Shown: positions 1 to 64,000 of the stretch, piece by piece
Position numbering within the stretch: the stretch's first letter is position 1
How the letters are laid out: every line of letters starts with the position of its first letter
DNA from: Pyrococcus kukulkanii
GTDB taxonomy: Archaea; Methanobacteriota_B; Thermococci; Thermococcales; Thermococcaceae
Reading direction: 5' to 3'
DNA: 64,000 nucleotides
Assembly: GCF_041647995.1 (NCBI RefSeq)
Contig: NZ_JARRIB010000003.1
Location: 124,001 to 188,000, forward strand
The notes under the pieces: generated by a model
Databases searched by the model: none
The model's input: only the letters and a program-made list of their open reading frames with translations
Told to the model about the DNA's origin: nothing
Program-made: the position numbers and the translations under genes

Positions 1-133
1 AACTGTAAGTTTTAGTCTCCCCTTCTACTAAACATTTATTTAACCGAAACCCTTTTTAACGATACAATTGAATTAAGCCCTAGGATATTTCATTTGCTTC
101 TACCCCTTTGATTGCTTCCAGAGGTGATATACC

Positions 134-1756
134 ATGAAGTGGAAGGGTATCCTATCAATGGCGGTTCTCGTTTTTGCCATTGTAGCAAGTGGATGTATAG
201 GAGGCACCCAAGAAACTAAGACAGAGGTATCAAAAGTTACACTTACTGGCGACTTTACCAAGGACATCATAGAGATCGGAAAAATACTCCAAGAAAACGG
301 TATTAATGAGGTGAAATTTGCCGCATGGGGCTCAGGAGACCCAAACAGTGTCATGAGGGTTTACGGTATAGTGGATGCAGCATACAAAATAAATAAAATC
401 TGGGAGCAAAACGGGATTAAAGTAAATATAACGGTTACAACCAAGTACGATCAGAGCTTCAAGGATCAATATCAGGAGTTCTTAAGCAAGCAGCCTCTTG
501 GCCAAGCTGGCGATTTCTTTGTGAATAGCTATGCATTCCTGCCAACATTGGCAGAGGAAGGTTACATTCTCGACATAACTGAGTATGCAAAAGCCTATCA
601 GGACGTAATAAATGACTTCTATCCAAACTTGCTTGAGGCAGCAAAGTACAAGGGTAAGCTTTACGGTCTACCCCAAGATACAGAGGCCAGGCCGCTATAT
701 GTAAGAAAGGACGTGGCTAAGTGCGCAGGCTTAGATGTAGACACGCTACCAGAGAAAGTCAAGAATGGAGAATTTACCTGGAGTGACGTATATTACTGGG
801 CCAAGAAAGCCAAGGATAATGATTGTTCTGAGTGGGGTCTAATCCACAGAAAAGGGTCAGCACACCCAGACCTAATACAGTTCATTTTCGCATTCAACGG
901 AAAGCTCTACAATCCAGACACAGGAAAGCTTGTTCTTGATGTTCCAGCAGTATATAAGTGGCTCTATGTTGAGTGGAAGTTTGCCCAAGATGGGCTATTA
1001 CCAAAAGACATTATGAGCTGGGACTGGGCAAAACAGATCCACCCCACGATAGTTGAGGGGAGAACACTCTTTGATATTGGTGGCACTTGGTACTGGACAG
1101 AGTGGCAGACAAAACAGTACTACCACGGAAGAGGTCTTAAGCCGGAAGAAGTAAAGGAATGGTTTGCTTACACCTTATTCCCAGCCGGAGAGAAGGGGGA
1201 CAAGCCAGTAACACTCAGCCAGCCTTTCATTTGGATGATAAACTCTAAAGCCGGCCAGCTAAATCCAAAGTATGAGGAGCTAAAGGACGTCTACCATGCG
1301 TTGGCATTCCTAATGGTAATAAAGGCCAGTGATCCAGAGATAAATGCCATCCACAGCGTTATCTCAGCCCACTTACCAGTTAGAAAGGAGGCAGCTAAGT
1401 TAATTAAGGATGAGAGCTGGCTTAACAAGCTCAAGAACCTTGACCTAGACTTAGCTCCAGAAGTCAAAGACAACATAAAGGACATAGTTGAAAAGACCGT
1501 TAACCCAATTAACGCCCAGTTCTTAGCAGACGTTAGTTACATGCTAGAATACACCCACCTAGCTCCAGCACATCCAAAGTACCCAGCTCTCGCCGATATA
1601 TTCAAAGAGGCCGTTGACAAGGTGCTGAGAGGAGATATGACACCAGAAGAGGCCATTAACTTCATAGAGGACAAAATTAAGGCCGACAAAGAGCTCGCAG
1701 ATAACGTTGAAATCAAGGGAGAGATTCCAAAGGACTGGAAGTTCCCTCAGGGGTGA
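134..1756 (+). CDS. Sugar ABC transporter substrate-binding lipoprotein (CUT1, MalE-like)
   Basis: This is an extracellular solute-binding protein feeding the permeases and ATPase encoded just downstream. The N-terminus is a lipoprotein signal: a Lys pair, a hydrophobic stretch and a lipobox (SGC, Cys21), so it is probably tethered outside the membrane. The long body rich in Trp and Tyr is typical of oligosaccharide binders. At 540 aa it is longer than the roughly 450 aa usual for maltose/trehalose binders, so the ligand may be a larger oligosaccharide; that is inference. The start is supported by GAGGTGAT six bases upstream of the ATG. A TATA-like CTTTTTAACG lies near 50-60. The substrate cannot be read from sequence. 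Confidence 0.9.
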   Translation: MKWKGILSMAVLVFAIVASGCIGGTQETKTEVSKVTLTGDFTKDIIEIGKILQENGINEVKFAAWGSGDPNSVMRVYGIVDAAYKINKIWEQNGIKVNITVTTKYDQSFKDQYQEFLSKQPLGQAGDFFVNSYAFLPTLAEEGYILDITEYAKAYQDVINDFYPNLLEAAKYKGKLYGLPQDTEARPLYVRKDVAKCAGLDVDTLPEKVKNGEFTWSDVYYWAKKAKDNDCSEWGLIHRKGSAHPDLIQFIFAFNGKLYNPDTGKLVLDVPAVYKWLYVEWKFAQDGLLPKDIMSWDWAKQIHPTIVEGRTLFDIGGTWYWTEWQTKQYYHGRGLKPEEVKEWFAYTLFPAGEKGDKPVTLSQPFIWMINSKAGQLNPKYEELKDVYHALAFLMVIKASDPEINAIHSVISAHLPVRKEAAKLIKDESWLNKLKNLDLDLAPEVKDNIKDIVEKTVNPINAQFLADVSYMLEYTHLAPAHPKYPALADIFKEAVDKVLRGDMTPEEAINFIEDKIKADKELADNVEIKGEIPKDWKFPQG

Positions 1757-1760
1757 TTAA

Positions 1761-2699
1761 ATGAAGAATGAAAAGCTTAGGGATCTTTCCTTCTTTCTTT
1801 TTCCCATGGTATTTATGGTCGTGTTATTCTACCTAATCCCCCTAGTTTTGACTATTTACATAAGCTTTACCGGAATGAGAAATTGGAATGTAGATAAGTA
1901 CCTTCATCAAGTTGTTGGCTTCTATAATTATGAAAGGCTTATACACATGTTCAGGTATGATCCAACATTCAAAGCTGTGATATTAACGACTATCGTCTTC
2001 GTATTAATAACGCTCATAATTAATGTCTTTGGTGGGTTGGGATTGGCACTTGGGACTTTTTTCATGAGTGAGAAGCCAGCCTCAGCGTTTAGACTTCTTT
2101 GGCTCCTCCCCAGGATGTCCCCTATTGCAGTTTACAGTTTAGTGTGGTACTATTTCTTCCATGGTAGCCCAATTGGAACACTGAATTCCATCTTGATGAA
2201 ACTTGGCATAATTAATCAACCTATTCCCTGGGGTCAAATAGTCCCGTGGGGAGCTTGGAGCGTTATAATATTTGTTAACGGATTAGTTGGAGTTAGTTTT
2301 GGAATGATAGTTTTTACTTCCGCGTTAAACCAGATCCCAAGAGAGCTTGTTGTAGCGGCGAGAGTTGATGGGGCTTCTGCATGGGAAATTTCAAAGAAAA
2401 TCCTTCTCCCCCTAATGAAGTGGCATTTCCTCTATGTACTAACTTGGCAGTTCTTGAGCTTGCTAACTACTTATCCACACCTCTTCCTATTAGTTGAGTG
2501 GGACTTAGTGGACAGGGATTATGGAACTACATTAGCATTGTACGTTTTTAACACAGCCTTTGGTAGAGGGGAGCAAGACCAAGGATTAGCGGCAGCGGCT
2601 GCAGTCATCCTTTCAATTCTGGGAATTATTGGCGGTTTTATAACGTTAAAGGTGCTTCAGTTTGAGAAGATGATCAAAAAGCCAAGAGGTGACCTTTGA
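1761..2699 (+). CDS. Sugar ABC transporter permease (MalF-like)
   Basis: First membrane subunit of the CUT1 importer. The 312 aa protein has a hydrophobic N-terminal helix and about six membrane segments. The EAA-type loop that docks the ATPase is seen as 'VDGASAWEISKKILLPLM' around residue 205-222. The gene begins 4 nt after the binding-protein stop, with AGGGGTGATT as ribosome binding site, and its stop overlaps the next start. It is therefore translationally coupled in the operon. Family assignment is firm; the sugar transported is unknown. Confidence 0.9.
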   Translation: MKNEKLRDLSFFLFPMVFMVVLFYLIPLVLTIYISFTGMRNWNVDKYLHQVVGFYNYERLIHMFRYDPTFKAVILTTIVFVLITLIINVFGGLGLALGTFFMSEKPASAFRLLWLLPRMSPIAVYSLVWYYFFHGSPIGTLNSILMKLGIINQPIPWGQIVPWGAWSVIIFVNGLVGVSFGMIVFTSALNQIPRELVVAARVDGASAWEISKKILLPLMKWHFLYVLTWQFLSLLTTYPHLFLLVEWDLVDRDYGTTLALYVFNTAFGRGEQDQGLAAAAAVILSILGIIGGFITLKVLQFEKMIKKPRGDL

Positions 2700-3568
2700 T
2701 GAAGGACGTCGAAACAAGACCAAAGAAGTACGAAGGAGCACTTATCTTAGCAATATTCTTGGCCACATTGCCCCTAATTATAGGATTCTCCCTCCTAATC
2801 CTCTCAAGCTTCAGTAGGGATATGATCACTAACTTTGACTTCAAGAGTTTCCACCCAACGATAGAGAACTGGATTAATGTGTTTAAGGGAAAACTAGCAA
2901 TTACTGGTGGAGTTAAGGTAAACATGGGCAAAATAATCCTAAACACACTAATAGTTGCCCTGGGAGTTTCTGGGTTGGTAACCCTTATCAGTGTTATGTC
3001 AGGTTATGCCCTTTCGAGGATGGATTTCAAAGGAAGAAAATGGATGATAGTTTCGCTTATGCTACTCCATGCGTTTCCTGGGGTAGCACTAATTGTCGGA
3101 GTTTACTTGTTGTATAGATTATCATTCCCTGAGGGACAGAATTTTGTTAGGCTCTATTCCTTTATCTACGTGATATTTGCAAGAGCCGCCCTAGAGGTTC
3201 CTATGTCAGTTTGGCTTATGAAGGGCTTCTTCGATACTATTCCCTGGGAATTTGAGTGGAGCGGTATAATTGACGGAGCCTCAAGAATAACCGTGTGGAG
3301 GAAAATCATGCTACCTCTAATAAAGCCCGGGATACTTGCAGTAGCATTATTTTCGTTCCTAGCTGGATGGCAGGATATAATCTACGTGAGAACTTTCCTA
3401 ATCGACCAAACGTTGGCCACTTTCATTGAGGCAAATATAGAAGCAGAATACACCCACATGCCCCTAATCGCAGCCGCTGGGACTCTCTACCTACTCCCAA
3501 CGATAATCTTCTTCCTTACGGCCCAACAAATCCTGTTGAGAGGGTATTCAGGAGGAATTAAAGGCTGA
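2699..3568 (+). CDS. Sugar ABC transporter permease (MalG-like)
   Basis: Second membrane subunit of the CUT1 importer, with about six membrane spans. The EAA loop is visible as 'IDGASRITVWRKIMLPLI' around residue 194-211. The ATG at 2699 overlaps the TGA of the upstream permease; a TTG sits immediately before it but the ATG is preferred. It pairs with the MalF-like subunit to form the channel. The gene is followed by a hairpin resembling an insertion-sequence end before the ATPase gene. Confidence 0.9.
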   Translation: MKDVETRPKKYEGALILAIFLATLPLIIGFSLLILSSFSRDMITNFDFKSFHPTIENWINVFKGKLAITGGVKVNMGKIILNTLIVALGVSGLVTLISVMSGYALSRMDFKGRKWMIVSLMLLHAFPGVALIVGVYLLYRLSFPEGQNFVRLYSFIYVIFARAALEVPMSVWLMKGFFDTIPWEFEWSGIIDGASRITVWRKIMLPLIKPGILAVALFSFLAGWQDIIYVRTFLIDQTLATFIEANIEAEYTHMPLIAAAGTLYLLPTIIFFLTAQQILLRGYSGGIKG

Positions 3569-3606
3569 CCTCCTCCCCGCCCTAAAGGGCAAGACTCCCA
3601 GCCCGC
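3569..3606. repeat. IS200/IS605-like end hairpin between permease and ATPase genes
   Basis: The spacer holds TGACCTCC followed by the small hairpin GCCCTAAAGGGC. A near-identical motif is present at 6165-6200. The reverse complement (AAGGGC hairpin followed by GGAGGTCA) resembles the right ends of IS200/IS605/IS1341-type elements common in Thermococcales. No tnpA or tnpB frame is present, so this is a solo end or a relic. It could act as an attenuator or processing site between malG-like and malK-like cistrons, which is inference. Confidence 0.5.
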
Positions 3607-3621
3607 AAAAGAGGTGATAAC

Positions 3622-4710
3622 ATGGTTAGTGTGAGGTTGGAGAACATAGTTAAGAAGTTTGGGAATTTCACGGCCCTAGATAACGTTAATCTTGAGATAA
3701 AAGATAGGGAGTTCATGGCACTCCTGGGACCTTCAGGAAGCGGAAAATCAACGCTCCTGTACACCATCGCAGGAATATACAAGCCAACCTCAGGAAAGGT
3801 GTATTTTGACGATAGAGATGTCACCGAGCTACCACCTAAAGACAGAAATGTAGGTCTCGTCTTCCAGAACTGGGCACTCTACCCACACATGACCGTATAC
3901 AAGAACATAGCATTTCCATTAGAGCTCAGAAAAGCTCCTAGGGAGGAGATTGACAAAAAGGTTAGGGAAGTCGCTAAGATGCTTCATATTGACAGGCTCC
4001 TCGAGAGGTACCCGTGGCAACTCAGCGGAGGACAGCAACAGAGAGTTGCGATAGCGAGAGCTCTGGTGAAGGAGCCTGATGTCCTACTCCTAGATGAACC
4101 TCTTAGCAACTTAGACGCCCTTCTCAGACTTGAAGTTAGGGCGGAATTGAAGAGGTTGCAGAAGGAGCTAGGAATTACTGCCGTTTACGTTACCCACGAC
4201 CAAGCCGAAGCACTGGCAATGGCAGACAGAATTGCGGTGATCAAGGAAGGCAAGATACTCCAAGTTGGAACACCAGATGAGGTTTACTACAAGCCCAAGT
4301 ACAAGTTCGTAGGGGGGTTCCTAGGCAACCCACCGATGAACTTTCTAGAGGCGAAAGTCGAAGATGGAAAATTAGTCATAACTGAGGAAAGTGCAATTCC
4401 AATTCCAAGACAGTACAGAGAGATAGTTGAGAAAACTGGCGTAAAGGAGGTTTATCTAGGATTTAGGCCTCACGATGCTGAAGTTGAAAAAGGAATATCC
4501 CAAGGAATTGTTGGAGAAGTTTACTCATTTGAACCTCTCGGAAGGGAGCAGATAGTAACAATATCAGTTAATGACTCGATAGTCAAAGTATTCGCGCCGG
4601 AAGGAGAACACTTCAACTTCGGAGAGAAGGTAACCATTAAAGTCAAGGAAGACCTTCTCGTTCTTTTTGATAAGAAAACCGAAAAGGCCTTAGAGTTTTT
4701 GGCCGGATAA
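3622..4710 (+). CDS. Sugar ABC transporter ATPase (MalK-like)
   Basis: ATP-hydrolysing subunit of the CUT1 importer. Visible motifs are Walker A GPSGSGKST (residues 36-44), the Q-loop 'VFQNWALYPHM', signature LSGGQQQR, Walker B LLLDEPLSNLDA and switch His in 'VTHDQAEA'. A C-terminal OB-type regulatory domain of about 130 aa follows, with the 'LGFRPHDAEV' motif typical of MalK/UgpC proteins. The 362 aa length is normal. The start has GAGGTGATAAC upstream. It lies 53 nt after the permease genes, beyond the IS-end hairpin. Confidence 0.93.
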   Translation: MVSVRLENIVKKFGNFTALDNVNLEIKDREFMALLGPSGSGKSTLLYTIAGIYKPTSGKVYFDDRDVTELPPKDRNVGLVFQNWALYPHMTVYKNIAFPLELRKAPREEIDKKVREVAKMLHIDRLLERYPWQLSGGQQQRVAIARALVKEPDVLLLDEPLSNLDALLRLEVRAELKRLQKELGITAVYVTHDQAEALAMADRIAVIKEGKILQVGTPDEVYYKPKYKFVGGFLGNPPMNFLEAKVEDGKLVITEESAIPIPRQYREIVEKTGVKEVYLGFRPHDAEVEKGISQGIVGEVYSFEPLGREQIVTISVNDSIVKVFAPEGEHFNFGEKVTIKVKEDLLVLFDKKTEKALEFLAG

Positions 4711-4738
4711 GGCCAAAATTTCTTTCATTTTTGAACAA

Positions 4739-4750
4739 ACCTTTATAAAG
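4739..4750 (+). promoter_or_regulatory. TATA box for the PAN gene
   Basis: CCTTTATAAAGG is a strong archaeal TATA element, preceded by an A-rich BRE-like stretch. It lies about 55 nt before the PAN start, giving a short leader that carries the GAGGTGG ribosome binding site. Confidence 0.65.
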
Positions 4751-4801
4751 GAGTAAGAAGTAGCTTCATTTAGAGTTATACCTAGGTGAGAGGTGGAAAT
4801 T

Positions 4802-5992
4802 ATGAGTGGAGATGAAGTTCAATTTCAGGGAAATTACGATGATTACATAACTTATCTTAAGAGGAGAATAAGACAGCTTGAACTCCAAGTGAGAATGCTT
4901 GAAGCCGACAAGGAGAGACTTGAGAGAGAGCTTTCTAGATTGAGGAGCGAGATGTCAAGGCTGAGGCAACCACCAGCATTTGCGGGCACCGTGATAGAAG
5001 TCCTAGATGATGATAGAGCAATAGTGCAGAACTACAATGGACCAAGGTTCGTCGTGAGGATAGCCCCATGGATTGACAGAAGCAAGCTGAGGCCAGGGAC
5101 AAGGGTTGCCCTGGATCAGAGAACAATGGCAGTAGTTGAGATACTTCCAACCTCAAAGGATCCAACAGTTTTAGGATTTGAAGTTATAGAAAGGCCAAAG
5201 GTAACGTACAACGATATTGGAGGCCTAAAGAAACAGTTGCAAGAATTAAGAGAGGCCATAGAGCTACCGCTCAAGCATCCAGAGTTATTCGAAGAAGTAG
5301 GTATAGACCCACCGAAGGGCGTCCTCCTATACGGGCCCCCAGGGTGTGGTAAAACTCTAATGGCCAAAGCCCTAGCGCATGAGGTCAACGCAACGTTCAT
5401 TAGAGTCGTTGGAAGTGAGCTCGTGAGGAAGTACATCGGTGAGGGAGCAAGACTCGTTCACGAACTATTCGAGCTGGCAAAGGAGAAAGCCCCAACGATA
5501 ATATTCATTGATGAGATTGATGCTATTGGTGCAAAGAGAATGGATGAAACAACCGGCGGTGAGAGGGAAGTCAACAGGACGTTAATGCAACTTCTAGCAG
5601 AGATGGACGGATTTGATCCGAGAGGTAATGTAAAGGTTATAGCAGCGACCAACAGGCCAGATATACTCGATCCCGCACTGCTTAGACCGGGAAGATTCGA
5701 TAGGTTAATTGAAGTACCATTACCGGACTTCGAGGGTAGACTTGAAATTTTGAAAGTTCATACGAGAAGAATGAAGATGAGAGGGGTGGATCTTAGGATA
5801 ATAGCAGAAATGACCGAGGGAGCGAGTGGTGCAGATCTAAAGGCAATAGCAACGGAAGCAGGAATGTTTGCAATTAGGGACAGGAGAACGTACGTAACTC
5901 AGGAAGACTTTCTTAAGGCAATAGACAAGGTTCTAGGAAACGAAAGGAAGCTGATTCAGCAGATATTATCGCATGAGGTCATCTACGGCTGA
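4802..5992 (+). CDS. pan: Proteasome-activating nucleotidase (PAN)
   Basis: AAA+ unfoldase that feeds proteins to the 20S proteasome as a hexameric ring. An N-terminal coiled coil (about residues 15-60) precedes the OB domain and the AAA module: Walker A GPPGCGKT (178-185), Walker B 'IIFIDEID', the second region of homology and Arg finger in '[11 protein letters not shown]'. It ends in Ile-Tyr-Gly, a HbYX motif that opens the proteasome gate. The start at 4802 is chosen because AGGTGG precedes it; an in-frame GTG at 4793 lies inside that site. A proteasome assembly chaperone homologue lies far downstream in the same window. Confidence 0.96.
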
Positions 5993-6239
5993 TCCCTCTT
6001 CTCATATATTTCCGCAAAGTGCCGTTGATATATCGTTTTCCGTGAAGTAACTGACGTACACAGTGAAATCCCATACCTGGGTTTTCATATTTAAAGATAT
6101 CAGGATTATCGCGAGGAAGCGGGAATATAAGTGTTGTCCAATAGGGAGAAAGCAATACCCCCAACTCCTGACCTCCTTTTCGCCCTGAAGGGCAGGGCTT
6201 TCAAAAGAAAGTGAAGCTAATTGTGTAGCAGTGACTCTA
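5993..6239. other. Intergenic scar with IS-end hairpin
   Basis: No convincing gene. At 6165-6200 lies the second copy of the hairpin seen at 3569: TGACCTCC, then GCCCTGAAGGGC, followed by AGGGCTTTC. It abuts the truncated MFS pseudogene, so the interval looks like an insertion/deletion scar. Open frames crossing it have no recognisable domain. Confidence 0.45.
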
Positions 6240-6540
6240 TATCCTTTAGATATCCACAAAAGACATTCCAAGGGCATGCCAATCCCAAGCTTAACAAGGC
6301 AAGAATAGGGAGGAATAAAGGAAGAAGGATATGAATTGTCCTTATTATCATGAAGAACGACACTGCTAGGAATATGGTCTTTCTATATCCGAACTTCGCT
6401 GTAAGAGGATCTGTAAAGGTCTAAGTTACGAATATTATCGAGACGGCTAAATCCCCATAGCTACATCCAAGAGGCTGGAAATAGAGAGCCAAACACACCA
6501 TGCCGGAGAATATAGTTGAATTTATTAAGAATAGCGGATA
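6240..6540 (-). pseudogene. MFS transporter fragment
   Basis: Translating the minus strand gives alternating hydrophobic segments with a degenerate loop 'DPLTAKFGYRKTIF', which resembles the loop after TM2 of major facilitator proteins (GxxxDRxGRR). An in-frame stop (TAG, about 6421) interrupts it and both ends of the transporter are missing. Only about 100 codons remain, between an IS-like hairpin and the EngB-like gene. It is a relic, probably truncated by insertion-element activity. Confidence 0.5.
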
Positions 6541-6551
6541 TGAAAGTTGTG

Positions 6552-7127
6552 ATGGCAACGATAATATTTGTAGGAAGGTCAAACGTCGGTAAGAGCACCC
6601 TAATATATCAGCTTACGGGTAAGAGAGTTAGGCGAGGAAAGAGGCCCGGAGTGACAAGGAAGATCATCGAGATAGAGTGGAAGGGGCACAAGGTTATAGA
6701 TATGCCAGGATTCGGATTCATGGCAGGATTACCCAAGGAAGTTCAGGAAAGGATAAAGGATGAGATTGTGCACTTCATAGAGGACAATGCCGATAAAATA
6801 GACTTAGCTATTCTTGTAGTTGATGGTAAGGCCGCTCCCGAGATAATTGAGAGGTGGGAAAAGAGAGGGGAGATACCAATTGATGTCGAATTTTATCACT
6901 TCCTTACGGAGCTCAAGATACCAACTATAGTTGCGGTGAACAAGCTGGACAAGATAAAGAACGTTCAAAGAACACTATACTTCCTCGCGGATAAGTTCGG
7001 AGTGCCATGGGATAAAATTGACGAAGTTTTTGTCCCCATCTCTGCAAAGTTTGGGGATAATATTGATTTACTAAAAAAGAAGATCCATGAAAAGCTGTCT
7101 AAAGAAGGCCGAGAACAACGTGAGTGA
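6552..7127 (+). CDS. engB: EngB-type ribosome-biogenesis GTPase
   Basis: Small TRAFAC GTPase of the EngB/YihA family. G1 is GRSNVGKST, the switch I Thr lies in 'RPGVTRK', G3 is 'DMPGFG', G4 NKLD and G5 'PISAKFG'. It probably binds GTP and acts in ribosome assembly, as its bacterial relatives do. The ATG at 6552 (MATIIF) gives the usual family N-terminus; an ATG 36 nt upstream is possible but adds an unconserved leader. The 3' end overlaps the convergent Lrp-like gene by 29 nt. Confidence 0.85.
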   Translation: MATIIFVGRSNVGKSTLIYQLTGKRVRRGKRPGVTRKIIEIEWKGHKVIDMPGFGFMAGLPKEVQERIKDEIVHFIEDNADKIDLAILVVDGKAAPEIIERWEKRGEIPIDVEFYHFLTELKIPTIVAVNKLDKIKNVQRTLYFLADKFGVPWDKIDEVFVPISAKFGDNIDLLKKKIHEKLSKEGREQRE

Positions 7128-7566
7128 TAGTTTCCTTAACACCTTCCAAAGCTGCAATCTCTTCTAATATCTCATCAAGCCTACTCTTATCAGCCTCTAT
7201 TATCAGATCTATGTCCCCAGTTACACGGTAAACCTTCTTTACCCTAAGCTTCTTTATTGCATCGTAAACATGCTTTCTCTTCGTAGGCTCTATTTTAACG
7301 AAGATAAAAACATCTCCCCTCTTCTCACCCAGGAGCTCAAGGGCTTTCTCAGTTAGATCTATAAAACCCCTACCAGTCCTAATATACCCCAGCTCTTTTA
7401 GAACTTTCAAGTGATTGCTCAATGCCTGTCTTGTTATTCCAAGCTCTTCAGCAAGTTCGTCTTGGGTTTTTTCGACGGTATGAACCTCTATCGTTTTCCC
7501 CTCTCTGTACAGTTTCCTTAAAAGTTCAACCTGTCTATTGGTGAGCTCGACCTTTTCCCTTGTCAT
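7099..7566 (-). CDS. Lrp/AsnC-type transcriptional regulator
   Basis: 155 aa DNA-binding regulator. The N-terminal half is a winged helix-turn-helix ('QDELAEELGITRQALSNHLK' around residues 33-52). The C-terminal half resembles the Lrp/AsnC effector domain, with a beta strand 'VYRVTGDIDLIIEA' and a final 'VKETITHVVLG'. The spacing between them is longer than in classical Lrp. It overlaps the engB 3' end by 29 nt tail to tail, so antisense effects are possible. Target and ligand are unknown. Confidence 0.8.
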   Translation of the reverse strand: MTREKVELTNRQVELLRKLYREGKTIEVHTVEKTQDELAEELGITRQALSNHLKVLKELGYIRTGRGFIDLTEKALELLGEKRGDVFIFVKIEPTKRKHVYDAIKKLRVKKVYRVTGDIDLIIEADKSRLDEILEEIAALEGVKETITHVVLGLL

Positions 7567-7629
7567 AGAGCTACACCATCCTTGAACTTTACAAACATAA
7601 GTCCTTTACTGGTTTCATAAATCTTTTGG

Positions 7630-8688
7630 CTAAAGGACATCTCTGTCAAGGAGTCCAAGCTCTTCACCATCCTCCCTAACCCTAATCCTCCCGAACCTAA
7701 GTTCAGCCACAGGTTCTTCAACAGGGGTAAGTAATTCAATTTTTCCTTCAGCGAAGTTTATTCCTTTCAGTATTCCTACTCCCAAGCAAAAGCCTTCCTT
7801 GTTGATTAATCCAATAAGAAGGTTGCTCAACTTTGTGAAGTCAAGAAACCTCAGGACATTTTTGTCAATATTCCTGGGGCCTTCAACTACGTCAGCCTTA
7901 ACAACGAAATACTTATCCCCAATTCTCCTACCATGGATGATTATCCATTTAAAAAGCTTCTCTAGTAAGGATTTCTCCCCCTCACTTATTGGCTTACCTT
8001 GAAACAGAGAAGTTCCCGTAACAGCAACATTTGAAAGATCAAACACTCTTAACTTTGCGTTCTCAAAGTACTTTTTCCATTTCTCTCTCCTTATTGCCCG
8101 CCTTTCCGCTCTGGAGAAGTCCCTTGCATGCTCGCTGACCTGAAGCTTCATCGTTATCTCTTCATAACCCCTTAGAATTAGTTCAAGTTCATCCTCTCGC
8201 TCCAATGCCAAGATCAAATCCGGCTTAACGGCCTCAATTTTCATTCTTTTGAGATCAACTCCAGAACCGTAAATCATCCCCGTTGTATCTATAAGGACAA
8301 CATCAGCAAGCCTCTTGGCAACTTCACTTAACTTGCTTACCCCCACAACCATCTCTCCAAAAAATTGAGTTGGAGTTATACTACCAACGAAGTAGTGAGC
8401 ATAAGCTCTAAGGCCCTCCATGGATGAGAAGTGGGAATCAACTAGAGCCAAGCTTATAGTTCCAGGGGGAAGGATGCCCTTCTGCCCAACGTCAGCATCA
8501 ATAATTGCCACCCTTAAACCATTAGAAATTAGCTCATTTGCCAAATAAACAGCTAACGTCGTCTTCCCCGTGTCAACATCCCCAATTATCATAACCTTAG
8601 CAGGTTTCCGCAGTGATAATATCTTCATTAGAGCATCCTTCCTGTCCTCGGGAACTTCCCTCGTAAAAGAAGCCTTATTGACTTCCAT
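7630..8688 (-). CDS. Clp1-type polynucleotide 5'-hydroxyl kinase
   Basis: ATP-dependent kinase that phosphorylates 5'-OH ends of RNA (and DNA). It belongs to the Clp1/Grc3 family; the Pyrococcus horikoshii homologue has been characterised biochemically. Walker A is GDVDTGKTT (about residues 36-44), Walker B lies in 'IDADVGQKG', and a lid-type region with 'IDTTGMIYG' follows. The C-terminal ~110 aa form a beta-rich domain. The start has GGTGGT upstream. It is divergent from the primase genes with a 46 nt gap. Likely roles are tRNA splicing or RNA repair. Confidence 0.88.
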   Translation of the reverse strand: MEVNKASFTREVPEDRKDALMKILSLRKPAKVMIIGDVDTGKTTLAVYLANELISNGLRVAIIDADVGQKGILPPGTISLALVDSHFSSMEGLRAYAHYFVGSITPTQFFGEMVVGVSKLSEVAKRLADVVLIDTTGMIYGSGVDLKRMKIEAVKPDLILALEREDELELILRGYEEITMKLQVSEHARDFSRAERRAIRREKWKKYFENAKLRVFDLSNVAVTGTSLFQGKPISEGEKSLLEKLFKWIIIHGRRIGDKYFVVKADVVEGPRNIDKNVLRFLDFTKLSNLLIGLINKEGFCLGVGILKGINFAEGKIELLTPVEEPVAELRFGRIRVREDGEELGLLDRDVL

Positions 8689-8734
8689 TCATACCACCCG
8701 TTAATATTTTATCGCAATGGTATTATCTATCAGC

Positions 8735-9904
8735 ATGCTTGACCCATTCAGTGAGAGAGCAAAAGACCTACTAAAAGAATTCGGATCCATAAATGAATTT
8801 ATGAATGCTATACCCACTATAGTTACCATTGAGGAGGTCGTTGAAAGGTTAAAGGTTGTCAAGTATAGGGAGGATGCTAGTAGCTTTATGGACGTTCAAG
8901 ATATAAGGGATCTCGCCCAGTTCTACGCTTTACTTGGAGCTTTAGCGTTCTCCCCCTATGGTCTGGAGTTGGAGCTCGTAAAGAAGGCTAATTTAATAAT
9001 ATACTCAGAGAGAATTAGAAGAACCGAGAAAATTAGGCCCGAAGAGATAAGCCTTCCAATTCAGCTAGCAGTAGAGTTCCCAATTGATGACGTTAAGGCC
9101 CTTGAGAGGGTTTTTAGGGGATTGCCAGAATACACAATTAAAATTTCAGAGTTTCTGGAGCTCTTACCTGGGGAAAAGCTCTCCAACTACTACATCTATA
9201 GAGGGCTTGTGTACCTAAAAAAGGAAGACCTCATGAAGATTTGGGAGATGGCATTTGAGAGGAACACCGAAAAGGCAGTTAACCTACTCTACGAAATCAG
9301 AGATGACCTCCCAGAATTCTACACCGAACTGTTGGGAGAGATAAGGAGCTTTGCAGAGGAAGAGTTCAAGGCCAGATTCAAAGATGTCAAGTCAGGCATC
9401 TTAAAGCCCGAACTATTCCCACCCTGTGTGAAGAACGCCCTAAAAGGAGTGCCACAGGGGCTCAGGAACTACGCTATTACAGTTCTGCTCACGAGCTTCT
9501 TGAGCTATGCAAGGATATGCCCTAACCCCCCTAAGAGGAACGTAAGGGTTAGGGACTGCATAGACGATTTAAAGGTAATAAAGGATGAGATACTTCCTAT
9601 GATAATCGAAGCGGCGAACCGTTGCACGCCACCATTATTTGAGGATCAACCTAATGAAATTAAGAATATATGGTACCACCTGGGCTTCGGATATACAGCG
9701 AACCCAACGCTTGAGGACAGTGGAAATTCAACATGGTACTTCCCACCTAACTGCGAGAAAATAAGGACGAATGCACCGCAACTCTGCACCCCGGATAAGC
9801 ACTGCAAGTACATCAGGAACCCCTTGACTTACTACCTCAGGAGGCTTTACATGGAGGGTAAGAGAAATGCTCCTAAGGGAGGTAACAAAGGAGGAAAGGA
9901 GTAA
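8735..9904 (+). CDS. priL: DNA primase large subunit PriL
   Basis: Regulatory subunit of archaeal/eukaryotic-type primase. The helical N-terminal domain is followed by a C-terminal iron-sulfur domain with Cys in 'LFPPCVKNA', 'RICPNPP', 'PPNCEKI' and '[11 protein letters not shown]', matching the four-Cys [4Fe-4S] arrangement of PriL. The start is taken at ATG 8735 (MLDPF) because TATA-like TAATATTTTA at 8702-8711 places transcription start at about 8734, implying a leaderless message. The upstream ATG at 8717 has no ribosome binding site. The 3' end overlaps priS by 38 nt. Confidence 0.93.
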
Positions 9905-10919
9905 GTTCTATAAGGAAGAGTGGAATGCCAAAGATATTCCCGATTTCATCGTGGATACCCTTGAATATAGGGAGTTTGGATTTGATCACACTGGAGAGGG
10001 GCCCAACGATAGAAAAAACCACTATAGTGATTTAAGGGACTTAGAAGACTACATCAGAGCAACATCACCCTACGCCGTCTACTCCAGCGTAGCCCTCTAC
10101 GAAAAACCAGAGAAAATGGAAGGATGGCTTGGGGCAGAAATAGTGTTCGACATAGACGCTAAAGATCTCCCGTTGAAACGGTGTAACCATGAACCTGGAA
10201 CTGTCTGTCCTATATGCCTCAACGATGCAAAAGAGCTCGCCAAAGATACCCTAGTCATACTGAAAGAAGAGCTAGGATTTGAAAACGTTCACGTTATATA
10301 TTCTGGGAGAGGTTATCACATAAGAGTTTTAGATGAATGGGCATTAAACCTCGATTCAAAAGCAAGGGAAAGGATACTAGCCTTTGTTTCTGCCAGTGAG
10401 ATTGAGGATGTATCCGAGTTTAGGAAGCTTCTAATTGAGAAGAGAGGATGGTTCGTCCTAAACCATTCCTACCCCAGGGTTTTTAGGCTTAGATTCGGAT
10501 ACTTTATCTTAAGAGTAAAGTTTCCGCACCTGAAAAATATGGGAATTAGAAGAGACATTGCTGAGAGGATAATCAATTCAAAAGAAGAAATTTATAGAGG
10601 ATTCGTGCGAAATGCCATCCTAGCTTCCTTCCCCCAGGGAGTTGGGGTTGAAACTCTGGCAAAGCTCTTCGCGCTGTCAACAAGGTTCTCTAAAGCGTAC
10701 TTTGACGGAAGGGTTACGGTAGATATAAAGAGGATACTAAGGCTACCCTCAACTCTACATTCCAAAGTGGGATTAGTTGCGAAGTACGTAGGAACCACGG
10801 AAAGAGAAGTCATGAAGTTCAATCCTTTTAGGCATGCCGTTCCAAAATTCAGAAAGAAAGAAGTAAGGGAAGCTTACAAGAAGTGGTGGGAGGAGTTAGA
10901 TGAGGCGAGGGGGCTATAG
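9867..10919 (+). CDS. priS: DNA primase small (catalytic) subunit PriS
   Basis: Catalytic primase subunit that makes primers and, in Pyrococcus, also DNA strands. The catalytic acidic pair is Asp95 and Asp97 in 'VFDIDAKDL', and the zinc knuckle is '[12 protein letters not shown]'. The nucleotide-binding '[10 protein letters not shown]' follows. The length of 350 aa is normal. The gene begins inside priL, so both subunits are coupled. Its last codons are complementary to the 3' strand of the P1 helix of the convergent RNase P RNA gene, so the two transcripts overlap end to end. Confidence 0.95.
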
Positions 10920-11231
10920 CCCGCCTTCTGTACCTCCGGGGGCATTCGACTAAGCGGCCTACCACGGGCCTCACACCGGGAACTCATCGGCCCTTTCTCG
11001 GCCTTGCACCCCGCGGGACGGCCGTTTCACCGCTCCCCTCGGGATTGTCTGCGGGTTAACTCGGCTCCCGTCGCCGGGAGCCTTCGCCGCTTTCATCCAC
11101 ATCTCCCGAGGGACGTGTCGTTTCTGTGCCGTTGCCCTCCCTCTCGGGAGGTGCCTTACGGCACCGCGGCCCCGGTGCGGTGGGCGGAACTTCCTCGGGT
11201 CGAGCCCGACAGCCCCCAGCCCCCTCGCCTG
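10902..11231 (-). ncRNA. rnpB: RNase P RNA (archaeal type A)
   Basis: A GC-rich 330 nt block in an AT-leaning genome, free of credible frames. On the minus strand it shows conserved RNase P core segments near the 5' end ('GGAAGTTCCGCCC') and near the 3' end ('GGTACAGAAGGCGGG'). The ends are fixed by a perfect 13 bp P1 helix: AGGCGAGGGGGCT at the 5' end (11230-11218) pairs with AGCCCCCTCGCCT at the 3' end (10915-10903). The 3' end overlaps the last ~18 nt of priS on the opposite strand. The RNA is the catalytic core of the tRNA 5'-processing ribonucleoprotein. Confidence 0.95.
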
Positions 11232-11238
11232 CTCCTCA

Positions 11239-11802
11239 TTACTCTCTAGAGGCTATAAACTTTTGGTACCATAGCCTTGAAACTTCCTCGACGAGCTCCG
11301 CCTTGTAAAAGGCTTCCCTCAGGGTTCTGCCCACGGTAACTATCCCGTGCCTTTCGAGAACTACAGCATCGTACTCCCTTATAGCCTCACTTACCTGCCT
11401 AGCGAGATCTTCACTACCTGCAGGCTTAAAAGGTAGGACGGGAACCTTTGAAAGGTAAAGCTGAGCCTCCGGGGTCAGCATAGGAACTTCCCTCTCAAAC
11501 ATAGAAAGGGTAATTGAATATGGAGGGTGAAGATGAACGACGGCCCTTACGTCTTCCCTGTTCCTGTAGACACCAAGATGGAGCCTGTACTCGGATGAAG
11601 GTCTTATAGCTGAAACAATGGATCCATCAATTTTCATTACCGCAACCTGGGAAGGACTCATCTCCTCCATCACGGAACCGGTTGCTTTGATAAAAATGTA
11701 ATCCCTAACCCTAACGCTTATATTCCCTCCAAAAGAGCCAGTCAACCCCTTCTTGTGGGCAAGCCTTGAGTAGTAGACTAGCTTAGCCTTAACGTTTTTC
11801 AT
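11239..11802 (-). CDS. Class II aldolase family protein (fuculose-phosphate aldolase type)
   Basis: Zinc-dependent aldolase/epimerase fold. Visible are 'GSFGGNISVR', the 'SSEYRLHLGVYR' region, the metal-binding pair 'HLHPP' and the third histidine in 'LERHGIVTVG'. A 187 aa length fits L-fuculose-1-phosphate aldolase-like archaeal enzymes; the aldehyde substrate is uncertain. ATG 11802 with GAGGTGATG upstream is preferred over the TTG at 11805. It overlaps the upstream zinc-ribbon gene by 14 nt and ends only 8 nt before the RNase P RNA 5' end. Confidence 0.82.
   Translation of the reverse strand: MKNVKAKLVYYSRLAHKKGLTGSFGGNISVRVRDYIFIKATGSVMEEMSPSQVAVMKIDGSIVSAIRPSSEYRLHLGVYRNREDVRAVVHLHPPYSITLSMFEREVPMLTPEAQLYLSKVPVLPFKPAGSEDLARQVSEAIREYDAVVLERHGIVTVGRTLREAFYKAELVEEVSRLWYQKFIASRE
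11253..11266 (-). promoter_or_regulatory. Promoter of RNase P RNA inside the aldolase 3' end
   Basis: On the minus strand CCAAAAGTTTATAG reads as a BRE plus TATA box. Its centre is about 27 nt from position 11231, exactly where the P1 helix begins. The RNA therefore probably has its own promoter embedded in the last codons of the upstream aldolase gene. Confidence 0.7.
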
Positions 11803-12373
11803 CAATCATCACCTCTATCCCGCAATCGGTGCATATGGCCTTCTTTTCCCTCCACCTGAGTTCTCCGCCGCATACAGGGCAGATGTTAAGCTTTCCACTC
11901 TCCCTCCAAAGCCGGTAAGTTTCATTGTCAACCTTTAGGATTATGGTCTTCTTCCCTTGCTTAAACTCTCCAAGCACAGGATAACTCTTAAGCTCGAAAG
12001 TTTTTGCATCGATTATAACAGGCTCAACTCCGAGGTTTTCTTCGTACTCAAGCTCATTTGCGGGAATCATCTCGACAACGTAACAGTCTATTTCTCGGTC
12101 ATAATAGGCTATAAGTTCAAGGGCATCGCTTAAATCCCCCGTGGCGGATATGAAGTCCACAACTATCATGTTCTCCCTCGGGATTAGGAGGGCTATGACA
12201 AAGTTGTTTCTGAAAAGTCCCAACCCCTTTCCGAGAAATAACTTCTCTAATCCTATACTCTCTAGCATCTTGCCTACCGTATCAGGGGACGGCAAGCCTT
12301 TATTCTCAACTATTGCCCTCCAGAGCTTCTTAGCTATTGGGAAAGCCCCCATTATAGGCTCATAGACGTCCAT
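11789..12373 (-). CDS. Conserved protein with C-terminal zinc ribbon
   Basis: A 194 aa protein not assigned to a named family. The C-terminus holds a zinc ribbon, 'CPVCGG' followed 15 residues on by 'CTDCG'. The N-terminal ~150 aa is a mixed alpha/beta domain without catalytic motifs that I recognise. AGGGGAGA precedes the ATG. The 14 nt overlap with the aldolase gene suggests one operon. A nucleic-acid or protein-binding role is possible but unproven. Confidence 0.7.
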   Translation of the reverse strand: MDVYEPIMGAFPIAKKLWRAIVENKGLPSPDTVGKMLESIGLEKLFLGKGLGLFRNNFVIALLIPRENMIVVDFISATGDLSDALELIAYYDREIDCYVVEMIPANELEYEENLGVEPVIIDAKTFELKSYPVLGEFKQGKKTIILKVDNETYRLWRESGKLNICPVCGGELRWREKKAICTDCGIEVMIDEKR

Positions 12374-12405
12374 TTTTCTCCCCTTTATCGAGCTATTCTA
12401 AAGGT

Positions 12406-13530
12406 CTAAATAATACTTTCCACGAGCACGGGGAGCATTAGAACCCCCATATAAGTTACCCTAAAGACCTGCCATCTTGGAGCGAGGAATCCCAGGAACA
12501 TTGACGAGAGCATTAAAAATACCCCAGGAAGCCCATTGTAGAGGTAACCCAAGACAAACAAGAACAGTATTATCGCCATAATGACCTTCCTATAAAACCT
12601 GAATGCCACCTTTCCCATAAGAATTGCAATCCTGGGTGCAAAGGCCATGATTATTAGGGCTGCAGAGATTCCAAGAAGATACAGATAAAGAAGCTCCGAA
12701 GTAGAAACTTCACCAATCGCAACCATAACACCATTCCTGGTCTTACCTGTGAGAGCGAGGTTTGCGAGCGAGAAGGCATAAGCAGCGGTATTCGTGGAGT
12801 ATATTATCGTCAAGTAGTCAAGGTCATCCTTTGTTAGCTTCGATCCCAGGAGTGAGGCCTGACCAGCCGTTAACGTTGGTAAGAGTGAAGCCAAAGCACC
12901 AAAAAATGTTCCAAGAGCACTAAACTTTAACACCCTTAGGATCCCAATACTCAATTCTGAATCTTCTACTTTTATTTCCTTTGGAGGATTTAGGTAGGAC
13001 TCTATTAAGAGGGGAAGAGCGAAGAGCCCAGTAAAGAGCGGATAAAAAGGATCTCTGAGGGGCATATTGAATGCACAATAACCGAGAAATCCTGAAAGGA
13101 GGAATATAAAAAGGGCACCAACCTTATTCCTCTGAGAGAAAATTAGGAAGAGCGAAAGGAACATAATGAATGCCAATCCAACCTTAAACTTGTAGAGAGG
13201 AGCGACAAAGGAATAAAGGGGATATGTCAAAACCGCGAGTATTAGTGCGATTGTGCTTGCAGTAACGGACAGCCTAACCAACTCTCCAAACCTTCCCTGG
13301 AGTACTATCCTGTGAGAAGGGAGGAGAGAAGGAACCGTGTCATCACTATCGGGAACACCAAATAGTGCCGAGGGAATTGAATCCAAGAATGTATGGACTA
13401 AACCCATCACGAATAGCGTTGGAACTGGAAGGGATAACCTGCTTAGGGAATTCACATGCAACCCAGGTGTCAGTCCAGTAAGTGTTCCAAATGCGACCCC
13501 CTTTATCATCTGCAGGAAGAGTTCAAGCAT
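12406..13530 (-). CDS. TctA/DUF112-like membrane protein
   Basis: A 374 aa polytopic membrane protein with about ten hydrophobic spans. The N-terminal 'GTLTGLTPGLHVNSL' and the internal 'SLLPTLTAGQASLLGSKLT' form two pseudo-symmetric glycine/proline motifs, as in TctA/DUF112 permeases, so it may be a transporter. No solute-binding partner is adjacent. It overlaps the upstream OB-fold gene by 25 nt and has GAGGAGG before the start, which implies coupling. Confidence 0.65.
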   Translation of the reverse strand: MLELFLQMIKGVAFGTLTGLTPGLHVNSLSRLSLPVPTLFVMGLVHTFLDSIPSALFGVPDSDDTVPSLLPSHRIVLQGRFGELVRLSVTASTIALILAVLTYPLYSFVAPLYKFKVGLAFIMFLSLFLIFSQRNKVGALFIFLLSGFLGYCAFNMPLRDPFYPLFTGLFALPLLIESYLNPPKEIKVEDSELSIGILRVLKFSALGTFFGALASLLPTLTAGQASLLGSKLTKDDLDYLTIIYSTNTAAYAFSLANLALTGKTRNGVMVAIGEVSTSELLYLYLLGISAALIIMAFAPRIAILMGKVAFRFYRKVIMAIILFLFVLGYLYNGLPGVFLMLSSMFLGFLAPRWQVFRVTYMGVLMLPVLVESII

Positions 13531-14657
13531 ATATCTTCCTCCTCTTCAACGATCAAGACTGGTTTCTTGTAGTACGTGGAGAACACGCCAAATGCTTCAA
13601 CTTTATCTCCAACCCCAATTTTAACGTCTGGTTTTACTTTAAGAAGGATTCTACAGTTCCCATGCTTAACCTGAGCGATGATTCTACCTCTAACTTCTTT
13701 TACGTTCTCGACGACTCCTGAAACTTTTCCAGCTTTTCCAACCTTAGGACTGCATATCATGTTACCCAAGTTTTCCCTGGGAAAGAGGGTATAGTTCAAG
13801 CATAAGTAGTCAGAGAATCTCCTCAGGGCTCTGAATTTTACTTTATCCCCAACTCTCCCCATAACATTGGAGAGTGGTAAATTGAGGCACTCTAACTTAA
13901 CCCCATCCTCCAGTTTCTGCACTATTCTACATTCATCTTCCACAATTTCCCCCACTCTGGGTTTTTCTGAGATATTAGCACTTCCAACATCCTTAACCAC
14001 CGAAGCGTAAACAGTTATTCTACCCGCAACCCTTGTTATCCCAAGGACTTCGACGACCCTCCCAGGAATTAAAGTCTGATTATCCCTCAGGTACACTTTT
14101 ACACTTCGATTTTTCCAGAATATTATCCCAGGATTGCCCCCGTATAGAACAATGCCCTTGAACTTGAAAGGGTAACCATCTTTTGGTGATGTCAAATTCC
14201 CAATCACGTGATATTCAACGGGAACGAGCTTGCTTCCAAAGAAAACTCCTTTAACCCTAACAAGCTCCCCCTCATGTACACCAGAAAGCTCAAACTTAAG
14301 CTTAATTTTCTTCGGGGTTAGGAGTGACGGATAATAATCAACCCAGTATGCTCCTTCATATTCCTCAAGTTCTATCTTACCATCTTCCACTTTTCTAGGC
14401 TTTATACCACTCCCCCGATATATCCCAATGACTCTATACACTTTCCCAACTTTGAGATCTGAAAAGACTGGAACAGAGAACCTTCCATCAGTTAATATGC
14501 TAAATCCATCGGAAGAATAGGCACAAACTCCAGTGAACTCAACTAGCCTACCTTCTCCCGCCTCTTCAATACTGGCAGGCTCCACGTCTGAAGCTATATA
14601 GGCAAGACCTAAGAACACTAAGCTTAATGATATTAATGCAATGTCAACTGATCTCAT
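13506..14657 (-). CDS. Membrane-anchored protein with repeated OB-fold-like domains
   Basis: A 383 aa protein with one N-terminal hydrophobic helix (residues 7-25) followed by several beta-rich units. Motifs such as 'RVVEVLGITRVAGRITVYAS' and 'KAGKVSGVVENVKEVRGRII' are typical of OB-fold nucleic-acid-binding modules repeated along the chain. It may display OB domains on the cell surface or bind exported nucleic acid; this is inference. A TATA-like AATATTTAAACT about 27 nt upstream of the ATG suggests a leaderless message. It overlaps the downstream membrane protein gene. Confidence 0.6.
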   Translation of the reverse strand: MRSVDIALISLSLVFLGLAYIASDVEPASIEEAGEGRLVEFTGVCAYSSDGFSILTDGRFSVPVFSDLKVGKVYRVIGIYRGSGIKPRKVEDGKIELEEYEGAYWVDYYPSLLTPKKIKLKFELSGVHEGELVRVKGVFFGSKLVPVEYHVIGNLTSPKDGYPFKFKGIVLYGGNPGIIFWKNRSVKVYLRDNQTLIPGRVVEVLGITRVAGRITVYASVVKDVGSANISEKPRVGEIVEDECRIVQKLEDGVKLECLNLPLSNVMGRVGDKVKFRALRRFSDYLCLNYTLFPRENLGNMICSPKVGKAGKVSGVVENVKEVRGRIIAQVKHGNCRILLKVKPDVKIGVGDKVEAFGVFSTYYKKPVLIVEEEEDICLNSSCR

Positions 14658-14690
14658 ATTTTACTCTTTGCATTTTTAGTTTAAATATTT

Positions 14691-15449
14691 TTACCTTAGA
14701 AGCAATTTAATACCTTCAGGGGTTATATTATACTCGATCCAATCAAGTCTATGAGCCGTCCTTCTCATGCCATAAATTCTGAGGTACCTCCTTAGAGTCT
14801 TTCCTTCCTCCATTAATCTTAACTCTATTATCCCATCAACTATGGCCCTAACCATCATTTCGACATACGGCTCCTCAATTCCGGAGTTCATTTCAAGAAT
14901 CCAGACCTGCCTATTCCTGTGGGCAAATTCCCTCAGCTCCTCTAGGAATTTATAAATTTCTTTTCTGGAAGTTTCAAAGAATATGGGAGTCATAGAAGAT
15001 ATGAAGCCTACTATTTTATCTACATGAGTTGTTGAAAGTATCTTTAGTGTTGTGTCCTTAATCGCATCAAGTAGTCTTGTAGTATCACTTAGATCAGTTA
15101 TTACTGTTTCATCAAAAGAGAATTTTGGAGCTTTTCTCAGCCTCTGGCTATACGCATCAAGGAGTATTATCTTTTCATCAAGAAACGGCATAAATTCCCA
15201 ACCAAAATCAAGAGCGTTGCTTATAAATTCATATTTTGATATATCGATTAAAACTCCAATTACAGGTACTCCTAACTTAAGCTGATTGAAAGCGAATTGT
15301 GTCAGGAAAGTGCTCTTACCAGCCTTAGGATCACCTATTAAAAGAACGACACTTCCCCTAGGTATACCCCCACTTATAAGGTCATCTATTATTCCAGTTG
15401 GGATTCTCTCAACTACCTTTTCTATTTTTTCATCACTGTTTTCAAACAT
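14691..15449 (-). CDS. KaiC-like RecA-superfamily ATPase
   Basis: Single-domain KaiC-type ATPase. Walker A is GDPKAGKST, and the core keeps the family's hydrophobic strands, but the glutamate pair typical of active KaiC domains is not clear. The start at 15449 (MFENSD) has GGGGGAG just upstream and lies 14 nt after the stop of the preceding KaiC-like gene; a longer reading frame would overlap that gene by about 50 nt. The two ATPases form an operon. Function is unknown. Confidence 0.75.
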   Translation of the reverse strand: MFENSDEKIEKVVERIPTGIIDDLISGGIPRGSVVLLIGDPKAGKSTFLTQFAFNQLKLGVPVIGVLIDISKYEFISNALDFGWEFMPFLDEKIILLDAYSQRLRKAPKFSFDETVITDLSDTTRLLDAIKDTTLKILSTTHVDKIVGFISSMTPIFFETSRKEIYKFLEELREFAHRNRQVWILEMNSGIEEPYVEMMVRAIVDGIIELRLMEEGKTLRRYLRIYGMRRTAHRLDWIEYNITPEGIKLLLR

Positions 15450-15462
15450 TGGACTCCCCCGC

Positions 15463-16209
15463 TCAGTAGATTTCCCCACTTGGGTAAACAACGACTCCAT
15501 TAGGACCAATTTCGAAAGGATACTTCTTCATTGAGTGCCTAGTTTCACGCATTTTTCTAATAAGAATATACCTCTTCAGCTCAATGTTTCTCTCCTGAAG
15601 GTCAAGAACTATAACACCCCTAGCAATGAACTCCTCTATTCCATACCTGCTTATTTTACCGTGCTGTGGATCTGGAGCTTCGGTTGTGAGTATAGTTGTA
15701 ACTCCCATTTCCAGCAGAATAGTGTTTAATTTTAGTAGAACCTCTCTTATCTTCCTCTCTTCTTCTAATCTAAGAGCAATCGAAGGAATTGAGTCAATTA
15801 CGAGCCTCTTGGCATTTATTGCCTTAACAACCCTATAAATATACCTTAAAAAGTTATCTATGTTGAACCTATCTTCAAGAACAAATTTCTCTTCACTGGG
15901 TAAACCTGCAGTAGCACTAACACCATCAACTATGGCAATCATTCCCTCCTTCTCATACTTCTCAAAATCCCAGCCAAAAACTGCCATCTCTCTTCTAAGA
16001 TCCTTGGCTCTCTCTTCTAATGTTACGAAAACCCCTGGTTCACCGTATTCTTCAGCCCCTTTATATATAAATTGTGCCGCAAATGTAGTTTTACCAGTGC
16101 CAGTGCCACCAGTCAGAAGGACAGTAGTGCCTTCTGGAAACCCCCCCTCGATGAGTTCATCAAAGCCAGGTATGCCACTTTTAACTCTCCGAATAGGTTG
16201 ATAACTCAT
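15463..16209 (-). CDS. KaiC-like RecA-superfamily ATPase
   Basis: A 248 aa single-domain KaiC homologue. Walker A is GGTGTGKTT, Walker B is in 'KRLVIDSIPS', and 'TLEERAKDLRREM' matches the catalytic Glu region. A KaiC-like protein of the same type has been crystallised from P. horikoshii. ATG 16209 is chosen because GAGGTG precedes it at correct spacing; the upstream extension carries no conserved residues. It heads a two-gene ATPase operon. No kinase partner or clock gene is visible. Confidence 0.82.
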   Translation of the reverse strand: MSYQPIRRVKSGIPGFDELIEGGFPEGTTVLLTGGTGTGKTTFAAQFIYKGAEEYGEPGVFVTLEERAKDLRREMAVFGWDFEKYEKEGMIAIVDGVSATAGLPSEEKFVLEDRFNIDNFLRYIYRVVKAINAKRLVIDSIPSIALRLEEERKIREVLLKLNTILLEMGVTTILTTEAPDPQHGKISRYGIEEFIARGVIVLDLQERNIELKRYILIRKMRETRHSMKKYPFEIGPNGVVVYPSGEIY

Positions 16210-16334
16210 TATCATCACCTCAGGATAATCCTGACTTATTCGATAGTTCTTGAGCGCAAAAATATAAAGGTTTTGCCATAACAAGTTGAAATGATTAAGG
16301 TAATCTTGGCAAGATTAAGAAAAGATTAATTAAA

Positions 16335-17246
16335 TTACAAAGGACAAAATTCAATTCCTAGAATATCTCCACTTGCCTGATACTCCAAAGCCCTACAATC
16401 ATGACAAATGTATCTCAACGAGCACGTCTTACATGGAGATATTGCATCCTTAGTTAACTTCCAAAACTTCTTCAGCCTTTGCTTCCTTAGGATGGTTCTT
16501 AAGTTTTCTCGAGTTATATCTCCCACAATGAACTTCCTAAGTAAGGGACATGGGACAACGAAACCCTCAGGGGTTATTGCTATGAGCCCCGCCATACAAT
16601 TGTTATACACTACCGAGGTAGGATTAATGACCTTTCTAAGCTCTAAGGGGTTAAACTCCATAAGCTTAAGTGATCCTGGATACAATATATCAACCCACAC
16701 TTCTCCCCGAAACTCTAACTTCTTCTTTAAGAGTTCCTTATATTGAGGGTACGTTGCCAATATTAGTAAAGTATCTACATTAGAATCCCCAACCTCATCC
16801 AATTCGCTAAACAACACCTCACCTATAACCTTAAATTTCCTCTCTTTGGGGATCCTATCCCAATCCTCCACAGCAACAGTTACGTAAGTCTCAGCTCCCC
16901 TAGAGGCTGCATACTCTGCAAGTTCTATGGCATCTTCAATGTCATCATAATTGGTTATATATACCTCTCCCCCTCTTGCTATACTTCTGAATTCATCGAT
17001 GACCCTTTTGAATGTTTTTAATGGAACCGGATCCCTATAGAGAATCAGCTTATTATTACCAATGCATCCAAGACTTCTCGGGATAAATGATGATTCTGAG
17101 AACATTCCCTTTCCTTCACCTATCATAAGTATCATTCTCTCTAGCGATCCTCTATGAGGAGTAGTTACCCATGGAGGCTTTGAAACTGTTGTAATCCTTG
17201 CCTCTCCTATAGGAATTTCATAAGTAAGGGCCTTCGCTTTCTCCAT
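16335..17246 (-). CDS. SPASM-domain protein lacking the radical-SAM cluster motif
   Basis: A 303 aa protein. The C-terminal third has the SPASM auxiliary iron-sulfur pattern: 'NNCMAGLIAITPEGFVVPCP', then 'CKTCSLRYICHDC' and a terminal 'EFCPL'. The N-terminal part looks like a barrel fragment but has only one cysteine (in 'RSLGCIGN') where CX3CX2C should be. It therefore may not bind SAM at a [4Fe-4S] cluster. GGTGA precedes the ATG at 17246. Role unknown; electron carrier or scaffold are possibilities. Confidence 0.6.
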   Translation of the reverse strand: MEKAKALTYEIPIGEARITTVSKPPWVTTPHRGSLERMILMIGEGKGMFSESSFIPRSLGCIGNNKLILYRDPVPLKTFKRVIDEFRSIARGGEVYITNYDDIEDAIELAEYAASRGAETYVTVAVEDWDRIPKERKFKVIGEVLFSELDEVGDSNVDTLLILATYPQYKELLKKKLEFRGEVWVDILYPGSLKLMEFNPLELRKVINPTSVVYNNCMAGLIAITPEGFVVPCPLLRKFIVGDITRENLRTILRKQRLKKFWKLTKDAISPCKTCSLRYICHDCRALEYQASGDILGIEFCPL

Positions 17247-17341
17247 ATAATTCACCGAAAAATAAGAATACACAGCATTTATATTAACTTTTTCTATACT
17301 GATTTTACATACAACTAATAATAGTATGTGAAAAAGTGATA

Positions 17342-17794
17342 TTACTTGGTATTTTTATCCACGGGAATAAGCTTATTGCCCTCAATCCAGAATTCGCCTT
17401 CTTCTGTAACCTCCCTTTTCCATATCGGCACTCTCTTCTTGACCTCATCAACAATCCACATACAGGCATCAAAAGCCTCTTTCCTGTGCTTACCGGCAGT
17501 TGCAACCAGCATCGTATTCTCCCCAACCTCAAGCTCCCCAACCCTATGCCATATTATGGCGTCACCTATTGGAAACTTTGAGAGGGCCTCCTCTCTAATT
17601 CGGGCCATCTCCTTTAAGGCCATTTCATCGTAGGCCTCGTAAATTAGCTTCACAACTTTCCTCCCATAGTTCTCATTCCTCACCTTGCCGAGGAATATCA
17701 CTACCCCACCACTTTCCGGCGAAGATATTAGCTCAACGGCCTCCTCCAAGCTAAAATCTTTGGGCTTTTTGAATAGACCAACTTTCTCTCCCAT
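17342..17794 (-). CDS. moaE: Molybdopterin synthase catalytic subunit MoaE
   Basis: Transfers sulfur from MoaD thiocarboxylate to precursor Z to make molybdopterin (tungstopterin in these organisms). Family features are 'GGVVIFLGKVRN', the 'LIYEAYDEMA' strand, 'HRVGELEVGENTMLV', 'HRKEAFDACMWIVDEVK' and the catalytic lysine region 'PIWKREVTEEGEFWIEG'. The length is 150 aa. The start at 17794 (MGEKVG) is chosen because the upstream frame runs antisense through the divergent TPR gene. moaA lies about 10 kb away. Confidence 0.93.
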   Translation of the reverse strand: MGEKVGLFKKPKDFSLEEAVELISSPESGGVVIFLGKVRNENYGRKVVKLIYEAYDEMALKEMARIREEALSKFPIGDAIIWHRVGELEVGENTMLVATAGKHRKEAFDACMWIVDEVKKRVPIWKREVTEEGEFWIEGNKLIPVDKNTK

Positions 17795-17846
17795 ACATAT
17801 CCCAATGTATTTAAGCTTGGAATTTAAAAATTGTTTGGGGAGAATA

Positions 17847-18797
17847 ATGGAATCTGAAAAAATAGTGAAAGCATTGAAAGAAGGAAGATTATATGAAGCG
17901 AAGGGTTTGATAACTAAGGAAATAGACATGCTAAGCGACGAAGAACTAAAAGAAGTGCTAGAAGTAGCGGAAGAGAAAGCCAGGGAGTACGAGGATCTCG
18001 AACTGTACAAGATCGTTACGTACTACTATGCAGAGTTCCTCGGGATTGATAAGCTTGTAGAGTTCGAAGAATTTGCAAGGAAAAAGGGATTCGAAGGACT
18101 AATGGAACTTGCTGATCTTTACGACCTTTTAGGCTTTCCAGAAAAAGCCCTAGAGACTTACAGGGAAATTCTCAAGAACGAAAGAGATCCAGAAAAACTT
18201 GGAGAAGCATACTTTGGAATTGCAACAGTTCATGAAGAACTGCAAGAATACGACAAAGCCTTAGAGATGATCAAAAAAACCATAGAAAACCTTGAGAAAT
18301 CTACCAATAGGGAAAAGTTGCTTAGGGCTAAAATCTATGAAGGATATCTGATCTTTGAGGCTGGAGAGAAAGTTAAGGCCAAAGAAAAGCTGGCAAGATT
18401 ATTGCCAGAAGTTCCAAGAGGAGAACTTAAGGCTCAAATTCACTTAGCCTTTGAGGAGATATTTGAGGATGAAGAAAATTACGAAGCGGCAATGCAAGAG
18501 TGCCTATATGCCCTCCTCGAAGCTAGGGGAACAAATTTCTTTGAGATCGCCTTTGACAGTCTTGTAGATTTAATCTGGCAACTTATGCTAGAGGATGACT
18601 TCGAGGAGATATATAATTCAATGCCAATGTTTAAGGCCGCAATCCCCGAGTTTGAAGGATTCTTTGAAGGTGTTAGGAGAATAGCCCTGTACAAGGATGG
18701 AAAGATTGGAAGAGAAGATGTGAGTGAGATAATAACCAAGGTAAAGGATGAGAGACTTGCCTCCATTCTAGAATTCCTGGGGGAGGCCGAGCTATGA
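17847..18797 (+). CDS. Tetratricopeptide-repeat protein
   Basis: A 316 aa soluble all-helical protein with TPR units, clearest in '[22 protein letters not shown]' and '[23 protein letters not shown]' (roughly residues 95-150). It probably acts as a protein-interaction scaffold; the partner is unknown. GGGGAG lies 5 nt before the ATG at 17847. It is divergent from moaE, and its TGA overlaps the nadE ATG, so it is cotranscribed with NAD synthetase. Confidence 0.75.
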
Positions 18798-19567
18798 GGA
18801 TGTTAAATTACGATGCCGCGATAGACAGGATAGTCCAGTTCATCAAAGAGAAGGCCAGCCCAGGGGTAGTTATAGGAATAAGTGGAGGAGTCGACAGTGC
18901 AACAGCTACATACCTCGCCGTGAAGGCCTTAGGGAAGGATAAGGTTCTCGGCCTAATAATGCCGTACTATGAAAACCAAGACGTTGAGGACGCAAAGCTA
19001 ATTGCCGAGTCCCTAGGGATAGAATACAGAATTATTAACATTAGGAGTATTGTTGATGCCTTCCAGAACTCTCTAAATCTTAATCTTGGCAAAAAAGCCC
19101 TTGGTAACATAATGTCCAGAACAAGGATGATAATACTTTACGCACATGCGAACTCCCTGGGAAGGATAGTCCTTGGAACGAGCAACAGGAGTGAATTTCT
19201 AACGGGCTATTTCACGAAGTGGGGAGATGGAGCTAGTGATTATGCACCTCTCATAAACCTATACAAAACTGAGGTTTGGGAGATAGCCAAGAGAATTGGC
19301 GTTCCCGAAAGGATAGTCAAGAAAAAGCCTTCAGCTGGACTTTGGGAGGGACAAACAGATGAAGAGGAACTTGGGATAAGTTACAAACTTCTCGATGAAA
19401 TTCTCTGGAGATTAGTTGACCTAAAAATGTCAAAAGAAGAAATCGCGAATGAACTCGGCATTCCTGTGGAAAGGGTAGAGCACGTGGAAAAACTTGTAAA
19501 GGGTAGCGAGCACAAGAGAAGGTTGCCCCAGGGACCAAGCTTCGAAGACCTCATATCAGGGCCTTAA
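18794..19567 (+). CDS. nadE: NH3-dependent NAD+ synthetase
   Basis: Converts nicotinate adenine dinucleotide, ammonia and ATP to NAD+. The PP-loop is GISGGVDSA (about residues 28-36). '[15 protein letters not shown]', '[22 protein letters not shown]' and '[19 protein letters not shown]' are typical substrate and ATP-binding segments. No glutaminase domain is present, as usual for the 257 aa archaeal form. The ATG overlaps the TPR stop as ATGA. It converges on the reductase gene with a 17 nt overlap. Confidence 0.95.
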
Positions 19568-20732
19568 GGATTTCCAGCCTTCTCTTGCTCATTAACACTT
19601 TTGGATGCTTCATTAAGGCCTTAACAACCTCAAGGTAGTTCCCGCTAGCTAGCCTCTCTAAATCAGCCCCGCCCAGTAATTGAACGAACACATCTATGTC
19701 CTCATCCGTAAGCTTCTCCATTACCCTCCTCAGCTTTAGCAACTTCTCCATCCTTGGCCCCTCCCTTTCCCACCACTCCTTCGTGTAGTTCTTGAGCAAC
19801 TCCATGTTTTCCTCCTCCAGAGCCTTAACAATCCATCTTGCAGCCATCGTTGCGGCCTTCATGGCCTCGTACATCCCACCACCATGAACTGGATTAACCT
19901 GCCTCGCCGCATCTCCAACCACAAGAACATTACCCTTAACTAACTCCTTAACGAAGCCTCCAACTGGAACTAAACCAACGTTGACCTCGAGAATCTTGTT
20001 TCTGGGTATGTTATTTTCCTTGAGCCACTTGTCAAGGTAGTACTTTGCCGTTTTCTCATTATCAGAGTTGATTCCAATACCCACGTTGGCCCTATCCTCA
20101 TCTTTGGGAAAGACCCAAACGTAACCTCGGGGAGCTATCTCATTGCCAAACCACAGGTGAATTAAGTCAGGATCGTAGCCCTCTATCAACATTTCATATT
20201 CATAAGCAGAATCAAACTCATGTGGTGGGGCATATGTGTTTATTCCAGCCCTTCTCGCCACAGTACTTTCAACGCCGTCAGCTGCAACTATTACATCAGC
20301 TTTAATCTCCAAAGGTTCGCCCTCATGCTTGGCTTTCACGCCAACTATCTTATCACCATCCCTCAGAACGTCAATTACCTCGGTTCTCGCTAGAACTTCA
20401 GCCCCAGCCTTGGCAGCGTAATAAGCGAGCATCTTGTCGAACACTTTCCTTTCAAGTATGACACCGCTAACATCCTTATACCTAAGTTCCGCGGTGTAAC
20501 CGCTTGGAGAGTAAATCCTTGCCCCATAAATCTCCCTATTAATGAACCTCTTGTCATAAGGAATTTCAAACTCTTTGAAAATGTTAATGTTTATTCCCTC
20601 GGCGCACTGTTTTGGAGTTCCAATTGCAGGCTTTTTATCGACTAGAAGAACGGAGAAACCAGCTCTAGCCACGTTCCTGGCAACGATAGGGCCAGCTATA
20701 CCCGAACCAACGACGACAACGTCGTATCTCAT
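19551..20732 (-). CDS. Geranylgeranyl reductase family (archaeal lipid saturation)
   Basis: FAD-dependent reductase that saturates the isoprenoid chains of archaeal ether lipids. An N-terminal Rossmann motif ([17 protein letters not shown]), '[11 protein letters not shown]' and the family motif '[11 protein letters not shown]' are present, with '[20 protein letters not shown]' as the second FAD region. The 393 aa length is normal. The 5' end overlaps the upstream ferredoxin-like gene by 4 nt; that protein may supply electrons. Homologous to digeranylgeranylglycerophospholipid reductases. Confidence 0.9.
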
Positions 20733-20923
20733 TCTGACACCTCCTTATAGCTTAAGGCTCCTACGGGACATGCCTTAATGCATATCATGCACGAAATACA
20801 CTTGTCTTCAAGAAAATGCCAAGAGGAGGAGACTTCAATTGCAAGGGTCGGGCAAACACCTGCACAACCACCGCAAAGGTAACATTTGTCTTCATTCACC
20901 TTCACCAGGATTTTCCTCCCCAT
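20729..20923 (-). CDS. 2[4Fe-4S] ferredoxin-like protein
   Basis: A 64 aa small electron carrier with two CX2CX2CX3CP motifs: '[12 protein letters not shown]' and '[12 protein letters not shown]'. The ATG at 20923 has GGTGG upstream; a GTG nine bases further is possible. It lies between surR (32 nt overlap) and the geranylgeranyl reductase (4 nt overlap), so it probably donates electrons to the reductase in one transcript. Confidence 0.9.
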
Positions 20924-21608
20924 TGTTACCACCCTCGATTATCTTTGCCTCATCGAGAAGAACCCTACCATCATTTATCATTTTTACTGGGATGAACCGC
21001 GACATCTCCTCGATTTTCTCCCTAACCTCTCTTTCCTTAAGGTTCAATCTATCGCTGAGCTCCTCTATCGTGGCTTCACCATTTAGGAGGAGGTAATGCA
21101 AGATCGCCAGCTGAGTCATATCCCCAATTGTCTTTAAGTATTCATCCTTTATCATCCTAATCAGTTTATTCCTGTAAGCTTCAACGACCCTGAAAGCCTC
21201 CAAAATTTTTCCTAGCTCCCTGTTCGCCTTTAAGAACTCGGAGAGCATTTCACTTAATCCTTGGGGATTTTCCTTTAAGGAAGATAAGTTCACATGGAAG
21301 TCCTTAAGCTCAGCCCCATCCAAGTTAAAGCCCTTGTACCAGAACATGTCAGGGGTTAGGGTTAGAACGTATGACTTTGCTATTGAAATCCGATAGTACT
21401 TCTTGGTCGGCCCTATGAACCTCTCCTCCTTCTCGTACGACTGAAGAATGCCTTCCCTCTCCATAATTTTAAGGTGCTTGGCCACTGCGGTGGAGGAAAC
21501 GGTGACTCTACTGCTGAGAAGGCTGAAGTAACATTCGGTACACGTTAAGTGAGACAGCAAATCCCTCCTAACCTTGTTCCCCAGGATATAAAATACGTCA
21601 GGTTCCAT
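20892..21608 (-). CDS. surR: SurR, sulfur-responsive redox regulator
   Basis: ArsR-type winged-helix regulator that, in P. furiosus, switches between hydrogen and sulfur metabolism; oxidation of a CxxC disulfide releases DNA. The CxxC is Cys23-Cys26 ('LTCTECYF'). The N-terminal HTH ('SSRVTVSSTAVAKHLKIMER') and a C-terminal second winged helix ('ILHYLLLNGEATIEELSDRL') are visible. ATG 21608 (MEPDVF) has GGTGGTGA upstream. It is divergent from pdo with SurR-type boxes between them, as in P. furiosus. Confidence 0.95.
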   Translation of the reverse strand: MEPDVFYILGNKVRRDLLSHLTCTECYFSLLSSRVTVSSTAVAKHLKIMEREGILQSYEKEERFIGPTKKYYRISIAKSYVLTLTPDMFWYKGFNLDGAELKDFHVNLSSLKENPQGLSEMLSEFLKANRELGKILEAFRVVEAYRNKLIRMIKDEYLKTIGDMTQLAILHYLLLNGEATIEELSDRLNLKEREVREKIEEMSRFIPVKMINDGRVLLDEAKIIEGGNNGEENPGEGE

Positions 21609-21658
21609 ATTCACCACCTACCCACATGTGTGGCGCAAAGCTTATATATTGTGCATTC

Positions 21659-21675
21659 AACCTTCGGTTGACAAC
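21659..21675. promoter_or_regulatory. Extended SurR operator between surR and pdo
   Basis: The sequence AACCTTCGGTTGACAAC is AAC-N5-GTT-N3-AAC, the reverse complement of the SurR consensus GTTn3AACn5GTT. It sits just upstream of the surR TATA (CTTATATATT, 21641-21650) and 66 nt from the pdo start, so it can control both genes. Confidence 0.75.
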
Positions 21676-21710
21676 CTTGATTAAAGCCAACTTTAGGTTT
21701 GCTAATTAGC

Positions 21711-21719
21711 GTTATAAAC
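21711..21719. promoter_or_regulatory. Second SurR half-palindrome near the pdo start
   Basis: GTTATAAAC fits GTTn3AAC and lies about 20 nt before the pdo ATG. It may be a weaker second SurR site at the transcription start region. The third half-site is absent. Confidence 0.45.
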
Positions 21720-21740
21720 GTTTAGATGGAGGTGAGAGGA

Positions 21741-22421
21741 ATGGGACTAATTAGTGACGCTGACAAGAAGATAATTAGGGAGGAATTCTTCTCAAAGATG
21801 ACCAATCCAGTTAAGCTCATCGTCTTCATAGGAAAGGAACACTGCCAGTACTGTGATCAGTTAAAGCAGCTCGTTCAGGAGCTTTCAGAGCTATCTGATA
21901 AGTTAAGCTACGAGATAGTGGACTTCGACACGCCTGAAGGTCAAGAGCTGGCCAAGAAATATAGGATCGACAGGGCACCAGCAACGACCATAACCCAGGA
22001 TGGAAAGGACTTTGGTGTAAGGTACTTCGGCCTTCCAGCTGGACACGAATTTGCAGCGTTCCTAGAGGATATAGTCGACGTAAGCAATGCACAAACAGAC
22101 CTAATGCCCGAGAGCAAGGAAGAGCTTGCAAAGATTGGCAAAGACGTTAGGATACTCGTCTTCGTAACCCCAACATGTCCCTACTGTCCACTGGCAGTTA
22201 GAATGGCTCACAAGTTCGCAATAGAAAACACGAAGGCAGGAAAAGGCAAGATACTTGGTGACATGGTTGAGGCCATTGAATATCCAGAGTGGGCTGACCA
22301 GTACAACGTGATGGCCGTTCCAAAGATAATCATCCAGGTAAACGGAGAAGACAAGGTTCAGTTCGAGGGAGCTTATCCAGAGAAGATGTTCCTAGAGAAG
22401 CTCCTCGCCGCCCTCAGCTGA
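21741..22421 (+). CDS. pdo: Protein disulfide oxidoreductase (PDO)
   Basis: Two fused thioredoxin folds; the archaeal dithiol/disulfide exchanger. The N-terminal unit has CQYC (Cys35-Cys38) and the C-terminal unit has CPYC (about 146-149), each followed by a cis-Pro ('RAPATT', 'MAVPKI'). The length is 226 aa from ATG 21741, which is preceded by GGAGGTGAGAG; the upstream ATG at 21726 overlaps that site. It is divergent from surR and probably SurR-regulated. It may reduce the SurR disulfide, as reported in P. furiosus. Confidence 0.96.
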   Translation: MGLISDADKKIIREEFFSKMTNPVKLIVFIGKEHCQYCDQLKQLVQELSELSDKLSYEIVDFDTPEGQELAKKYRIDRAPATTITQDGKDFGVRYFGLPAGHEFAAFLEDIVDVSNAQTDLMPESKEELAKIGKDVRILVFVTPTCPYCPLAVRMAHKFAIENTKAGKGKILGDMVEAIEYPEWADQYNVMAVPKIIIQVNGEDKVQFEGAYPEKMFLEKLLAALS

Positions 22422-22869
22422 AACTTTTTATTATTAATGCCAAGGTTAACAGGCCCAAGGGGATGCTTCTGTTTAGCTTTAAAGTCCTCTCAATTTTTGG
22501 AGTCGGATAACCACTAACTATTCTTGCGCTTATTGAAATTTGGAAGTCCTTCATCCTTACGATGAGCTCAAGGCCATACCCCTTCCTCTTCCACGGATAC
22601 AGGAAGGGCACCACACCGGAAAAGGCATCCAAAGCCAGATGGAAAGCAACTCCAACTGCAAACATCTTTAGCCATGGGAGAAGGAGAGATAAAAGCGCTA
22701 GAGGAATTAGAAAGAGGAGCGAGTGAAGGTAAGAGCGGTGCTCCTTAGCGAAAACATCAAAATCGGGAAACACCGAGCCAAGTATGAGCATTATCAAGTT
22801 AAGGGGACCAGGGTTTAAGAAAGAGAGGTAAGCTATAGTTGGAATCGAAGCGTGCTCAATTGGATCCAT
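22414..22869 (-). CDS. Membrane-bound metal-dependent hydrolase (DUF457/YdjM-like)
   Basis: A 151 aa membrane protein with about four hydrophobic segments. The conserved polar motifs 'HASIPTIAY', 'VFPDFDVFAKEHRSYLHSLL' and 'FHLALDAFSG' resemble the His/Asp metal site of the DUF457 family. Substrate unknown. The start at 22869 fits a leaderless message: TATA-like GCTTATAAG is centred about 26 nt upstream. It overlaps the pdo 3' end by 8 nt. Confidence 0.68.
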   Translation of the reverse strand: MDPIEHASIPTIAYLSFLNPGPLNLIMLILGSVFPDFDVFAKEHRSYLHSLLFLIPLALLSLLLPWLKMFAVGVAFHLALDAFSGVVPFLYPWKRKGYGLELIVRMKDFQISISARIVSGYPTPKIERTLKLNRSIPLGLLTLALIIKSFS

Positions 22870-23008
22870 GTTCTCAAATTTCCCGGTTGACTTATAAGCA
22901 TTAAGCCTTAGGAAGAGAGCTAGCCTATACACGGCTGATAACAGAAATAAGTGCGAGAGGAAACTGTTTTAAGCTGCAAAATTGTTCTTTACCTTAGGTG
23001 CGTGAAAG

Positions 23009-26000
23009 ATGGCCGAAGAGGTCAGGGAAGTAAAAGTTCTTGAAAAGCCTTGGGTTGAAAAGTACAGGCCTCAAAAGCTTAATGACATTGTTGGACAAGA
23101 GCATATCGTTAAAAGGCTGAAACACTACGTTAAAACAGGCTCAATGCCTCATCTACTCTTCGCTGGGCCTCCTGGCGTTGGAAAGTGCCTAACGGGAGAT
23201 GCAAAAGTCATAGCCAACGGAGAACTAACAACAATTGGAGAGCTTGTTGAAAGGCTCAGCGGCGGAAAGTTCGGTCCAACACCAGTAAGGGGTTTGACAG
23301 TACTAGGTATCGATGAAGATGGCAGGTTGAGAGAACTTCCAGTGGAATACGTATACAAGGACAAGAGCAAGGAGATCGTTAGGATAAGGACGAGGCTTGG
23401 AAGGGAGCTGAAAGTTACCCCCTACCATCCACTACTTGTAAACAGAAAGGATGGAAGGATAGAGTGGGTCAAAGCCGAAGAGTTAAGGCCTGGGGATAGG
23501 TTAGCAGTTCCAAGTTACTTACCAGCTAAGCTTGAGGAGAGCGAGGTTGCAGAATGGCTCGGCTACTTCATGGGATGTGGAAAGATTGAAGAGGGGTGGA
23601 TAGTCTTTAATGGAGATACCAAGTTCTTTGAGCTAACCAAAAAGCTGTTTGAAGATGCCAAGATAGTTGGGAACAGGGTAAAGTCCAAAAAGGCTCTTGA
23701 GCTTGTGAAGAACACAAACAGAATTCCAAGAGAAGGCTGGCTGGGCCTAGCTTCATTCTTAAAGGCTTACCTAAGATGCAGAAGGAAAGGCAACGTTATT
23801 TACGTCGGTAACAGAGAGCTTGCTGAGGAGATAGCTTACGCATTAACTGCAATCGGTTATCTCGTTGAGGTTAGGAATGAAAATGTCATAATTCACAAGA
23901 ACGTTGGAGCTACCCCAAGGATAAGTGAGAAGATAATCGAAAAGTTAAAGAAGAGGCTTAACATTTCAGCATCAGATCCCTGGGAGATGCTGAAGCAGAT
24001 TTACTACCGCGTTGAGAGAAACCCAAAGTTACTCAAGGATGAAGAGATAAGAGAAGGGATAGCATACATAATATTCCTAGCCCAAAACGAGCTCCTGTGG
24101 GATGAGATAATTAGCGTGGAAAAGCTTACTGGAGAGTTCATAATATACGACCTCCATGTTCCAACTTACCACAACTTTATAGGAGGTAACCTTCCAACGG
24201 TTCTCCACAACACAACAGCCGCTTTGGCCCTTGCGAGGGAGTTATTTGGCGAAAACTGGAGACACAATTTCCTTGAATTAAATGCCTCAGTTTCAAAAGA
24301 CACCCCCATACTGGTTAGAATCAACGGCAGGATTTTGAGAACAACATTTGCGGAACTTGATAAGATGTACTTTGACGATGACGATGGGGAAGTGTCGTAC
24401 AAGGACGTTGATAACCTTGAAGTGTTGACAGTCGATGAAAACTATCGCGTCAGATGGGCCAAGGTCAGCAAGATAATCCGCCACCGCGTTCCCGTAATTC
24501 TAAGGGTGCACTTGGAGGGAGGAGGAAAGCTCGAGCTAACTGGAAATCACTCAGTTATCGTTCTCACTGAAAACGGCCTCGAAACGATAAAGGCAAGCGA
24601 GCTTAAAGAGGGCTCAATACTGCTGAGCTTCACGACCAATCTCGAGGGCTTCTTGGATATCCTCGACCTTACCGAGTACAGCGTGAGGGAAACATCAAGG
24701 ACAAAGATATTCAATGAGCTATCGGTTGATGAAGAAATCTCCTACATGTTGGGTCTCTACGCGGCTGAAGGTGCCGTCGGATTCAGAGGAGAAACCTCAG
24801 GTCAGGTTATCTACACCCTCGGAGCCCACGAAAAAGAACTAATAGATAAGGTAAGGGACTTCGCAGAAAGGCTAGGAATCAGCGTCTACGAGAACTACAT
24901 CTCCTCAGGGTTCAATAGATCAAGGAAAACTGCCTACCAGGTTAGGCTCCTAAACACGCAACTGGCGAAGTTCTTTGAACAGAGCTTCTACGACGGAGAA
25001 GGAAGGAGGGCAGAAAACAAGAGAGTTCCTGGGTTCGTATTTGAGTTCCCAATCCATGAGAGAATAGCATTCCTGAGAGGGCTCGCGGATGGCGATGGAA
25101 GTAGAGAGTGGGAGAGTGTAATCAGGATATCTTCAGTTTCAAGGGACATGCTAATAGACGTCGTGTGGCTCGCGAGGATTTCTGGAATAGAAGCAAGCAT
25201 ATTCGAGCGTGAGGCCAGGCTGATATGGAAAGGTGGCATGAAGTGGGCAAAAGCAGAGTTGCTCCCAGCGGAGCCGATAGTTAAGATGCTCAAGAAAATC
25301 GAACATGCGATAGAGGGTAACTGGCACTACGAGCTAAGGCACCAGCTCTACGAGGGGAAGAAGAGAGTCAGGAAGGAAACACTAAGAAAAATCATAGACA
25401 TGATAAACGAGGACAAACTGAACGAGGGCGAGAGGAGAATTCTCGAAACTCTGAAGAAGCTTGCCTACACAGATCTACACGCCCTAATGGTGAAGAAGAT
25501 TGAACTAGTTGAGTACAACGACTTCGTTTACGATGTTAGCGTCCCAGGAAACGAGATGTTCTTTGCAGGCGAAATACCAGTTCTCCTTCACAACTCAGAC
25601 GAGAGGGGTATAAACGTCATTAGGGAGAAGGTGAAGGAGTTTGCAAGGACAAAGCCCATAGGAGGAGCGAGTTTCAAGATAATATTCCTTGATGAGGCAG
25701 ATGCACTAACCCAGGACGCCCAGCAGGCCTTAAGGAGAACAATGGAGATGTTTTCGAGCAATGTAAGATTTATCCTAAGCTGTAATTTTTCCTCACGTAT
25801 AATCGAGCCCATCCAGTCGAGATGTGCCATATTCAGGTTCAGACCGTTGCGTGATGAAGATATAGCGAAAAGATTGAGGTTTATAGCCGAAAACGAGGGG
25901 CTAGAGCTGACTGAGGAAGGCCTGCAGGCGATCCTCTACATCGCTGAAGGCGACATGAGAAGGGCGATAAATATCCTACAGGCTGCCGCAGCTTTGGACA

Positions 26001-26326
26001 AGAAGATAACAGATGAGAACGTATTCATGGTAGCCAGCAGGGCCAGACCGGAAGACATCAGGGAGATGATGCTCCTAGCGTTAGAGGGCAACTTCCTCAA
26101 GGCTAGGGAGAAGCTGAGAGAGATTCTCTTAAAGCAGGGGCTGAGCGGAGAAGACGTTCTGGTTCAGATGCACAAGGAGGTCTTCAACCTGCCGATAAGC
26201 GAGCCAAAGAAGGTCCAACTAGCAGACAAGATAGGCGAGTACAACTTCCGTCTGGTTGAGGGAGCAAATGAAATGATTCAGCTCGAGGCCCTGCTTGCCC
26301 AGTTCACCCTAATAGGCAAGAAGTGA
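23009..26326 (+). CDS. rfcS: Replication factor C small subunit with two inteins
   Basis: Clamp-loader ATPase that opens PCNA at primer ends. The 1105-codon frame contains 327 residues of extein and two inteins (342 and 436 aa). After splicing, Walker A becomes GPPGVGK|TT, Walker B is 'IIFLDEADA', the SRC motif is 'IQSRCAIFRF', and the C-terminal collar follows. The inteins interrupt the P-loop itself and the 'LNA|SDERG' motif, so activity depends on both splicing. AGGTGCGTG precedes the ATG. rfcL starts 6 nt after the stop. Confidence 0.96.
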   Translation: MAEEVREVKVLEKPWVEKYRPQKLNDIVGQEHIVKRLKHYVKTGSMPHLLFAGPPGVGKCLTGDAKVIANGELTTIGELVERLSGGKFGPTPVRGLTVLGIDEDGRLRELPVEYVYKDKSKEIVRIRTRLGRELKVTPYHPLLVNRKDGRIEWVKAEELRPGDRLAVPSYLPAKLEESEVAEWLGYFMGCGKIEEGWIVFNGDTKFFELTKKLFEDAKIVGNRVKSKKALELVKNTNRIPREGWLGLASFLKAYLRCRRKGNVIYVGNRELAEEIAYALTAIGYLVEVRNENVIIHKNVGATPRISEKIIEKLKKRLNISASDPWEMLKQIYYRVERNPKLLKDEEIREGIAYIIFLAQNELLWDEIISVEKLTGEFIIYDLHVPTYHNFIGGNLPTVLHNTTAALALARELFGENWRHNFLELNASVSKDTPILVRINGRILRTTFAELDKMYFDDDDGEVSYKDVDNLEVLTVDENYRVRWAKVSKIIRHRVPVILRVHLEGGGKLELTGNHSVIVLTENGLETIKASELKEGSILLSFTTNLEGFLDILDLTEYSVRETSRTKIFNELSVDEEISYMLGLYAAEGAVGFRGETSGQVIYTLGAHEKELIDKVRDFAERLGISVYENYISSGFNRSRKTAYQVRLLNTQLAKFFEQSFYDGEGRRAENKRVPGFVFEFPIHERIAFLRGLADGDGSREWESVIRISSVSRDMLIDVVWLARISGIEASIFEREARLIWKGGMKWAKAELLPAEPIVKMLKKIEHAIEGNWHYELRHQLYEGKKRVRKETLRKIIDMINEDKLNEGERRILETLKKLAYTDLHALMVKKIELVEYNDFVYDVSVPGNEMFFAGEIPVLLHNSDERGINVIREKVKEFARTKPIGGASFKIIFLDEADALTQDAQQALRRTMEMFSSNVRFILSCNFSSRIIEPIQSRCAIFRFRPLRDEDIAKRLRFIAENEGLELTEEGLQAILYIAEGDMRRAINILQAAAALDKKITDENVFMVASRARPEDIREMMLLALEGNFLKAREKLREILLKQGLSGEDVLVQMHKEVFNLPISEPKKVQLADKIGEYNFRLVEGANEMIQLEALLAQFTLIGKK
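23186..24211 (+). other. Intein 1 of RfcS, inside the P-loop
   Basis: It runs from Cys (TGC at 23186) to Asn (24209-24211), 342 residues, with Thr as the +1 residue and His-Asn at the end. Blocks seen are 'CLTGDAKVIANGELTTIGEL' at the start, 'VTPYHPLLV' (block B) and 'YDLHVPTYHNFIGG...VLHN' at the end. A weak LAGLIDADG-like stretch 'WLGYFMGCGKIE' remains where 'GxxxGDG' should be, so the endonuclease looks degraded while splicing residues are kept. Confidence 0.9.
24287..25594 (+). other. Intein 2 of RfcS, in the LNA|SDERG motif
   Basis: It runs from Ser (TCA at 24287) to Asn (25592-25594), 436 residues, with Ser as the +1 residue and His-Asn at the end. Block B is 'LTGNHSVIVL' and the C-terminus 'YDVSVPGNEMFFAGEIPVLLHN'. 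Two good LAGLIDADG motifs, 'YMLGLYAAEGAV' and 'AFLRGLADGDGS', suggest a homing endonuclease that may still be active. Confidence 0.92.
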
Positions 26327-26332
26327 TGGAAG

Positions 26333-27775
26333 ATGCCAGAGCTTCCCTGGGTTGAGAAGTACAGGCCAAGAAGGCTGAGCGAGATAGTTAATCAGGAGGA
26401 TGCCATTGAGAAAGTAAAGTCGTGGATAGAGAAGTGGCTCCACGGTAATCCGCCAAAGAAAAAGGCCCTACTGCTGGCAGGACCCCCAGGAAGCGGCAAA
26501 ACCACCACGGTATATGCACTGGCGAATGAATACAACTTCGAGGTAATCGAGCTGAACGCGAGCGATGAGAGGACTTACGAGAAGATAGCGAGGTACGTGC
26601 AGGCAGCGTACACCATGGACATCCTGGGGAAGAGGAGGAAGCTGATATTTCTCGATGAGGCGGACAACATAGAGCCCAGTGGGGCAAGGGAGATTGCAAA
26701 GCTGATAGACAGGGCGAGGAACCCAATAATAATGGCGGCGAACAAGTACTGGGAGGTTCCAAAGGAGATAAGGGACAAGGCAGAGCTAGTGGAGTACAAG
26801 AGGCTCGGCGTTAGGGATGTAATGAACGCCCTTATAAGAATCCTAAAAAGGGAAGGGATTACTGTCCCAAAGGACATCCTGTACGAGATAGCCAAGAGAT
26901 CCAGCGGTGACCTAAGAGCTGCGATAAACGATCTGCAGACCGTTGTAGTTGGAGGCTACGAGGATGCAAAGCAGGTTCTAGCGTACAGGGATGTAGAGAA
27001 GACGGTGTTCCAGGCGTTGGGTCTGGTGTTCGGGAGCGACAACGTGAAGAGGGCGAAGATGGCTACGTGGAATCTTGATATGACGCCGGATGAGTTCCTG
27101 CTGTGGGTAGATGAAAATATTCCACATATGTACCTCAAGCCGGAAGAGATGGCAAAAGCCTACGAAGCAATAAGCAAAGCTGACATTTACCTAGGCAGAG
27201 CCCAAAGAACGGGGAACTATTCACTGTGGAAGTACGCGATAGACATGATGACCGCTGGAGTTGCAGTGGCAGGAACGAAGAAGAGAGGCTTCGCCAAGTT
27301 CTACCCACCAAACACCCTAAAGATGCTAGCGGAAAGTAAGGAGGAAAGGTCGCTCAGGGATTCTATCATAAAGAAGATAATGAGAGAGATGCACATGAGC
27401 AAGCTTGAGGCCATAGAGACAATGAAGATCATCAGGACGATATTCGAGAACAATCTAGATTTAGCGGCACACTTCACGGTATTCCTAGGATTGAGCGAGA
27501 AGGAGGTTGAGTTCCTAGCGGGTAAGGAGAACGCGGGGACAATATGGGGGAAGGCCTTAGCGTTGAGGAGGAAGCTCAAGCTAACTAAGAGGGAAGAGGA
27601 GAAGGTTGAAGAAAAGGTGGAAGAGGAAATTGAAGAGGAAACAGAGGAAGAAACTGAGGAAGAAGAGGTTGAAGAAGAAATAAAGGGGAAGGAAGAGAAG
27701 AAAAAAGAAGAAAAGCCCAAGGAAAAGAAAAAAGGGAAGCAGGTTACACTTTTCGACTTCCTGGGGAAGAAATGA
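26333..27775 (+). CDS. rfcL: Replication factor C large subunit
   Basis: Large clamp-loader subunit. Walker A is GPPGSGKTT (about residues 50-58), Walker B 'LIFLDEADN', and '[10 protein letters not shown]' matches the RFC box where rfcS carries intein 2. The collar domain extends to about residue 410. The tail is a long Glu/Lys-rich stretch (about 420-465) ending in '[11 protein letters not shown]', a PIP box that binds PCNA. No intein here. It is cotranscribed with rfcS. Confidence 0.96.
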
Positions 27776-27868
27776 GCTCTACTCTACATTTCCTCTTTTC
27801 TGCTCTTTTGCATACCTAAAATCCCAAGCTAAGAATGAATGAACAATACCACGATGGTTCTACATTAC

Positions 27869-28789
27869 CTATTTCCAGTAGGGCTCCCTCAGCAGAATTG
27901 CCTTCCTGAATATTTCAACTAAATCTTCATCACTGGCACCTTCCCTCATGGGCCCCAGGATATCTATTAAGTCGTCTTTCCTAAGCAGACAAGTCTTAAG
28001 GTACCCATCGGCCGTCAACCTTAGTCTCGTGCAGTTCATACAGAAGGTAGTGTTGTGCATCGACCTTACAACTTCAACTTCAACGATTTTCCCATCAACT
28101 GGGAGGAAGTACTTCCTCCTCCTGTGCATCCTCCTCTCCCTTATCTCTACGGCCAATTTCTCGAACTCTTCCTCCAAGGGCTTTAAGGGATAGAAGAAGT
28201 CCTTGAAGAATTGGGAATCTTCCATCTCCCTGGGGACCTCTATCTCTATCAGTTGAAGGATCGCCCCGACTTCCCCGGCGAACCTTATCATATCCCAGAT
28301 CTCGTCATCATTAATCCCCTTCATAACCACCATGTTGAGCTTTACGGGATGAAAAAGCCTTGTAGCCTTTCTTATTCCCTTCAAAACTTGATCAAGAACG
28401 TCAAAGCCGGTAATCATTTTATACTTCTCTCTGTCAAGCGTGTCGAGGCTTATATTTACTCTATCAAGGCCAGCCTCCTTGAGCTTTTCCGCTAGGGTGT
28501 AGAGGGTCGTCCCATTAGTCGTGAGCGAGAGGTCAATGACGTAGGGCCTAATTTTTCTAATTATCTCCATGATATCTGATCTTATAGTAGGCTCCCCACC
28601 CGTGAGCTTCACCTTCCTAATTCCCAAGCGGGAGGCTATCCTCACTATTCTCTCTATCTCCTCAGGAGTCATCCTTCGCTCTCCGTCAAGCTGTCCCTCC
28701 CTGTGGCAGTAGAAGCAGTTTAGGTTGCACTCCTTTGTTAGTGAAATCCTTAGATTTGTCACGGGCCTTCCGAACCTGTCTATCAGCAT
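27869..28789 (-). CDS. moaA: GTP 3',8-cyclase MoaA
   Basis: Radical SAM enzyme for the first step of pyranopterin (molybdenum/tungsten cofactor) synthesis. The N-terminal cluster motif is 'CNLNCFYC' (CX3CX2C) and the SAM-binding 'LTGGEPTIR' follows. The C-terminal substrate cluster is '[18 protein letters not shown]'. The GG tail of bacterial MoaA is absent; the protein ends in 'PYWK'. ATG 28789 is preferred because GGAGGTTGCA precedes it. moaE lies elsewhere in the window. Confidence 0.93.
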
Positions 28790-28836
28790 TGCAACCTCCA
28801 AGATGACATGCAAAATGATAAAAATAAGCGTTTGCG

Positions 28837-30649
<1,813 letters not shown>

Positions 30650-30702
30650 TTTGGGAAGAAAATTGATATAGTTAACCGCCGAAATATAAACAGGGGGTCA
30701 TT

Positions 30703-31389
30703 TTGATCGAAAAGTTAAAAAATCTCAGGACACTTCACAGGGGCTTTGAGGAAAAATTGCCGCTGTTGAGGGACTTTCAGGCGCTGAGCGAATGCTACCA
30801 AATTCTAAACAAGGAAATACAGATTTTGTCGGAGATCGGTGACGAGGCCTTTAAGCTGGGAAGGGAGTTTGAAAGGTACGTTCAAGAGTCCTTAAGGCTC
30901 ATTGTGCAGATGAAAGGGCTAATTGAGGATGCGTTGGCGACCTTCAACGAGGGGGACAGATTGGAGTTTTCAATCAGAAAAATTATCCAGTTTAACAGAA
31001 ACTACGATTACATACTGACTGAAAACCTCAACTCCATGATTACCTATGCAGAATTCATGGAGATAATGGATAAAGGCGGCATCCCCTCCCACTTTATGGA
31101 GAGAATCTCAAGGGCAGAGAAAATCGTTAAGGATTTCACCCTCCTGATAAAGTTCTTAAGGCTTCTCTATGATAGGCCCTCAGACATATTTAAGGTAGAA
31201 TTCTTGCTGAGAACGCTGAACGCTCAGGGGCTTAAGTGGGTTGAAGTGAGGCATCTAGAGCGAGAGACTGGAATTCCGAGAGATGAAATTCGAGATATAC
31301 TGGAGGCATTAACGCTCATTGGGATAACGGAGAGGATGGAAAGAGGTGGTGAAAGTGTCTACAGAGTCAGAGATAGCGGTGAGGATTAG
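30703..31389 (+). CDS. Helical protein with C-terminal winged-helix domain
   Basis: A 228 aa protein I cannot name. The first 170 residues are predicted mostly helical with coiled-coil character. The last 55 ('[32 protein letters not shown]') look like a winged helix-turn-helix. The start is TTG at 30703, supported by AGGGGG upstream and TATA-like GAAATATAAAC. It overlaps fau-1 by 35 nt and is divergent from the DUF835 gene. Confidence 0.6.
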
Positions 31390-32764
31390 GGGGATTTATA
31401 GCACGGCCCTAACGAAGCTCTTCCTCGACAGGGGCTTTAAGATAGTCCAGCCGAGCGATGTTATTGCCGAAAGGCTCGGCATCGAAAAGAGCTACGAGGA
31501 CTTTGACGTGGACATATACGACAAGAACCACGGGATTACAATCGTTGGAACGAAGGTTGAGGAAGTTAAGAAGGTTTTAGAGGAGGAGTTCATTGACGTA
31601 TTTTTCAGGAAGCTCCCCTACAAGCTCTACGGGATATACAAGGGAATAGTTGTAAAGAGGGACGAGAGGTACGTTTACGTCGACATAGGAAACGCCATTG
31701 GAACAGTTTTAATAGAAGAACTCCCAGATGCTACGGAAGGAGATGAAGTCGTGGTTCAGGTTAAGAAGCACAACGTTCTCCCCCACCTCAGCGTTCTTAT
31801 AACGATCCCTGGGGACTACGCGGTGTTAATTCCAAAGCCCATAGGAGTTCAGAGGCACGTAAAGATCTCAAGGAAGATAAAGGATCCAGAAGAGAGGGAG
31901 AGGCTTAGGATACTCGGTCTGAGCGTTGATCTCGGTGAGTGGGGAGTTCTCTGGAGAACGGCGGCAGCCTACAAGGACTGGAACACTTTGAGAGATGAGC
32001 TCGTAAGGCTGTCAAAGATAGCAGACAGGCTTAAGGAAGCAGACAAGTACTCAGCGCCAGCCGAGATCATAGAGGGAAGGGAAATCTACGATGTGGAGTT
32101 CGGGGGAGGAACGAAGAAGAAGCTCGACGAGATAAGGCACAAGGTAGTTCCAACCATCGAAGGGCACCACCAATTCAAGTCTTACGATCCTGAGTTCACC
32201 TTAGCCGTTGAAGTTGCCGAGGGGATACTTGCGAAGATGCCTTCCCAAAGGCAGAAGGTTAGTGAAGGCTTCATAGAGGCCGTTGTCACGAATAAAGGGC
32301 CAAAAGTTGGCTGGCTCTTCACGCTGAATCACGTTAAGCCAGATGGCCAGGTGATAAAGATAGGCCCAGGAGAGATAATAGAGGTTTCAACGAACCCGCT
32401 TAAGGTGAAGATGAAGAGGTTCCTCAGGCCCGGGAAGTTCTACGATGGACTTGAGATACCGATAGAGCATGGGGACTATGCGATAACTGAGATAGAGGCT
32501 GGAAAGTGGTGGTTCGTGCACAGGTACTATGATAAGGAGGGCAATTTAAAGGGAGAATTCTATAACATAAACACTCCAGTTGAGATTTATCCGGACAAAG
32601 CAAGGTACATTGATCTTGAAGTTGACATCGTCAGGTGGCCCGATGGAAAGAAGGAGATAATCGACAAAGACAAGCTCAAGGAGCACTACGACGATGGGAT
32701 AATAAGCGAAAGACTATACAAGGCCGTTCTAAAGATAACCCAGGAAGTCTTCGACAGGATCTGA
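31355..32764 (+). CDS. FAU-1 RNA-binding protein (RNase E/G-like S1 fold)
   Basis: Homologue of the P. furiosus AU-rich RNA-binding protein FAU-1, with an S1-like OB segment related to RNase E/G ('[30 protein letters not shown]') and the DUF402 region at the C-terminus ('[31 protein letters not shown]'). GTG 31355 is the probable start, preceded by AGAGGTGGTG; it is close to the reported N-terminus of the family. It overlaps the upstream winged-helix gene. Likely roles are RNA processing or decay. Confidence 0.9.
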
Positions 32765-32793
32765 CTTTTCTTATATTTTTGATAAAACCTTAA

Positions 32794-32814
32794 ATATTAC
32801 TAATTTGGTAATAT
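32794..32814. promoter_or_regulatory. Dyad operator at the ATPase promoter
   Basis: ATATTAC-N7-GTAATAT is a perfect 7+7 bp inverted repeat. It lies between the TATA-like region (ACCTTAAATATT) and the ATG at 32820 of the ATPase gene, so a bound protein would block initiation. The ATPase itself may be the binder, by inference from similar placements at 45948 and 58468. Confidence 0.45.
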
Positions 32815-32819
32815 ACTCG

Positions 32820-34214
32820 ATGGGTAATATGTTTCACGATAGGGAGCGCGAGCTCGAAAAGCTCAACGAAATTTATTCTTTCCCGAGCTCAAGCTTTGTG
32901 GTAATCTACGGAAGGAGAAGGGTAGGGAAAACTACCCTCGTTAAAGAATTCTTAAAAGACAAGCTCGGTCTCTACTTCTTCGTTAGTGAGAAAGATGAAA
33001 CCCTGCTTCTCGAGGAATACCTCCAAGAAATTGAGGACAAGCTTTCCCCCCACATCCCACGGTACATAAAACTGAAGTTCACGTCGGTAGAGGAGATGAT
33101 CGATTTCCTACTTGAATTTTCACAAAAGAAAAAGCTAGTAGTTGTTTTTGATGAGTTTCAAAACTTCAGGACAGTAAAACCTTCTCTATTCTCATCACTT
33201 CAAAAACTCTGGGATGAAAAGAAGGAAAGCTCAAATTTGATGTTAATAGCGGTTGGTTCATACGTTGGCATGATTAAGCGCATCTTTATGGACAGAAAAG
33301 AGCCACTCTTTGGTAGAGTTGATGAATGGATAAAGCTTAAGCCCTTCGATTTTTGGAATTCTTGGATCTTCGTGCGGTCACGCATCAATATAAGTCCGGA
33401 AGACTTCGTTGAATTGTATTCAGCACTGGGTGGAATGCCAAAGTATCTCCTCTACCTTCCGCGCTATCATCGGGGAGATGTATTTAACACGTTGAAAGCC
33501 CTATTTTTCGATGAATTTGCCCCACTCAGAGAGGAAGGCCTAAACGTCCTCAAATTAGAGTTTGGGAGATTTTATAGGGCATACTTTTCAATTCTTGAGG
33601 CCGTGAGCCTGGGCTACGTCACGCCTAAGGAGATAAGTGACAAGACTGGAATGAAAATTCTGACCGTGGGGAAATATCTAAGCGAGCTAACTAATAACTA
33701 TGAATACCTGATGAGAGAAGTTCCCGTCACCGAAAATCCGCTGAAGACGAGGAAAGTCGCATACAGGATAAAGGATGAGTTCTTCAACTTCTGGTTTAGG
33801 TTCATCTATCACAACTACACGATGTTGGAGGAAAATCCTGAGAAAGTCTTTGAGAAATTTAAAATTGAATTTAAGCCCTTTGTCGGCAAAACTTACGAGA
33901 AGATAGCCCAGGAATTCGTGAAAAAACTTGATCTTGGCTTTAAACCCGAACGTGTTGGCAGATGGTGGCACAAGAGAGAGGAAGTGGACATTGTAGCGTA
34001 CAACAGACATAATGTTGCGTTATTTGAGGTAAAGTGGAGGGATCTAAACCTAAAAGATGCAGGGAGAATTTTAAGAGAGTTAGAGAGAAAAGCAGAGCTA
34101 CTCCCACTTAAAGGTACCTATATGTTTGGAATAATAGCAAGAAGGATTGAGGATAAGGAAGAGCTAAGGGAGGAAGGAGTCCTAGCTTTTGACCTTAGAG
34201 ATATCATTCGCTAA
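32820..34214 (+). CDS. Archaeal AAA ATPase (COG1672/DUF234 type)
   Basis: A 464 aa single-chain ATPase. Walker A is GRRRVGKTT, Walker B 'LVVVFDEFQNF', and 'AVGSYVGMI' matches sensor 1. A helical middle precedes a winged-helix-like part ('VTPKEISDKTGMKILTVGKYLSELT'). The C-terminus holds 'REEVDIVAYNRHNVALFEVKWR', which resembles a PD-(D/E)XK nuclease core. The family is Thermococcales-abundant, often mobile, of unknown function. It converges on radB with an 11 nt overlap. Confidence 0.78.
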   Translation: MGNMFHDRERELEKLNEIYSFPSSSFVVIYGRRRVGKTTLVKEFLKDKLGLYFFVSEKDETLLLEEYLQEIEDKLSPHIPRYIKLKFTSVEEMIDFLLEFSQKKKLVVVFDEFQNFRTVKPSLFSSLQKLWDEKKESSNLMLIAVGSYVGMIKRIFMDRKEPLFGRVDEWIKLKPFDFWNSWIFVRSRINISPEDFVELYSALGGMPKYLLYLPRYHRGDVFNTLKALFFDEFAPLREEGLNVLKLEFGRFYRAYFSILEAVSLGYVTPKEISDKTGMKILTVGKYLSELTNNYEYLMREVPVTENPLKTRKVAYRIKDEFFNFWFRFIYHNYTMLEENPEKVFEKFKIEFKPFVGKTYEKIAQEFVKKLDLGFKPERVGRWWHKREEVDIVAYNRHNVALFEVKWRDLNLKDAGRILRELERKAELLPLKGTYMFGIIARRIEDKEELREEGVLAFDLRDIIR

Positions 34215-34860
34215 CATCCTCTATCCCTTTATCGGTAATCTTGAAGTAGACCATCGTTCCCTCGGGCTTAAACCTGTGCCTCTCGAGAACGGCAACCCTT
34301 ACCCCAACCCTCAGCCTCTCGAACCTCACTATATCCTTTGTTTTGTAGCCCAAGGTGTGCTCGGCTATCGGTCTCAGGGTGTTGGAGTTCGAGTCATAGT
34401 ACACTTGATTTACGACTATTACAGCAACGTTCTTCCTTCTAGCAAGCCATTGGAGAACCTGAAGTTGCTTAGCTAGATCACCGTGATCTTTACTGCCCTC
34501 TGACCTGTAGTGAGCGGTAATTGAATCCACAACAACTAGGGAGAACTTATCATTAACGACAGTCTTGAGTTTGGATATTACCCGCCTTTGCTCCTTAAAA
34601 TCCAGGGGCTCAAAAAGTATGAACTTCTCCAAAGCCCTCTGCGGATCCAGCCCCCTGCTCTCAGCCATCTGCTTCAATCTCTCGGGAGAGAAACCACCTT
34701 CGGTGTCGATGTAAACAACCTTCCCCTCATTCAAAAGGCCAACCTGCATTGCAAAAGTCGTTTTTCCAGTGGCAAAAGCACCGTAGACCTGCAGGATAAC
34801 TCCCCTAGCTACGCCTCCCCCAAGCAACTCATCTAGAGCCTTAACCCCCGTAGTTAGCAT
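34204..34860 (-). CDS. radB: RadB, RecA-family recombinase paralogue
   Basis: Short RadA paralogue lacking the N-terminal HhH domain and any intein. Walker A is GAFATGKTT, Walker B 'LVVVDSITAHYR', and L2-like region 'NQVYYDSNSNTLRP' follows. It is implicated in recombination and interacts with DP1 in Pyrococcus. ATG 34860 (MLTTGVKAL) is favoured because TGAGGT lies upstream; an ATG 30 nt further upstream overlaps the preceding gene. The length is then 218 aa. Confidence 0.93.
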   Translation of the reverse strand: MLTTGVKALDELLGGGVARGVILQVYGAFATGKTTFAMQVGLLNEGKVVYIDTEGGFSPERLKQMAESRGLDPQRALEKFILFEPLDFKEQRRVISKLKTVVNDKFSLVVVDSITAHYRSEGSKDHGDLAKQLQVLQWLARRKNVAVIVVNQVYYDSNSNTLRPIAEHTLGYKTKDIVRFERLRVGVRVAVLERHRFKPEGTMVYFKITDKGIEDVSE

Positions 34861-34870
34861 CTCTGAAACC

Positions 34871-35503
34871 TCATACCTCAAAGCCCTCATAGGGCTTGAG
34901 ATCCTTTACAAGAACCCAAACGCGCCTCTTAACCAATTCCTGCTTAAAGCCTTCAACGTTTCCCGAGCCGTAAGTTCCGTAGTGCATTGGAACGACGATC
35001 CTTGGCCTTATTATGTCGATTATATCCACCGCCTCCCTCTCGCTCGCAGTTGATCTCCCTCCTATTGGAACCAATAATATGTCAACCCTTCCCCTAAGCC
35101 CCTTGAATGTGGGACTGTAGTACGTATCCCCAAGGTGTGCAACGCTCTTTTCGCCTTTTATGAGGTAGCCCAAGGGGTACTGGCTCGTTGGGTGTTCGGT
35201 GTAGAAGGCTTCAACCTCAACATCCCCAACATCAAATGTCTGGCCCGCCTTAACTTCCCTGACCTTCGTGAGGCCATCGCTTATTGCCATGAGGTAAACA
35301 GTTTTCGGCCCTATTACTTCAGCGTCATTAAGCCTCGCTATTAGGGGAGTTTTGCCGTAATGATCTATGTGCTCGTGAGTTATAAGGATGTAATCAACTT
35401 TCTCCATCCTGTCCTCATCTACATCAGGATAAGGATCTATCAGAATGCTCACGCCTTTCGTCTTCACGAGAAAGCATGCGTGACCGTACCAGACTATCTT
35501 CAT
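34871..35503 (-). CDS. UPF0173 metallo-beta-lactamase-fold hydrolase
   Basis: A 210 aa zinc hydrolase with the motif THEHIDHYG, an N-terminal '[10 protein letters not shown]' and downstream 'HLGDTYYS' and 'VPMHYGT' metal ligands. It belongs to the UPF0173 family of unknown substrate. GGAGGCTTGGCCA precedes the ATG. It shares a minus-strand cluster with radB, 10 nt downstream of its stop. Confidence 0.88.
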
Positions 35504-35554
35504 TGGCCAAGCCTCCAGGGAATTTATTCTCGAGAGATAACTTAAAAGTTGTGG

Positions 35555-38500
35555 TTATTTCTTGGAGAAGAAGTCTTCTAAGCTTATCACTTTCTTCTTC
35601 TTAGGCTTTTCTTTTGCTTTTTTCTCCTGCTTTTTGGTCTCTTTCCTTTCCTCATTTGATTTGAAGTTCTCCAAGAGCCCACCAGATTTAACGTGACCAG
35701 TCCTTGCCTTAACCATTTTCTGGCAAATATCGTTTGGATTCACCAAGAGTGTGAGCTGTGTCTCAGGGAATAGGTACTCAAAGAGAGAATCTATGTCTCT
35801 CTCAGTGAGGCATATCCTCTGTCTTGTATAGTCCTTAACGTTATATTCGGTAACGAGCATCTTAGCCGTTCCAAGGTACTTCTCTATTGCACCTTTGCTG
35901 ACAGTTAGAACTATCTTCCCCCCACATACGGGACACTTGCCACCCATAGGGGGCCTTCTAAACTTCGTGTTGCACTTAACACACCTAAACTCCTGCCTCG
36001 TGAAGCTCCTCAAGTTACCTCTCAAATCTGGAATTAAGTGAGAGTTGAGGATCGTTTCAGCTACATAGTGTTCATCTACCGCTCTTATTCTCTTAGCAAC
36101 CTCCAACTGCCTCCTAACTTTCTCCTCCATGTCTCCCAACTGTTTGTACAGGCTGAGCTTGGGGCCTAAAGCTATGTCATCCGTGTCGTGGGTAAACTTT
36201 ATCCCGTAGTACATTTCGGGCTTTCCTAGTCTATCTTCAACTCTTTCTATAACACCAACTAGCTCTTTTGGCGATTTAAGCTCGTAAGTTGCCTCATAGA
36301 ATTCGATGGGATAGTAGCGGACTATATCCATATTGTGTACTTCGCTGTCAACTTCCCTGGGGTCTAGACGAGTAGTAATTACAAGTGGAGCATCCATCTT
36401 TCCTCCTCTCTTCTCTGGGAGGTAGTAGCGGGAGAAGTTGAGGAGGGCATCTAGGAGTAGCATAACAGAATCCTCATCTCCGTCACAATTTGCAGTAGTA
36501 ATATTATTACTAATTACTACAGTATGATATTTTGATGCACTTAGCGAGTACACGAAATCCTCGGGTGGCTCCACATATTGAACCTTAGACACCTTAAGGA
36601 GGCTAACATCTCCAACTTGAATGTCCGACAATTCAGCTTCAAAAATAGGTATCAAATCACCCTCCCTAACCTCAAACGCCCTCTTCTTCACGAACTTTCC
36701 ATCCTCATACACCAAAACGAGGTGATCGGGAGTAGTTTCAAAGCTCCTCCCGAGTTCCAGCTCAAACCTTATCAGGTGATCCGTCGCTGGAGCCTTTATA
36801 ACGTCCTCAATGTCCGTCAGAACAACTTTTCCAGTTTCGGGATCGAGGGAATAAACCTTGATGTCGGCCTTAGGTTTCCTCTTAACGTACACCATGTTCT
36901 CATAACTCTCCCCATCGAAGAGCTCATACAACTCCTTCAAGGTTATCCTCGCTGGCTTTCCGTTTATCTGCACAAGTATTGTTGTGTCCCCAGGGAAGCA
37001 GTTTCTCCTCTTTGCGGCGTGGAAGTAGGGATGAGCGTAGCCAACTAAAGCGTCGACGAAGCCTATTATCCTACCCACAATTCCCGCGGAGGTGTGTGGG
37101 GCCAGACCTATGACGAGGTGGCCAATTAAGTCCTCCATCTTCTCGGCGTTGTAGAACCTCGGCAGACCATAGAACTTCTCAAGTAGGTCATCAACAAACC
37201 TAGCAACCTTCAGCAGGTACTTGCCGGCCTCCTTGGAGAGAATTATATCCTGGGGCTTGAGCTCGACTATCTGCTCTTCGCTAACTAGCGGCTTCCCCTC
37301 AAAGTCGTGGGTGTAACCGAGCTCCCTAAGCTTCTCAACACTGACACCTATTTCCCTGGGCCTGAAGTGAGTTATTGGAGCATCTGTAGCATCGAACCTT
37401 ATCGTTCCATCCTTGAACACGTAGACATCATTCTTAGCTCTCAACAAACCTTTCTCGAGTGGCTCGGCCATCTTCCAGCCTGATGTCATTCCCATGACGC
37501 CTTTCAGCTTGTCAATTCCGTAAACTTTCACGTTCTCCATAGCCCTGTTTAACAGCTCAGAAGGCTTGATCTTCCTCTTTGCGAAAGGTCTAAGCTTAAT
37601 GTTGCACTTTGGACACGTGTAATCATAACCCTGGGCTTGACTCTCCGGATATTCGGCGTTACACTTAGGACAGACCCATATCAGTTCTTTCCTAGTTCCG
37701 CAGTTTGGACAGAGGTGCTCGGGGCCAGTATGGCCACACTTTGGACACTTGAAAAATGCTATCTCAACTTCAGCAGTTTTACCTTCCTCGGCGGCCTTCT
37801 TTATATCTCTTGAAGAACCCCCAGCGAGGCCAATCGGAAATAGAACTTGAACAGGGGGTTTCATCTTTCTCTCCTTAGCCTTTTCGGGCCTCCCCATTCT
37901 TGCCCCAATCCAACTTATTCCCCTGTCCCTAAGCTTAATCTGGTTGTTCTCATTTATTATGTCAATTACCGTGAAGAGAGGCTTAGCCTTGAACTCCCAC
38001 TCCAAATTACCTAAAGGAGTTAGCAGGGCTGCAGCCCAGGGATAATCTACTATTACCTTGCCTTCCTTAACGATGTGTGGAAGGCCTAAGAGCTCAAGGT
38101 ACCTCTTTGCATAGCCAAGAACTTCCAGGGATATTTCAACCCTTCTCGCAAACTTTATCCCCCTAAAGCTGTCCCATTCAATTTCAGCATTCCCTTTGAG
38201 GATCCTCCAGAGCTCCTCAACTTCATGTGGCTTTAAAGTGTTCCAGTAGAGGGTGTAGTAAGGGTGGAGAGGTATCTCAAGTATCTCAGAGAAGTGAATG
38301 GCAAGCTCGACAGGCGGCTTAACCCTTAGGGGGTCGTACAACATCTTTGCAAGGAAGTCTGGATCAACCTCCAAGTATTCTGATGCTTCCTCGACAGCAT
38401 CCCTTGGATTCTCTTCAAATGGTTTTAGTTCAACCTCATAAACCTCATTAACTGCCTTAACGAACTCCTGAATCCACCACTCTTCAACGTAGTTTGCTGG

Positions 38501-39862
38501 TAGTAAGGTTTGATTGTTCTCGACGAAGTCTCCAAAGGCTATTATAGCGTCGCCCAAGTAAAGGATCTCCTCAACTTGATCCCTAATCTTAAGGGCCAGC
38601 TGATAATCATCAACCCTGAGGACGCTACCGTCCTTCAGCTTCACTATTGGCCCCTCAGCCGTAGTTGCAGGAGTCACAACCGCTCCCTTTCCCGGCCTTT
38701 CGGTTTTCATCTGCGTTCCTATCGCAAGGAACTCGTCAACGAGGATCATCGTTGCCGGATTTATGCTCCAAGTGGCAAAACCGCTAACCCTGCTCCTCCC
38801 ATAACGTAACCTAAAGCCACCATTTGCCGAGGGTTGTGAGAATAAGGGTCTTCCACCGATTATCTCCTTGGCGTACTTATCGCTCGGAGCTATCTCAGCT
38901 CTAAACCTCTCGTAGAGCTCGTAGTAGAAGCCCTTCTCAACCTTAACTTTAACTTCCTCAACGGCAGTTTCCTGGGCCTTCTCCTCCTTTTCCTCCTCTT
39001 TTGATTCACCTTTCTCCTTAGCCTCAACAAACTCTTTGAGCCAGTCCCACCCTTCAATGCCCATCTTATCTATGTACTTGACGAGCTTCTTGGCCTTCTG
39101 GAGAACACCCTCAGCCAGAACGAGAATGGCTCCACCCCTCAGCTGGTTCGTCTCAACCCCAGGAACATCCCTGTGAGAAACCTCAACGTCATCCGTAGCT
39201 TCGCCTGTAATCTCTATAGGAATGTTCTTCATTGCCAGCCTAACTTCCTCTGGGGAGGGATGGTACTGCAACCTAGTTACAGCCCTGTGGTAAAGGTCAA
39301 CTTCCTCAACCATCCTCTCTATGTGCTTTTCACTCGGCTTAAACCTGTCTAAGCCAAGCTTCCTCCTGACATAGTCACCAACGAGGACGCTCAAAGCCTG
39401 AGCGGTTCCACCGGAACTCCTTATGGGGCCAGCGTAGTACAAAGCCAGATACTCACTATTATCAGCCCAAGTGTTCCTCTTTATTTTAACATCAGCTATC
39501 CCTTCTATAGGAGCTGAAACTATTCCCTCGGTAAGTATCGCTAAAGCAGTCCTCACGGCCTGTTCAGCGTACTTCTCCTTACTCCCGAAGTCCCCAAATT
39601 TCCCCTCAATTATCTCGTCAACTATCTTCAATGCCGCAATCTCCTTACCATACTCCTTAACGAGCTCCCTAATTCTCTCAGCAACGCCAGGGGGACCAAC
39701 TAAGCTCTCAACTCTCCCAGCCATGTCGGTGGCTTGTGGTATCTCCACGTCAGTTGAGGGATCCTTACCCTGGGCCCTCGCCTTCTTCGCTATCTCATAG
39801 GCCCTATCGATCTCACGCTGAAGCATCTCGAAGTACTCCTTCATTTCCTGTGGAAGATCCAT
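35555..39862 (-). CDS. polD2: DNA polymerase D large subunit DP2 with one intein
   Basis: Catalytic subunit of the archaeal replicative polymerase D. A zinc-ribbon cluster ('FKCPKCGHTGPEHLCPNC', 'CPKCNAEYP', 'CPKCNIKLR') precedes the double-psi barrel core; the active-site loop 'RRN|CDGDEDS' is split by a 171 aa intein. A second zinc finger ('CVKCNTKFRRPP...CPVC') follows. The C-terminal 'KKVISLEDFFSKK' is a PIP box-like PCNA anchor. The ATG at 39862 overlaps the DP1 stop and has GGTGGTG upstream. The mature protein is about 1264 aa. Confidence 0.97.
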   Translation of the reverse strand: MDLPQEMKEYFEMLQREIDRAYEIAKKARAQGKDPSTDVEIPQATDMAGRVESLVGPPGVAERIRELVKEYGKEIAALKIVDEIIEGKFGDFGSKEKYAEQAVRTALAILTEGIVSAPIEGIADVKIKRNTWADNSEYLALYYAGPIRSSGGTAQALSVLVGDYVRRKLGLDRFKPSEKHIERMVEEVDLYHRAVTRLQYHPSPEEVRLAMKNIPIEITGEATDDVEVSHRDVPGVETNQLRGGAILVLAEGVLQKAKKLVKYIDKMGIEGWDWLKEFVEAKEKGESKEEEKEEKAQETAVEEVKVKVEKGFYYELYERFRAEIAPSDKYAKEIIGGRPLFSQPSANGGFRLRYGRSRVSGFATWSINPATMILVDEFLAIGTQMKTERPGKGAVVTPATTAEGPIVKLKDGSVLRVDDYQLALKIRDQVEEILYLGDAIIAFGDFVENNQTLLPANYVEEWWIQEFVKAVNEVYEVELKPFEENPRDAVEEASEYLEVDPDFLAKMLYDPLRVKPPVELAIHFSEILEIPLHPYYTLYWNTLKPHEVEELWRILKGNAEIEWDSFRGIKFARRVEISLEVLGYAKRYLELLGLPHIVKEGKVIVDYPWAAALLTPLGNLEWEFKAKPLFTVIDIINENNQIKLRDRGISWIGARMGRPEKAKERKMKPPVQVLFPIGLAGGSSRDIKKAAEEGKTAEVEIAFFKCPKCGHTGPEHLCPNCGTRKELIWVCPKCNAEYPESQAQGYDYTCPKCNIKLRPFAKRKIKPSELLNRAMENVKVYGIDKLKGVMGMTSGWKMAEPLEKGLLRAKNDVYVFKDGTIRFDATDAPITHFRPREIGVSVEKLRELGYTHDFEGKPLVSEEQIVELKPQDIILSKEAGKYLLKVARFVDDLLEKFYGLPRFYNAEKMEDLIGHLVIGLAPHTSAGIVGRIIGFVDALVGYAHPYFHAAKRRNCFPGDTTILVQINGKPARITLKELYELFDGESYENMVYVKRKPKADIKVYSLDPETGKVVLTDIEDVIKAPATDHLIRFELELGRSFETTPDHLVLVYEDGKFVKKRAFEVREGDLIPIFEAELSDIQVGDVSLLKVSKVQYVEPPEDFVYSLSASKYHTVVISNNITTANCDGDEDSVMLLLDALLNFSRYYLPEKRGGKMDAPLVITTRLDPREVDSEVHNMDIVRYYPIEFYEATYELKSPKELVGVIERVEDRLGKPEMYYGIKFTHDTDDIALGPKLSLYKQLGDMEEKVRRQLEVAKRIRAVDEHYVAETILNSHLIPDLRGNLRSFTRQEFRCVKCNTKFRRPPMGGKCPVCGGKIVLTVSKGAIEKYLGTAKMLVTEYNVKDYTRQRICLTERDIDSLFEYLFPETQLTLLVNPNDICQKMVKARTGHVKSGGLLENFKSNEERKETKKQEKKAKEKPKKKKVISLEDFFSKK
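36488..37000 (-). other. DP2 mini-intein at the catalytic aspartate loop
   Basis: It extends from Cys (TGC, 37000-36998) to Asn (36490-36488), 171 residues, with Cys as +1 residue before the GDED motif. Block A 'CFPGDTTILVQINGK' and block B 'TTPDHLVLV' are normal. The usual penultimate His is replaced by Ala ('NITTAN|C'). There is no LAGLIDADG domain, so it is a mini-intein that must splice without a homing enzyme. Confidence 0.92.
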
Positions 39863-41853
39863 CAGCACCACCTGCTAAAGTCAAGAACTTTCACAACCTT
39901 CGCACTCTCAACATCTACAACGGGAACCTTTCCTGGGGTGGGGACTATGTTCACCATCTTCTGGAACTCGGTCTGTGCCTGCCAAGTCGCGGAGTTAACG
40001 AGTTGAATCCCCCTGTAAACCACGGCATCATACACGTGAACGTGGCCCATCTGAACCAAATCCGGAACTTCCTCTATAACGAGCAGATCTTCAGGGTCTG
40101 GAGCTATGGGAACCTTTCCGCCGAAGGTTGGAGCAAGATGCCTCATCTTCAGCAATTCAACCATCGGCAGGCCCGGCTTGTGATGGGTTAGCCCAGGGAC
40201 GAAAGAAACTACATCCTCAATTCCCCTCCCGTGGGCTATTAGGAAGTCCCTGCCGTGTAGCCTTATCACCGCAGGATTGCTTATGATTACAGCGTTCTTT
40301 AGTTTGTAGATAGGTTTAGCATACTCCTCGTAAAACTCTGGTTGAGGTATCGCGGGCCTTGCGGCATCGTGGTTTCCTGGGCCGATAAACATTGTTATGT
40401 GCTTGGGAACGTTTGCGAGGAGGTTTGCCAAGGCCTCGTACTGGTCGAATATATCAGGGATTATGAGGTCTGAGTACTGGCCAGGGTAAACACCTATGCC
40501 ATCCACAACGTCACCGGCTATTATGAGGTACTTGACCCTACTAACTATTTCCTCCTCTTCCTTGGTTTCAACGTAACCATTCAGCCACTCCAAGAACTTC
40601 ATGAAGGCCTTCTCACAGAACTCCTTGCTACCAACGTGGATATCGCTTATGAGTATGGCATAGACCTTCTCTTCCAGTGGAGGTTTCTGCTTCCTGTAGA
40701 GCGGGACATCCGGGAGGTAGAATTTATTAGCGAAGAATATGCCCTTCTTTGAATAGAATCCCTTGAATGCAACGACTGCATCTGGGAGAACTTTAAAGGC
40801 ATCGCGGTAGTCTTCAGAGTCTTTGGGCAGGAACACCTTAACTCTTCCAGTTTGATCCTCAATCTCAAATATCAAACCTTTGTTCGTCTCTCTTTTGTCG
40901 TTGACGAGGCCTATTATAGTTACCTCCTCATCCCCCTTAACGTACCTCAACTTAGCTATATCCACCACGGTCTTTATTTCCGGATTTTCCCTGAGTATCC
41001 TCCTCAACTTTTTTAGCCTACTCCTGAAGAGGGAGGCGTAGGCCTCCACTATTATCTCGCCCTCTTTTCCGTTAGCATTCTTGGCCTTTGGAGGCTTCAG
41101 CTTCACGTGCCTCACGTCGAATTTAACCTCATAGTCGGGCTCTATTTGAGCATATGTAAAGTTGGGATTTGGCTCAATGGTGAAGCCTTCATAAATAGAA
41201 TACTCCTTCTTCTCGGTTATTTCTTCTGGACCATAGACCATGGGGAGGCCGTATTTTGTGAGCACAACAGTTTCACCGTTATTATTCTCCTCCCCATTTC
41301 CATTAGAAAGGAGCTCTTGCTGCTCTTCAATTACACCAAAAACGTCTTCAGGAACTTCAAATTCTTGGGCCTCATTTCCAGTGGAAATAGAACTCTCCCT
41401 TTCAGAAATTTCCTCTATGATACCCTCTTCTGAGACAACAGAGGATGATGACGACAGTGTTTCACTAGAGGTTCCAGTGGAAATATAACTCTCCCCGGCT
41501 GAAACATTTTCTTCAGCCATTTTAACTTCTTCTACGATTTCAGCCGAGAATTGTTCTTTTTCTTGAGTTCCCTCAGTAATTATTTGTTCCTCATGAGATT
41601 CAGGTGTTGTCTGCTCGATTTTTCCAGTGGAAATGTAACCCACCTTTTCTTCCACTGGAGCCTCGAGACCCCTCACCTTCAAGAACTCACTCGCAATTGC
41701 ATCATCAATTATGAAAGTCCCCCGAGACTTTGCAAACTTTATCAGTTCCGCTAACGAGAACTCTCCCCGCCTAAAATGCTCGACGAGGATGTAATAGGCT
41801 GCAGGGGTTAAGAGGTAATTGTTCTTAATTAGGCTCCTAACAAACTCATCCAT
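39862..41853 (-). CDS. polD1: DNA polymerase D small subunit DP1
   Basis: Proofreading 3'-5' exonuclease subunit (Mre11-like). The phosphoesterase motifs are 'ISDIHVGS', 'AGDVVDG', 'IGPGNHDAAR', 'AHGRGIED' and 'MGHVHVYD'. An OB domain precedes them ('TIIGLVNDKRETNKGLIFEIED'). The N-terminal helical domain is joined by an acidic, low-complexity linker (about residues 70-200) in which the peptide ISTG recurs three times because the DNA there carries mini-ORB boxes. At 663 aa it is longer than the roughly 610-620 aa I recall for relatives. ATG 41853 overlaps the cdc6 stop; a TTG precedes it. Confidence 0.96.
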   Translation of the reverse strand: MDEFVRSLIKNNYLLTPAAYYILVEHFRRGEFSLAELIKFAKSRGTFIIDDAIASEFLKVRGLEAPVEEKVGYISTGKIEQTTPESHEEQIITEGTQEKEQFSAEIVEEVKMAEENVSAGESYISTGTSSETLSSSSSVVSEEGIIEEISERESSISTGNEAQEFEVPEDVFGVIEEQQELLSNGNGEENNNGETVVLTKYGLPMVYGPEEITEKKEYSIYEGFTIEPNPNFTYAQIEPDYEVKFDVRHVKLKPPKAKNANGKEGEIIVEAYASLFRSRLKKLRRILRENPEIKTVVDIAKLRYVKGDEEVTIIGLVNDKRETNKGLIFEIEDQTGRVKVFLPKDSEDYRDAFKVLPDAVVAFKGFYSKKGIFFANKFYLPDVPLYRKQKPPLEEKVYAILISDIHVGSKEFCEKAFMKFLEWLNGYVETKEEEEIVSRVKYLIIAGDVVDGIGVYPGQYSDLIIPDIFDQYEALANLLANVPKHITMFIGPGNHDAARPAIPQPEFYEEYAKPIYKLKNAVIISNPAVIRLHGRDFLIAHGRGIEDVVSFVPGLTHHKPGLPMVELLKMRHLAPTFGGKVPIAPDPEDLLVIEEVPDLVQMGHVHVYDAVVYRGIQLVNSATWQAQTEFQKMVNIVPTPGKVPVVDVESAKVVKVLDFSRWC
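41292..41660. repeat. Mini-ORB boxes inside the DP1 coding region
   Basis: TTCCAGTGGAAAT occurs at 41376-41388, 41472-41484 and 41622-41634, all in one direction and all in one DP1 frame (encoding ISTG). Degenerate forms are near 41296-41308 (encoding LSNG) and, inverted, at 41650-41660. The 13 bp word is identical to the core of the full origin boxes at 43575 and 43874, so Orc1/Cdc6 may bind here. Confidence 0.85.
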
Positions 41854-43112
41854 CAAACCAGCCTCCGCTGCTCGCTTTTAAGAGAAATTGCCAAGAGGGG
41901 CTGTATTGTGTAGTCGTACCTAAACACATTCCTTATCTTATATGGAGTAACGTTGAGCCTTATCTCTTTTGTCCTACCGTACCTCCCCTTACTTACGACT
42001 TTCGCATTAATTATGCCGAGCATGTCAAGCTCGTTTATGAGATCGCTTATCCTCCTCTGGGTGAGGGGCTCGAGGTCTATGTACTCGCACAGATCCCTGT
42101 AAACGGAATAAACTTCACCCGTATTCGCCGGCAAATCCCCATTCTCATCCAGAAGGACTATTGCATACAAGAGAACCTTGGACTGGAGAGGCAGAGTTTT
42201 TATTACCTCCTCCATCATGTCCTGCTCTATCTTCTCCTGGGCCTTCCATACGTGGCTCTCGGTTACCTTATCAGCACCTTCCCTTTCAGCGATCTCCCCA
42301 GCCACCCTCAACAGGTCAAGGGCCTTTCTAGCGTCCCCATGCTCTCTCGCGGCTAAAGCAGCACATAATGGGATTACACCCTCGTCTAGAACCCCAGGAT
42401 AAAAGGCCTCTTCAGCCCTCTGCATGAGGATATCCCTAAGCTGATTGGCATCGTACGGCGGGAAGACGACCTCCTCCTCGCTCAAGCTCGAGAGAACCCT
42501 TGGGTCAAGGTACTCCTTGAACTTCAGGTCGTTTGATATCCCTATAACGCTAACCTTAGCCCTCTTAAGCTCGGTGTTTATCCTCGTTAGGGAGTAGAGA
42601 ACTTCATCTCCGCTCTTCTTCACGAGCTTATCTATCTCGTCAAGGACTATTATCACGAACCTCTCCTTCATGTCTATTACCTGCTTGAGCTTCGCGTAGA
42701 CCTCATCTGTAGGCCATCCAACTAAGGGGACTTCTATCCCCGTTTCGTGCTTGAAGTGGTTAACGATGTTGGCGAGAACTCTGTAATGGGTGTCAGTAAT
42801 TTCACAGTTGATGTAGATAACATCCACGGGAATGTTGTACTTCTTAGATATCTTCTTCAACTCCTCAGTGACGAACTTTACCGTTACAGTCTTTCCGGTT
42901 CCGGTCTTGCCATACACGAAGATATTTGAGGGAGTTTCACCCCTTAGGACAGGAACCAAGATTTGAGCAAGGGTCTCTATCTGCTCGTGCCTGTGGGGTA
43001 GATCCTTGGGAGTATAGCTATGCCTAAGCACCTCCTTGTTCTTGAATATTTTCCTTGCCTTGAGCAACTTCTCAAAGAGCTTATCAAGGTGCAACTGCTC
43101 ACCTCTGTCCAT
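41853..43112 (-). CDS. cdc6: Orc1/Cdc6 origin-recognition protein
   Basis: AAA+ initiator that binds ORB boxes and loads MCM. Walker A is GKTGTGKTV, Walker B 'FVIIVLDEID', the sensor region 'VIGISNDL' and the C-terminal winged helix ('YSVYRDLCEYIDLEPLTQRRISDLINELDMLG') are visible. ATG 43112 follows GGAGGGTCATTG; the TTG at 43115 is an alternative. It is directly adjacent to oriC and shares a tail-to-head overlap with DP1, forming the cdc6-polD1-polD2 operon. Confidence 0.97.
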   Translation of the reverse strand: MDRGEQLHLDKLFEKLLKARKIFKNKEVLRHSYTPKDLPHRHEQIETLAQILVPVLRGETPSNIFVYGKTGTGKTVTVKFVTEELKKISKKYNIPVDVIYINCEITDTHYRVLANIVNHFKHETGIEVPLVGWPTDEVYAKLKQVIDMKERFVIIVLDEIDKLVKKSGDEVLYSLTRINTELKRAKVSVIGISNDLKFKEYLDPRVLSSLSEEEVVFPPYDANQLRDILMQRAEEAFYPGVLDEGVIPLCAALAAREHGDARKALDLLRVAGEIAEREGADKVTESHVWKAQEKIEQDMMEEVIKTLPLQSKVLLYAIVLLDENGDLPANTGEVYSVYRDLCEYIDLEPLTQRRISDLINELDMLGIINAKVVSKGRYGRTKEIRLNVTPYKIRNVFRYDYTIQPLLAISLKSEQRRLV

Positions 43113-43121
43113 CAATGACCC

Positions 43122-43289
43122 TCCATTGGAAATTATGCTTTTTTAATGACATGTCCTTTATTTCCAGTGGAAATGAAACTCATTTTGTTAACTGACTTTA
43201 AATAAGCGTGACATTAAGGTATGATTTTCAAGTGGAATCATCACACTAGGGACATCATTTCCACAGGAAGCACACGAACCAGTGGAAAG
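43122..43289. repeat. Mini-ORB cluster in the cdc6 leader
   Basis: A perfect copy TTCCAGTGGAAATGAAACT lies at 43162-43180. Weaker versions are at 43122-43133 (TCCATTGGAAAT), 43227-43239, 43257-43269 (inverted, ATTTCCACAGGAA) and 43277-43289 (AACCAGTGGAAAG). The cluster abuts the cdc6 start, consistent with initiator autoregulation. Confidence 0.75.
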
Positions 43290-43453
43290 CAACGGTTATC
43301 TTTCACTCAGAGTTTTTATGCTTTGCTTATACATGATGATGTCAAAATTAATATTGAAATATTTCTCATATGAAAAGCTTTCACAAGAAATTCCTTAGAA
43401 CCCCCAAGATGCTCCACGAGACATGGTTTACAAAGACCAATGCACACAAAAAT

Positions 43454-43466
43454 TTCCTGTGGAAAT
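43454..43466 (+). repeat. Mini-ORB variant
   Basis: TTCCTGTGGAAAT differs from the core box by one base and lies between the cdc6-proximal cluster and the first full ORB. Confidence 0.6.
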
Positions 43467-43574
43467 CCAATGAACAAATTTGCACATAAAAATTTAGGCG
43501 TTATTAACCATTTTTGTCCAATTTTGTTAAGCATATTCGATTAAAAGTTCAGCTAAAGTTAAACGGAAGTGAAA

Positions 43575-43601
43575 CCCCCCAGAGTTTCATTTCCACTGGA
43601 A
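43575..43601 (-). repeat. Full ORB 1 (G-run outward)
   Basis: Reads on the minus strand as TTCCAGTGGAAATGAAACTC followed by a T and a G-run. It is the mirror copy of the box at 43874-43899, so two initiator molecules would face each other across the AT-rich element. Confidence 0.92.
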
Positions 43602-43873
43602 CTCGCGGGCAAACACCTAGAATAATTAAATTTTTATCCAGTACAAACACTCTCCCATATTAGCTCGATTTCCTATTTAAATAATTTTCTCTGAACATTT
43701 TATAAGTGAAATCATGCTTTTCATGAAAAAATAAATAGTTTAAATGTTCAAAAATGTGCATTAAATGAACAAACGTTTGTTGACAAACGTAAAGATAACA
43801 CGGGTCATATATTGTAAGTTTGTAAATATCTGAGCCCTCAAGAAAATTTTTGTTGGGTACTTCCCCAGAGAAG

Positions 43874-43899
43874 TTCCAGTGGAAATGAAACTCTGGGGG
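43874..43899 (+). repeat. Full ORB 2 (G-run outward)
   Basis: Plus-strand copy of the long ORB, ending in GGGGG about 25 nt from the mtnP stop. It is identical to ORB 1 over about 26 bases. Confidence 0.92.
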
Positions 43900-43922
43900 T
43901 TTTAAGATAAAAATAGAAACGT

Positions 43923-44696
43923 TCAGACAAAGGCCGTCTTTAAGACGTCAGCACATCCGCACTTCCTCTCCTCAGGTATCTTTGGAATTGCCTTCCTGAG
44001 GAGCCTCTGCACCTTTTCTTCATTCTCTTTCATAACCCTAAGAACTTCCTGAGCATCTACCGGCTTCTCAGCCCAAACGTCGTAGTCGGTGACAGTTGAA
44101 ATGTTAACGTAGCACATCCCTAACTCTCTCGCGAGGTTTACCTCTGGAACGAGGGTCATCCCTATGACGTCAGCAAACTGCCTGAACATCCTTGATTCTG
44201 CCCTCGTTGAGAACCTTGGTCCTTCAATGCATATGTACGTTCCCTTTTCGTGCACTGGTAGGTTTAGCTCCTTTGCCGTCTCTATGAATATCCTCCTGAG
44301 TTCTGGGCAGAAGGGATCGGCCATGCTTATATGAGCAACCTTTGGGCCGTTGTAGAAGGTGTACTCCCTCTTCTTCGTGAAGTCTATGAACTGGTCAATT
44401 ATCACGATGTCCCCAGGCTTGTACTCCTCCTTAAGGGAGCCGACTGCATTAATTCCTATTACCCTCTTAACCCCGAGTTCCTTGAGGGCCCATATGTTTG
44501 CGCGGTAGGGAACTTCATGTGGGGGGAACTCGTGGTACTTCCCGTGCCTTGGGATGAATGCAACTTCAACTCCCTCTATCTCCCCTATTTCCACTGGAGC
44601 TGAAGGCCTTCCATATGGGGTGTGCACCTTCACGGTTTCCTTGGGCTCGAAGACTCCATAAACACCAGAACCGCCTATTATTCCTACCTTGGGCAT
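43923..44696 (-). CDS. mtnP: 5'-methylthioadenosine phosphorylase
   Basis: Cleaves methylthioadenosine with phosphate to adenine and methylthioribose phosphate. The PNP/MTAP family motifs '[10 protein letters not shown]', '[23 protein letters not shown]', '[20 protein letters not shown]' and 'STVTDYDVW' are present. The C-terminal 'KCGCAD' pair is the CxC disulfide known from hyperthermophilic relatives. ATG 44696 has GGTGGTTG upstream. A degenerate mini-ORB (44588-44600) lies in its 5' coding region. Confidence 0.95.
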
Positions 44697-44744
44697 GGCA
44701 ACCACCGTTTAGATTGATCTCATTGTGCATATAAGAGTTGCTTT

Positions 44745-44758
44745 TCCAGTGGAAATTG
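44745..44758 (+). repeat. Mini-ORB upstream of mtnP
   Basis: TTCCAGTGGAAATT is a perfect 13 bp core copy in the mtnP promoter region, the outermost perfect box on this side of the origin. Confidence 0.75.
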
Positions 44759-44850
44759 GGGAGCCCTTTTAGAATTTCACCTCTGTCAGACTTATAAAGG
44801 ATTTCTCAGAGGTAAGAGTTTTGCCAATATAGTTAGCTAGGCAAGTAAAG

Positions 44851-45948
44851 TTAGATATTATAAACATCCCTATCTTGAAGTTCGAGAATTGCTTTTCTCA
44901 GTGGTTTTTCGGGGATTTGATAAATTCCTCTCTTTGGTTTTATTAGTAAGCCCCCATCGACGAGGTTCCTCAGCACGCTTTTTGCCCTCCTCTCTGAGAT
45001 CCCAGTAAGCGAGGTAACCTCTGCAAGTATCTCCTCAGTGGTAACGCCAAAAGAAGGCCCTTTTGCAACCTTTTTTAGTGCAACAACATATGCAGGGGAC
45101 TTATAAATCCTGATAAAGTTTCTAACATCCAGCTTCCACAACTTCACAGCATATTCTACTGTTGCAAGTAGTGCTTTATCATGGGGCTCTCCATTAACCC
45201 TGAGCCTGCCGTAATAGGCCAAAAAGCCGGGAACGTTTGAAAGCTCTGTTGCAGCCTCAACTAGTTCATCCTCGGTGTATCCTATTTTCGCAAGCCCTCT
45301 CTTGAGGTACTCTACACTCTCCTCAAGCTTCCACCGTGAAACGTGTATCTTCTCGACATACCTCGCAAAGAAGGGTTTATCTTCGCTTGGGTTCAGTATC
45401 CTTTCAAGTAGTCCGGGCATCGAGCCAGAAAGAACTACCGTTACATTCTCGAATCCATCAGAAATTGTTTGGAGCATGCCGAGCATGTTTAAAGGCGCAA
45501 ATCGGGGAAGCACTTGGGCTTCATCGAATATAATGACGACCTTCTCTCCCCTTTTATTTAGGAACCTGAGTAAATTAAGGAATGCATTTTGAAATTCTAC
45601 AACTTTCCTGGGCCTTATGTCCATCCTAACTATTCCGAGGCTTAGCGTTGCAGAGTAGTCAAGGTCTTCTTCAGAGATGTTACTCATGACTGGTACGAGC
45701 TCCGTGTAGCTTATCGCCTCCTGACCCATTCCAAATGCCAGATCATAATAGAGGTACTTGTATTTTGAACCGTACTTATTAAGGAAGACATTTATTACGC
45801 TTGTTTTCCCAACCCTTCTCGGACCAAGAATTGCGGCAAAGTCCCCCTCCTCTACAGCTTTGTTAAGCTTTCTTACCGCTTCCCTATGTCTCCTCCCAAA
45901 CAGGTCTTTCTCATTTCTTATAGGTCTCGTGCTGAACAAAGTGAACAC
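44851..45948 (-). CDS. Archaeal AAA ATPase (COG1672 type) with C-terminal winged helix
   Basis: Walker A is GPRRVGKTS, Walker B 'VVIIFDEAQV' and sensor 'VVLSGSMPGL' are clear. A helical lid follows and the C-terminus is a winged helix ('TEEILAEVTSLTGISERRAKSVLRNLVDGGLL'). GTG 45948 is the favoured start: the family usually begins near 'LFSTRP', and a TATA (GTTTTAAAATG, about 45980-45970) puts transcription start at about 45951, making it leaderless. Longer frames from 46038 lack support. First gene of the accessory island. Confidence 0.75.
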   Translation of the reverse strand: MFTLFSTRPIRNEKDLFGRRHREAVRKLNKAVEEGDFAAILGPRRVGKTSVINVFLNKYGSKYKYLYYDLAFGMGQEAISYTELVPVMSNISEEDLDYSATLSLGIVRMDIRPRKVVEFQNAFLNLLRFLNKRGEKVVIIFDEAQVLPRFAPLNMLGMLQTISDGFENVTVVLSGSMPGLLERILNPSEDKPFFARYVEKIHVSRWKLEESVEYLKRGLAKIGYTEDELVEAATELSNVPGFLAYYGRLRVNGEPHDKALLATVEYAVKLWKLDVRNFIRIYKSPAYVVALKKVAKGPSFGVTTEEILAEVTSLTGISERRAKSVLRNLVDGGLLIKPKRGIYQIPEKPLRKAILELQDRDVYNI

Positions 45949-45967
45949 CCCATCACTAGTGATGGGG
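45948..45967. promoter_or_regulatory. Perfect 20 bp palindrome at the ATPase start
   Basis: CCCCATCACTAGTGATGGGG is a perfect palindrome overlapping the predicted transcription and translation start of the ATPase gene. It is placed as a repressor site. The neighbouring gene product with its own winged helix is a candidate binder. Confidence 0.6.
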
Positions 45968-46100
45968 CGACATTTTAAAACTTTCTGTAAACAATGAATA
46001 TATGCTTCATGGGTTTCTTTCCTAGTACCTTGGTCCATATCTTTGAATAGTTCATTAATTCTCTCGCTTACTGTCCTTTGGGTGGCTGTGGTTTACATTG

Positions 46101-46577
46101 TCATTTCAAGGAAAGCTCCTCTATGAACTCTTTTGCCCTGAGTATTTTGACCTTTCTTCCATTAAAGCTGTACGTTTTAGTTTTCCTGTCCCTTATCTGG
46201 ATGATATGCTTTGTGTTTTCTGAGATAATGTACTCAGCGTTGGCGGAATACGCAACGTCGAAAAATTTTGCATCATCTGGATCCTTTAGCTTTTCAAGAA
46301 ATTCGTGATTATTGGAAAACTTGGGCTTTGGACTGATAATAGTGCTTTTCCTCTTTACCAAGGTAAGTATCTGGAGGGCCAGAAGTTCCTTTTCTGTTCC
46401 TCCAGCTATCTCCATGAGAACTCGGCTCATCTCTTCGTATATATCCCTGCTGAGGTAATTCTCTACTTTCCCTGTAACGAGGGCCCTTAAAATTCTCCAC
46501 GCTGGAGAACGTTGAGGATTTCTAGATTTAAGCGCACTAACCAAGATAGATGTATCAAGGACTACTCTTATTGCCAT
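46101..46577 (-). CDS. PIN-domain toxin (COG1569-like)
   Basis: A 158 aa predicted ribonuclease with the PIN acidic residues: Asp in 'VVLDTSILVSAL', Glu in 'IYEEMSRVL', and 'DPDDAKFFDVAYSANAEYIISENT'. It would be the toxin of a type II module, cleaving RNA. The ATG lies 1 nt after the stop of the upstream small gene, which is the candidate antitoxin. Confidence 0.78.
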   Translation of the reverse strand: MAIRVVLDTSILVSALKSRNPQRSPAWRILRALVTGKVENYLSRDIYEEMSRVLMEIAGGTEKELLALQILTLVKRKSTIISPKPKFSNNHEFLEKLKDPDDAKFFDVAYSANAEYIISENTKHIIQIRDRKTKTYSFNGRKVKILRAKEFIEELSLK

Positions 46578-46928
46578 TTAAATCACTCCAACATGCTTTA
46601 GCTTGTTCTCGATCCTCTTGAATTTCCTGATATTTCTCCTTGCTTCAATCAAAAGTTCCTCTGTACTCTTGTGAATTTCAGGAGTGCTTTCGGCCTCCTT
46701 AACTGCAAGCTCAAAAAGATCCTCTGGTGATAGATCCTCTGTAGATTTTTCAAGCTCTTCAAGTTTCTTATCCCATTCCTTCCTTTTTCTCAACTCTTCA
46801 AAGAACCATATTATGTCTTCTGGCCTCTCATGGATCTTCTTTGCTAGTTGGACTATCCACTCACTCACTGCCTCTTGTGTCTCCCGCCTTTGAAAAAGCC
46901 TAATAACCTTTTCAACGTCAGATGCCAC
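46578..46928 (-). CDS. Putative antitoxin partner of the PIN toxin
   Basis: A 116 aa, charged, mostly helical protein without a clear domain. The N-terminus 'VASDVEKVIRLFQRRETQEAVSEWIVQLAKK' could be a small helix-turn-helix. GTG 46928 is preceded by GAGGGGT; longer starts are possible. Its position directly ahead of the toxin is the main evidence for the antitoxin role. Confidence 0.6.
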   Translation of the reverse strand: MASDVEKVIRLFQRRETQEAVSEWIVQLAKKIHERPEDIIWFFEELRKRKEWDKKLEELEKSTEDLSPEDLFELAVKEAESTPEIHKSTEELLIEARRNIRKFKRIENKLKHVGVI

Positions 46929-47485
46929 GAGCTTACCCCTCAATTGCACTATTTAAAAAGAGATATAAAATTGTTTCTTGTTCCAAAGTTCCTGAAATAT
47001 GCTGGTTTGATATTTTTCTGTCAGTCTAAGCTAATCATTTATATCTTGCTAGCAAGTCAACATAGCATTTCAAAAGCTTGTGAAGATCGAGAGGGCTGGT
47101 CCTATGTTGGGATCGATACAGGTTGGGGCAATGCTAAATCCATTAGCTTTTTCATTAAGATTGCGTAAGCTATTTATTCCAAAAAAATACCTTAAAGAGA
47201 ATTAGGTGAAAAATGCCAACCGAAATTACTATGGAGGATCTTCCAGCGAGATGATAGCTAGAATGAATAAGCGAGAATTAAATAAGCTAATTAGAGAACT
47301 TATTCTTGAGTCTGAAGCTTCAGTTTGAAGTTAGCCGTGGTTTTGATGTTTCCTTAGCTCCAAAAGAAAACAAATCCAAGAAATCTGTGAGATAATAGAA
47401 GAAAAGTAGAACTTTAGGTCTTGAGTACATTAATTATTATGGGAATATCCGAAGTCATGGTTTCATACCACGTGGGAGGCCATAG
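46929..47485. other. Non-coding/degenerate interval
   Basis: A minus-strand promoter (TATA-like ATTTTATATC near 46968) serves the antitoxin gene. A GTG-started plus-strand frame of 41 codons (47080-47205) and short frames near 47213-47320 resemble scraps of older genes but lack ribosome binding sites and recognisable domains. I see no intact gene. Confidence 0.4.
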
Positions 47486-48745
47486 TTATTTAAGGTTGGC
47501 CCAGCTTTTTATGAGGTTAAGTTTGTCTTTAGAAAAGGCCTTGTTCATTTTTTTGGCGGCTTTTCGGTAGATAGGGAGGGGCATTTCATAGTATGTTATG
47601 TTCTTTGTCTTATGTTCTTTAAGAATACCTTGGTCGAGTAGCGTTTGAATGAGATTATCTGTAAGTTTCTCATTAAGTTTTATTGGGCTATTTTTTTATT
47701 TTTGAAGCAGTGAACAATAGTGGCTTGCCATTTTTTCTTCACTCATCACTTTGTAAGCTCTTGCTATTTTTCGTGAGAGTGTATCAGAAATTTTTATCTT
47801 GATGCCGTCTGCGAGGGTCTTAGCAACGGCAAACATGGCAATATGTTGGAGCTCCTCTTTGGCAATTTCAATCATGTTTATTTCAAGTTTGCTTTTCTCT
47901 GAGAATATTTCTCCAACTTTATTAATCTTTTGGCAGTATTTTAATAACGCCCTTGGTATTCCACTAATTTCCATTATGGCACCTTTAACAAGTTCCTTAA
48001 ATTCATCATCTTTGAGTTTCTGCTTAGAGATAACCCCTTTTTGTGCGAGACACATTAAAAGCAACTCTGTTGACTTTTCGGGAGAAAGTGGAGAGACATT
48101 AATAACTTTCACTTCTCCAAGGAAAGCTTGTTTTAGAGCTTTCATTTCAAATAAGTTTGTTGCACTTGCAACTGATCCGCTAATAATAAACCAAGGCATT
48201 TCTTTTGGATCTTCAAGGGTTTGGATAACTGTTCTTAAAATCTTTGCAAATTTCGTTATTAGAGGTCCTAAGCATTGTACCTCATCAAAAAAGATCCTTG
48301 TCTTAGGTTTTAAAGACAGGAGAACATCCTCCAGTGTTAAACTTTCACACATTTTTCTGACGGTGGTTTTTTGATATCCTTTTATAAGTTTTGAAAAAAG
48401 TCCTGGAATTACCTTGAATGCTCCTCCAATTTCCCCCTCAGTTCTTGTGGATTCAATAATTTGAATAACCTTTCCATAAAGAGGAGAGGAATGTTTAATT
48501 AAATTATGAGTTAGTGCTTGTGTGCAGATTTTTGTGGCAATTTCTTGAAACACTTTATTCTCGGTTTCGTAATTAATGTTTGTTTTTTCTTCAAGTCCAA
48601 ATTTTTCAAGGTCTATCTAAATTTGTGTGTTGGGATCAATGCTATTAAGGGCCTTGTATAGATCATTAAATTCTTTATCTCGGCCAATAAGACACTCCTT
48701 TTTGTAGCTGAATTTATTGAGAGAATAATCACATGCACTTGCCAT
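47486..48745 (-). pseudogene. COG1672-type AAA ATPase, P-loop lost and two stops
   Basis: Reading one frame on the minus strand from ATG 48745 (AGGTGA upstream) gives 'LIGRDKEFNDLYKALNSIDPNTQI', a TAG, then the ATPase core 'TRIFFDEVQCLG' (Walker B), 'WFIISGSVASATNL' (sensor) and, after an in-frame TAA at 47696-47698, a winged-helix tail ('LNEKLTDNLIQTLLDQGIL'). The Walker A region that should follow 'NSIDPNTQI' is missing. Both stops keep frame, so decay by substitution and a deletion is likely. Confidence 0.7.
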
Positions 48746-49251
48746 AATGTCACCTGGGGTAATGACCCACCTTAGTATTATTTAAAGATTTTAGCCTCTA
48801 ATGTTAACTAAATATCAAATTTCCAAAAAATTTTTGGGATAACATTCAAAAATTATTAAAAAATTTGATAATTTTACATTGATTTTTACTACTTTGAAAC
48901 CGGAATTTTTGGGGAATTATCTTAACGTATTTAACGGAATAACTCAAGAGTTTATTAGTTCGGGCCATATTATGTTGTTATAATGGCTTCTCCATAGAAA
49001 TGGTCGGTAGGACAGCTTATATAAAAGCATACCTCAGCGAGTGGTCTAAGTTTTCAGATGCTATTTTTGATATTTGGTGAAATGTCAAAAATTTATTAAC
49101 AATTAATACATAACGACGACAAAGTAGGGGAGCTACTTGAGTTCCTGTAGAATGAGGAATAATTTAACGATGTGGAATGATGTATTTCGAGTTTGAGGGC
49201 TTGATTGAATATTTCTCCTTCCTAAGGACTTGAGCTTCCTCTCACCAACCT
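48746..49251. other. AT-rich interval with promoters
   Basis: About 500 nt, strongly A/T-rich. It holds the ATPase pseudogene promoter (CTTTAAATAATAC on the minus strand near 48787) and an imperfect dyad TGGGT-CATT-ACCCCA at 48756-48770. A plus-strand TATA-like CTTATATAAAAG lies near 49017. No coding frame is supported. Confidence 0.4.
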
Positions 49252-49632
49252 TCAATCCAGAAATTGGCTGGGTGTCTTGTAAACCTCTGAAAATGCTTTC
49301 CTTGATTCAGAGACTATCATCCTCAACCTTTCAGACATGTCTTGGAGATCTTTTATTTCCTTTCCTTCTTTTGACAACATCTCATCGAGATTATCTTTCA
49401 CTGAAAGCTTCCTTACCAAAATTGAAAAATTTGGGATATTTACTTTATATTCCCCTATGTAAGCCTGTAGAATAGCCCTATCAAAATTTGACAACGAATC
49501 AATATTGTATTCCTCTGTATCTTGAAATGGTTCTATTCCAAGCAATCTTCTGGGCCAGCTTCTCATATGACGGCCCCAAGTCCTCGAATATCTGCTATAT
49601 TTAGGAGAAAATCTATACTGGTAATCTTCCAT
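49252..49632 (-). CDS. Hypothetical helical protein
   Basis: 126 aa, unrecognised. An Arg/Tyr-rich N-terminus is followed by a helical segment. The last part ('ERLRMIVSESRKAFSEVY') resembles a stretch of the large coiled-coil protein at 54088 ('LRKIVRESGEAFHQIH'), suggesting a common domain. It could be a partial gene. It is divergent from the decayed transglutaminase-like gene with 25 nt between them. Confidence 0.4.
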   Translation of the reverse strand: MEDYQYRFSPKYSRYSRTWGRHMRSWPRRLLGIEPFQDTEEYNIDSLSNFDRAILQAYIGEYKVNIPNFSILVRKLSVKDNLDEMLSKEGKEIKDLQDMSERLRMIVSESRKAFSEVYKTPSQFLD

Positions 49633-49657
49633 AAAATTTATGCTGTTTTCTTTAAAT

Positions 49658-50276
49658 ATGATAATTCAGCTTTTTCTTAGAATTCCTGAGGAAGATGTGG
49701 ACTTGTCTATTGCCAATAATTATCACGAGAAGATCAAAAAAGTTGATGAAGACCTCTTCCTGATAAAAGTTCGGGATACTCCTAAGAAGATAATTGAACT
49801 TCTTGAAAGACCGTTGGATTTCAAGATTACCTTGCCGGAACTCGAGGGAGTGAAACATTTAATCGAAACTTACGAGGATCTATTTATCTTTTTGAAAGAT
49901 TACATTGACGCTAAGGTTAAAAACGAGCATTCTCGGGGGAGACTCTCCATTCTGGGAATATTACAATCCGAGATGGGACAACCAATGTGGAATTCGAAAC
50001 AAGATGTTCGCGAAATATCTCAAGGATCTCGGACTTGAAGTCCGGATGATTGGAGGCATATTTTTGACTAATCTCGATAAAACCCCGAGAAGTGTGGAGG
50101 CGACTCACGCATGGGTTGAGGTTAAAATAAATGACAAATGGGTTGAACTGGATGCTTCGGGAAAACCTGTATCCCACTTGCTGCGTCGTTCGACTGAACT
50201 CTCTTGAGAGGTGGGATAGATTCGAGAGATTACTGGCTGAAAGGGAAAGTTTTCGCGGAGATACTGTAAAATAATT
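49658..50276 (+). pseudogene. Transglutaminase-like gene, frameshifted
   Basis: The frame opens from ATG 49658 ('MIIQLFLRIPEEDV') and shifts near 49915-49935. The second frame holds a transglutaminase-like core: Cys in 'WDNQCGIRNKMFAKYLKDLG', His in 'EATHAWVEVKI' and Asp in 'KWVELDASG'. After a stop at 50205-50207 another frame continues ('RGGIDSRDYWLKGKVFAEIL'). All three catalytic residues survive but the frame does not. Confidence 0.6.
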
Positions 50277-50339
50277 TCATTCTTGTACAACGTCGAAAAG
50301 AAAGATAATTATTAGCTATTGAAAGCAATTTCAAGTTAT

Positions 50340-50597
50340 ATGGCGGAGGAGTCCGTTTACAGGGCACTTAACATCGGGCTCGGATACTCTTCTCGAGAGT
50401 TCTATCCCGAGCTAAACATTGATATCATAGGGTATCTTTCCATAGCTCCAAGTCTGAAGAGTCCCTCGAGCATCGACAACAATTTATCCAACTTAGAGAG
50501 AATTTTGAGGGAAATTAGTGATACAGATTTTCTGAAAGCGAAGTTTAGGAGTGCAGGATATGAGTGGTGGTTCTATGATGGCTGTGATGATGAGTAA
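50340..50597 (+). CDS. Hypothetical short protein, probably remnant
   Basis: An 85-codon frame from ATG 50340 ('MAEESVYRALNIGLGYSSRE') without a ribosome binding site. No family recognised. It lies between two degenerate transglutaminase-like segments and may belong to the same decayed gene set. Confidence 0.3.
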   Translation: MAEESVYRALNIGLGYSSREFYPELNIDIIGYLSIAPSLKSPSSIDNNLSNLERILREISDTDFLKAKFRSAGYEWWFYDGCDDE

Positions 50598-51012
50598 ATT
50601 TTTGTCCCTCAGAAAATATACTCGCCCGAATCCTGAATTTATTTCTTATCTTCGAGAGAACTATGATAAAGTAGATCTGAAATCTATTTGGAGGATTATC
50701 AGCTCCGAATTCTCTTATGATTCGGATATTGCGCATTGTGACAAAATTTACTCTGCTTCTGAGTTAATGAAAGCCCGGAAAAGAGGAGGATGCTCTTCAT
50801 ATTCAATTCTCTCTTCATCTATTTTGAGATCTTTTGGCTATCCTACAGCGATTCTCGTTTGTTTATAGCTTGATACGATATTTTACAACGAGGAATTTGT
50901 CAACAAAATGGCTCATAAGCTTGGGGAGGAACACTTAGAAAAGATTAAGAGGAAATGTTTTATTGGCGGGCTATGTGCTATTAAGACGGTTCGATATTTA
51001 GTTTTTCCATAA
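50587..51012 (+). pseudogene. Second transglutaminase-like fragment
   Basis: 'RKRGGCSSYSILSSSILRSFGYPTAIL' matches the Cys-centred core helix of transglutaminase-like enzymes. An in-frame TAG at 50866-50868 interrupts the frame, which continues to 51012 ('FYNEEFVNKMAHKLGEEHLEKI'). The downstream His/Asp residues of the triad are not found. Decayed. Confidence 0.5.
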
Positions 51013-51091
51013 AAATATATTTTATTTAATGGTATTGCCTCAAAATAATCTTTATACTTAGAAATATAGTATACAAAAGTCATAGCTTAGC

Positions 51092-51340
51092 TTATATGTA
51101 GTACTCTCTTACTATTCCAAAGCGCCTTTCGACTTCTCTATCAAACCAATAGCCACTCCCATAACGTATATACCTATTTGGATCCAGCCCATAATTTTCT
51201 TTTAATCTCCTACAAGTGGCATTCCATAATTGTTTTCTTGCATCCCAAACGTCCATATCATCTGATAAGAACTTCCATTTGTCTAAGACCTTATATAGGT
51301 TATACAGCTCAGTACCTCTATATGAATCAATATCTATCAA
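51092..51340 (-). CDS. Small conserved-looking protein downstream of phosphotransferase
   Basis: 82 aa, unrecognised; rich in Tyr, Trp, Arg and Asp ('NYGLDPNRYIRYGSGYWFDREVERRFG'). Its start overlaps the stop of the PEP-synthase-like gene by 4 nt, a sign of translational coupling. It could be a partner or acceptor of that enzyme. Confidence 0.55.
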   Translation of the reverse strand: MIDIDSYRGTELYNLYKVLDKWKFLSDDMDVWDARKQLWNATCRRLKENYGLDPNRYIRYGSGYWFDREVERRFGIVREYYI

Positions 51341-53040
51341 GATTTTTTAGGATCTCCATATTCTCTCGCAAGATCTCTTAGCCTTCTCATCCCATATCCA
51401 AGAGGGATTAGCGTATTCGCTATCCCGAAATATTTAGAAGATAAATCTACTAAGTTTAGCACCTCTAAATATAACTCTAACGAATTTTCGTCCTTAGCTT
51501 GTTTGTATATTTCGTAAGCCTTAGAAATTGCTCTCTGAGAATCTTTCATGATCTGGTAGAGCTTTTTATCTAATTTCTTAGGGTCTCTCACAAGATTCTT
51601 GGTCTCGTCGACAAGTTCTTTCAGACCTTTATGAACGAGAAAACCATATGTCCACTCTACGTAAAGATAGTGTTTATCTGGATGACCTTCAATTGCATTG
51701 AACTTAGAAAGAATATTATTCTTTATAGCTTTTGGAGTGTCTGGATGGAAATACAATATGTTTGCTCCTGAAATCTTCTCAAGCGCGAAGATTTTCTCGG
51801 GATAAGCTACAACGTATATCTTATCCGCCTTGGAGAGATTTTCCATTTTCCATCCTTCGAGATCTATTACCATGTCGTGAGCTTCTTCTAGTAGATAAGA
51901 CTTAACAGGTCTCCCTGGATAATAAACTACTCCCTCATCTGCATCTACATAGATTTTCATTCCATCATATACAACACTTAAAATTCCGGTAGCTCCAACT
52001 ACCGCTGGAATACCAAATTCTCTTGCAACTATAGCTGAATGAGATGTTATTGTTCCGACCTCATTTACTATTGCTCCGGCCTTTAACATATCTGGCATGT
52101 AATCGTTGTAAGTGGTTTTGGATACCAGCACTTCTCCGGGTTTTAATTTATCTAAATCATTTTTATCTCTGATTATTCTTGCAATTCCGATATATTTTCC
52201 TGTTCCGGTGGGAATTCCTACTATTTTAGACCAATCCTTCGGAACGTTAAATTTGATCTCTTTTCTTCTTTTTGGAGTTAGAGGTCTCGCCTGGAATATA
52301 TAGATTATACCTTTCTTGATTCCAAACTCTACATCCACCGGATATCCAAAGAGCTTTTCTATCTCAAGCGTTTTTCGGGCGATCTCTGTTATGATTATAT
52401 CGTCTAACGACTCCTCTCTAATGACTCTGTTAGATATTTTTAGGGAGTTTCTATCGACTCTATATATGTTTGTTTTTGCTTTCCCTGAGACAACATTCTC
52501 TCCCAATCCTTTTGCAATTTCAATAATCACTTCATTTTTATCAGAAAAGACATCTTTCGAAAAAGATACTCCCGCAAAATCTGTGTTTATAAATTCTTGA
52601 ACTACTACTGCCATTTCTACTTCTCTCTTTATGTCCAAGAATCTCATATATGCCTTTACCCTTTCAGATTCAACAGATTCATATATTTTTTCTATAGCTA
52701 TCCTTAGCTCTTCCAAGCTATTTATGGGAAATATTGAAACAAATTGTCCGGCGAAGCTATGGGATATGGAATCTTCTATCGTCGCAGAGCTTCTTGCAAT
52801 AAGAGGAAATGTTATATTCAAGTACTTTATTGCATCTCCTACTTCCTCAATAACTTCATCTAGAGAATCTTTTCTTTTGAACTGTCTGTATGCGAGAGTG
52901 TTTATTATGAATCCTTTTGGAACATTAAATCCTTGAGAATATAACCTTTGAAGGGATGACCCTTTTCCACCCACTAATTCCAAGCGAGAATTTTCATGAA
53001 AGAAGTTTATATACCTAAACTTTTTAGAAGGGCTGGACAT
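51337..53040 (-). CDS. PEP-synthase-like phosphotransferase without PEP-binding barrel
   Basis: A 567 aa protein. Residues 1-260 form a PPDK/PEP-synthase ATP-grasp domain ('LVGGKGSSLQRLYSQGFNVPKGF', 'IARSSATIEDSISHSFAGQF', 'GLGENVVSG', 'DVEFGIKKGIIYIFQARPLTP'). Residues about 270-375 form the swivelling domain with the phospho-His in 'GTITSHSAIVAREFGIPAVVG' (His334). The C-terminal ~170 aa is a helical domain I cannot assign; the TIM barrel that binds PEP is absent. As in rifampicin phosphotransferase, the enzyme may phosphorylate another acceptor. It overlaps both neighbours. Confidence 0.82.
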   Translation of the reverse strand: MSSPSKKFRYINFFHENSRLELVGGKGSSLQRLYSQGFNVPKGFIINTLAYRQFKRKDSLDEVIEEVGDAIKYLNITFPLIARSSATIEDSISHSFAGQFVSIFPINSLEELRIAIEKIYESVESERVKAYMRFLDIKREVEMAVVVQEFINTDFAGVSFSKDVFSDKNEVIIEIAKGLGENVVSGKAKTNIYRVDRNSLKISNRVIREESLDDIIITEIARKTLEIEKLFGYPVDVEFGIKKGIIYIFQARPLTPKRRKEIKFNVPKDWSKIVGIPTGTGKYIGIARIIRDKNDLDKLKPGEVLVSKTTYNDYMPDMLKAGAIVNEVGTITSHSAIVAREFGIPAVVGATGILSVVYDGMKIYVDADEGVVYYPGRPVKSYLLEEAHDMVIDLEGWKMENLSKADKIYVVAYPEKIFALEKISGANILYFHPDTPKAIKNNILSKFNAIEGHPDKHYLYVEWTYGFLVHKGLKELVDETKNLVRDPKKLDKKLYQIMKDSQRAISKAYEIYKQAKDENSLELYLEVLNLVDLSSKYFGIANTLIPLGYGMRRLRDLAREYGDPKKS

Positions 53041-53363
53041 CCCAAATAATTGGATTTTATGTATATAAGCTTATTTAAGCCCTCTTTGATATCACCTTCT
53101 AAGTCTCGTAGCTTATCTTCAAACTCCTTCTTTAGAGAAGAGATTTCCTTCCTTATTTTCTTGACATCTCTTTCTTCCTCCTTTATCTCCTTATCAAGAT
53201 ACTTTGCATCCTTCTTAAGAGCTTTTACTTCATGATATGCTCTCCCAATGACTCTCTCTGCTTTTATAGATACTCTCCCTACTCCTATAGCTCCATAATA
53301 CAACAGTGCAATCATATTTCCCACAAAGAATCCCCAGAATAGACTCTGAACGCTAAGGGACAT
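53007..53363 (-). CDS. Membrane coiled-coil protein, short paralogue of the 606 aa protein
   Basis: Sequence from 'MSLSVQSLFWGFFVGNMIALLYYG' aligns residue for residue with residues ~64-130 of the product at 54088 ('MPFSVQSLFWGFFAGNMIALLYYG'), followed by a Glu/Lys coiled coil; it ends after about 118 aa. The start is unsure: ATG 53363 with a TATA-like CTTAAACT at the right distance, or an earlier frame from 53429. Its 3' end overlaps the phosphotransferase start by 34 nt. Confidence 0.6.
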   Translation of the reverse strand: MSLSVQSLFWGFFVGNMIALLYYGAIGVGRVSIKAERVIGRAYHEVKALKKDAKYLDKEIKEEERDVKKIRKEISSLKKEFEDKLRDLEGDIKEGLNKLIYIKSNYLGCPALLKSLGI

Positions 53364-53412
53364 GTTTGCCAGAATAGTAAAGTTTAAGATATTACTACTC
53401 CATAATAATAAC

Positions 53413-54084
53413 ATGGGGTTGGATTCCATAATCAGAAGAAGACTGAGTCTTCTTTATCCAAAATATGAGAAAAGTGATAAGTTTTGGAAAATTGAAAGAA
53501 GAGCTCAGGATTTTAATAGAGAGACAAGATATGATGTTCCAAAATTTGATGAGTATATGAGAAAGTATATTGATGAGATCGTTGATAGTACTGGAGTTTT
53601 AGACAGGTATACCCTTCCTTATGTTACAATCGCAGCCGCTGTTTATGAGTTGTATAAAAGAGATCCTCATTACTTCGATTTCGTTAAGCCCGGAAACGTT
53701 ACTGAGGAGGCTTACAAGACCTTTGATTACCTATTGAACCAAGGAAAGGCTAAGGAAGTTTACCAGAGGTTGTCCGAGTTCTTGGAGAAGCCATTGAGCC
53801 AAGTCCCAGAGTTCCAGAGAATAGTCGAGTTCATCGACAAATATGGATTCAGACCTTATCGAGAGGATGTAAATGGGAATGATTCTAAGGTTAAATTTAC
53901 GCTTTCAATTATCAAGGATAATGACATTATTTCAGCTGGGATTGGAGTATATTCCAGTGGAGATAAGTATAAGTTTGAAGAACTTAATACTAAAGTTGAA
54001 AAAGAGCTTCTTCCAGCCTTTGCGAGAGTAATAGCAAAAAAGACAGAAGAATATTTGAATAGGCTTGGCTACCAAGAAGATTAA
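53413..54084 (+). CDS. Hypothetical protein
   Basis: A 223 aa soluble protein of unknown family. It is mostly helical ('YTLPYVTIAAAVYELYKRDPHYF', 'EFQRIVEFIDKYGFRPYREDV') with a beta-rich C-terminal part. Start at ATG 53413 after a TATA-like GTTTAAGATA. It is divergent from the short membrane protein with a shared promoter region, and its 3' end lies 3 nt from the convergent 606 aa gene. Confidence 0.55.
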   Translation: MGLDSIIRRRLSLLYPKYEKSDKFWKIERRAQDFNRETRYDVPKFDEYMRKYIDEIVDSTGVLDRYTLPYVTIAAAVYELYKRDPHYFDFVKPGNVTEEAYKTFDYLLNQGKAKEVYQRLSEFLEKPLSQVPEFQRIVEFIDKYGFRPYREDVNGNDSKVKFTLSIIKDNDIISAGIGVYSSGDKYKFEELNTKVEKELLPAFARVIAKKTEEYLNRLGYQED

Positions 54085-54087
54085 TTT

Positions 54088-55908
54088 TTATCTTCGAGCC
54101 ACGTTTCTCTCCACGGCTTGACTCATTGAATAAAGTTCTCTAAGTCTCTGGTTGATGACTAACATCGCCTTCCTAAAGCGATAACCTTCTCTAATGGATA
54201 GATCTCTTAGAGTCTTCAGAATCTTGTGAGCAACGTCTCTTAGATGGTTAATCTCGCTAAGTTCTCCTTTTATGTTGACATTTTTAATCTTCTTTAGCAA
54301 GTCTCTAATCCCTTCCTCGATGCTCTTGAAGCTCTCGGAGATTCCCTCTAAGCTCTTGATGGAATTCTTGAGAGGATCGATCTTCGAGATTATCTTATTG
54401 CTAATTCCCTCGTTCTTCAAATCTTTCTCGAGCCTTGAAATGTCCCTTCTTACGTCTTCAAGATCCTCTTCTTGCCTTCTCAATATATCTCCAATTCTCA
54501 CCAAGTGTCCTTCCCACTGCTCGAGCTTCTTCAATTCAACTTCAACGGAATTCAGGGCAGATAACAATCCCTGAAATTCTCCATCCATATCTCTCCAGAA
54601 CTCTTCGACTTCTCTCTCCAAGTCACTTAAAGATTCCTCTATGATCTCCATTGCGTTGTTCACTCCCTTTCCAAAGGCTTCAACTACTTTGTGCGGATAA
54701 ACTTCATTCGCCATCTCTACAGCTTTAACATCCTTGAAAGCTATCAACTGCTTCCTTATCTTCTCAAGATGCTTCTTAACGGCATTGGATAATCTAACAG
54801 AGTACTTGTTCTTCTTCCTCATCTCTTCGAGATATTTTTCTAACCTCTCTATCTTACTCTCGTCGAACTTCAACCCATTCACCATTCGGGACATCGTGTG
54901 TATCTGATGGAAAGCTTCTCCCGACTCTCTAACTATTTTTCTCAGCTCCTGAGAGATCTCTTTTAACTCGCCTCCACCTCTCCCAATTTTTCTCAAGGTT
55001 TCCACGAGGTGTTTATCATGGGTAATCCTCTCCTCAAACCCCAATAGATTCTCTTCAACGGCATCGTACTCTTTTACTATCCTCTCGAACTCTCCAGAGA
55101 AGGTCTCGAAGTCCTTTAGGTAGGCCTTTAAATTACCTAAGGCTTCTTCAGTCTTTATCAGGGCTTTCTCGAGGTCAGAATCAACGTTTTTCATCTCATC
55201 AACCATTCTCTCAATGTCCCTGAGAACTTTCTCTGTCTGTTCTTTCAGACTCTCAAGAGGTTTATCTGCCTTCTCCTTTAACTCCTTTGAGAGAGCCTTT
55301 AATAACTCTCTTTTCTTGTTTGGCCTTAGCATGTAGAGAATCGATCCATACTTCTTCATGAACTCTTGAATGAGCCTCTTAGATTCCTCTATATAGCTTA
55401 AGACTTCTTTAACATCCATCTCTTCTACCTTTAAGTCTTTGTTTAGCTTCTCCTCGAGTTTTTTGATCCTCTTCTCAAACTCCTTCCTTGCCTCCTCCAT
55501 CTCCCTGTGAATCTCCTTCAGATCCTTCAGCTCCTCCTTTTCTTCTTTTTCTAATCTCTTCTCTTCTTTTCTAAGAGCTTTTACTTCATGATAAGCCCTC
55601 CCAACTAATCTTCCAGCCTTCAAACCAATCTTTCCAACTCCAATGAATCCGTAGTATAATAAAGCGATCATATTTCCCGCGAAGAAACCCCAAAACAAAC
55701 TTTGGACGCTAAAGGGCATGTTCTTCGATGCTTGCATCCAGAGATCTTGCAACTCGAAGAGCATTCCGAGGGTTATCATCGACAGGGCTATCGCCGTTAA
55801 AGACCCTCCGACCTTCGATTTATAATGCTCGTAGACCAATCTCGGGAGAGAGAATCCGAGTATGAACGATCCAAGGGTGAACAATAAGTTAGCCGTCGGA
55901 GATGCCAT
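54088..55908 (-). CDS. Large membrane-anchored coiled-coil protein
   Basis: 606 aa. Three N-terminal hydrophobic segments ('LLFTLGSFILGFSLPRLV', 'LTAIALSMITLGMLF', 'GFFAGNMIALLYYGFIGVG') are followed by about 480 aa of heptad-rich helices. The architecture resembles a receptor or tether but no HAMP or signalling motif is recognised. It has a truncated paralogue at 53007, indicating duplication. It might assemble into a filament or surround the phosphotransferase system. Function unknown. Confidence 0.75.
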   Translation of the reverse strand: MASPTANLLFTLGSFILGFSLPRLVYEHYKSKVGGSLTAIALSMITLGMLFELQDLWMQASKNMPFSVQSLFWGFFAGNMIALLYYGFIGVGKIGLKAGRLVGRAYHEVKALRKEEKRLEKEEKEELKDLKEIHREMEEARKEFEKRIKKLEEKLNKDLKVEEMDVKEVLSYIEESKRLIQEFMKKYGSILYMLRPNKKRELLKALSKELKEKADKPLESLKEQTEKVLRDIERMVDEMKNVDSDLEKALIKTEEALGNLKAYLKDFETFSGEFERIVKEYDAVEENLLGFEERITHDKHLVETLRKIGRGGGELKEISQELRKIVRESGEAFHQIHTMSRMVNGLKFDESKIERLEKYLEEMRKKNKYSVRLSNAVKKHLEKIRKQLIAFKDVKAVEMANEVYPHKVVEAFGKGVNNAMEIIEESLSDLEREVEEFWRDMDGEFQGLLSALNSVEVELKKLEQWEGHLVRIGDILRRQEEDLEDVRRDISRLEKDLKNEGISNKIISKIDPLKNSIKSLEGISESFKSIEEGIRDLLKKIKNVNIKGELSEINHLRDVAHKILKTLRDLSIREGYRFRKAMLVINQRLRELYSMSQAVERNVARR

Positions 55909-55931
55909 TCCTATTATTTCTCCCCCGGTGG

Positions 55932-56030
55932 TTATTTACTTTTCCTTCGAAGAATCGAGACGAAGAATCCCTTAACCATAACTCTCAAGAACGATAGGAA
56001 ACCGTGGAAAAAGAGCTCGGAGAATCCCAT
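55932..56030 (-). CDS. Possible small amphipathic peptide
   Basis: A 32 aa frame ('MGFSELFFHGFLSFLRVM') ending just ahead of the coiled-coil gene. It is hydrophobic with a basic end ('RRKSK'). No good ribosome binding site. Listed only because position and composition are consistent; it may be chance. Confidence 0.2.
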   Translation of the reverse strand: MGFSELFFHGFLSFLRVMVKGFFVSILRRKSK

Positions 56031-56157
56031 AATACTACTCAACGCCGAAGAGAAGAAAGAGAAAGAGCTCTGATTTTAGCTTTATCCACGAGTTATGCCA
56101 TCTAACGTGAAAAAGTTTGATGAAATGGTAAGAGATTAGCGGAAGGGCTCTCTAAGC

Positions 56158-56700
56158 TCACCTTATCTCCCTGTACCTGAAAGTTGGCAGAGGTTTCTTG
56201 AAGATCACGAAGAACAGGCCGTGGAATAAGTAGGTAAAGATCATCTGGAACGGAGCCAGAGCCCTCAACCACCTCGGGAGATCTGACTGGGCGAACCTTC
56301 TATCAAAAGTGTAAGACTTTATCGCGAAGGTTATCACATTCCTCTTCCCGACCTTCTTCTTCATCCTGTATCCGAAGTCGAAGTCCTCCCCAGGATACAA
56401 CGCCTTAAACTCCACGAAATCCTCCCTCCTGATGGCAAAAACATTTGTTAGAGTCAGGGGAGCGTTCAAAATATTATTAAAGAGTATGAAGAAGGGCCAT
56501 CCTATTAGGTCTCCGAGCAAGAAGTTTCCAAACCTCACGAACGATTTGGGATAGAACTTGGGAAGGTGAATCAGCTTGGGATATACGTAGGACAAGTCTC
56601 TCCTTCTCTCGATTATCTTAGCTAACTTGATCATATCTTCAGCCTTTAACCAGCTATCTGCATCGAAGAAAAACCATGACCTCTCCAGAGGATAGTTCAT
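56158..56700 (-). pseudogene. Glycosyltransferase family 2, 5' truncated
   Basis: The frame starts inside a GT2 domain: 'WFFFDADSWLKAEDMIKLAKI' is the DXD-type nucleotide-sugar motif, followed by 'FAIRREDFVEFKALYPGEDFDFGYRMKK' (acceptor/ED motif). The N-terminal ~90 aa that bind UDP-sugar are missing upstream of 56700, where the next PIN gene follows closely. The C-terminal part contains hydrophobic segments. A truncation by a rearrangement is likely. Confidence 0.65.
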
Positions 56701-56719
56701 AACCTAGTTAAACAAAAGC

Positions 56720-57118
56720 TTAGAGCCACTCGATCTTGACTTTGTCTTTAATGTTCTTGAATTCTTCATCCCCGGTTAAAAGGGTTGCATCGAGGTCTAT
56801 TGCTGTTGCAGTTGTGAAGGCGTTTGCATGGCTTAGTTTGTGGAAGGCTTTTATTCTGCCGGCAATTGGGGAGAGGTGCTCATCCGCGGGGGTGAATAGG
56901 ATTGGGCTTTTCAGCAGGTTGGCTATGATGAAGTCAGCAACGTCAACATCCTTTCTGCGTGCTATGATGTAGTAGATCTCGCCAAGATTCACAATGTTCA
57001 TGTAAACCTTTACTTCTCCATTTCTAGCTTTATTTAGCAGTTCTTCAACGCGCTTTGCATCCTTTTCGTTGAGGAGGTAAGTTAGTATAGCGTAACTGTC
57101 AAGCACTACTCTCTCCAT
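56720..57118 (-). CDS. VapC-type PIN toxin
   Basis: A 132 aa PIN ribonuclease: Asp in 'VVLDSYAILTYLL', Glu in 'NLGEIYYII', and 'LSHANAFTTATAIDLDATLLTGDEEFKNI' with the metal-binding Asp pair. It overlaps the antitoxin gene by 13 nt. Typical of VapC toxins that cleave tRNA or rRNA. Confidence 0.88.
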   Translation of the reverse strand: MERVVLDSYAILTYLLNEKDAKRVEELLNKARNGEVKVYMNIVNLGEIYYIIARRKDVDVADFIIANLLKSPILFTPADEHLSPIAGRIKAFHKLSHANAFTTATAIDLDATLLTGDEEFKNIKDKVKIEWL

Positions 57119-57351
57119 TTTTTGGCCTCTAGTTCTTCTTCCTCCTTCCTTACCTCCTCCATAATTTCTTTCAAAGGTTTTTCAAGCTTTAATATTCCCT
57201 TGAGGTCAATGTCCCTTTTTATTGGAACTATCACTATCTCGTTTCCAAAGTCAAGAATCTCAAGCTCATCCCCTTCCCTAATCCCAAACTTCTCGCGAAT
57301 AACTTTTGATATGACTATCTGACCCTTCGAAGAAACTTTAACAGTCACCAT
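57106..57351 (-). CDS. AbrB/SpoVT-type antitoxin (VapB-like)
   Basis: An 81 aa protein whose N-terminal swapped-hairpin DNA-binding domain reads 'VKVSSKGQIVISKVIREKFGIREGDELEILD'. The C-terminal Glu/Lys helix would neutralise the adjacent PIN toxin. Together they form a type II toxin-antitoxin pair, probably autoregulated through the AbrB domain. Confidence 0.87.
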   Translation of the reverse strand: MVTVKVSSKGQIVISKVIREKFGIREGDELEILDFGNEIVIVPIKRDIDLKGILKLEKPLKEIMEEVRKEEEELEAKKWRE

Positions 57352-57411
57352 CTTACATTCACTAAGTTAGTCTTACCAACAGAGCATAAAAATATTTTCA
57401 ACTCAGCATAT

Positions 57412-58467
57412 TCAAAACCCCCTAATTACTTTCTCAACAACGGGATCTACTATCTTGTAAGTTTTCTTCCCGTTCTGGAGTTCTGCTTTTATCCAGCTCA
57501 TCTTCTCAAGGTTCTTAAGTAAGGCCGAAAGCCTGGCGTTTGTTATGGGGCCATATTTAACTTCAACGTACTCCTTTATCTTTGACCACCGGTTCATGCC
57601 CAAAGATATTGCCTTTAGTATCTCTAAGTACCTCTCACTCCTTTTCTCCAGCTCTGCTAGCTCCGATCTTATTAGGGATTGAGCACTCCGAAAGGTTCTC
57701 TCCAACGCTTTTCTATGGTCTTTAGTGTGCACGTAATGGTAGCCGTATTCGACCAGCCATCCTGGGATCCCGTCTAAGTTCTCGACGGCTTCTTCAAGAT
57801 GCTCCTCTGGAACATCGATTTTTACTTCCCTAAAGCCCTCCTTCAAGAATTCAACTGAAAGATCCCTGGGGAAGGGCTCCAGTGTTATCTCGTTGTATAT
57901 CCTTCCAAAGAGAGGAGCCTTAGAGTCTTCAAATCCTAGGAAGTCATGCAACAAACCCACCTCGGATCCTGAAAAGAGGAACCTAAGCCACTCATGATTG
58001 TCATAGGAATACGCAACGGCTAGTAGAAAGTCCTCGCCACCCCTCGCCCCATAAAATCTGAAGTATTGGGCCTCATCGAAGGCTAAAACAACTACTCTCT
58101 TCCTTTTCTTCCCGTATGAGTTTAATACATCAAAGATATCGGGTAAATCAATTGATATTGGCTCAAGCTTAATTCCAGGAAGGCTTATCTCCTTTATTTT
58201 TACCCTCCTAATAGTGCCCAGGAGTTGAGTTTTGAGTTTCTCATCTGAAATTCTACCTCTCCTCATGGCCCTTCTTACGTCGATGTAGATCCCTACTACA
58301 TCACTCTCGTTCAGCGAAACCCTGATTATTGAAGACTTCCCTGTCCTCCTTATTCCGAGTAATACCGTTATGGGATAGTTAACTAGTGAATGCATGAGCT
58401 CGGAGAGCTCTTTTTCTCTGTCAAACAGTTCTTCCCTTTTCTCTTTGGGCCTCGGATCGAACAACAA
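57412..58467 (-). CDS. Archaeal AAA ATPase (COG1672 type)
   Basis: A 351 aa ATPase: Walker A GIRRTGKSS, Walker B 'VVVLAFDEAQYF', sensor 'FLFSGSEVGLL' and a C-terminal winged helix ('KYGPITNARLSALLKNLEKMSWI'). The start is TTG 58467 or TTG 58464. The start region carries tandem dyads (58468-58504) under a TATA (TTATTAAG near 58510). Closes the island before pbaB. Function unknown. Confidence 0.78.
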   Translation of the reverse strand: MLFDPRPKEKREELFDREKELSELMHSLVNYPITVLLGIRRTGKSSIIRVSLNESDVVGIYIDVRRAMRRGRISDEKLKTQLLGTIRRVKIKEISLPGIKLEPISIDLPDIFDVLNSYGKKRKRVVVLAFDEAQYFRFYGARGGEDFLLAVAYSYDNHEWLRFLFSGSEVGLLHDFLGFEDSKAPLFGRIYNEITLEPFPRDLSVEFLKEGFREVKIDVPEEHLEEAVENLDGIPGWLVEYGYHYVHTKDHRKALERTFRSAQSLIRSELAELEKRSERYLEILKAISLGMNRWSKIKEYVEVKYGPITNARLSALLKNLEKMSWIKAELQNGKKTYKIVDPVVEKVIRGF

Positions 58468-58504
58468 AGTATCGCCCCCGATACTTAGTATCGGTATCGA
58501 TACT
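58468..58504. promoter_or_regulatory. Tandem palindromic operators of the ATPase gene
   Basis: Two copies of AGTATCG-N4-CGATACT sit side by side (58468-58485 and 58487-58504), between the TATA and the TTG start. The spacing of 19 bp places two bound dimers close together. The adjacent ATPase has a winged helix, so autorepression is possible. Confidence 0.7.
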
Positions 58505-58567
58505 TAATAACGTTTCCAGGATCAAAGCTTAATACTCCCCAAGGCTAAATAGTTCTGAGGGGTAGCG

Positions 58568-59296
58568 ATGGTGGAGAATAAACCCATTGAACTAATTCTT
58601 CCCAAGGTTGAGGGGGCGGTGCTAATAGAGGGATACCCAGGAATTGGGCTCGTCGGTCACATAGCTGCCAATTTCTTAGCTAAAGAGCTTGAAATGGAAA
58701 TGATAGGGTACGTTGAGAGCTCCTTTATTCCACCGATGACTTTAATTCTTGAGGGCAAGCCAAATCCTCCCCTGAGGTTCTACGGCAAGGATAACATAAT
58801 CATAGCGGTTGCGGACATTTACCTCCCCCCGACTCTGATAAACGAGATAGCAAGGGAGATGGCCAACTACCTTAAGTCCGTAAACGCAAGCAAGGTAGTA
58901 TCCCTGGGAGGAATGGGCATAGGAATGTTCAAGGAGAAGTTTGAGGTCTGGGGTGTGGGTGGCACCGAAGAGGAGAATAAGGAGCTTGAAAACCTTGGAG
59001 TAAAAATTCTGAAGTTCGGCTCGATAAGCGGGATGAGCGGTAAGCTGCTTTGGGAGGCTTCGAGGGCCGGATTGAAGAGCTATGTTCTACTGGGAGAAAC
59101 CTTTGGAGACAGGCCCGATCCAAGGGCTGCAGCTAACGTCGTTGAAGTCCTGAAGAAGATGCTCAACATAGAGGTTTCAATTGAACCGCTAATCAAGGAG
59201 GCAGAGATGATCGAAGAGCAACTGAGAAGGATGCATGAGCAGATGGAAGAGGCGAGGAGAAAGGTTGAGAAGCAGTACGAGACGATGTACCTGTGA
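58568..59296 (+). CDS. pbaB: PAC2-family proteasome assembly chaperone (PbaB)
   Basis: Homologue of P. furiosus PbaB, a chaperone and partner of the archaeal proteasome. PAC2 features include 'LIEGYPGIGLVGHIAANFL', 'VSLGGMGIGMF' and 'GKLLWEASRAGLKSYVLLGETFGDRPDPRAA'. A C-terminal helix rich in Glu/Arg ends in 'ETMYL', an HbYX-like tail for proteasome docking. PAN, a functional partner, is encoded at 4802. It lies upstream of the DUF473 gene by 9 nt. Confidence 0.9.
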   Translation: MVENKPIELILPKVEGAVLIEGYPGIGLVGHIAANFLAKELEMEMIGYVESSFIPPMTLILEGKPNPPLRFYGKDNIIIAVADIYLPPTLINEIAREMANYLKSVNASKVVSLGGMGIGMFKEKFEVWGVGGTEEENKELENLGVKILKFGSISGMSGKLLWEASRAGLKSYVLLGETFGDRPDPRAAANVVEVLKKMLNIEVSIEPLIKEAEMIEEQLRRMHEQMEEARRKVEKQYETMYL

Positions 59297-59305
59297 GGTG
59301 GGATT

Positions 59306-59686
59306 ATGGAGCTTCCCCTTCTCTCCGGAATAACGAGGAGGGCTTTGGATGCCCTCTTAAGGAATCCCTTTCGGACGTTGGAAATAAGGAGTGCCAGAAA
59401 CTATATCGTGCTGGAGAGGGTAAGAGAGGGTGACTTAGTATTCCTTACTTATGAATCGCTTGAGGACGTAACTAAGGGAACGGAAGGTATAGTTGCAAGG
59501 GTAGTTAAGATTGAGAGGATGTTCCAGAGGGTTCCCTGGGAGGAGAGTGACGAGAGGGAGATGAACATTTGCAGGGTCCAGCTGAGGCTTGTTGGTCTTG
59601 GGAGGATAATTGAGGTCGAGGAGAAAGATGGGATGGTGTTCGTTAAGGTCAGGGAGATGATGCACCACGAGATGAGCATGGGCTAA
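59306..59686 (+). CDS. DUF473-family protein
   Basis: A 126 aa beta-rich protein of the DUF473 family of archaea, without catalytic motifs that I recognise. GAGGTGGG precedes the ATG. It is in line with pbaB and overlaps nucS by 4 nt at the 3' end. Function unknown. Confidence 0.72.
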   Translation: MELPLLSGITRRALDALLRNPFRTLEIRSARNYIVLERVREGDLVFLTYESLEDVTKGTEGIVARVVKIERMFQRVPWEESDEREMNICRVQLRLVGLGRIIEVEEKDGMVFVKVREMMHHEMSMG

Positions 59687-60441
59687 AAGAAATCCAGCGT
59701 TCTCTGCCTTGACTTCTTTCTACTTTCCCTCTTTGGGGGCTCGAGCTTCCTAAACTCTAGTCCCTCCTTTTCAAGGAGTTTCCTTGCCCCTTCCGTTAGG
59801 GAGGGCGCAACAAGTATTCCCCTAACTTTGTCCCCGTACTCCTCTTTAAGGGAGTCAACGTACCTCTTCAACTGACTTACCGCGTGTAGATCTGCCCTTC
59901 TCCTCTTAAGCTCTAAGACCACCACGTTCTCCTCCCTGTCTACCCCCAGGATGTCAACTATTCCATGCTTTATCGGCTTCTCCTTGAACATCGGCTTGAA
60001 TCCTTCCTCTATTACTTCGGGCTTTTCGAATATTAGCTTGGCCATCTCTGCCTCGCTTCCCGTTAACGAGAGCTCCTCATAATCTTCGGCTAGAAAAACG
60101 GTGATTGCATAGTTCTCTATCAGCTCAACCTCTAACTTCTCCCTGGGCTTTCTCCTTATGCTGACGACTTTATTTCCTTCAATCTTCACCACGCTTCCTG
60201 GAGGTTGCCAGTTGACTGGTTCCCTCTTCTTGTTCTGGTGTATCAGGAAGCTTCCGTCCGGCTTTATGATTATAATCCTGTCCCCCTCTCCAAGCTCACT
60301 TTTTGCCCTCCCCTCATAATAAACCCTGCATCTGGCGAATATTGTAACCATCCCGTTGTGCTTCTCGGCGAATTCTAGTAATTCCTTCACATCTTCTACC
60401 GTGGGGTTTTCTCTAACTACTATCTTTTTCACGTACAACAC
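59683..60441 (-). CDS. nucS: NucS/EndoMS mismatch endonuclease
   Basis: Structure-specific endonuclease of Thermococcales. The catalytic core is RecB-like: Asp in 'KHGIVDILGVD', Glu-x-Lys in 'VVVLELKRRRAD' and 'QLKRYVDSLKEEYG'. The N-terminal domain is the dimerisation/DNA-binding half. The tail 'SRQRTLDFF' is a PIP box that couples it to PCNA. GTG 60441 is used; GTG 60432 is an alternative with a better-placed GGAGAG. Convergent with the DUF473 gene. Confidence 0.94.
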   Translation of the reverse strand: MLYVKKIVVRENPTVEDVKELLEFAEKHNGMVTIFARCRVYYEGRAKSELGEGDRIIIIKPDGSFLIHQNKKREPVNWQPPGSVVKIEGNKVVSIRRKPREKLEVELIENYAITVFLAEDYEELSLTGSEAEMAKLIFEKPEVIEEGFKPMFKEKPIKHGIVDILGVDREENVVVLELKRRRADLHAVSQLKRYVDSLKEEYGDKVRGILVAPSLTEGARKLLEKEGLEFRKLEPPKRESRKKSRQRTLDFF

Positions 60442-60492
60442 TCTCCAACAATCATTAAAAGGAAATTGTTAATGTTAGGTGGGGGTGCTTAA

Positions 60493-61287
60493 ATGTTCAA
60501 CCTTCGCGATTTCCTGTGGAACTACTTTATAAGGCCAATGTACACGAGGGAGGGATACAATCCGATAAATACAGTTGTCTATGCTTTAATCTTCGGCTTT
60601 GCCGTGATATACACTTACAAGTATATAATCAAACCCCTGAAGATAAAGGTTGATGAGAGATTATTTCTTGCCGTAACCCCAATGGTAATTTTTGGTTCCA
60701 CCGTAAGGGCTTTGGTTGATGGGGGAGTATTAAAGCCAAACCCTTGGATTTTGACTCCGGGCATATTCTTCACGGCATTCTTCTTGATAGTCCCCGTTCT
60801 CTTCGCGGATGTCAAGCTGAAGATGTACCCAAAGCTTACAATAGCATGGGGTGCCGGACTGGCCCTCTACGCGAACTACCTCCTCTTCAAGAATGTGAAG
60901 TGCTGGGAGCCTTATGAGCTAACCTTACTCCACACGGTGGTAAGCTTTATTGTTGTTTTGGCATTTTACAGATTTAAGCCCTTTGACAGGCTCTACTTGT
61001 ATCCAGTTTTAGCTCACTACTTTGATATAGCATCAACGGTCGTTGCAATTCACTTCTACCACTACATGGAGGTTCACTGGATTGAGAGGCACCTCGTCAG
61101 CTGGTTTGGAGCCTACGCTTACTATCCGTGGATAACCATAATACTCGTGGCCGTCTACTACATCCTTAAAACGATGGTTCCGGATGAGGAGGAGAGGAAC
61201 TACTGGTACCTTGCCATATACATCCTGGGGCTTGGGCCTGCTATAAGGGATCCCGCTCAGATGATCTTGCAGATAGCCTGTCAATGA
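60493..61287 (+). CDS. DUF63-family membrane protein
   Basis: A 264 aa polytopic protein with about seven transmembrane helices. Conserved polar motifs include 'IFGSTVRALVDGG' and 'LAHYFDIASTVVAIHFY'. The DUF63 family is archaeal and uncharacterised. The ATG has GGTGGGGGTGC upstream. The stop lies within the C box of the downstream C/D sRNA. Confidence 0.8.
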   Translation: MFNLRDFLWNYFIRPMYTREGYNPINTVVYALIFGFAVIYTYKYIIKPLKIKVDERLFLAVTPMVIFGSTVRALVDGGVLKPNPWILTPGIFFTAFFLIVPVLFADVKLKMYPKLTIAWGAGLALYANYLLFKNVKCWEPYELTLLHTVVSFIVVLAFYRFKPFDRLYLYPVLAHYFDIASTVVAIHFYHYMEVHWIERHLVSWFGAYAYYPWITIILVAVYYILKTMVPDEEERNYWYLAIYILGLGPAIRDPAQMILQIACQ

Positions 61288-61332
61288 TGAAACCGGCACT
61301 GCCTGATTGATGATGACCACTCGGTTGACCGA
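61284..61332 (+). ncRNA. C/D box sRNA
   Basis: Boxes are C ATGATGA (61284-61290), D' CTGA (61303-61306), C' ATGATGA (61310-61316) and D CCGA (61329-61332). Both guides are exactly 12 nt (61291-61302 and 61317-61328) and the D'-C' spacer is 3 nt, the geometry of Pyrococcus 2'-O-methylation guides. The D box deviates from CTGA. The C box overlaps the TGA of the DUF63 gene. Targets could not be determined here. Confidence 0.8.
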
Positions 61333-61371
61333 GACGGAAACGTTAAATAGAACTTGGGAGAAGGATTTGTG

Positions 61372-61989
61372 ATGTTCCGCAGGCTCTCCTCCATTCCTTC
61401 GCTTGAGGTTCTTGGTGAGGTATCAAGGTTAGTTGGTCCCCTAAGGGAGGGGGATCTGCTTGGGGTTATAGCTACTGATCAGCTCGCCTATTCTTACGCT
61501 CTCTCTACGGCAGTTGAATCCGTAGGCAGGGCTTACTATATGGACGTCTCTTCGAGGATTCCTCCCGTAAGTGGAGAAGTTTTATTTGGAAGGGTTTATT
61601 CCATGGAGGAAGTGCTTTCCGGCCTTGATTACGTTGAGGATGGTTCCCTTGTAATCGTTGGCTCCCTCAACGTTCTTGAGCCTTCTAAGGAGGATATCCT
61701 TGAAGTGAAGAAAATAGCAGATAGAAAGGGCCTTTATATGATGTTCGTCGTTGAGGAGCCTTCTTTAAATGAATTAGACCTTCTGTCGGAGGCCAAAAGG
61801 CTCTTCATAGTTCCCGAGGTTTTTGAGCAGCTCCTCGTCCTCAGGATTTCATATTATAGAGGTAAGTACAGGCTCTCGCTCAGCGTTTTAAGAACTTACC
61901 CGGACAACTTAAGGGCGCTCGGCGAGCACGAGATACAGATTAAAGAAGAAGCCTTGTTCCCAAGTAGAGGAGGGCAACCCCAAGAATGA
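61372..61989 (+). CDS. Conserved hypothetical protein, RecA-like fold possible
   Basis: A 205 aa protein without a clear name. Repeated alpha/beta elements ('LLGVIATDQLAYSYALSTAVESV', 'GSLVIVGSLNVLEP', 'GLYMMFVVEEP') suggest a Rossmann- or RecA-like core without a P-loop. ATG 61372 is chosen because a TATA-like GTTAAATAG lies about 26 nt upstream, implying a leaderless message; TTG 61354 is an alternative. It overlaps ecfT by 50 nt tail to tail. Confidence 0.55.
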   Translation: MFRRLSSIPSLEVLGEVSRLVGPLREGDLLGVIATDQLAYSYALSTAVESVGRAYYMDVSSRIPPVSGEVLFGRVYSMEEVLSGLDYVEDGSLVIVGSLNVLEPSKEDILEVKKIADRKGLYMMFVVEEPSLNELDLLSEAKRLFIVPEVFEQLLVLRISYYRGKYRLSLSVLRTYPDNLRALGEHEIQIKEEALFPSRGGQPQE

Positions 61990-62674
61990 TTGCCAGGGCC
62001 ACATAATCTATTGGCTTCATCTTAAGGTCAACTAAGTATGTCCTTTTCCTTGAAGCTCCAAATGCCCTGCTCTCCATGGCTATAGCGAGCTCATGTGCAG
62101 TCCTTATCGTGAGAACCAAGAGGGGGATTATAACGGCCGTCATCTTTTTGGCCCTCTCGAGGAAGTTCCCTTTCTCAAGCTCAAGCCCCCTGCTCTTTTG
62201 AGCGTCCATAACGTTCTGGGCGAGGGCGTATATCGTCGGTACGTACCTTAGGGCAATTAAAACGGCTAGCCCTATCTCGTACGGAAGCCCAAGCTTCGTG
62301 AATCCCCTGATTAGGTCTCTCTGCTTTGTCGTCATCATTAGGCCGAAGGCCATTATCGTTATTCCCATTAGCCTGAACGTGTACGCTATGCCAACCAAAA
62401 CTCCCCTTTCCCAGGGATCTATGATGATCGGCCAGCTGATAAATGTTAGCACAAAAACCGGAATTAGTGGCTTCAAAACCTTTAATTGTTCCTTAACTTC
62501 AATTTTTCCCAAGATTTTAAGGCCAATAATGGTAAATACAAAGATAAGGGGTGAGTATATGGGATCCTTTATCATGAGCCCCATGGTCATGAATATGGCA
62601 GTTCCGATAATCTTTACCCTTGGATCAAGGGAGTGGAGTATTGAATCCCTCTCAAGGTATAGGGAGAACATCAT
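61940..62674 (-). CDS. ecfT: Energy-coupling factor transporter T component (EcfT)
   Basis: Transmembrane coupling subunit of an ECF vitamin/metal importer. The C-terminal coupling helices hold 'MDAQKSRGLE' and 'AMESRAFGASRKR', the EcfT Ala-Arg-Gly signature motifs. Five to six membrane spans. It overlaps the EcfA stop as ATGA. No S component is encoded in this window, so the substrate is unknown. Confidence 0.9.
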   Translation of the reverse strand: MMFSLYLERDSILHSLDPRVKIIGTAIFMTMGLMIKDPIYSPLIFVFTIIGLKILGKIEVKEQLKVLKPLIPVFVLTFISWPIIIDPWERGVLVGIAYTFRLMGITIMAFGLMMTTKQRDLIRGFTKLGLPYEIGLAVLIALRYVPTIYALAQNVMDAQKSRGLELEKGNFLERAKKMTAVIIPLLVLTIRTAHELAIAMESRAFGASRKRTYLVDLKMKPIDYVALAIILGVALLYLGTRLLL

Positions 62675-63453
62675 CCTAGAACCACCTTTATCAGTTCTTC
62701 CTCTGACCTCACGAATCCGACTCCAATCTCTTCGGCTATCTTTAGGACTTCGGGCACTTCTAAGCTGTACTGCCTTAGATCAAGGTTGAAAAATTCTCTA
62801 ACGCTTCCGTAAAATTTCACTTCTCCTTTATCGAGCAGTAACACGGTATCGGCGAGCCTGAGGAGGAACTCCATATCATGTGTAACCAAAACTATTGAGT
62901 GCCCCTCCCTCTTTAAATTGAGCAGGACTTTCTCTAGGCTCTTGATTCCTCTGTAGTCTAATCCGGTTGTCGGTTCATCGAGAACGATTATCTTGGGCTT
63001 CATAGCTAGAATGCATGCTATGGCGAGCCTCTGCTTCTCCCCTCCGCTGAGCTCGAAGGGGTTCCTCTCCTCAAACTCCTCCAGTCCAACCACTCTCAGG
63101 GCCCACTTGACTCTCTCCTCCAGCTCCTTTCCAGAAACTCCAAGGTTCCTGGGGCCGAAGGCAACCTCCTTAAAAACGGTCTCCTCAAAGAACATTCCTT
63201 CAGGATTCTGGAATACGTAACCAACAATTCTGCTCATCTCGGCAACTGTTTTTTCCTTAACGTCTATTCCCTCCACGATGACCTTGCCTTTCTTGGGCTT
63301 CAACAATCCGTTCATCATCTTCGTTAGAGTCGTCTTTCCGCTACCGTTAGGCCCCACAACTCCAAGAACTCCACCGGAAAACTCAAAGCTAACCGATTTA
63401 AGCACGGGTTTCCCTTCCTCGTACCAGAACCATACATCGAGGAATTTTATCAT
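62671..63453 (-). CDS. ecfA: Energy-coupling factor transporter ATPase (EcfA)
   Basis: CbiO-type ATPase: Walker A GPNGSGKTT, Q-loop 'GYVFQNPEGMFF', signature LSGGEKQR, Walker B 'IIVLDEPTTGLD' and switch His 'VTHDMEF'. The 260 aa chain has a C-terminal extension usual for ECF ATPases. Only one ATPase is encoded, so the module may form a homodimer or borrow a partner elsewhere. It is coupled to ecfT. Confidence 0.92.
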   Translation of the reverse strand: MIKFLDVWFWYEEGKPVLKSVSFEFSGGVLGVVGPNGSGKTTLTKMMNGLLKPKKGKVIVEGIDVKEKTVAEMSRIVGYVFQNPEGMFFEETVFKEVAFGPRNLGVSGKELEERVKWALRVVGLEEFEERNPFELSGGEKQRLAIACILAMKPKIIVLDEPTTGLDYRGIKSLEKVLLNLKREGHSIVLVTHDMEFLLRLADTVLLLDKGEVKFYGSVREFFNLDLRQYSLEVPEVLKIAEEIGVGFVRSEEELIKVVLG

Positions 63454-63518
63454 CGAATGACCCTACGTGTTTTGAGTTAAAAGTTTTGAGAATAGAGAAA
63501 AGTTTTTATTTGGAAAAA

Positions 63519-63546
63519 GTTCTCCCCACATTAGCGGGGCCTGAAC
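63519..63546. other. Structured dyad near the last promoter
   Basis: GTTC-T-CCCC and GGGG-CCT-GAAC form an interrupted hairpin. The TATA-like TTTTTATT lies just before it, so it overlaps the predicted transcription start. It may be an operator or a leader structure. Single occurrence. Confidence 0.3.
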
Positions 63547-63588
63547 TCATGAGAGGTTCTATTCTAAAAGTGAGAAAGGGGAAGAAAT

Positions 63589-64000
63589 ATGCAAGTGAAA
63601 GTTGACCCAGAAGAGATTAGGAGAATCAAGCGCGAACTTGAGGCTCTACAAGAAGAGAGGAGGAACATAGAGCTTAAGCTACAGGAGCTACAGCAAGAGC
63701 TGAACACTTGGATCCAGAAGAGGGATGAAAAGAACGCGGAGGTCAGGAGGCTTAGGGAGAAGGCGAAGGAGTTCAAAGCAAAGAGGGACGAGATAAACGC
63801 CAAGATTAAGGAGCTTAAGAAGAACAGAGAGGAAATAAATGCCAAGCTCGACCTTCTCTATCAGGAGGCCCTGGAGTATAGGACTAAGAGGGATGAATAC
63901 AGGCAGTTAAGAAGGCTTAAGATGCCTAAAGATAAAATCGAGGAGAGAATCGAGAAGCTTGAGTGGGAGCTCCAGACCAATCCAAACATAACCCCTGAGA
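63589..64000 (+). CDS. Conserved coiled-coil protein (partial)
   Basis: Runs off the window end. The 137 residues visible are a nearly continuous heptad coiled coil ('RRIKRELEALQEERRNIELK', 'KRDEINAKIKELKKNREEINA') with a break at 'MPKDKIEERIEKLEWELQTN'. It resembles the archaeal COG1340 coiled-coil family. ATG 63589 has AAGGGGAAG upstream. Role unknown. Confidence 0.75.
   Translation, partial: MQVKVDPEEIRRIKRELEALQEERRNIELKLQELQQELNTWIQKRDEKNAEVRRLREKAKEFKAKRDEINAKIKELKKNREEINAKLDLLYQEALEYRTKRDEYRQLRRLKMPKDKIEERIEKLEWELQTNPNITPE

Follow-up and report, generated by a model that had tools for sequence, protein, structure and literature searches.

Organization of the ORB locus

The window, that is, the whole 64-kb stretch of DNA analysed, carries two full ORBs that face each other between two genes of the same direction, orc1/cdc6 and a phosphorylase gene (Table 1). 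Leftward from the pair, and all on the minus strand, follow orc1/cdc6, dp1, and the putative dp2, with 467 bp between the ORB1 core and the orc1 start codon. The arms are inverted, of 32 nt each, 97% (31/32) complementary, and separated by 268 nt. The original prediction had described two inverted ORBs, identical over about 26 bases, with about 270 nt of AT-rich DNA between them, and on both points it was borne out, the arms being somewhat longer than proposed. In terms of composition, the 268 bp between the arms showed 69.4% AT compared with 56.2% for the window, and the least stable 120 bp of this middle fell within the top 0.17% of the 64 kb, three other places of the window being less stable.

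Table 1. Position and basis of assignment of the features found at the locus (window coordinates).
Feature	Position	Strand	Basis
ORB1, 32-nt full box, C-string on outer side	43572..43603	+	sequence match
ORB2, inverted copy facing ORB1, 31/32 complementary	43872..43903	-	sequence match
AT-rich inter-ORB stretch, presumed duplex-unwinding element	43604..43871		69.4% AT; minimum stability in the 120 bp starting at 43622
Third full 20-bp ORB core (20/20 bases), 47-66 bp upstream of orc1 start codon	43162..43181	-	core search
Mini-ORB	43257..43271		sequence match
Mini-ORB	43452..43466		sequence match
ORB within dp1 CDS, encodes ISTG, 2 mismatches	41376..41395	-	core search
ORB within dp1 CDS, encodes ISTG, 2 mismatches, 96 bp from 41376 box	41472..41491	-	core search
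ORB within dp1 CDS, encodes ISTG, 2 mismatches	41622..41641	-	core search
ORB-like box directly upstream of phosphorylase gene	44735..44754	+	44742-44756, 1 mismatch to 15-bp palindrome
Weak mini-box inside phosphorylase gene, encodes PVEI, 2 mismatches	44587..44601		sequence match
orc1/cdc6 initiator gene, 420 aa; AAA+, Cdc6 lid, C-terminal winged helix	41853..43115	-	domain search (Cdc6_C, Cdc6_lid)
dp1, DNA polymerase D small subunit, 664 aa	39862..41856	-	ORF, domain search, PDB relatives
Putative dp2 (large subunit of DNA polymerase D), 1438 aa	35555..39871	-	position, by eye
PNP_UDP_1 phosphorylase, by eye methylthioadenosine phosphorylase; stop codon borders ORB2	43923..44705	-	domain search

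Allowing up to three mismatches, the 20-bp core TTCCAGTGGAAATGAAACTC was matched seven times in the 2.05-Mb genome (nine contigs), always inside a 3.4-kb part of the window (41376-44754); the reversed control pattern had no match in the same search. Similarly, the 12-mer TTCCASWGGAAA, with up to one mismatch, had 30 matches in the window, whereas 100 shuffles averaged 2.6 and did not exceed 7. A chance repeat was ruled out by these genome-wide core counts and 12-mer shuffles, and, given the 32-nt arms, the seven local cores against no reversed ones, and the unstable AT-rich middle, the ORBs are real and far from a chance observation.

Mini-boxes had also been proposed to extend outward as far as 43122 and 44758. 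This stood for the boxes at 43257-43271 and 43452-43466 and, with one mismatch, for that at 44742-44756, but the element at 43162-43181 proved to be a full core, that at 44587-44601 has two mismatches, and the one near 43122 is weak, as judged by eye. In addition, this third full core upstream of orc1 and the three cores inside dp1 (41376, 41472, and 41622), two of which match a looser consensus exactly and one with a single mismatch, had gone unmentioned. An exact core at the place matching 44735-44754 was found in five of the eight loci of the window's genus, and none of these eight loci has one inside the phosphorylase gene. A further near-exact mini-box (G000 C1:45582), inside a NuoI-like gene, was taken for chance.

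Beyond the boxes, the putative gene for the PolD large subunit (35555-39871) may contain a short intein, apparent by eye. On the other side, the phosphorylase and PAC2 genes, which are direct neighbours in five or more other Pyrococcus loci (L120-L124), are separated in the window by ~13 kb (44851-58467) of partly low GC (0.36 at 46-54 kb), with an ATPase_2 gene (Pfam) at one end, a similar-looking one (by eye) at the other, and a PIN_3 gene; this segment has the appearance of an inserted island flanking the origin. No Rfam match was detected in the 39-61 kb region.

Conservation of the pair and nucleotide skew

An orc1 match was detected in 90 of the 94 family genomes searched, the window's genome included, and origin regions from 72 of them (71 relatives and the window) were analysed, those left out lying mostly on short contigs. 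In the search for facing pairs, at 240-320 bp from start to start, the eight orc1 loci of genus g4 were replaced by 11 g4 loci found by their ORB pattern, giving 75 loci. The pair was present in 73 of them, and the two misses corresponded to G002, whose stretch is cut at the contig start, and to G083, a contig of 3.8 kb. Spacing ranged from 273 to 293 bp in all eight loci of the window's genus and from 270 to 286 bp in the 65 loci of other genera, and the AT content of the middle was above that of the locus in 73/73 cases. As a control, up to four mismatches were allowed in both boxes together, which gave facing pairs at 240-320 bp in 73/75 loci and back-to-back pairs in 0/75; in the remaining bins of 80 bp, which covered 80-1040 bp, facing boxes were present in at most 19 loci and back-to-back boxes in at most 21. 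Because 73 of the 75 loci share it, and other bins and the other orientation are far less populated, the spacing has to be regarded as a trait of the family. Thus, of the two features claimed as specific to this genome, box number and spacing, only the former can be kept, as the number does vary and the spacing of 270-293 bp is common property.

Genera g3 and g5 are presumably those holding T. kodakarensis and T. barophilus, respectively or jointly. Compared with the window, Thermococcus origins have the same facing pair, at 270-286 bp in 47 g3 loci and 271-274 bp in six g5 loci, but differ in a further ORB located 40-90 bp past ORB2 (38/47 g3 and 6/6 g5 loci, as well as the single g6 locus; L118-L188), found in none of the eight loci of the window's genus nor in the one g2 locus, and in a longer distance from orc1 to ORB1, with a median of ~1.15 kb in g3 against 0.47 kb in the window's genus.

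Skew was followed on the window's contig, one of the nine of its genome, and sampled about every 100 kb in relatives (every 98 kb in G005). On the former (gaps at 120-124 and 188-190 kb), the excess of GGGT over ACCC declines, reaching -180 at the pair; to the right of the pair the curve is flat, between -168 and -210 and with no rise, up to 390 kb (>200 kb). In the single-contig genome G005, with the pair at 254 kb, the sampled cumulative GGGT minimum lies between 206 and 304 kb, and a symmetric two-arm score has its best value, 306, at 195-205 kb and reaches 278 at the pair, the best value being equalled in 0 of 2000 shuffles. GGGT skew gave a cleaner signal than plain GC skew. The expectation that skew would mark this origin was, then, supported by the change of GGGT slope at the window pair and by a G005 minimum that brackets the pair, but the flat right arm, as well as the plain GC minimum of G005, sampled between 304 and 402 kb, did not follow it. 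An inflection of oligomer skew, as used to recognise oriC in Pyrococcus/Thermococcales, is therefore present, with a flat right arm and on one contig of nine.

Other sequence features by which such origins are recognised were also found, namely the adjacent orc1/cdc6, at least two full inverted ORBs, AT-rich DNA between them, and an ORB cluster in dp1. The original assignment of the layout to the known Pyrococcus origins is thus upheld by the adjacent initiator gene, the gene of the PolD small subunit, the facing ORBs, the unstable AT-rich middle, and the skew, and the window origin is of a known kind, a Pyrococcus-type oriC. Taken as a whole, the stretch is best explained as the chromosomal replication origin of a Pyrococcus, the genus being indicated by the PDB relatives of dp1; we consider this explanation very probable. 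In P. furiosus, the ORB pair flanks the melting region. The oriC of P. abyssi and P. furiosus resembles the window in its intergenic ORBs beside orc1/cdc6 and other replication genes (available excerpts of PMC4010727) and in its dp1 ORBs, reported for four Thermococcales (PMC2643942, in excerpt); small differences in spacing and mini-box number exist among the eight loci of the window's genus. Furthermore, marker-frequency peaks in stationary phase were placed at the ORB intergenic region of T. kodakarensis, P. furiosus, and T. barophilus, according to the accessible part of PMC11005403.

Boxes inside dp1 and the separated ORB pair of genus g4

The dp1 genes of 72 genomes contained 132 exact cores, compared with 0.6 expected under synonymous shuffling, in which proteins were kept fixed and codons redrawn from local usage; no copy of the reversed control word was seen in dp1, and in orc1 itself, across the 64 non-g4 genomes, there were four exact cores. 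These 132 dp1 cores occupy two reading frames, 100 of them producing ISTG-type peptides and 32 LPVE/VPLE-type ones, and 56 of the 78 successive core pairs are separated by a step of 96 bp (32 codons). Among the 64 non-g4 genomes, 141 of the 148 [IV]S[TS]G peptides of the dp1 linker are encoded as RTTTCCASTGGA, each codon of which has a usage of only 11-41% elsewhere in dp1. An exact dp1 core is present in 59 of these 64 genomes and absent from five (G001, G002, G006, G045, and G068); in G045, dp1 lacks RTTTCCASTGGA as well as the looser form of the core, although the pair is near orc1. This bias in codons and frame points to selection of the dp1 boxes at the DNA level. ChIP of Orc1 at the dp1 cluster was reportedly part of the work of Matsunaga in 2007. 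The presence of an ORB and mini-ORBs in the dp1 of four Thermococcales had already been described, with Matsunaga 2007 as its source, in the available text of PMC2643942. What appears to be new is the evidence, drawn from sequence comparison, which suggests that satellite boxes are selected as DNA and track their closeness to the pair.

Regarding this closeness, dp1 and the pair lie within one stretch of at most ~7.5 kb in 63 of the 64 non-g4 loci. In g4, the ORB pattern lies ~395, 511, 619, 349, and 511 kb from orc1 in the five single-contig genomes (G073, G075, G077, G078, and G080, respectively), and the two elements are on different contigs in the six drafts where both were found; for drafts G081 and G082, no ORB was present among the matches listed. 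A loss of ORBs from g4 was considered and rejected, as the whole-genome pattern search found them elsewhere in these genomes. At the eight g4 orc1 loci, a k-mer search for an altered box was negative at five, and at the other three it picked up the ordinary core, weakly. Far from orc1, the g4 pair keeps its AT-rich middle and a spacing of 271-273 bp, next to neighbours common to other genera (RadA, an ion channel, and a gene coding for 206 aa; L209-L219), and its distance to trpS, 20-30 kb in the three g4 genomes examined, is like that in several g3 genomes. Since the pair keeps the neighbours of other genera, it seems that the orc1-PolD operon left and the origin stayed. A literature search, which was short of several likely papers, found no earlier account of this separation.

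The dp1 of g4 showed neither the core (0/8 genomes) nor ISTG-type peptides (0/8). By contrast, a PIN-domain gene next but one to the g4 pair, with its near edge 858-864 bp away (10/10 g4 loci), contains exact cores in 11/11 g4 loci, and its orthologues outside g4 (13 found among 18 genomes) have cores in 0/13. The g4 genomes do not count as independent trials because the separation was probably one evolutionary event. In view of these data, the idea that the dp1 repeats are an ISTG protein motif required by PolD, for instance for partner binding, with their likeness to ORBs being secondary, is hardly tenable: the one frame with 100 of the 132 exact cores and the recurrent 32-codon step would agree with it, but the shuffling excess, the almost fixed codons, and the 32 copies that encode LPVE or VPLE in another frame led us to reject it, as do the lack of such peptides from the first 330 residues of the eight g4 proteins, where dp1 is far from the pair, and the same DNA boxes in an unrelated gene close to the g4 pair.

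Sampled skew favours the pair over orc1 in two g4 genomes, weakly in one of them. In G078, the pair scores 367 and orc1 109; the best value (371), which 0.55% of shuffles reach, falls at 45-55 kb, on the other side of the contig end relative to the pair. In G077, it is 167 at the pair, which is also the best, against -9 at orc1, with 7% of shuffles equalling it, so it is weak alone. The plain cumulative minima, at 10-107 kb in G078 and 787-898 kb in G077, are ~70-190 kb from the respective pairs, at 1784 and 975 kb.

Two further observations concern this genus. In some of its genomes a core has been retained ~150-160 bp ahead of orc1 (L153, L154, L160, and L167), which would fit Orc1 controlling its own gene. 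Also, the RadA of one g4 locus (L216:3274-5316) contains an Intein_splicing domain.

Proposed roles of the origin, its satellites, and ORBs elsewhere

In the mechanism inferred from the literature, the Orc1/Cdc6 produced by the adjacent gene would bind both facing ORBs, whose core ends point towards each other, the AT-rich stretch separating them would melt, and one MCM helicase would be loaded per direction. More Orc1 would be bound by the additional boxes in dp1 and ahead of orc1. Such satellite boxes would be DNA signals retained owing to their nearness to the origin, and the ISTG and LPVE-type peptides of the PolD linker would be by-products of them. That this additional Orc1 binding builds up initiator at the origin seems the most likely role for the satellites, and one that we hold to be reasonably probable. 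Bacterial oriC offers a parallel, with its DnaA boxes, datA titration, and dnaA autoregulation: there too, the initiator gene lies beside the origin and initiator boxes are found upstream of this gene and in neighbouring DNA, although these boxes are unrelated to ORBs and the likeness to the window is one of box positions.

It is also possible, if rather doubtful, that the satellites of dp1 and those upstream of orc1 and of the phosphorylase gene would not help but act as a titration sink limiting initiation, by analogy with datA, the titration locus for DnaA. Satellites are retained in most genomes at varying distances from the pair, as such a sink would allow. Moreover, in Haloarcula hispanica, a downstream ORB cluster has been suggested to regulate oriC2 negatively (PMC4010727, in the part available). 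However, a titration sink needs no nearness, so the closeness of dp1 and pair in nearly all non-g4 loci, together with the absence of dp1 boxes where the two are unlinked, counts against it.

Less likely still is an origin that is present but little used, with recombination-dependent replication doing most of the work. The origin was described as dispensable in T. kodakarensis, where cells without cdc6 and origin grow normally (excerpts of PMC5663688), and in T. barophilus, in which the use of oriC depends on growth phase (excerpts of PMC11005403); against this, the skew change at the window pair and the G005 minimum around the pair imply long use. It is because two Thermococcus species live without their origin, as stated in those same excerpts, that the comparison made here matters: boxes are held in two frames of an essential polymerase gene, are absent when this gene is far, and are present in another gene near the origin that has moved apart, and therefore the origin appears to be under continuing selection.

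Finally, that the facing pair is not a replication origin at all but a site of transcription control for orc1, and for the phosphorylase gene, seems most improbable. A core does lie 47-66 bp from the orc1 start codon, ten-base cores occur within 260 bp upstream of orc1 in 49 of the 72 genomes, including five of the eight g4 genomes with the pair elsewhere, and g3 ORB copies are also found directly upstream of other genes; nevertheless, the g4 pair and its AT-rich middle persist at their spacing far from orc1, the sampled g4 skew fits the pair better than orc1, and the marker-frequency peaks of relatives fall at the matching place (PMC11005403, in excerpt).

Returning to the pair as origin, we lean, by little, towards considering satellite ORBs as a portable, DNA-level part of the Thermococcales origin, such that genes near the facing pair would acquire coding Orc1 boxes and lose them after separation. 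In g4, the initiator-PolD operon would have left and the replicator stayed with radA and trpS, dp1 losing its boxes and the PIN-domain gene gaining them, and the g3 ORBs at trpS, tRNA-Ala(CGC), and tpiA would suggest Orc1 action away from the origin.

These boxes away from the origin are to be taken as leads, their numbers being raw counts and lower bounds, with trpS as the one place looked up by protein. In genus g3, as well as in G001, an ORB lies directly upstream of trpS (L195:2989-3040; L254-L256, L261-L263, and L266-L269). By pattern, this site was detected in 31 of the 61 g3 genomes and in G001, a count that is biased because the pattern contains the ORB. When trpS was located by protein in 28 genomes, an exact core was found directly upstream in nine of 12 g3 genomes, all 12 taken from the 30 that fail the pattern and one of them having no trpS match, and in one of two g2 genomes; no upstream core was found in the g1 (0/7), g5 (0/3), g4 (0/3), or g6 (0/1) genomes.

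In addition, in g3 genomes the tRNA-Ala(CGC) gene has an ORB at 82-83 bp from its 5' end (L189-L193, around 3001), with a core at most one base from the consensus in these five loci and kept where the gene on the other side differs; by exact pattern, it was detected in 14 of the 94 genomes. A box like that at 44735-44754 of the window is present in at least 12 g3 genomes, its position beside the phosphorylase gene being confirmed in G017 only. Lastly, an ORB-like box was found upstream of the triose-phosphate isomerase gene in at least two g3 genomes (L194:2988-3030 and L197:2998-3030), ~12 and 28 kb from the ORB pair.

Follow-up and report, generated by a model that had tools for sequence, protein, structure and literature searches.

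A barrel-less PEP-synthase-like gene and its overlapping reading frames in an AT-rich island of Pyrococcus kukulkanii

This locus raises the question of whether a PEP-synthase-like phosphotransferase gene that carries no PEP barrel, and that overlaps another reading frame at each end, is the center of a translationally coupled three-gene operon forming a new system, as a preliminary description had proposed, or an enzyme gene with accidental neighbors. The gene lies in a window of 64,000 nt from P. kukulkanii, by which we mean the whole stretch of DNA analyzed. Our verdict is that it encodes a real, mildly unusual enzyme and is not part of a coupled new system. Barrel-less relatives of PEP synthase are of interest as a known route to new phosphotransferases, exemplified by RPH, HpeHI and VadK.

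Domains, active-site residues and C-terminal part of the 567-aa protein

The ORF list contains an intact reading frame of 567 aa at positions 51337-53040 on the minus strand. Pfam recognized two domains in its product and no other, PPDK_N (E 7e-47) followed by the PEP-utilizers swivel domain (E 2e-20), which is the order seen in PEP synthase (PpsA) up to residue 374. The ATP-grasp domain spans residues 18-260 (52261-52989, minus strand) and carries K26, R83, S102, E238, Q250 and R252; besides Pfam, it is backed by the alignment with PEP synthase from the PDB and by columns that are invariant with PpsA and with a family of barrel-less relatives of about 498 aa described below. The swivel phospho-His domain covers residues 270-374 (51919-52233, minus strand), and residue 374 is also where homology to the 498-aa family HMM stops. 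It includes the predicted phosphorylated histidine, His334 (codon at 52039-52041, minus strand), within TSHSAIVARE. In an alignment with a Thermococcales PpsA and nine relatives, K26, R83, E238, Q250, R252 and H334 are invariant.

The PEP/pyruvate-binding barrel that sets PpsA apart from this protein (PEP-utilisers_C) was absent according to Pfam, and comparison of the PpsA barrel with the C-terminal part of the protein gave an hhalign probability of 0.2% and a barrel HMM score of -2.4 bits. A degenerate barrel was considered for a look-alike near residues 405-440, KIYVVAYPEKIFALEKISGANI versus KVNVSMPEVAERAAATGADGV of PpsA, and was rejected, as neither of these profile comparisons supported it. 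Pfam, the ORF and the alignment therefore bear out the preliminary description of an ATP-grasp domain and a swivel with His334 in a protein lacking the barrel.

By sequence the closest PDB relatives are PEP synthases, and by fold they are PEP synthase, RPH and PPDK. NCBIfam scores are higher for PEP synthase (E 5e-70) than for PPDK; the PEP synthase cut-offs are nevertheless missed (236.5 bits versus 598 for NF005057, and 219.5 versus 739.75 for TIGR01418), as is that of the RPH equivalog (151.7 bits versus 999). The same genome encodes a separate full-length PpsA (G000:C7, 820-aa frame), so that the 567-aa gene would be dispensable for PEP synthesis.

In PEP synthase the TxxGGxxxH loop positions the catalytic histidine, and in Thermococcales PpsA this loop reads TDEGGRTCH or TDEGGRTSH. 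The corresponding loop before His334 reads NEVGTITSH and has thus lost one glycine and the leading Thr/Ser; the GG of the loop is lost in the 498-aa family as well. As a G-rich loop preceding the catalytic histidine, T/SxxGGxxxH is found in PEP synthase, RPH and HpeH (PMC12167813).

AlphaFold2 modeled the ATP-grasp and swivel domains well, with blocks mostly at pLDDT 75-95. The C-terminal part, of 193 residues (375-567; 51340-51918, minus strand), fared differently: most of residues 377-474 fell below pLDDT 50, while three helices were predicted between residues 469 and 561 in a block at about 63-80, the best-modeled element being a long helical hairpin. The helical domain of about 170 aa previously ascribed to this region therefore holds for the last ~95 residues (469-561) and not for the stretch in front of them. 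Codon bias is typical of a coding frame in both halves of the gene, the tail included, so that the tail does not look like non-coding DNA that is simply read through.

This C-terminal part is an orphan. We found no relative of residues 375-567 in Pfam, NCBIfam, PHROG or the PDB, so the comparison with known domains suggested in the preliminary description returned no match, and there was none in plasmids or phages either. Among 115 genomes of the phylum it is absent from every one other than its own. Matches of the C-terminal part in the PDB were designed or repeat helical proteins and were discarded as coiled-coil noise.

Proposed chemistry and barrel-less relatives

We consider it probable that the 567-aa protein is a single-chain, ATP-dependent dikinase of the PEP synthase/PPDK/RPH superfamily which would act through His334 on an acceptor other than pyruvate. 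With the barrel absent and the ATP-grasp and phospho-His residues kept, a different acceptor is a sensible reading, and to this extent the earlier proposal that barrel loss implies a new acceptor stands. The mechanism that we propose builds on the chemistry of PEP synthase, PPDK, RPH and HpeHI (PMC4844700, PMC12167813), and by analogy with these enzymes we infer a phosphorylation, a transfer step and a non-pyruvate acceptor. ATP bound in the ATP-grasp domain would pyrophosphorylate His334 of the swivel; release of AMP and Pi would leave the beta-phosphate on the histidine, and the swivel would carry this phosphate to an acceptor that is bound by the C-terminal part (375-567) or docks there.

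Precedents for barrel-less or non-pyruvate dikinases are available in RPH (PMC4844700), HpeHI (PMC12167813) and VadK (PMC13400623). RPH has an ATP-grasp domain and a phospho-His swivel, its barrel being replaced by a new acceptor domain, and is a Foldseek match to the 567-aa protein (E 2e-18); however, its acceptor domain lies mid-protein and its swivel is C-terminal, whereas the swivel of the 567-aa protein is central, ending at residue 374 of 567. HpeHI applies two-step dikinase chemistry to a non-pyruvate acceptor, and HpeI is likewise matched by Foldseek, but HpeHI, phenylphosphate synthase PpsAB and CreHI, which share this chemistry, each consist of two separate polypeptides and bind their substrate with a domain related to the one in RPH.

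VadK (Rv1127c), from Mycobacterium tuberculosis, is a PPDK that lacks the pyruvate domain; it phosphorylates itself on His422 and has enzymes of the methylcitrate cycle as interaction partners (PMC13400623). It resembles the 567-aa protein in having a PPDK-type ATP domain and a His domain and in having lost the pyruvate/PEP-binding domain; compared by description, it derives from PPDK, whereas the 567-aa protein is PEP-synthase-like. The autophosphorylation and protein interactions of VadK, together with the long helical hairpin predicted as the best-modeled C-terminal element, would fit a protein histidine kinase whose acceptor is another protein and whose C-terminal helices serve as a docking arm and not as a small-molecule site. 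We regard this as unlikely, given that no conserved neighbor points to a protein partner and that no C-terminal extension is described for VadK to compare with the 193-residue tail.

The nearest proteins to the 567-aa protein are the PEP-synthase-like proteins of the ~498-aa barrel-less family, which occurs in Thermococcales and was present in 14 other genomes among the 115 of the phylum that were searched. Eight of its copies are intact, and several others are broken or partial (G066, G103, G075, G112). The family HMM matches residues 20-374 of the 567-aa protein with E 1e-72 and ends there. Both have an ATP-grasp domain followed by the swivel, no barrel and an N-terminal region shorter than that of PpsA, but identity is only 30-38% and the 498-aa proteins carry their own, unrelated C-terminal domain of about 130 aa with five predicted helices. 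A C-terminal domain common to the two was considered on account of BLAST extensions reaching residue 486 and was rejected (hhalign 0.2%, HMM about 1 bit). AlphaFold modeled one family member poorly, C-terminal helices excepted. In an unrooted tree the branch of the 567-aa protein measured 2.67 changes per site, too long to place it relative to the 498-aa family and PpsA.

With this family in the same order, and with VadK (PMC13400623), barrel loss is not unique to the 567-aa gene. Two unrelated C-terminal domains are thus found on one ATP-grasp/swivel core within one archaeal order, and both variants are concrete proteins in which further uses of dikinase chemistry could be probed. A domain-wide scan of the genome contigs recovered the 498-aa family alone. 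In three other archaeal phyla (573 genomes) no more than four matches reached E 1e-36, all in open frames of 764-834 aa, longer than the 567-aa protein; none spans the tail, and the alignments stop at residues 374-388, where the swivel ends or shortly after.

The HMM match over residues 20-374 and the neighborhoods of the 498-aa genes, which include genes for radical-SAM, DUF4932 and M1 peptidase proteins and for ABC exporters, would be consistent with a phosphotransferase that tailors a peptide or a small molecule, as the 498-aa family may do. For the 567-aa protein there is in our opinion only a small chance of this, as it has neither the C-terminal domain nor the neighborhood of that family (radical-SAM, peptidase and exporter genes, or purQ/purL), and no radical-SAM or exporter gene was recognized in the island in which it lies. 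In a broader and speculative version, which we hold with little confidence, Thermococcales would possess a group of barrel-less dikinases with an altered His loop and interchangeable C-terminal acceptor domains. One branch would act on a peptide, or on a product derived from one, within the radical-SAM/peptidase/exporter cassettes, and the 567-aa gene would be another branch with its own acceptor domain.

The 498-aa genes deserve mention in their own right. They are patchily distributed, some copies being broken, and often adjoin radical-SAM genes, genes for DUF4932 and M1 metallopeptidases, and ABC exporter genes (L062:7998-10702, L066/L079:3758-6462, L082:2630-9919, L083:599-3162), in cassettes that look like peptide-modification and export units with a dikinase. 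Repeatedly the 498-aa gene lies in the purine operon, separating purQ from purL (L063, L077, L078, L082), and adjoins differing transporters or peptidases, as if this spot were an insertion hotspot. The family and its cassettes look a more promising lead than the 567-aa gene.

Overlapping reading frames and the AT-rich island

The overlaps of the 567-aa gene are real: the ORF list shows 34 nt (53007-53040) shared with a 140-aa ORF upstream and 4 nt (51337-51340) with an 82-aa ORF downstream. The nature of the two flanking ORFs, in contrast, does not sustain their reading as partner genes. The 140-aa ORF (53007-53429, minus strand) is what is left of the 5' part of a second membrane coiled-coil gene copy, as its homology (53366-53070) shows: over about 96 residues it shares 59-62% identity with residues 63-157 of a 606-aa coiled-coil protein encoded intact nearby (54088-55908, minus strand), and likewise with a 367-aa protein in G001. 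This homology begins at an internal NMSLSV, the residues before it being antisense to the start of a 240-aa ORF, and ceases after residue ~121, where the PEP-like gene begins. Using the G001 protein as a tblastn query, we found a frameshifted middle remnant of the same second copy at 49223-49458 (minus strand), which matches residues 235-312 (E 2e-9, in two adjacent HSPs in different frames). The gap between the two stretches amounts to 3.6 kb here versus about 360 bp in G001.

The simplest reading of these positions is that a segment with the PEP-like gene, the 82-aa ORF and a broken transglutaminase-like gene sits inside the ruined second coiled-coil gene, the 34-nt overlap being most simply read as the scar. 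Just where the coiled-coil homology ends, a TATA-like box, CTTATATA (53062-53069, minus strand), lies about 25 nt upstream of the ATG of the 567-aa gene; its function is suggested by the sequence, and it is plausible that the gene has its own promoter here and a transcript without a leader.

The 82-aa ORF (51092-51340, minus strand), with a TTG start, is a doubtful gene. Apart from weak, short matches, a search of 61 genomes gave no relative, and the best foreign match (E 0.0015) extends over 33 residues and contains a stop; family searches gave nothing above noise, and its codon score was no better than that of its next frame. A GGAG precedes the TTG, and on this account it may still be a real gene.

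A translationally coupled three-gene system, with the small protein or the membrane coiled coil as acceptor or partner, could draw on the two overlaps and on this GGAG. We find it very improbable, as the upstream ORF is a truncated paralogue with its other piece 3.6 kb away, the 567-aa gene is preceded by its own TATA-like box, and the 82-aa ORF shows no relatives and little coding signal. Moreover, the 567-aa, 140-aa and 82-aa genes were never found together in any other genome examined, which speaks against the operon put forward in the preliminary description. The locus rather illustrates that an insertion into a gene can produce overlapping frames that look like an 'operon'.

The intact 606-aa gene forms a convergent pair with the 240-aa gene (53362-54084, plus strand). 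Such pairs of a membrane-anchored coiled-coil protein and a ~240-aa protein were seen in two species of the genus (53362-55908; L060:8669-10929), and since the pair in G001 occurs without any PEP-like gene, it is a separate unit.

The genes of this locus are part of an AT-rich island of ~9 kb (47184-56134) with a GC content of 0.34-0.42 versus about 0.45 around it. In G003, whose flanks are 94-98% identical, the sequences at positions 47183 and 56135 adjoin and share a single base; the island is missing from G004 too. The island was therefore acquired here or lost from the relatives. The same-species genome G061 matched none of the region, flanks included, and is thus uninformative on the island. 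No target-site duplication or terminal repeats were found at the ends of the island or of the insert. A phage or plasmid origin was considered and rejected, there being no close relative in phages or plasmids, and so was a defense system: PADLOC did not match the 567-aa protein, and what it returned for the other proteins was coiled-coil noise.

The 567-aa gene was most likely acquired horizontally. Our best explanation, which we think probably correct, is that it arrived with the AT-rich island and interrupts, or has replaced part of, the coiled-coil gene, outside any conserved operon.

Several ORFs of the island are broken, among them a transglutaminase-like region of several overlapping ORFs at 49640-50868 (plus strand; Transglut_core match to one piece, E 7.5e-6), which appears frameshifted. 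The altered His loop and these decaying surroundings, to which the half of the tail without a model can be added as a point against an active dikinase, keep alive the reading that the protein is a dead or dying relative of PEP synthase that has lost its barrel, gained an unrelated tail and is drifting in a decaying island. The broken coiled-coil and transglutaminase-like genes, the absence of the island from the near relative G003 and a tail without relative anywhere searched would all suit such decay, and no close orthologue of the 567-aa gene was found that could show purifying selection. Yet the 567 codons are uninterrupted, the ATP-site residues are all kept and coding bias extends into the tail, although neighboring ORFs of the island are broken. 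We therefore judge decay rather unlikely, and retain a functional dikinase as the preferred reading.

The island falls within a variable spot (46101-57418) that differs in content among the close genomes G000, G003 and G004, and that is bounded by a toxin-antitoxin-like gene pair (46.1-46.9 kb) and an ATPase gene (57.4 kb). At 47696-48553 (minus strand) there is a 285-aa AAA_14-like ORF without evident P-loop, which is probably a truncated ATPase.
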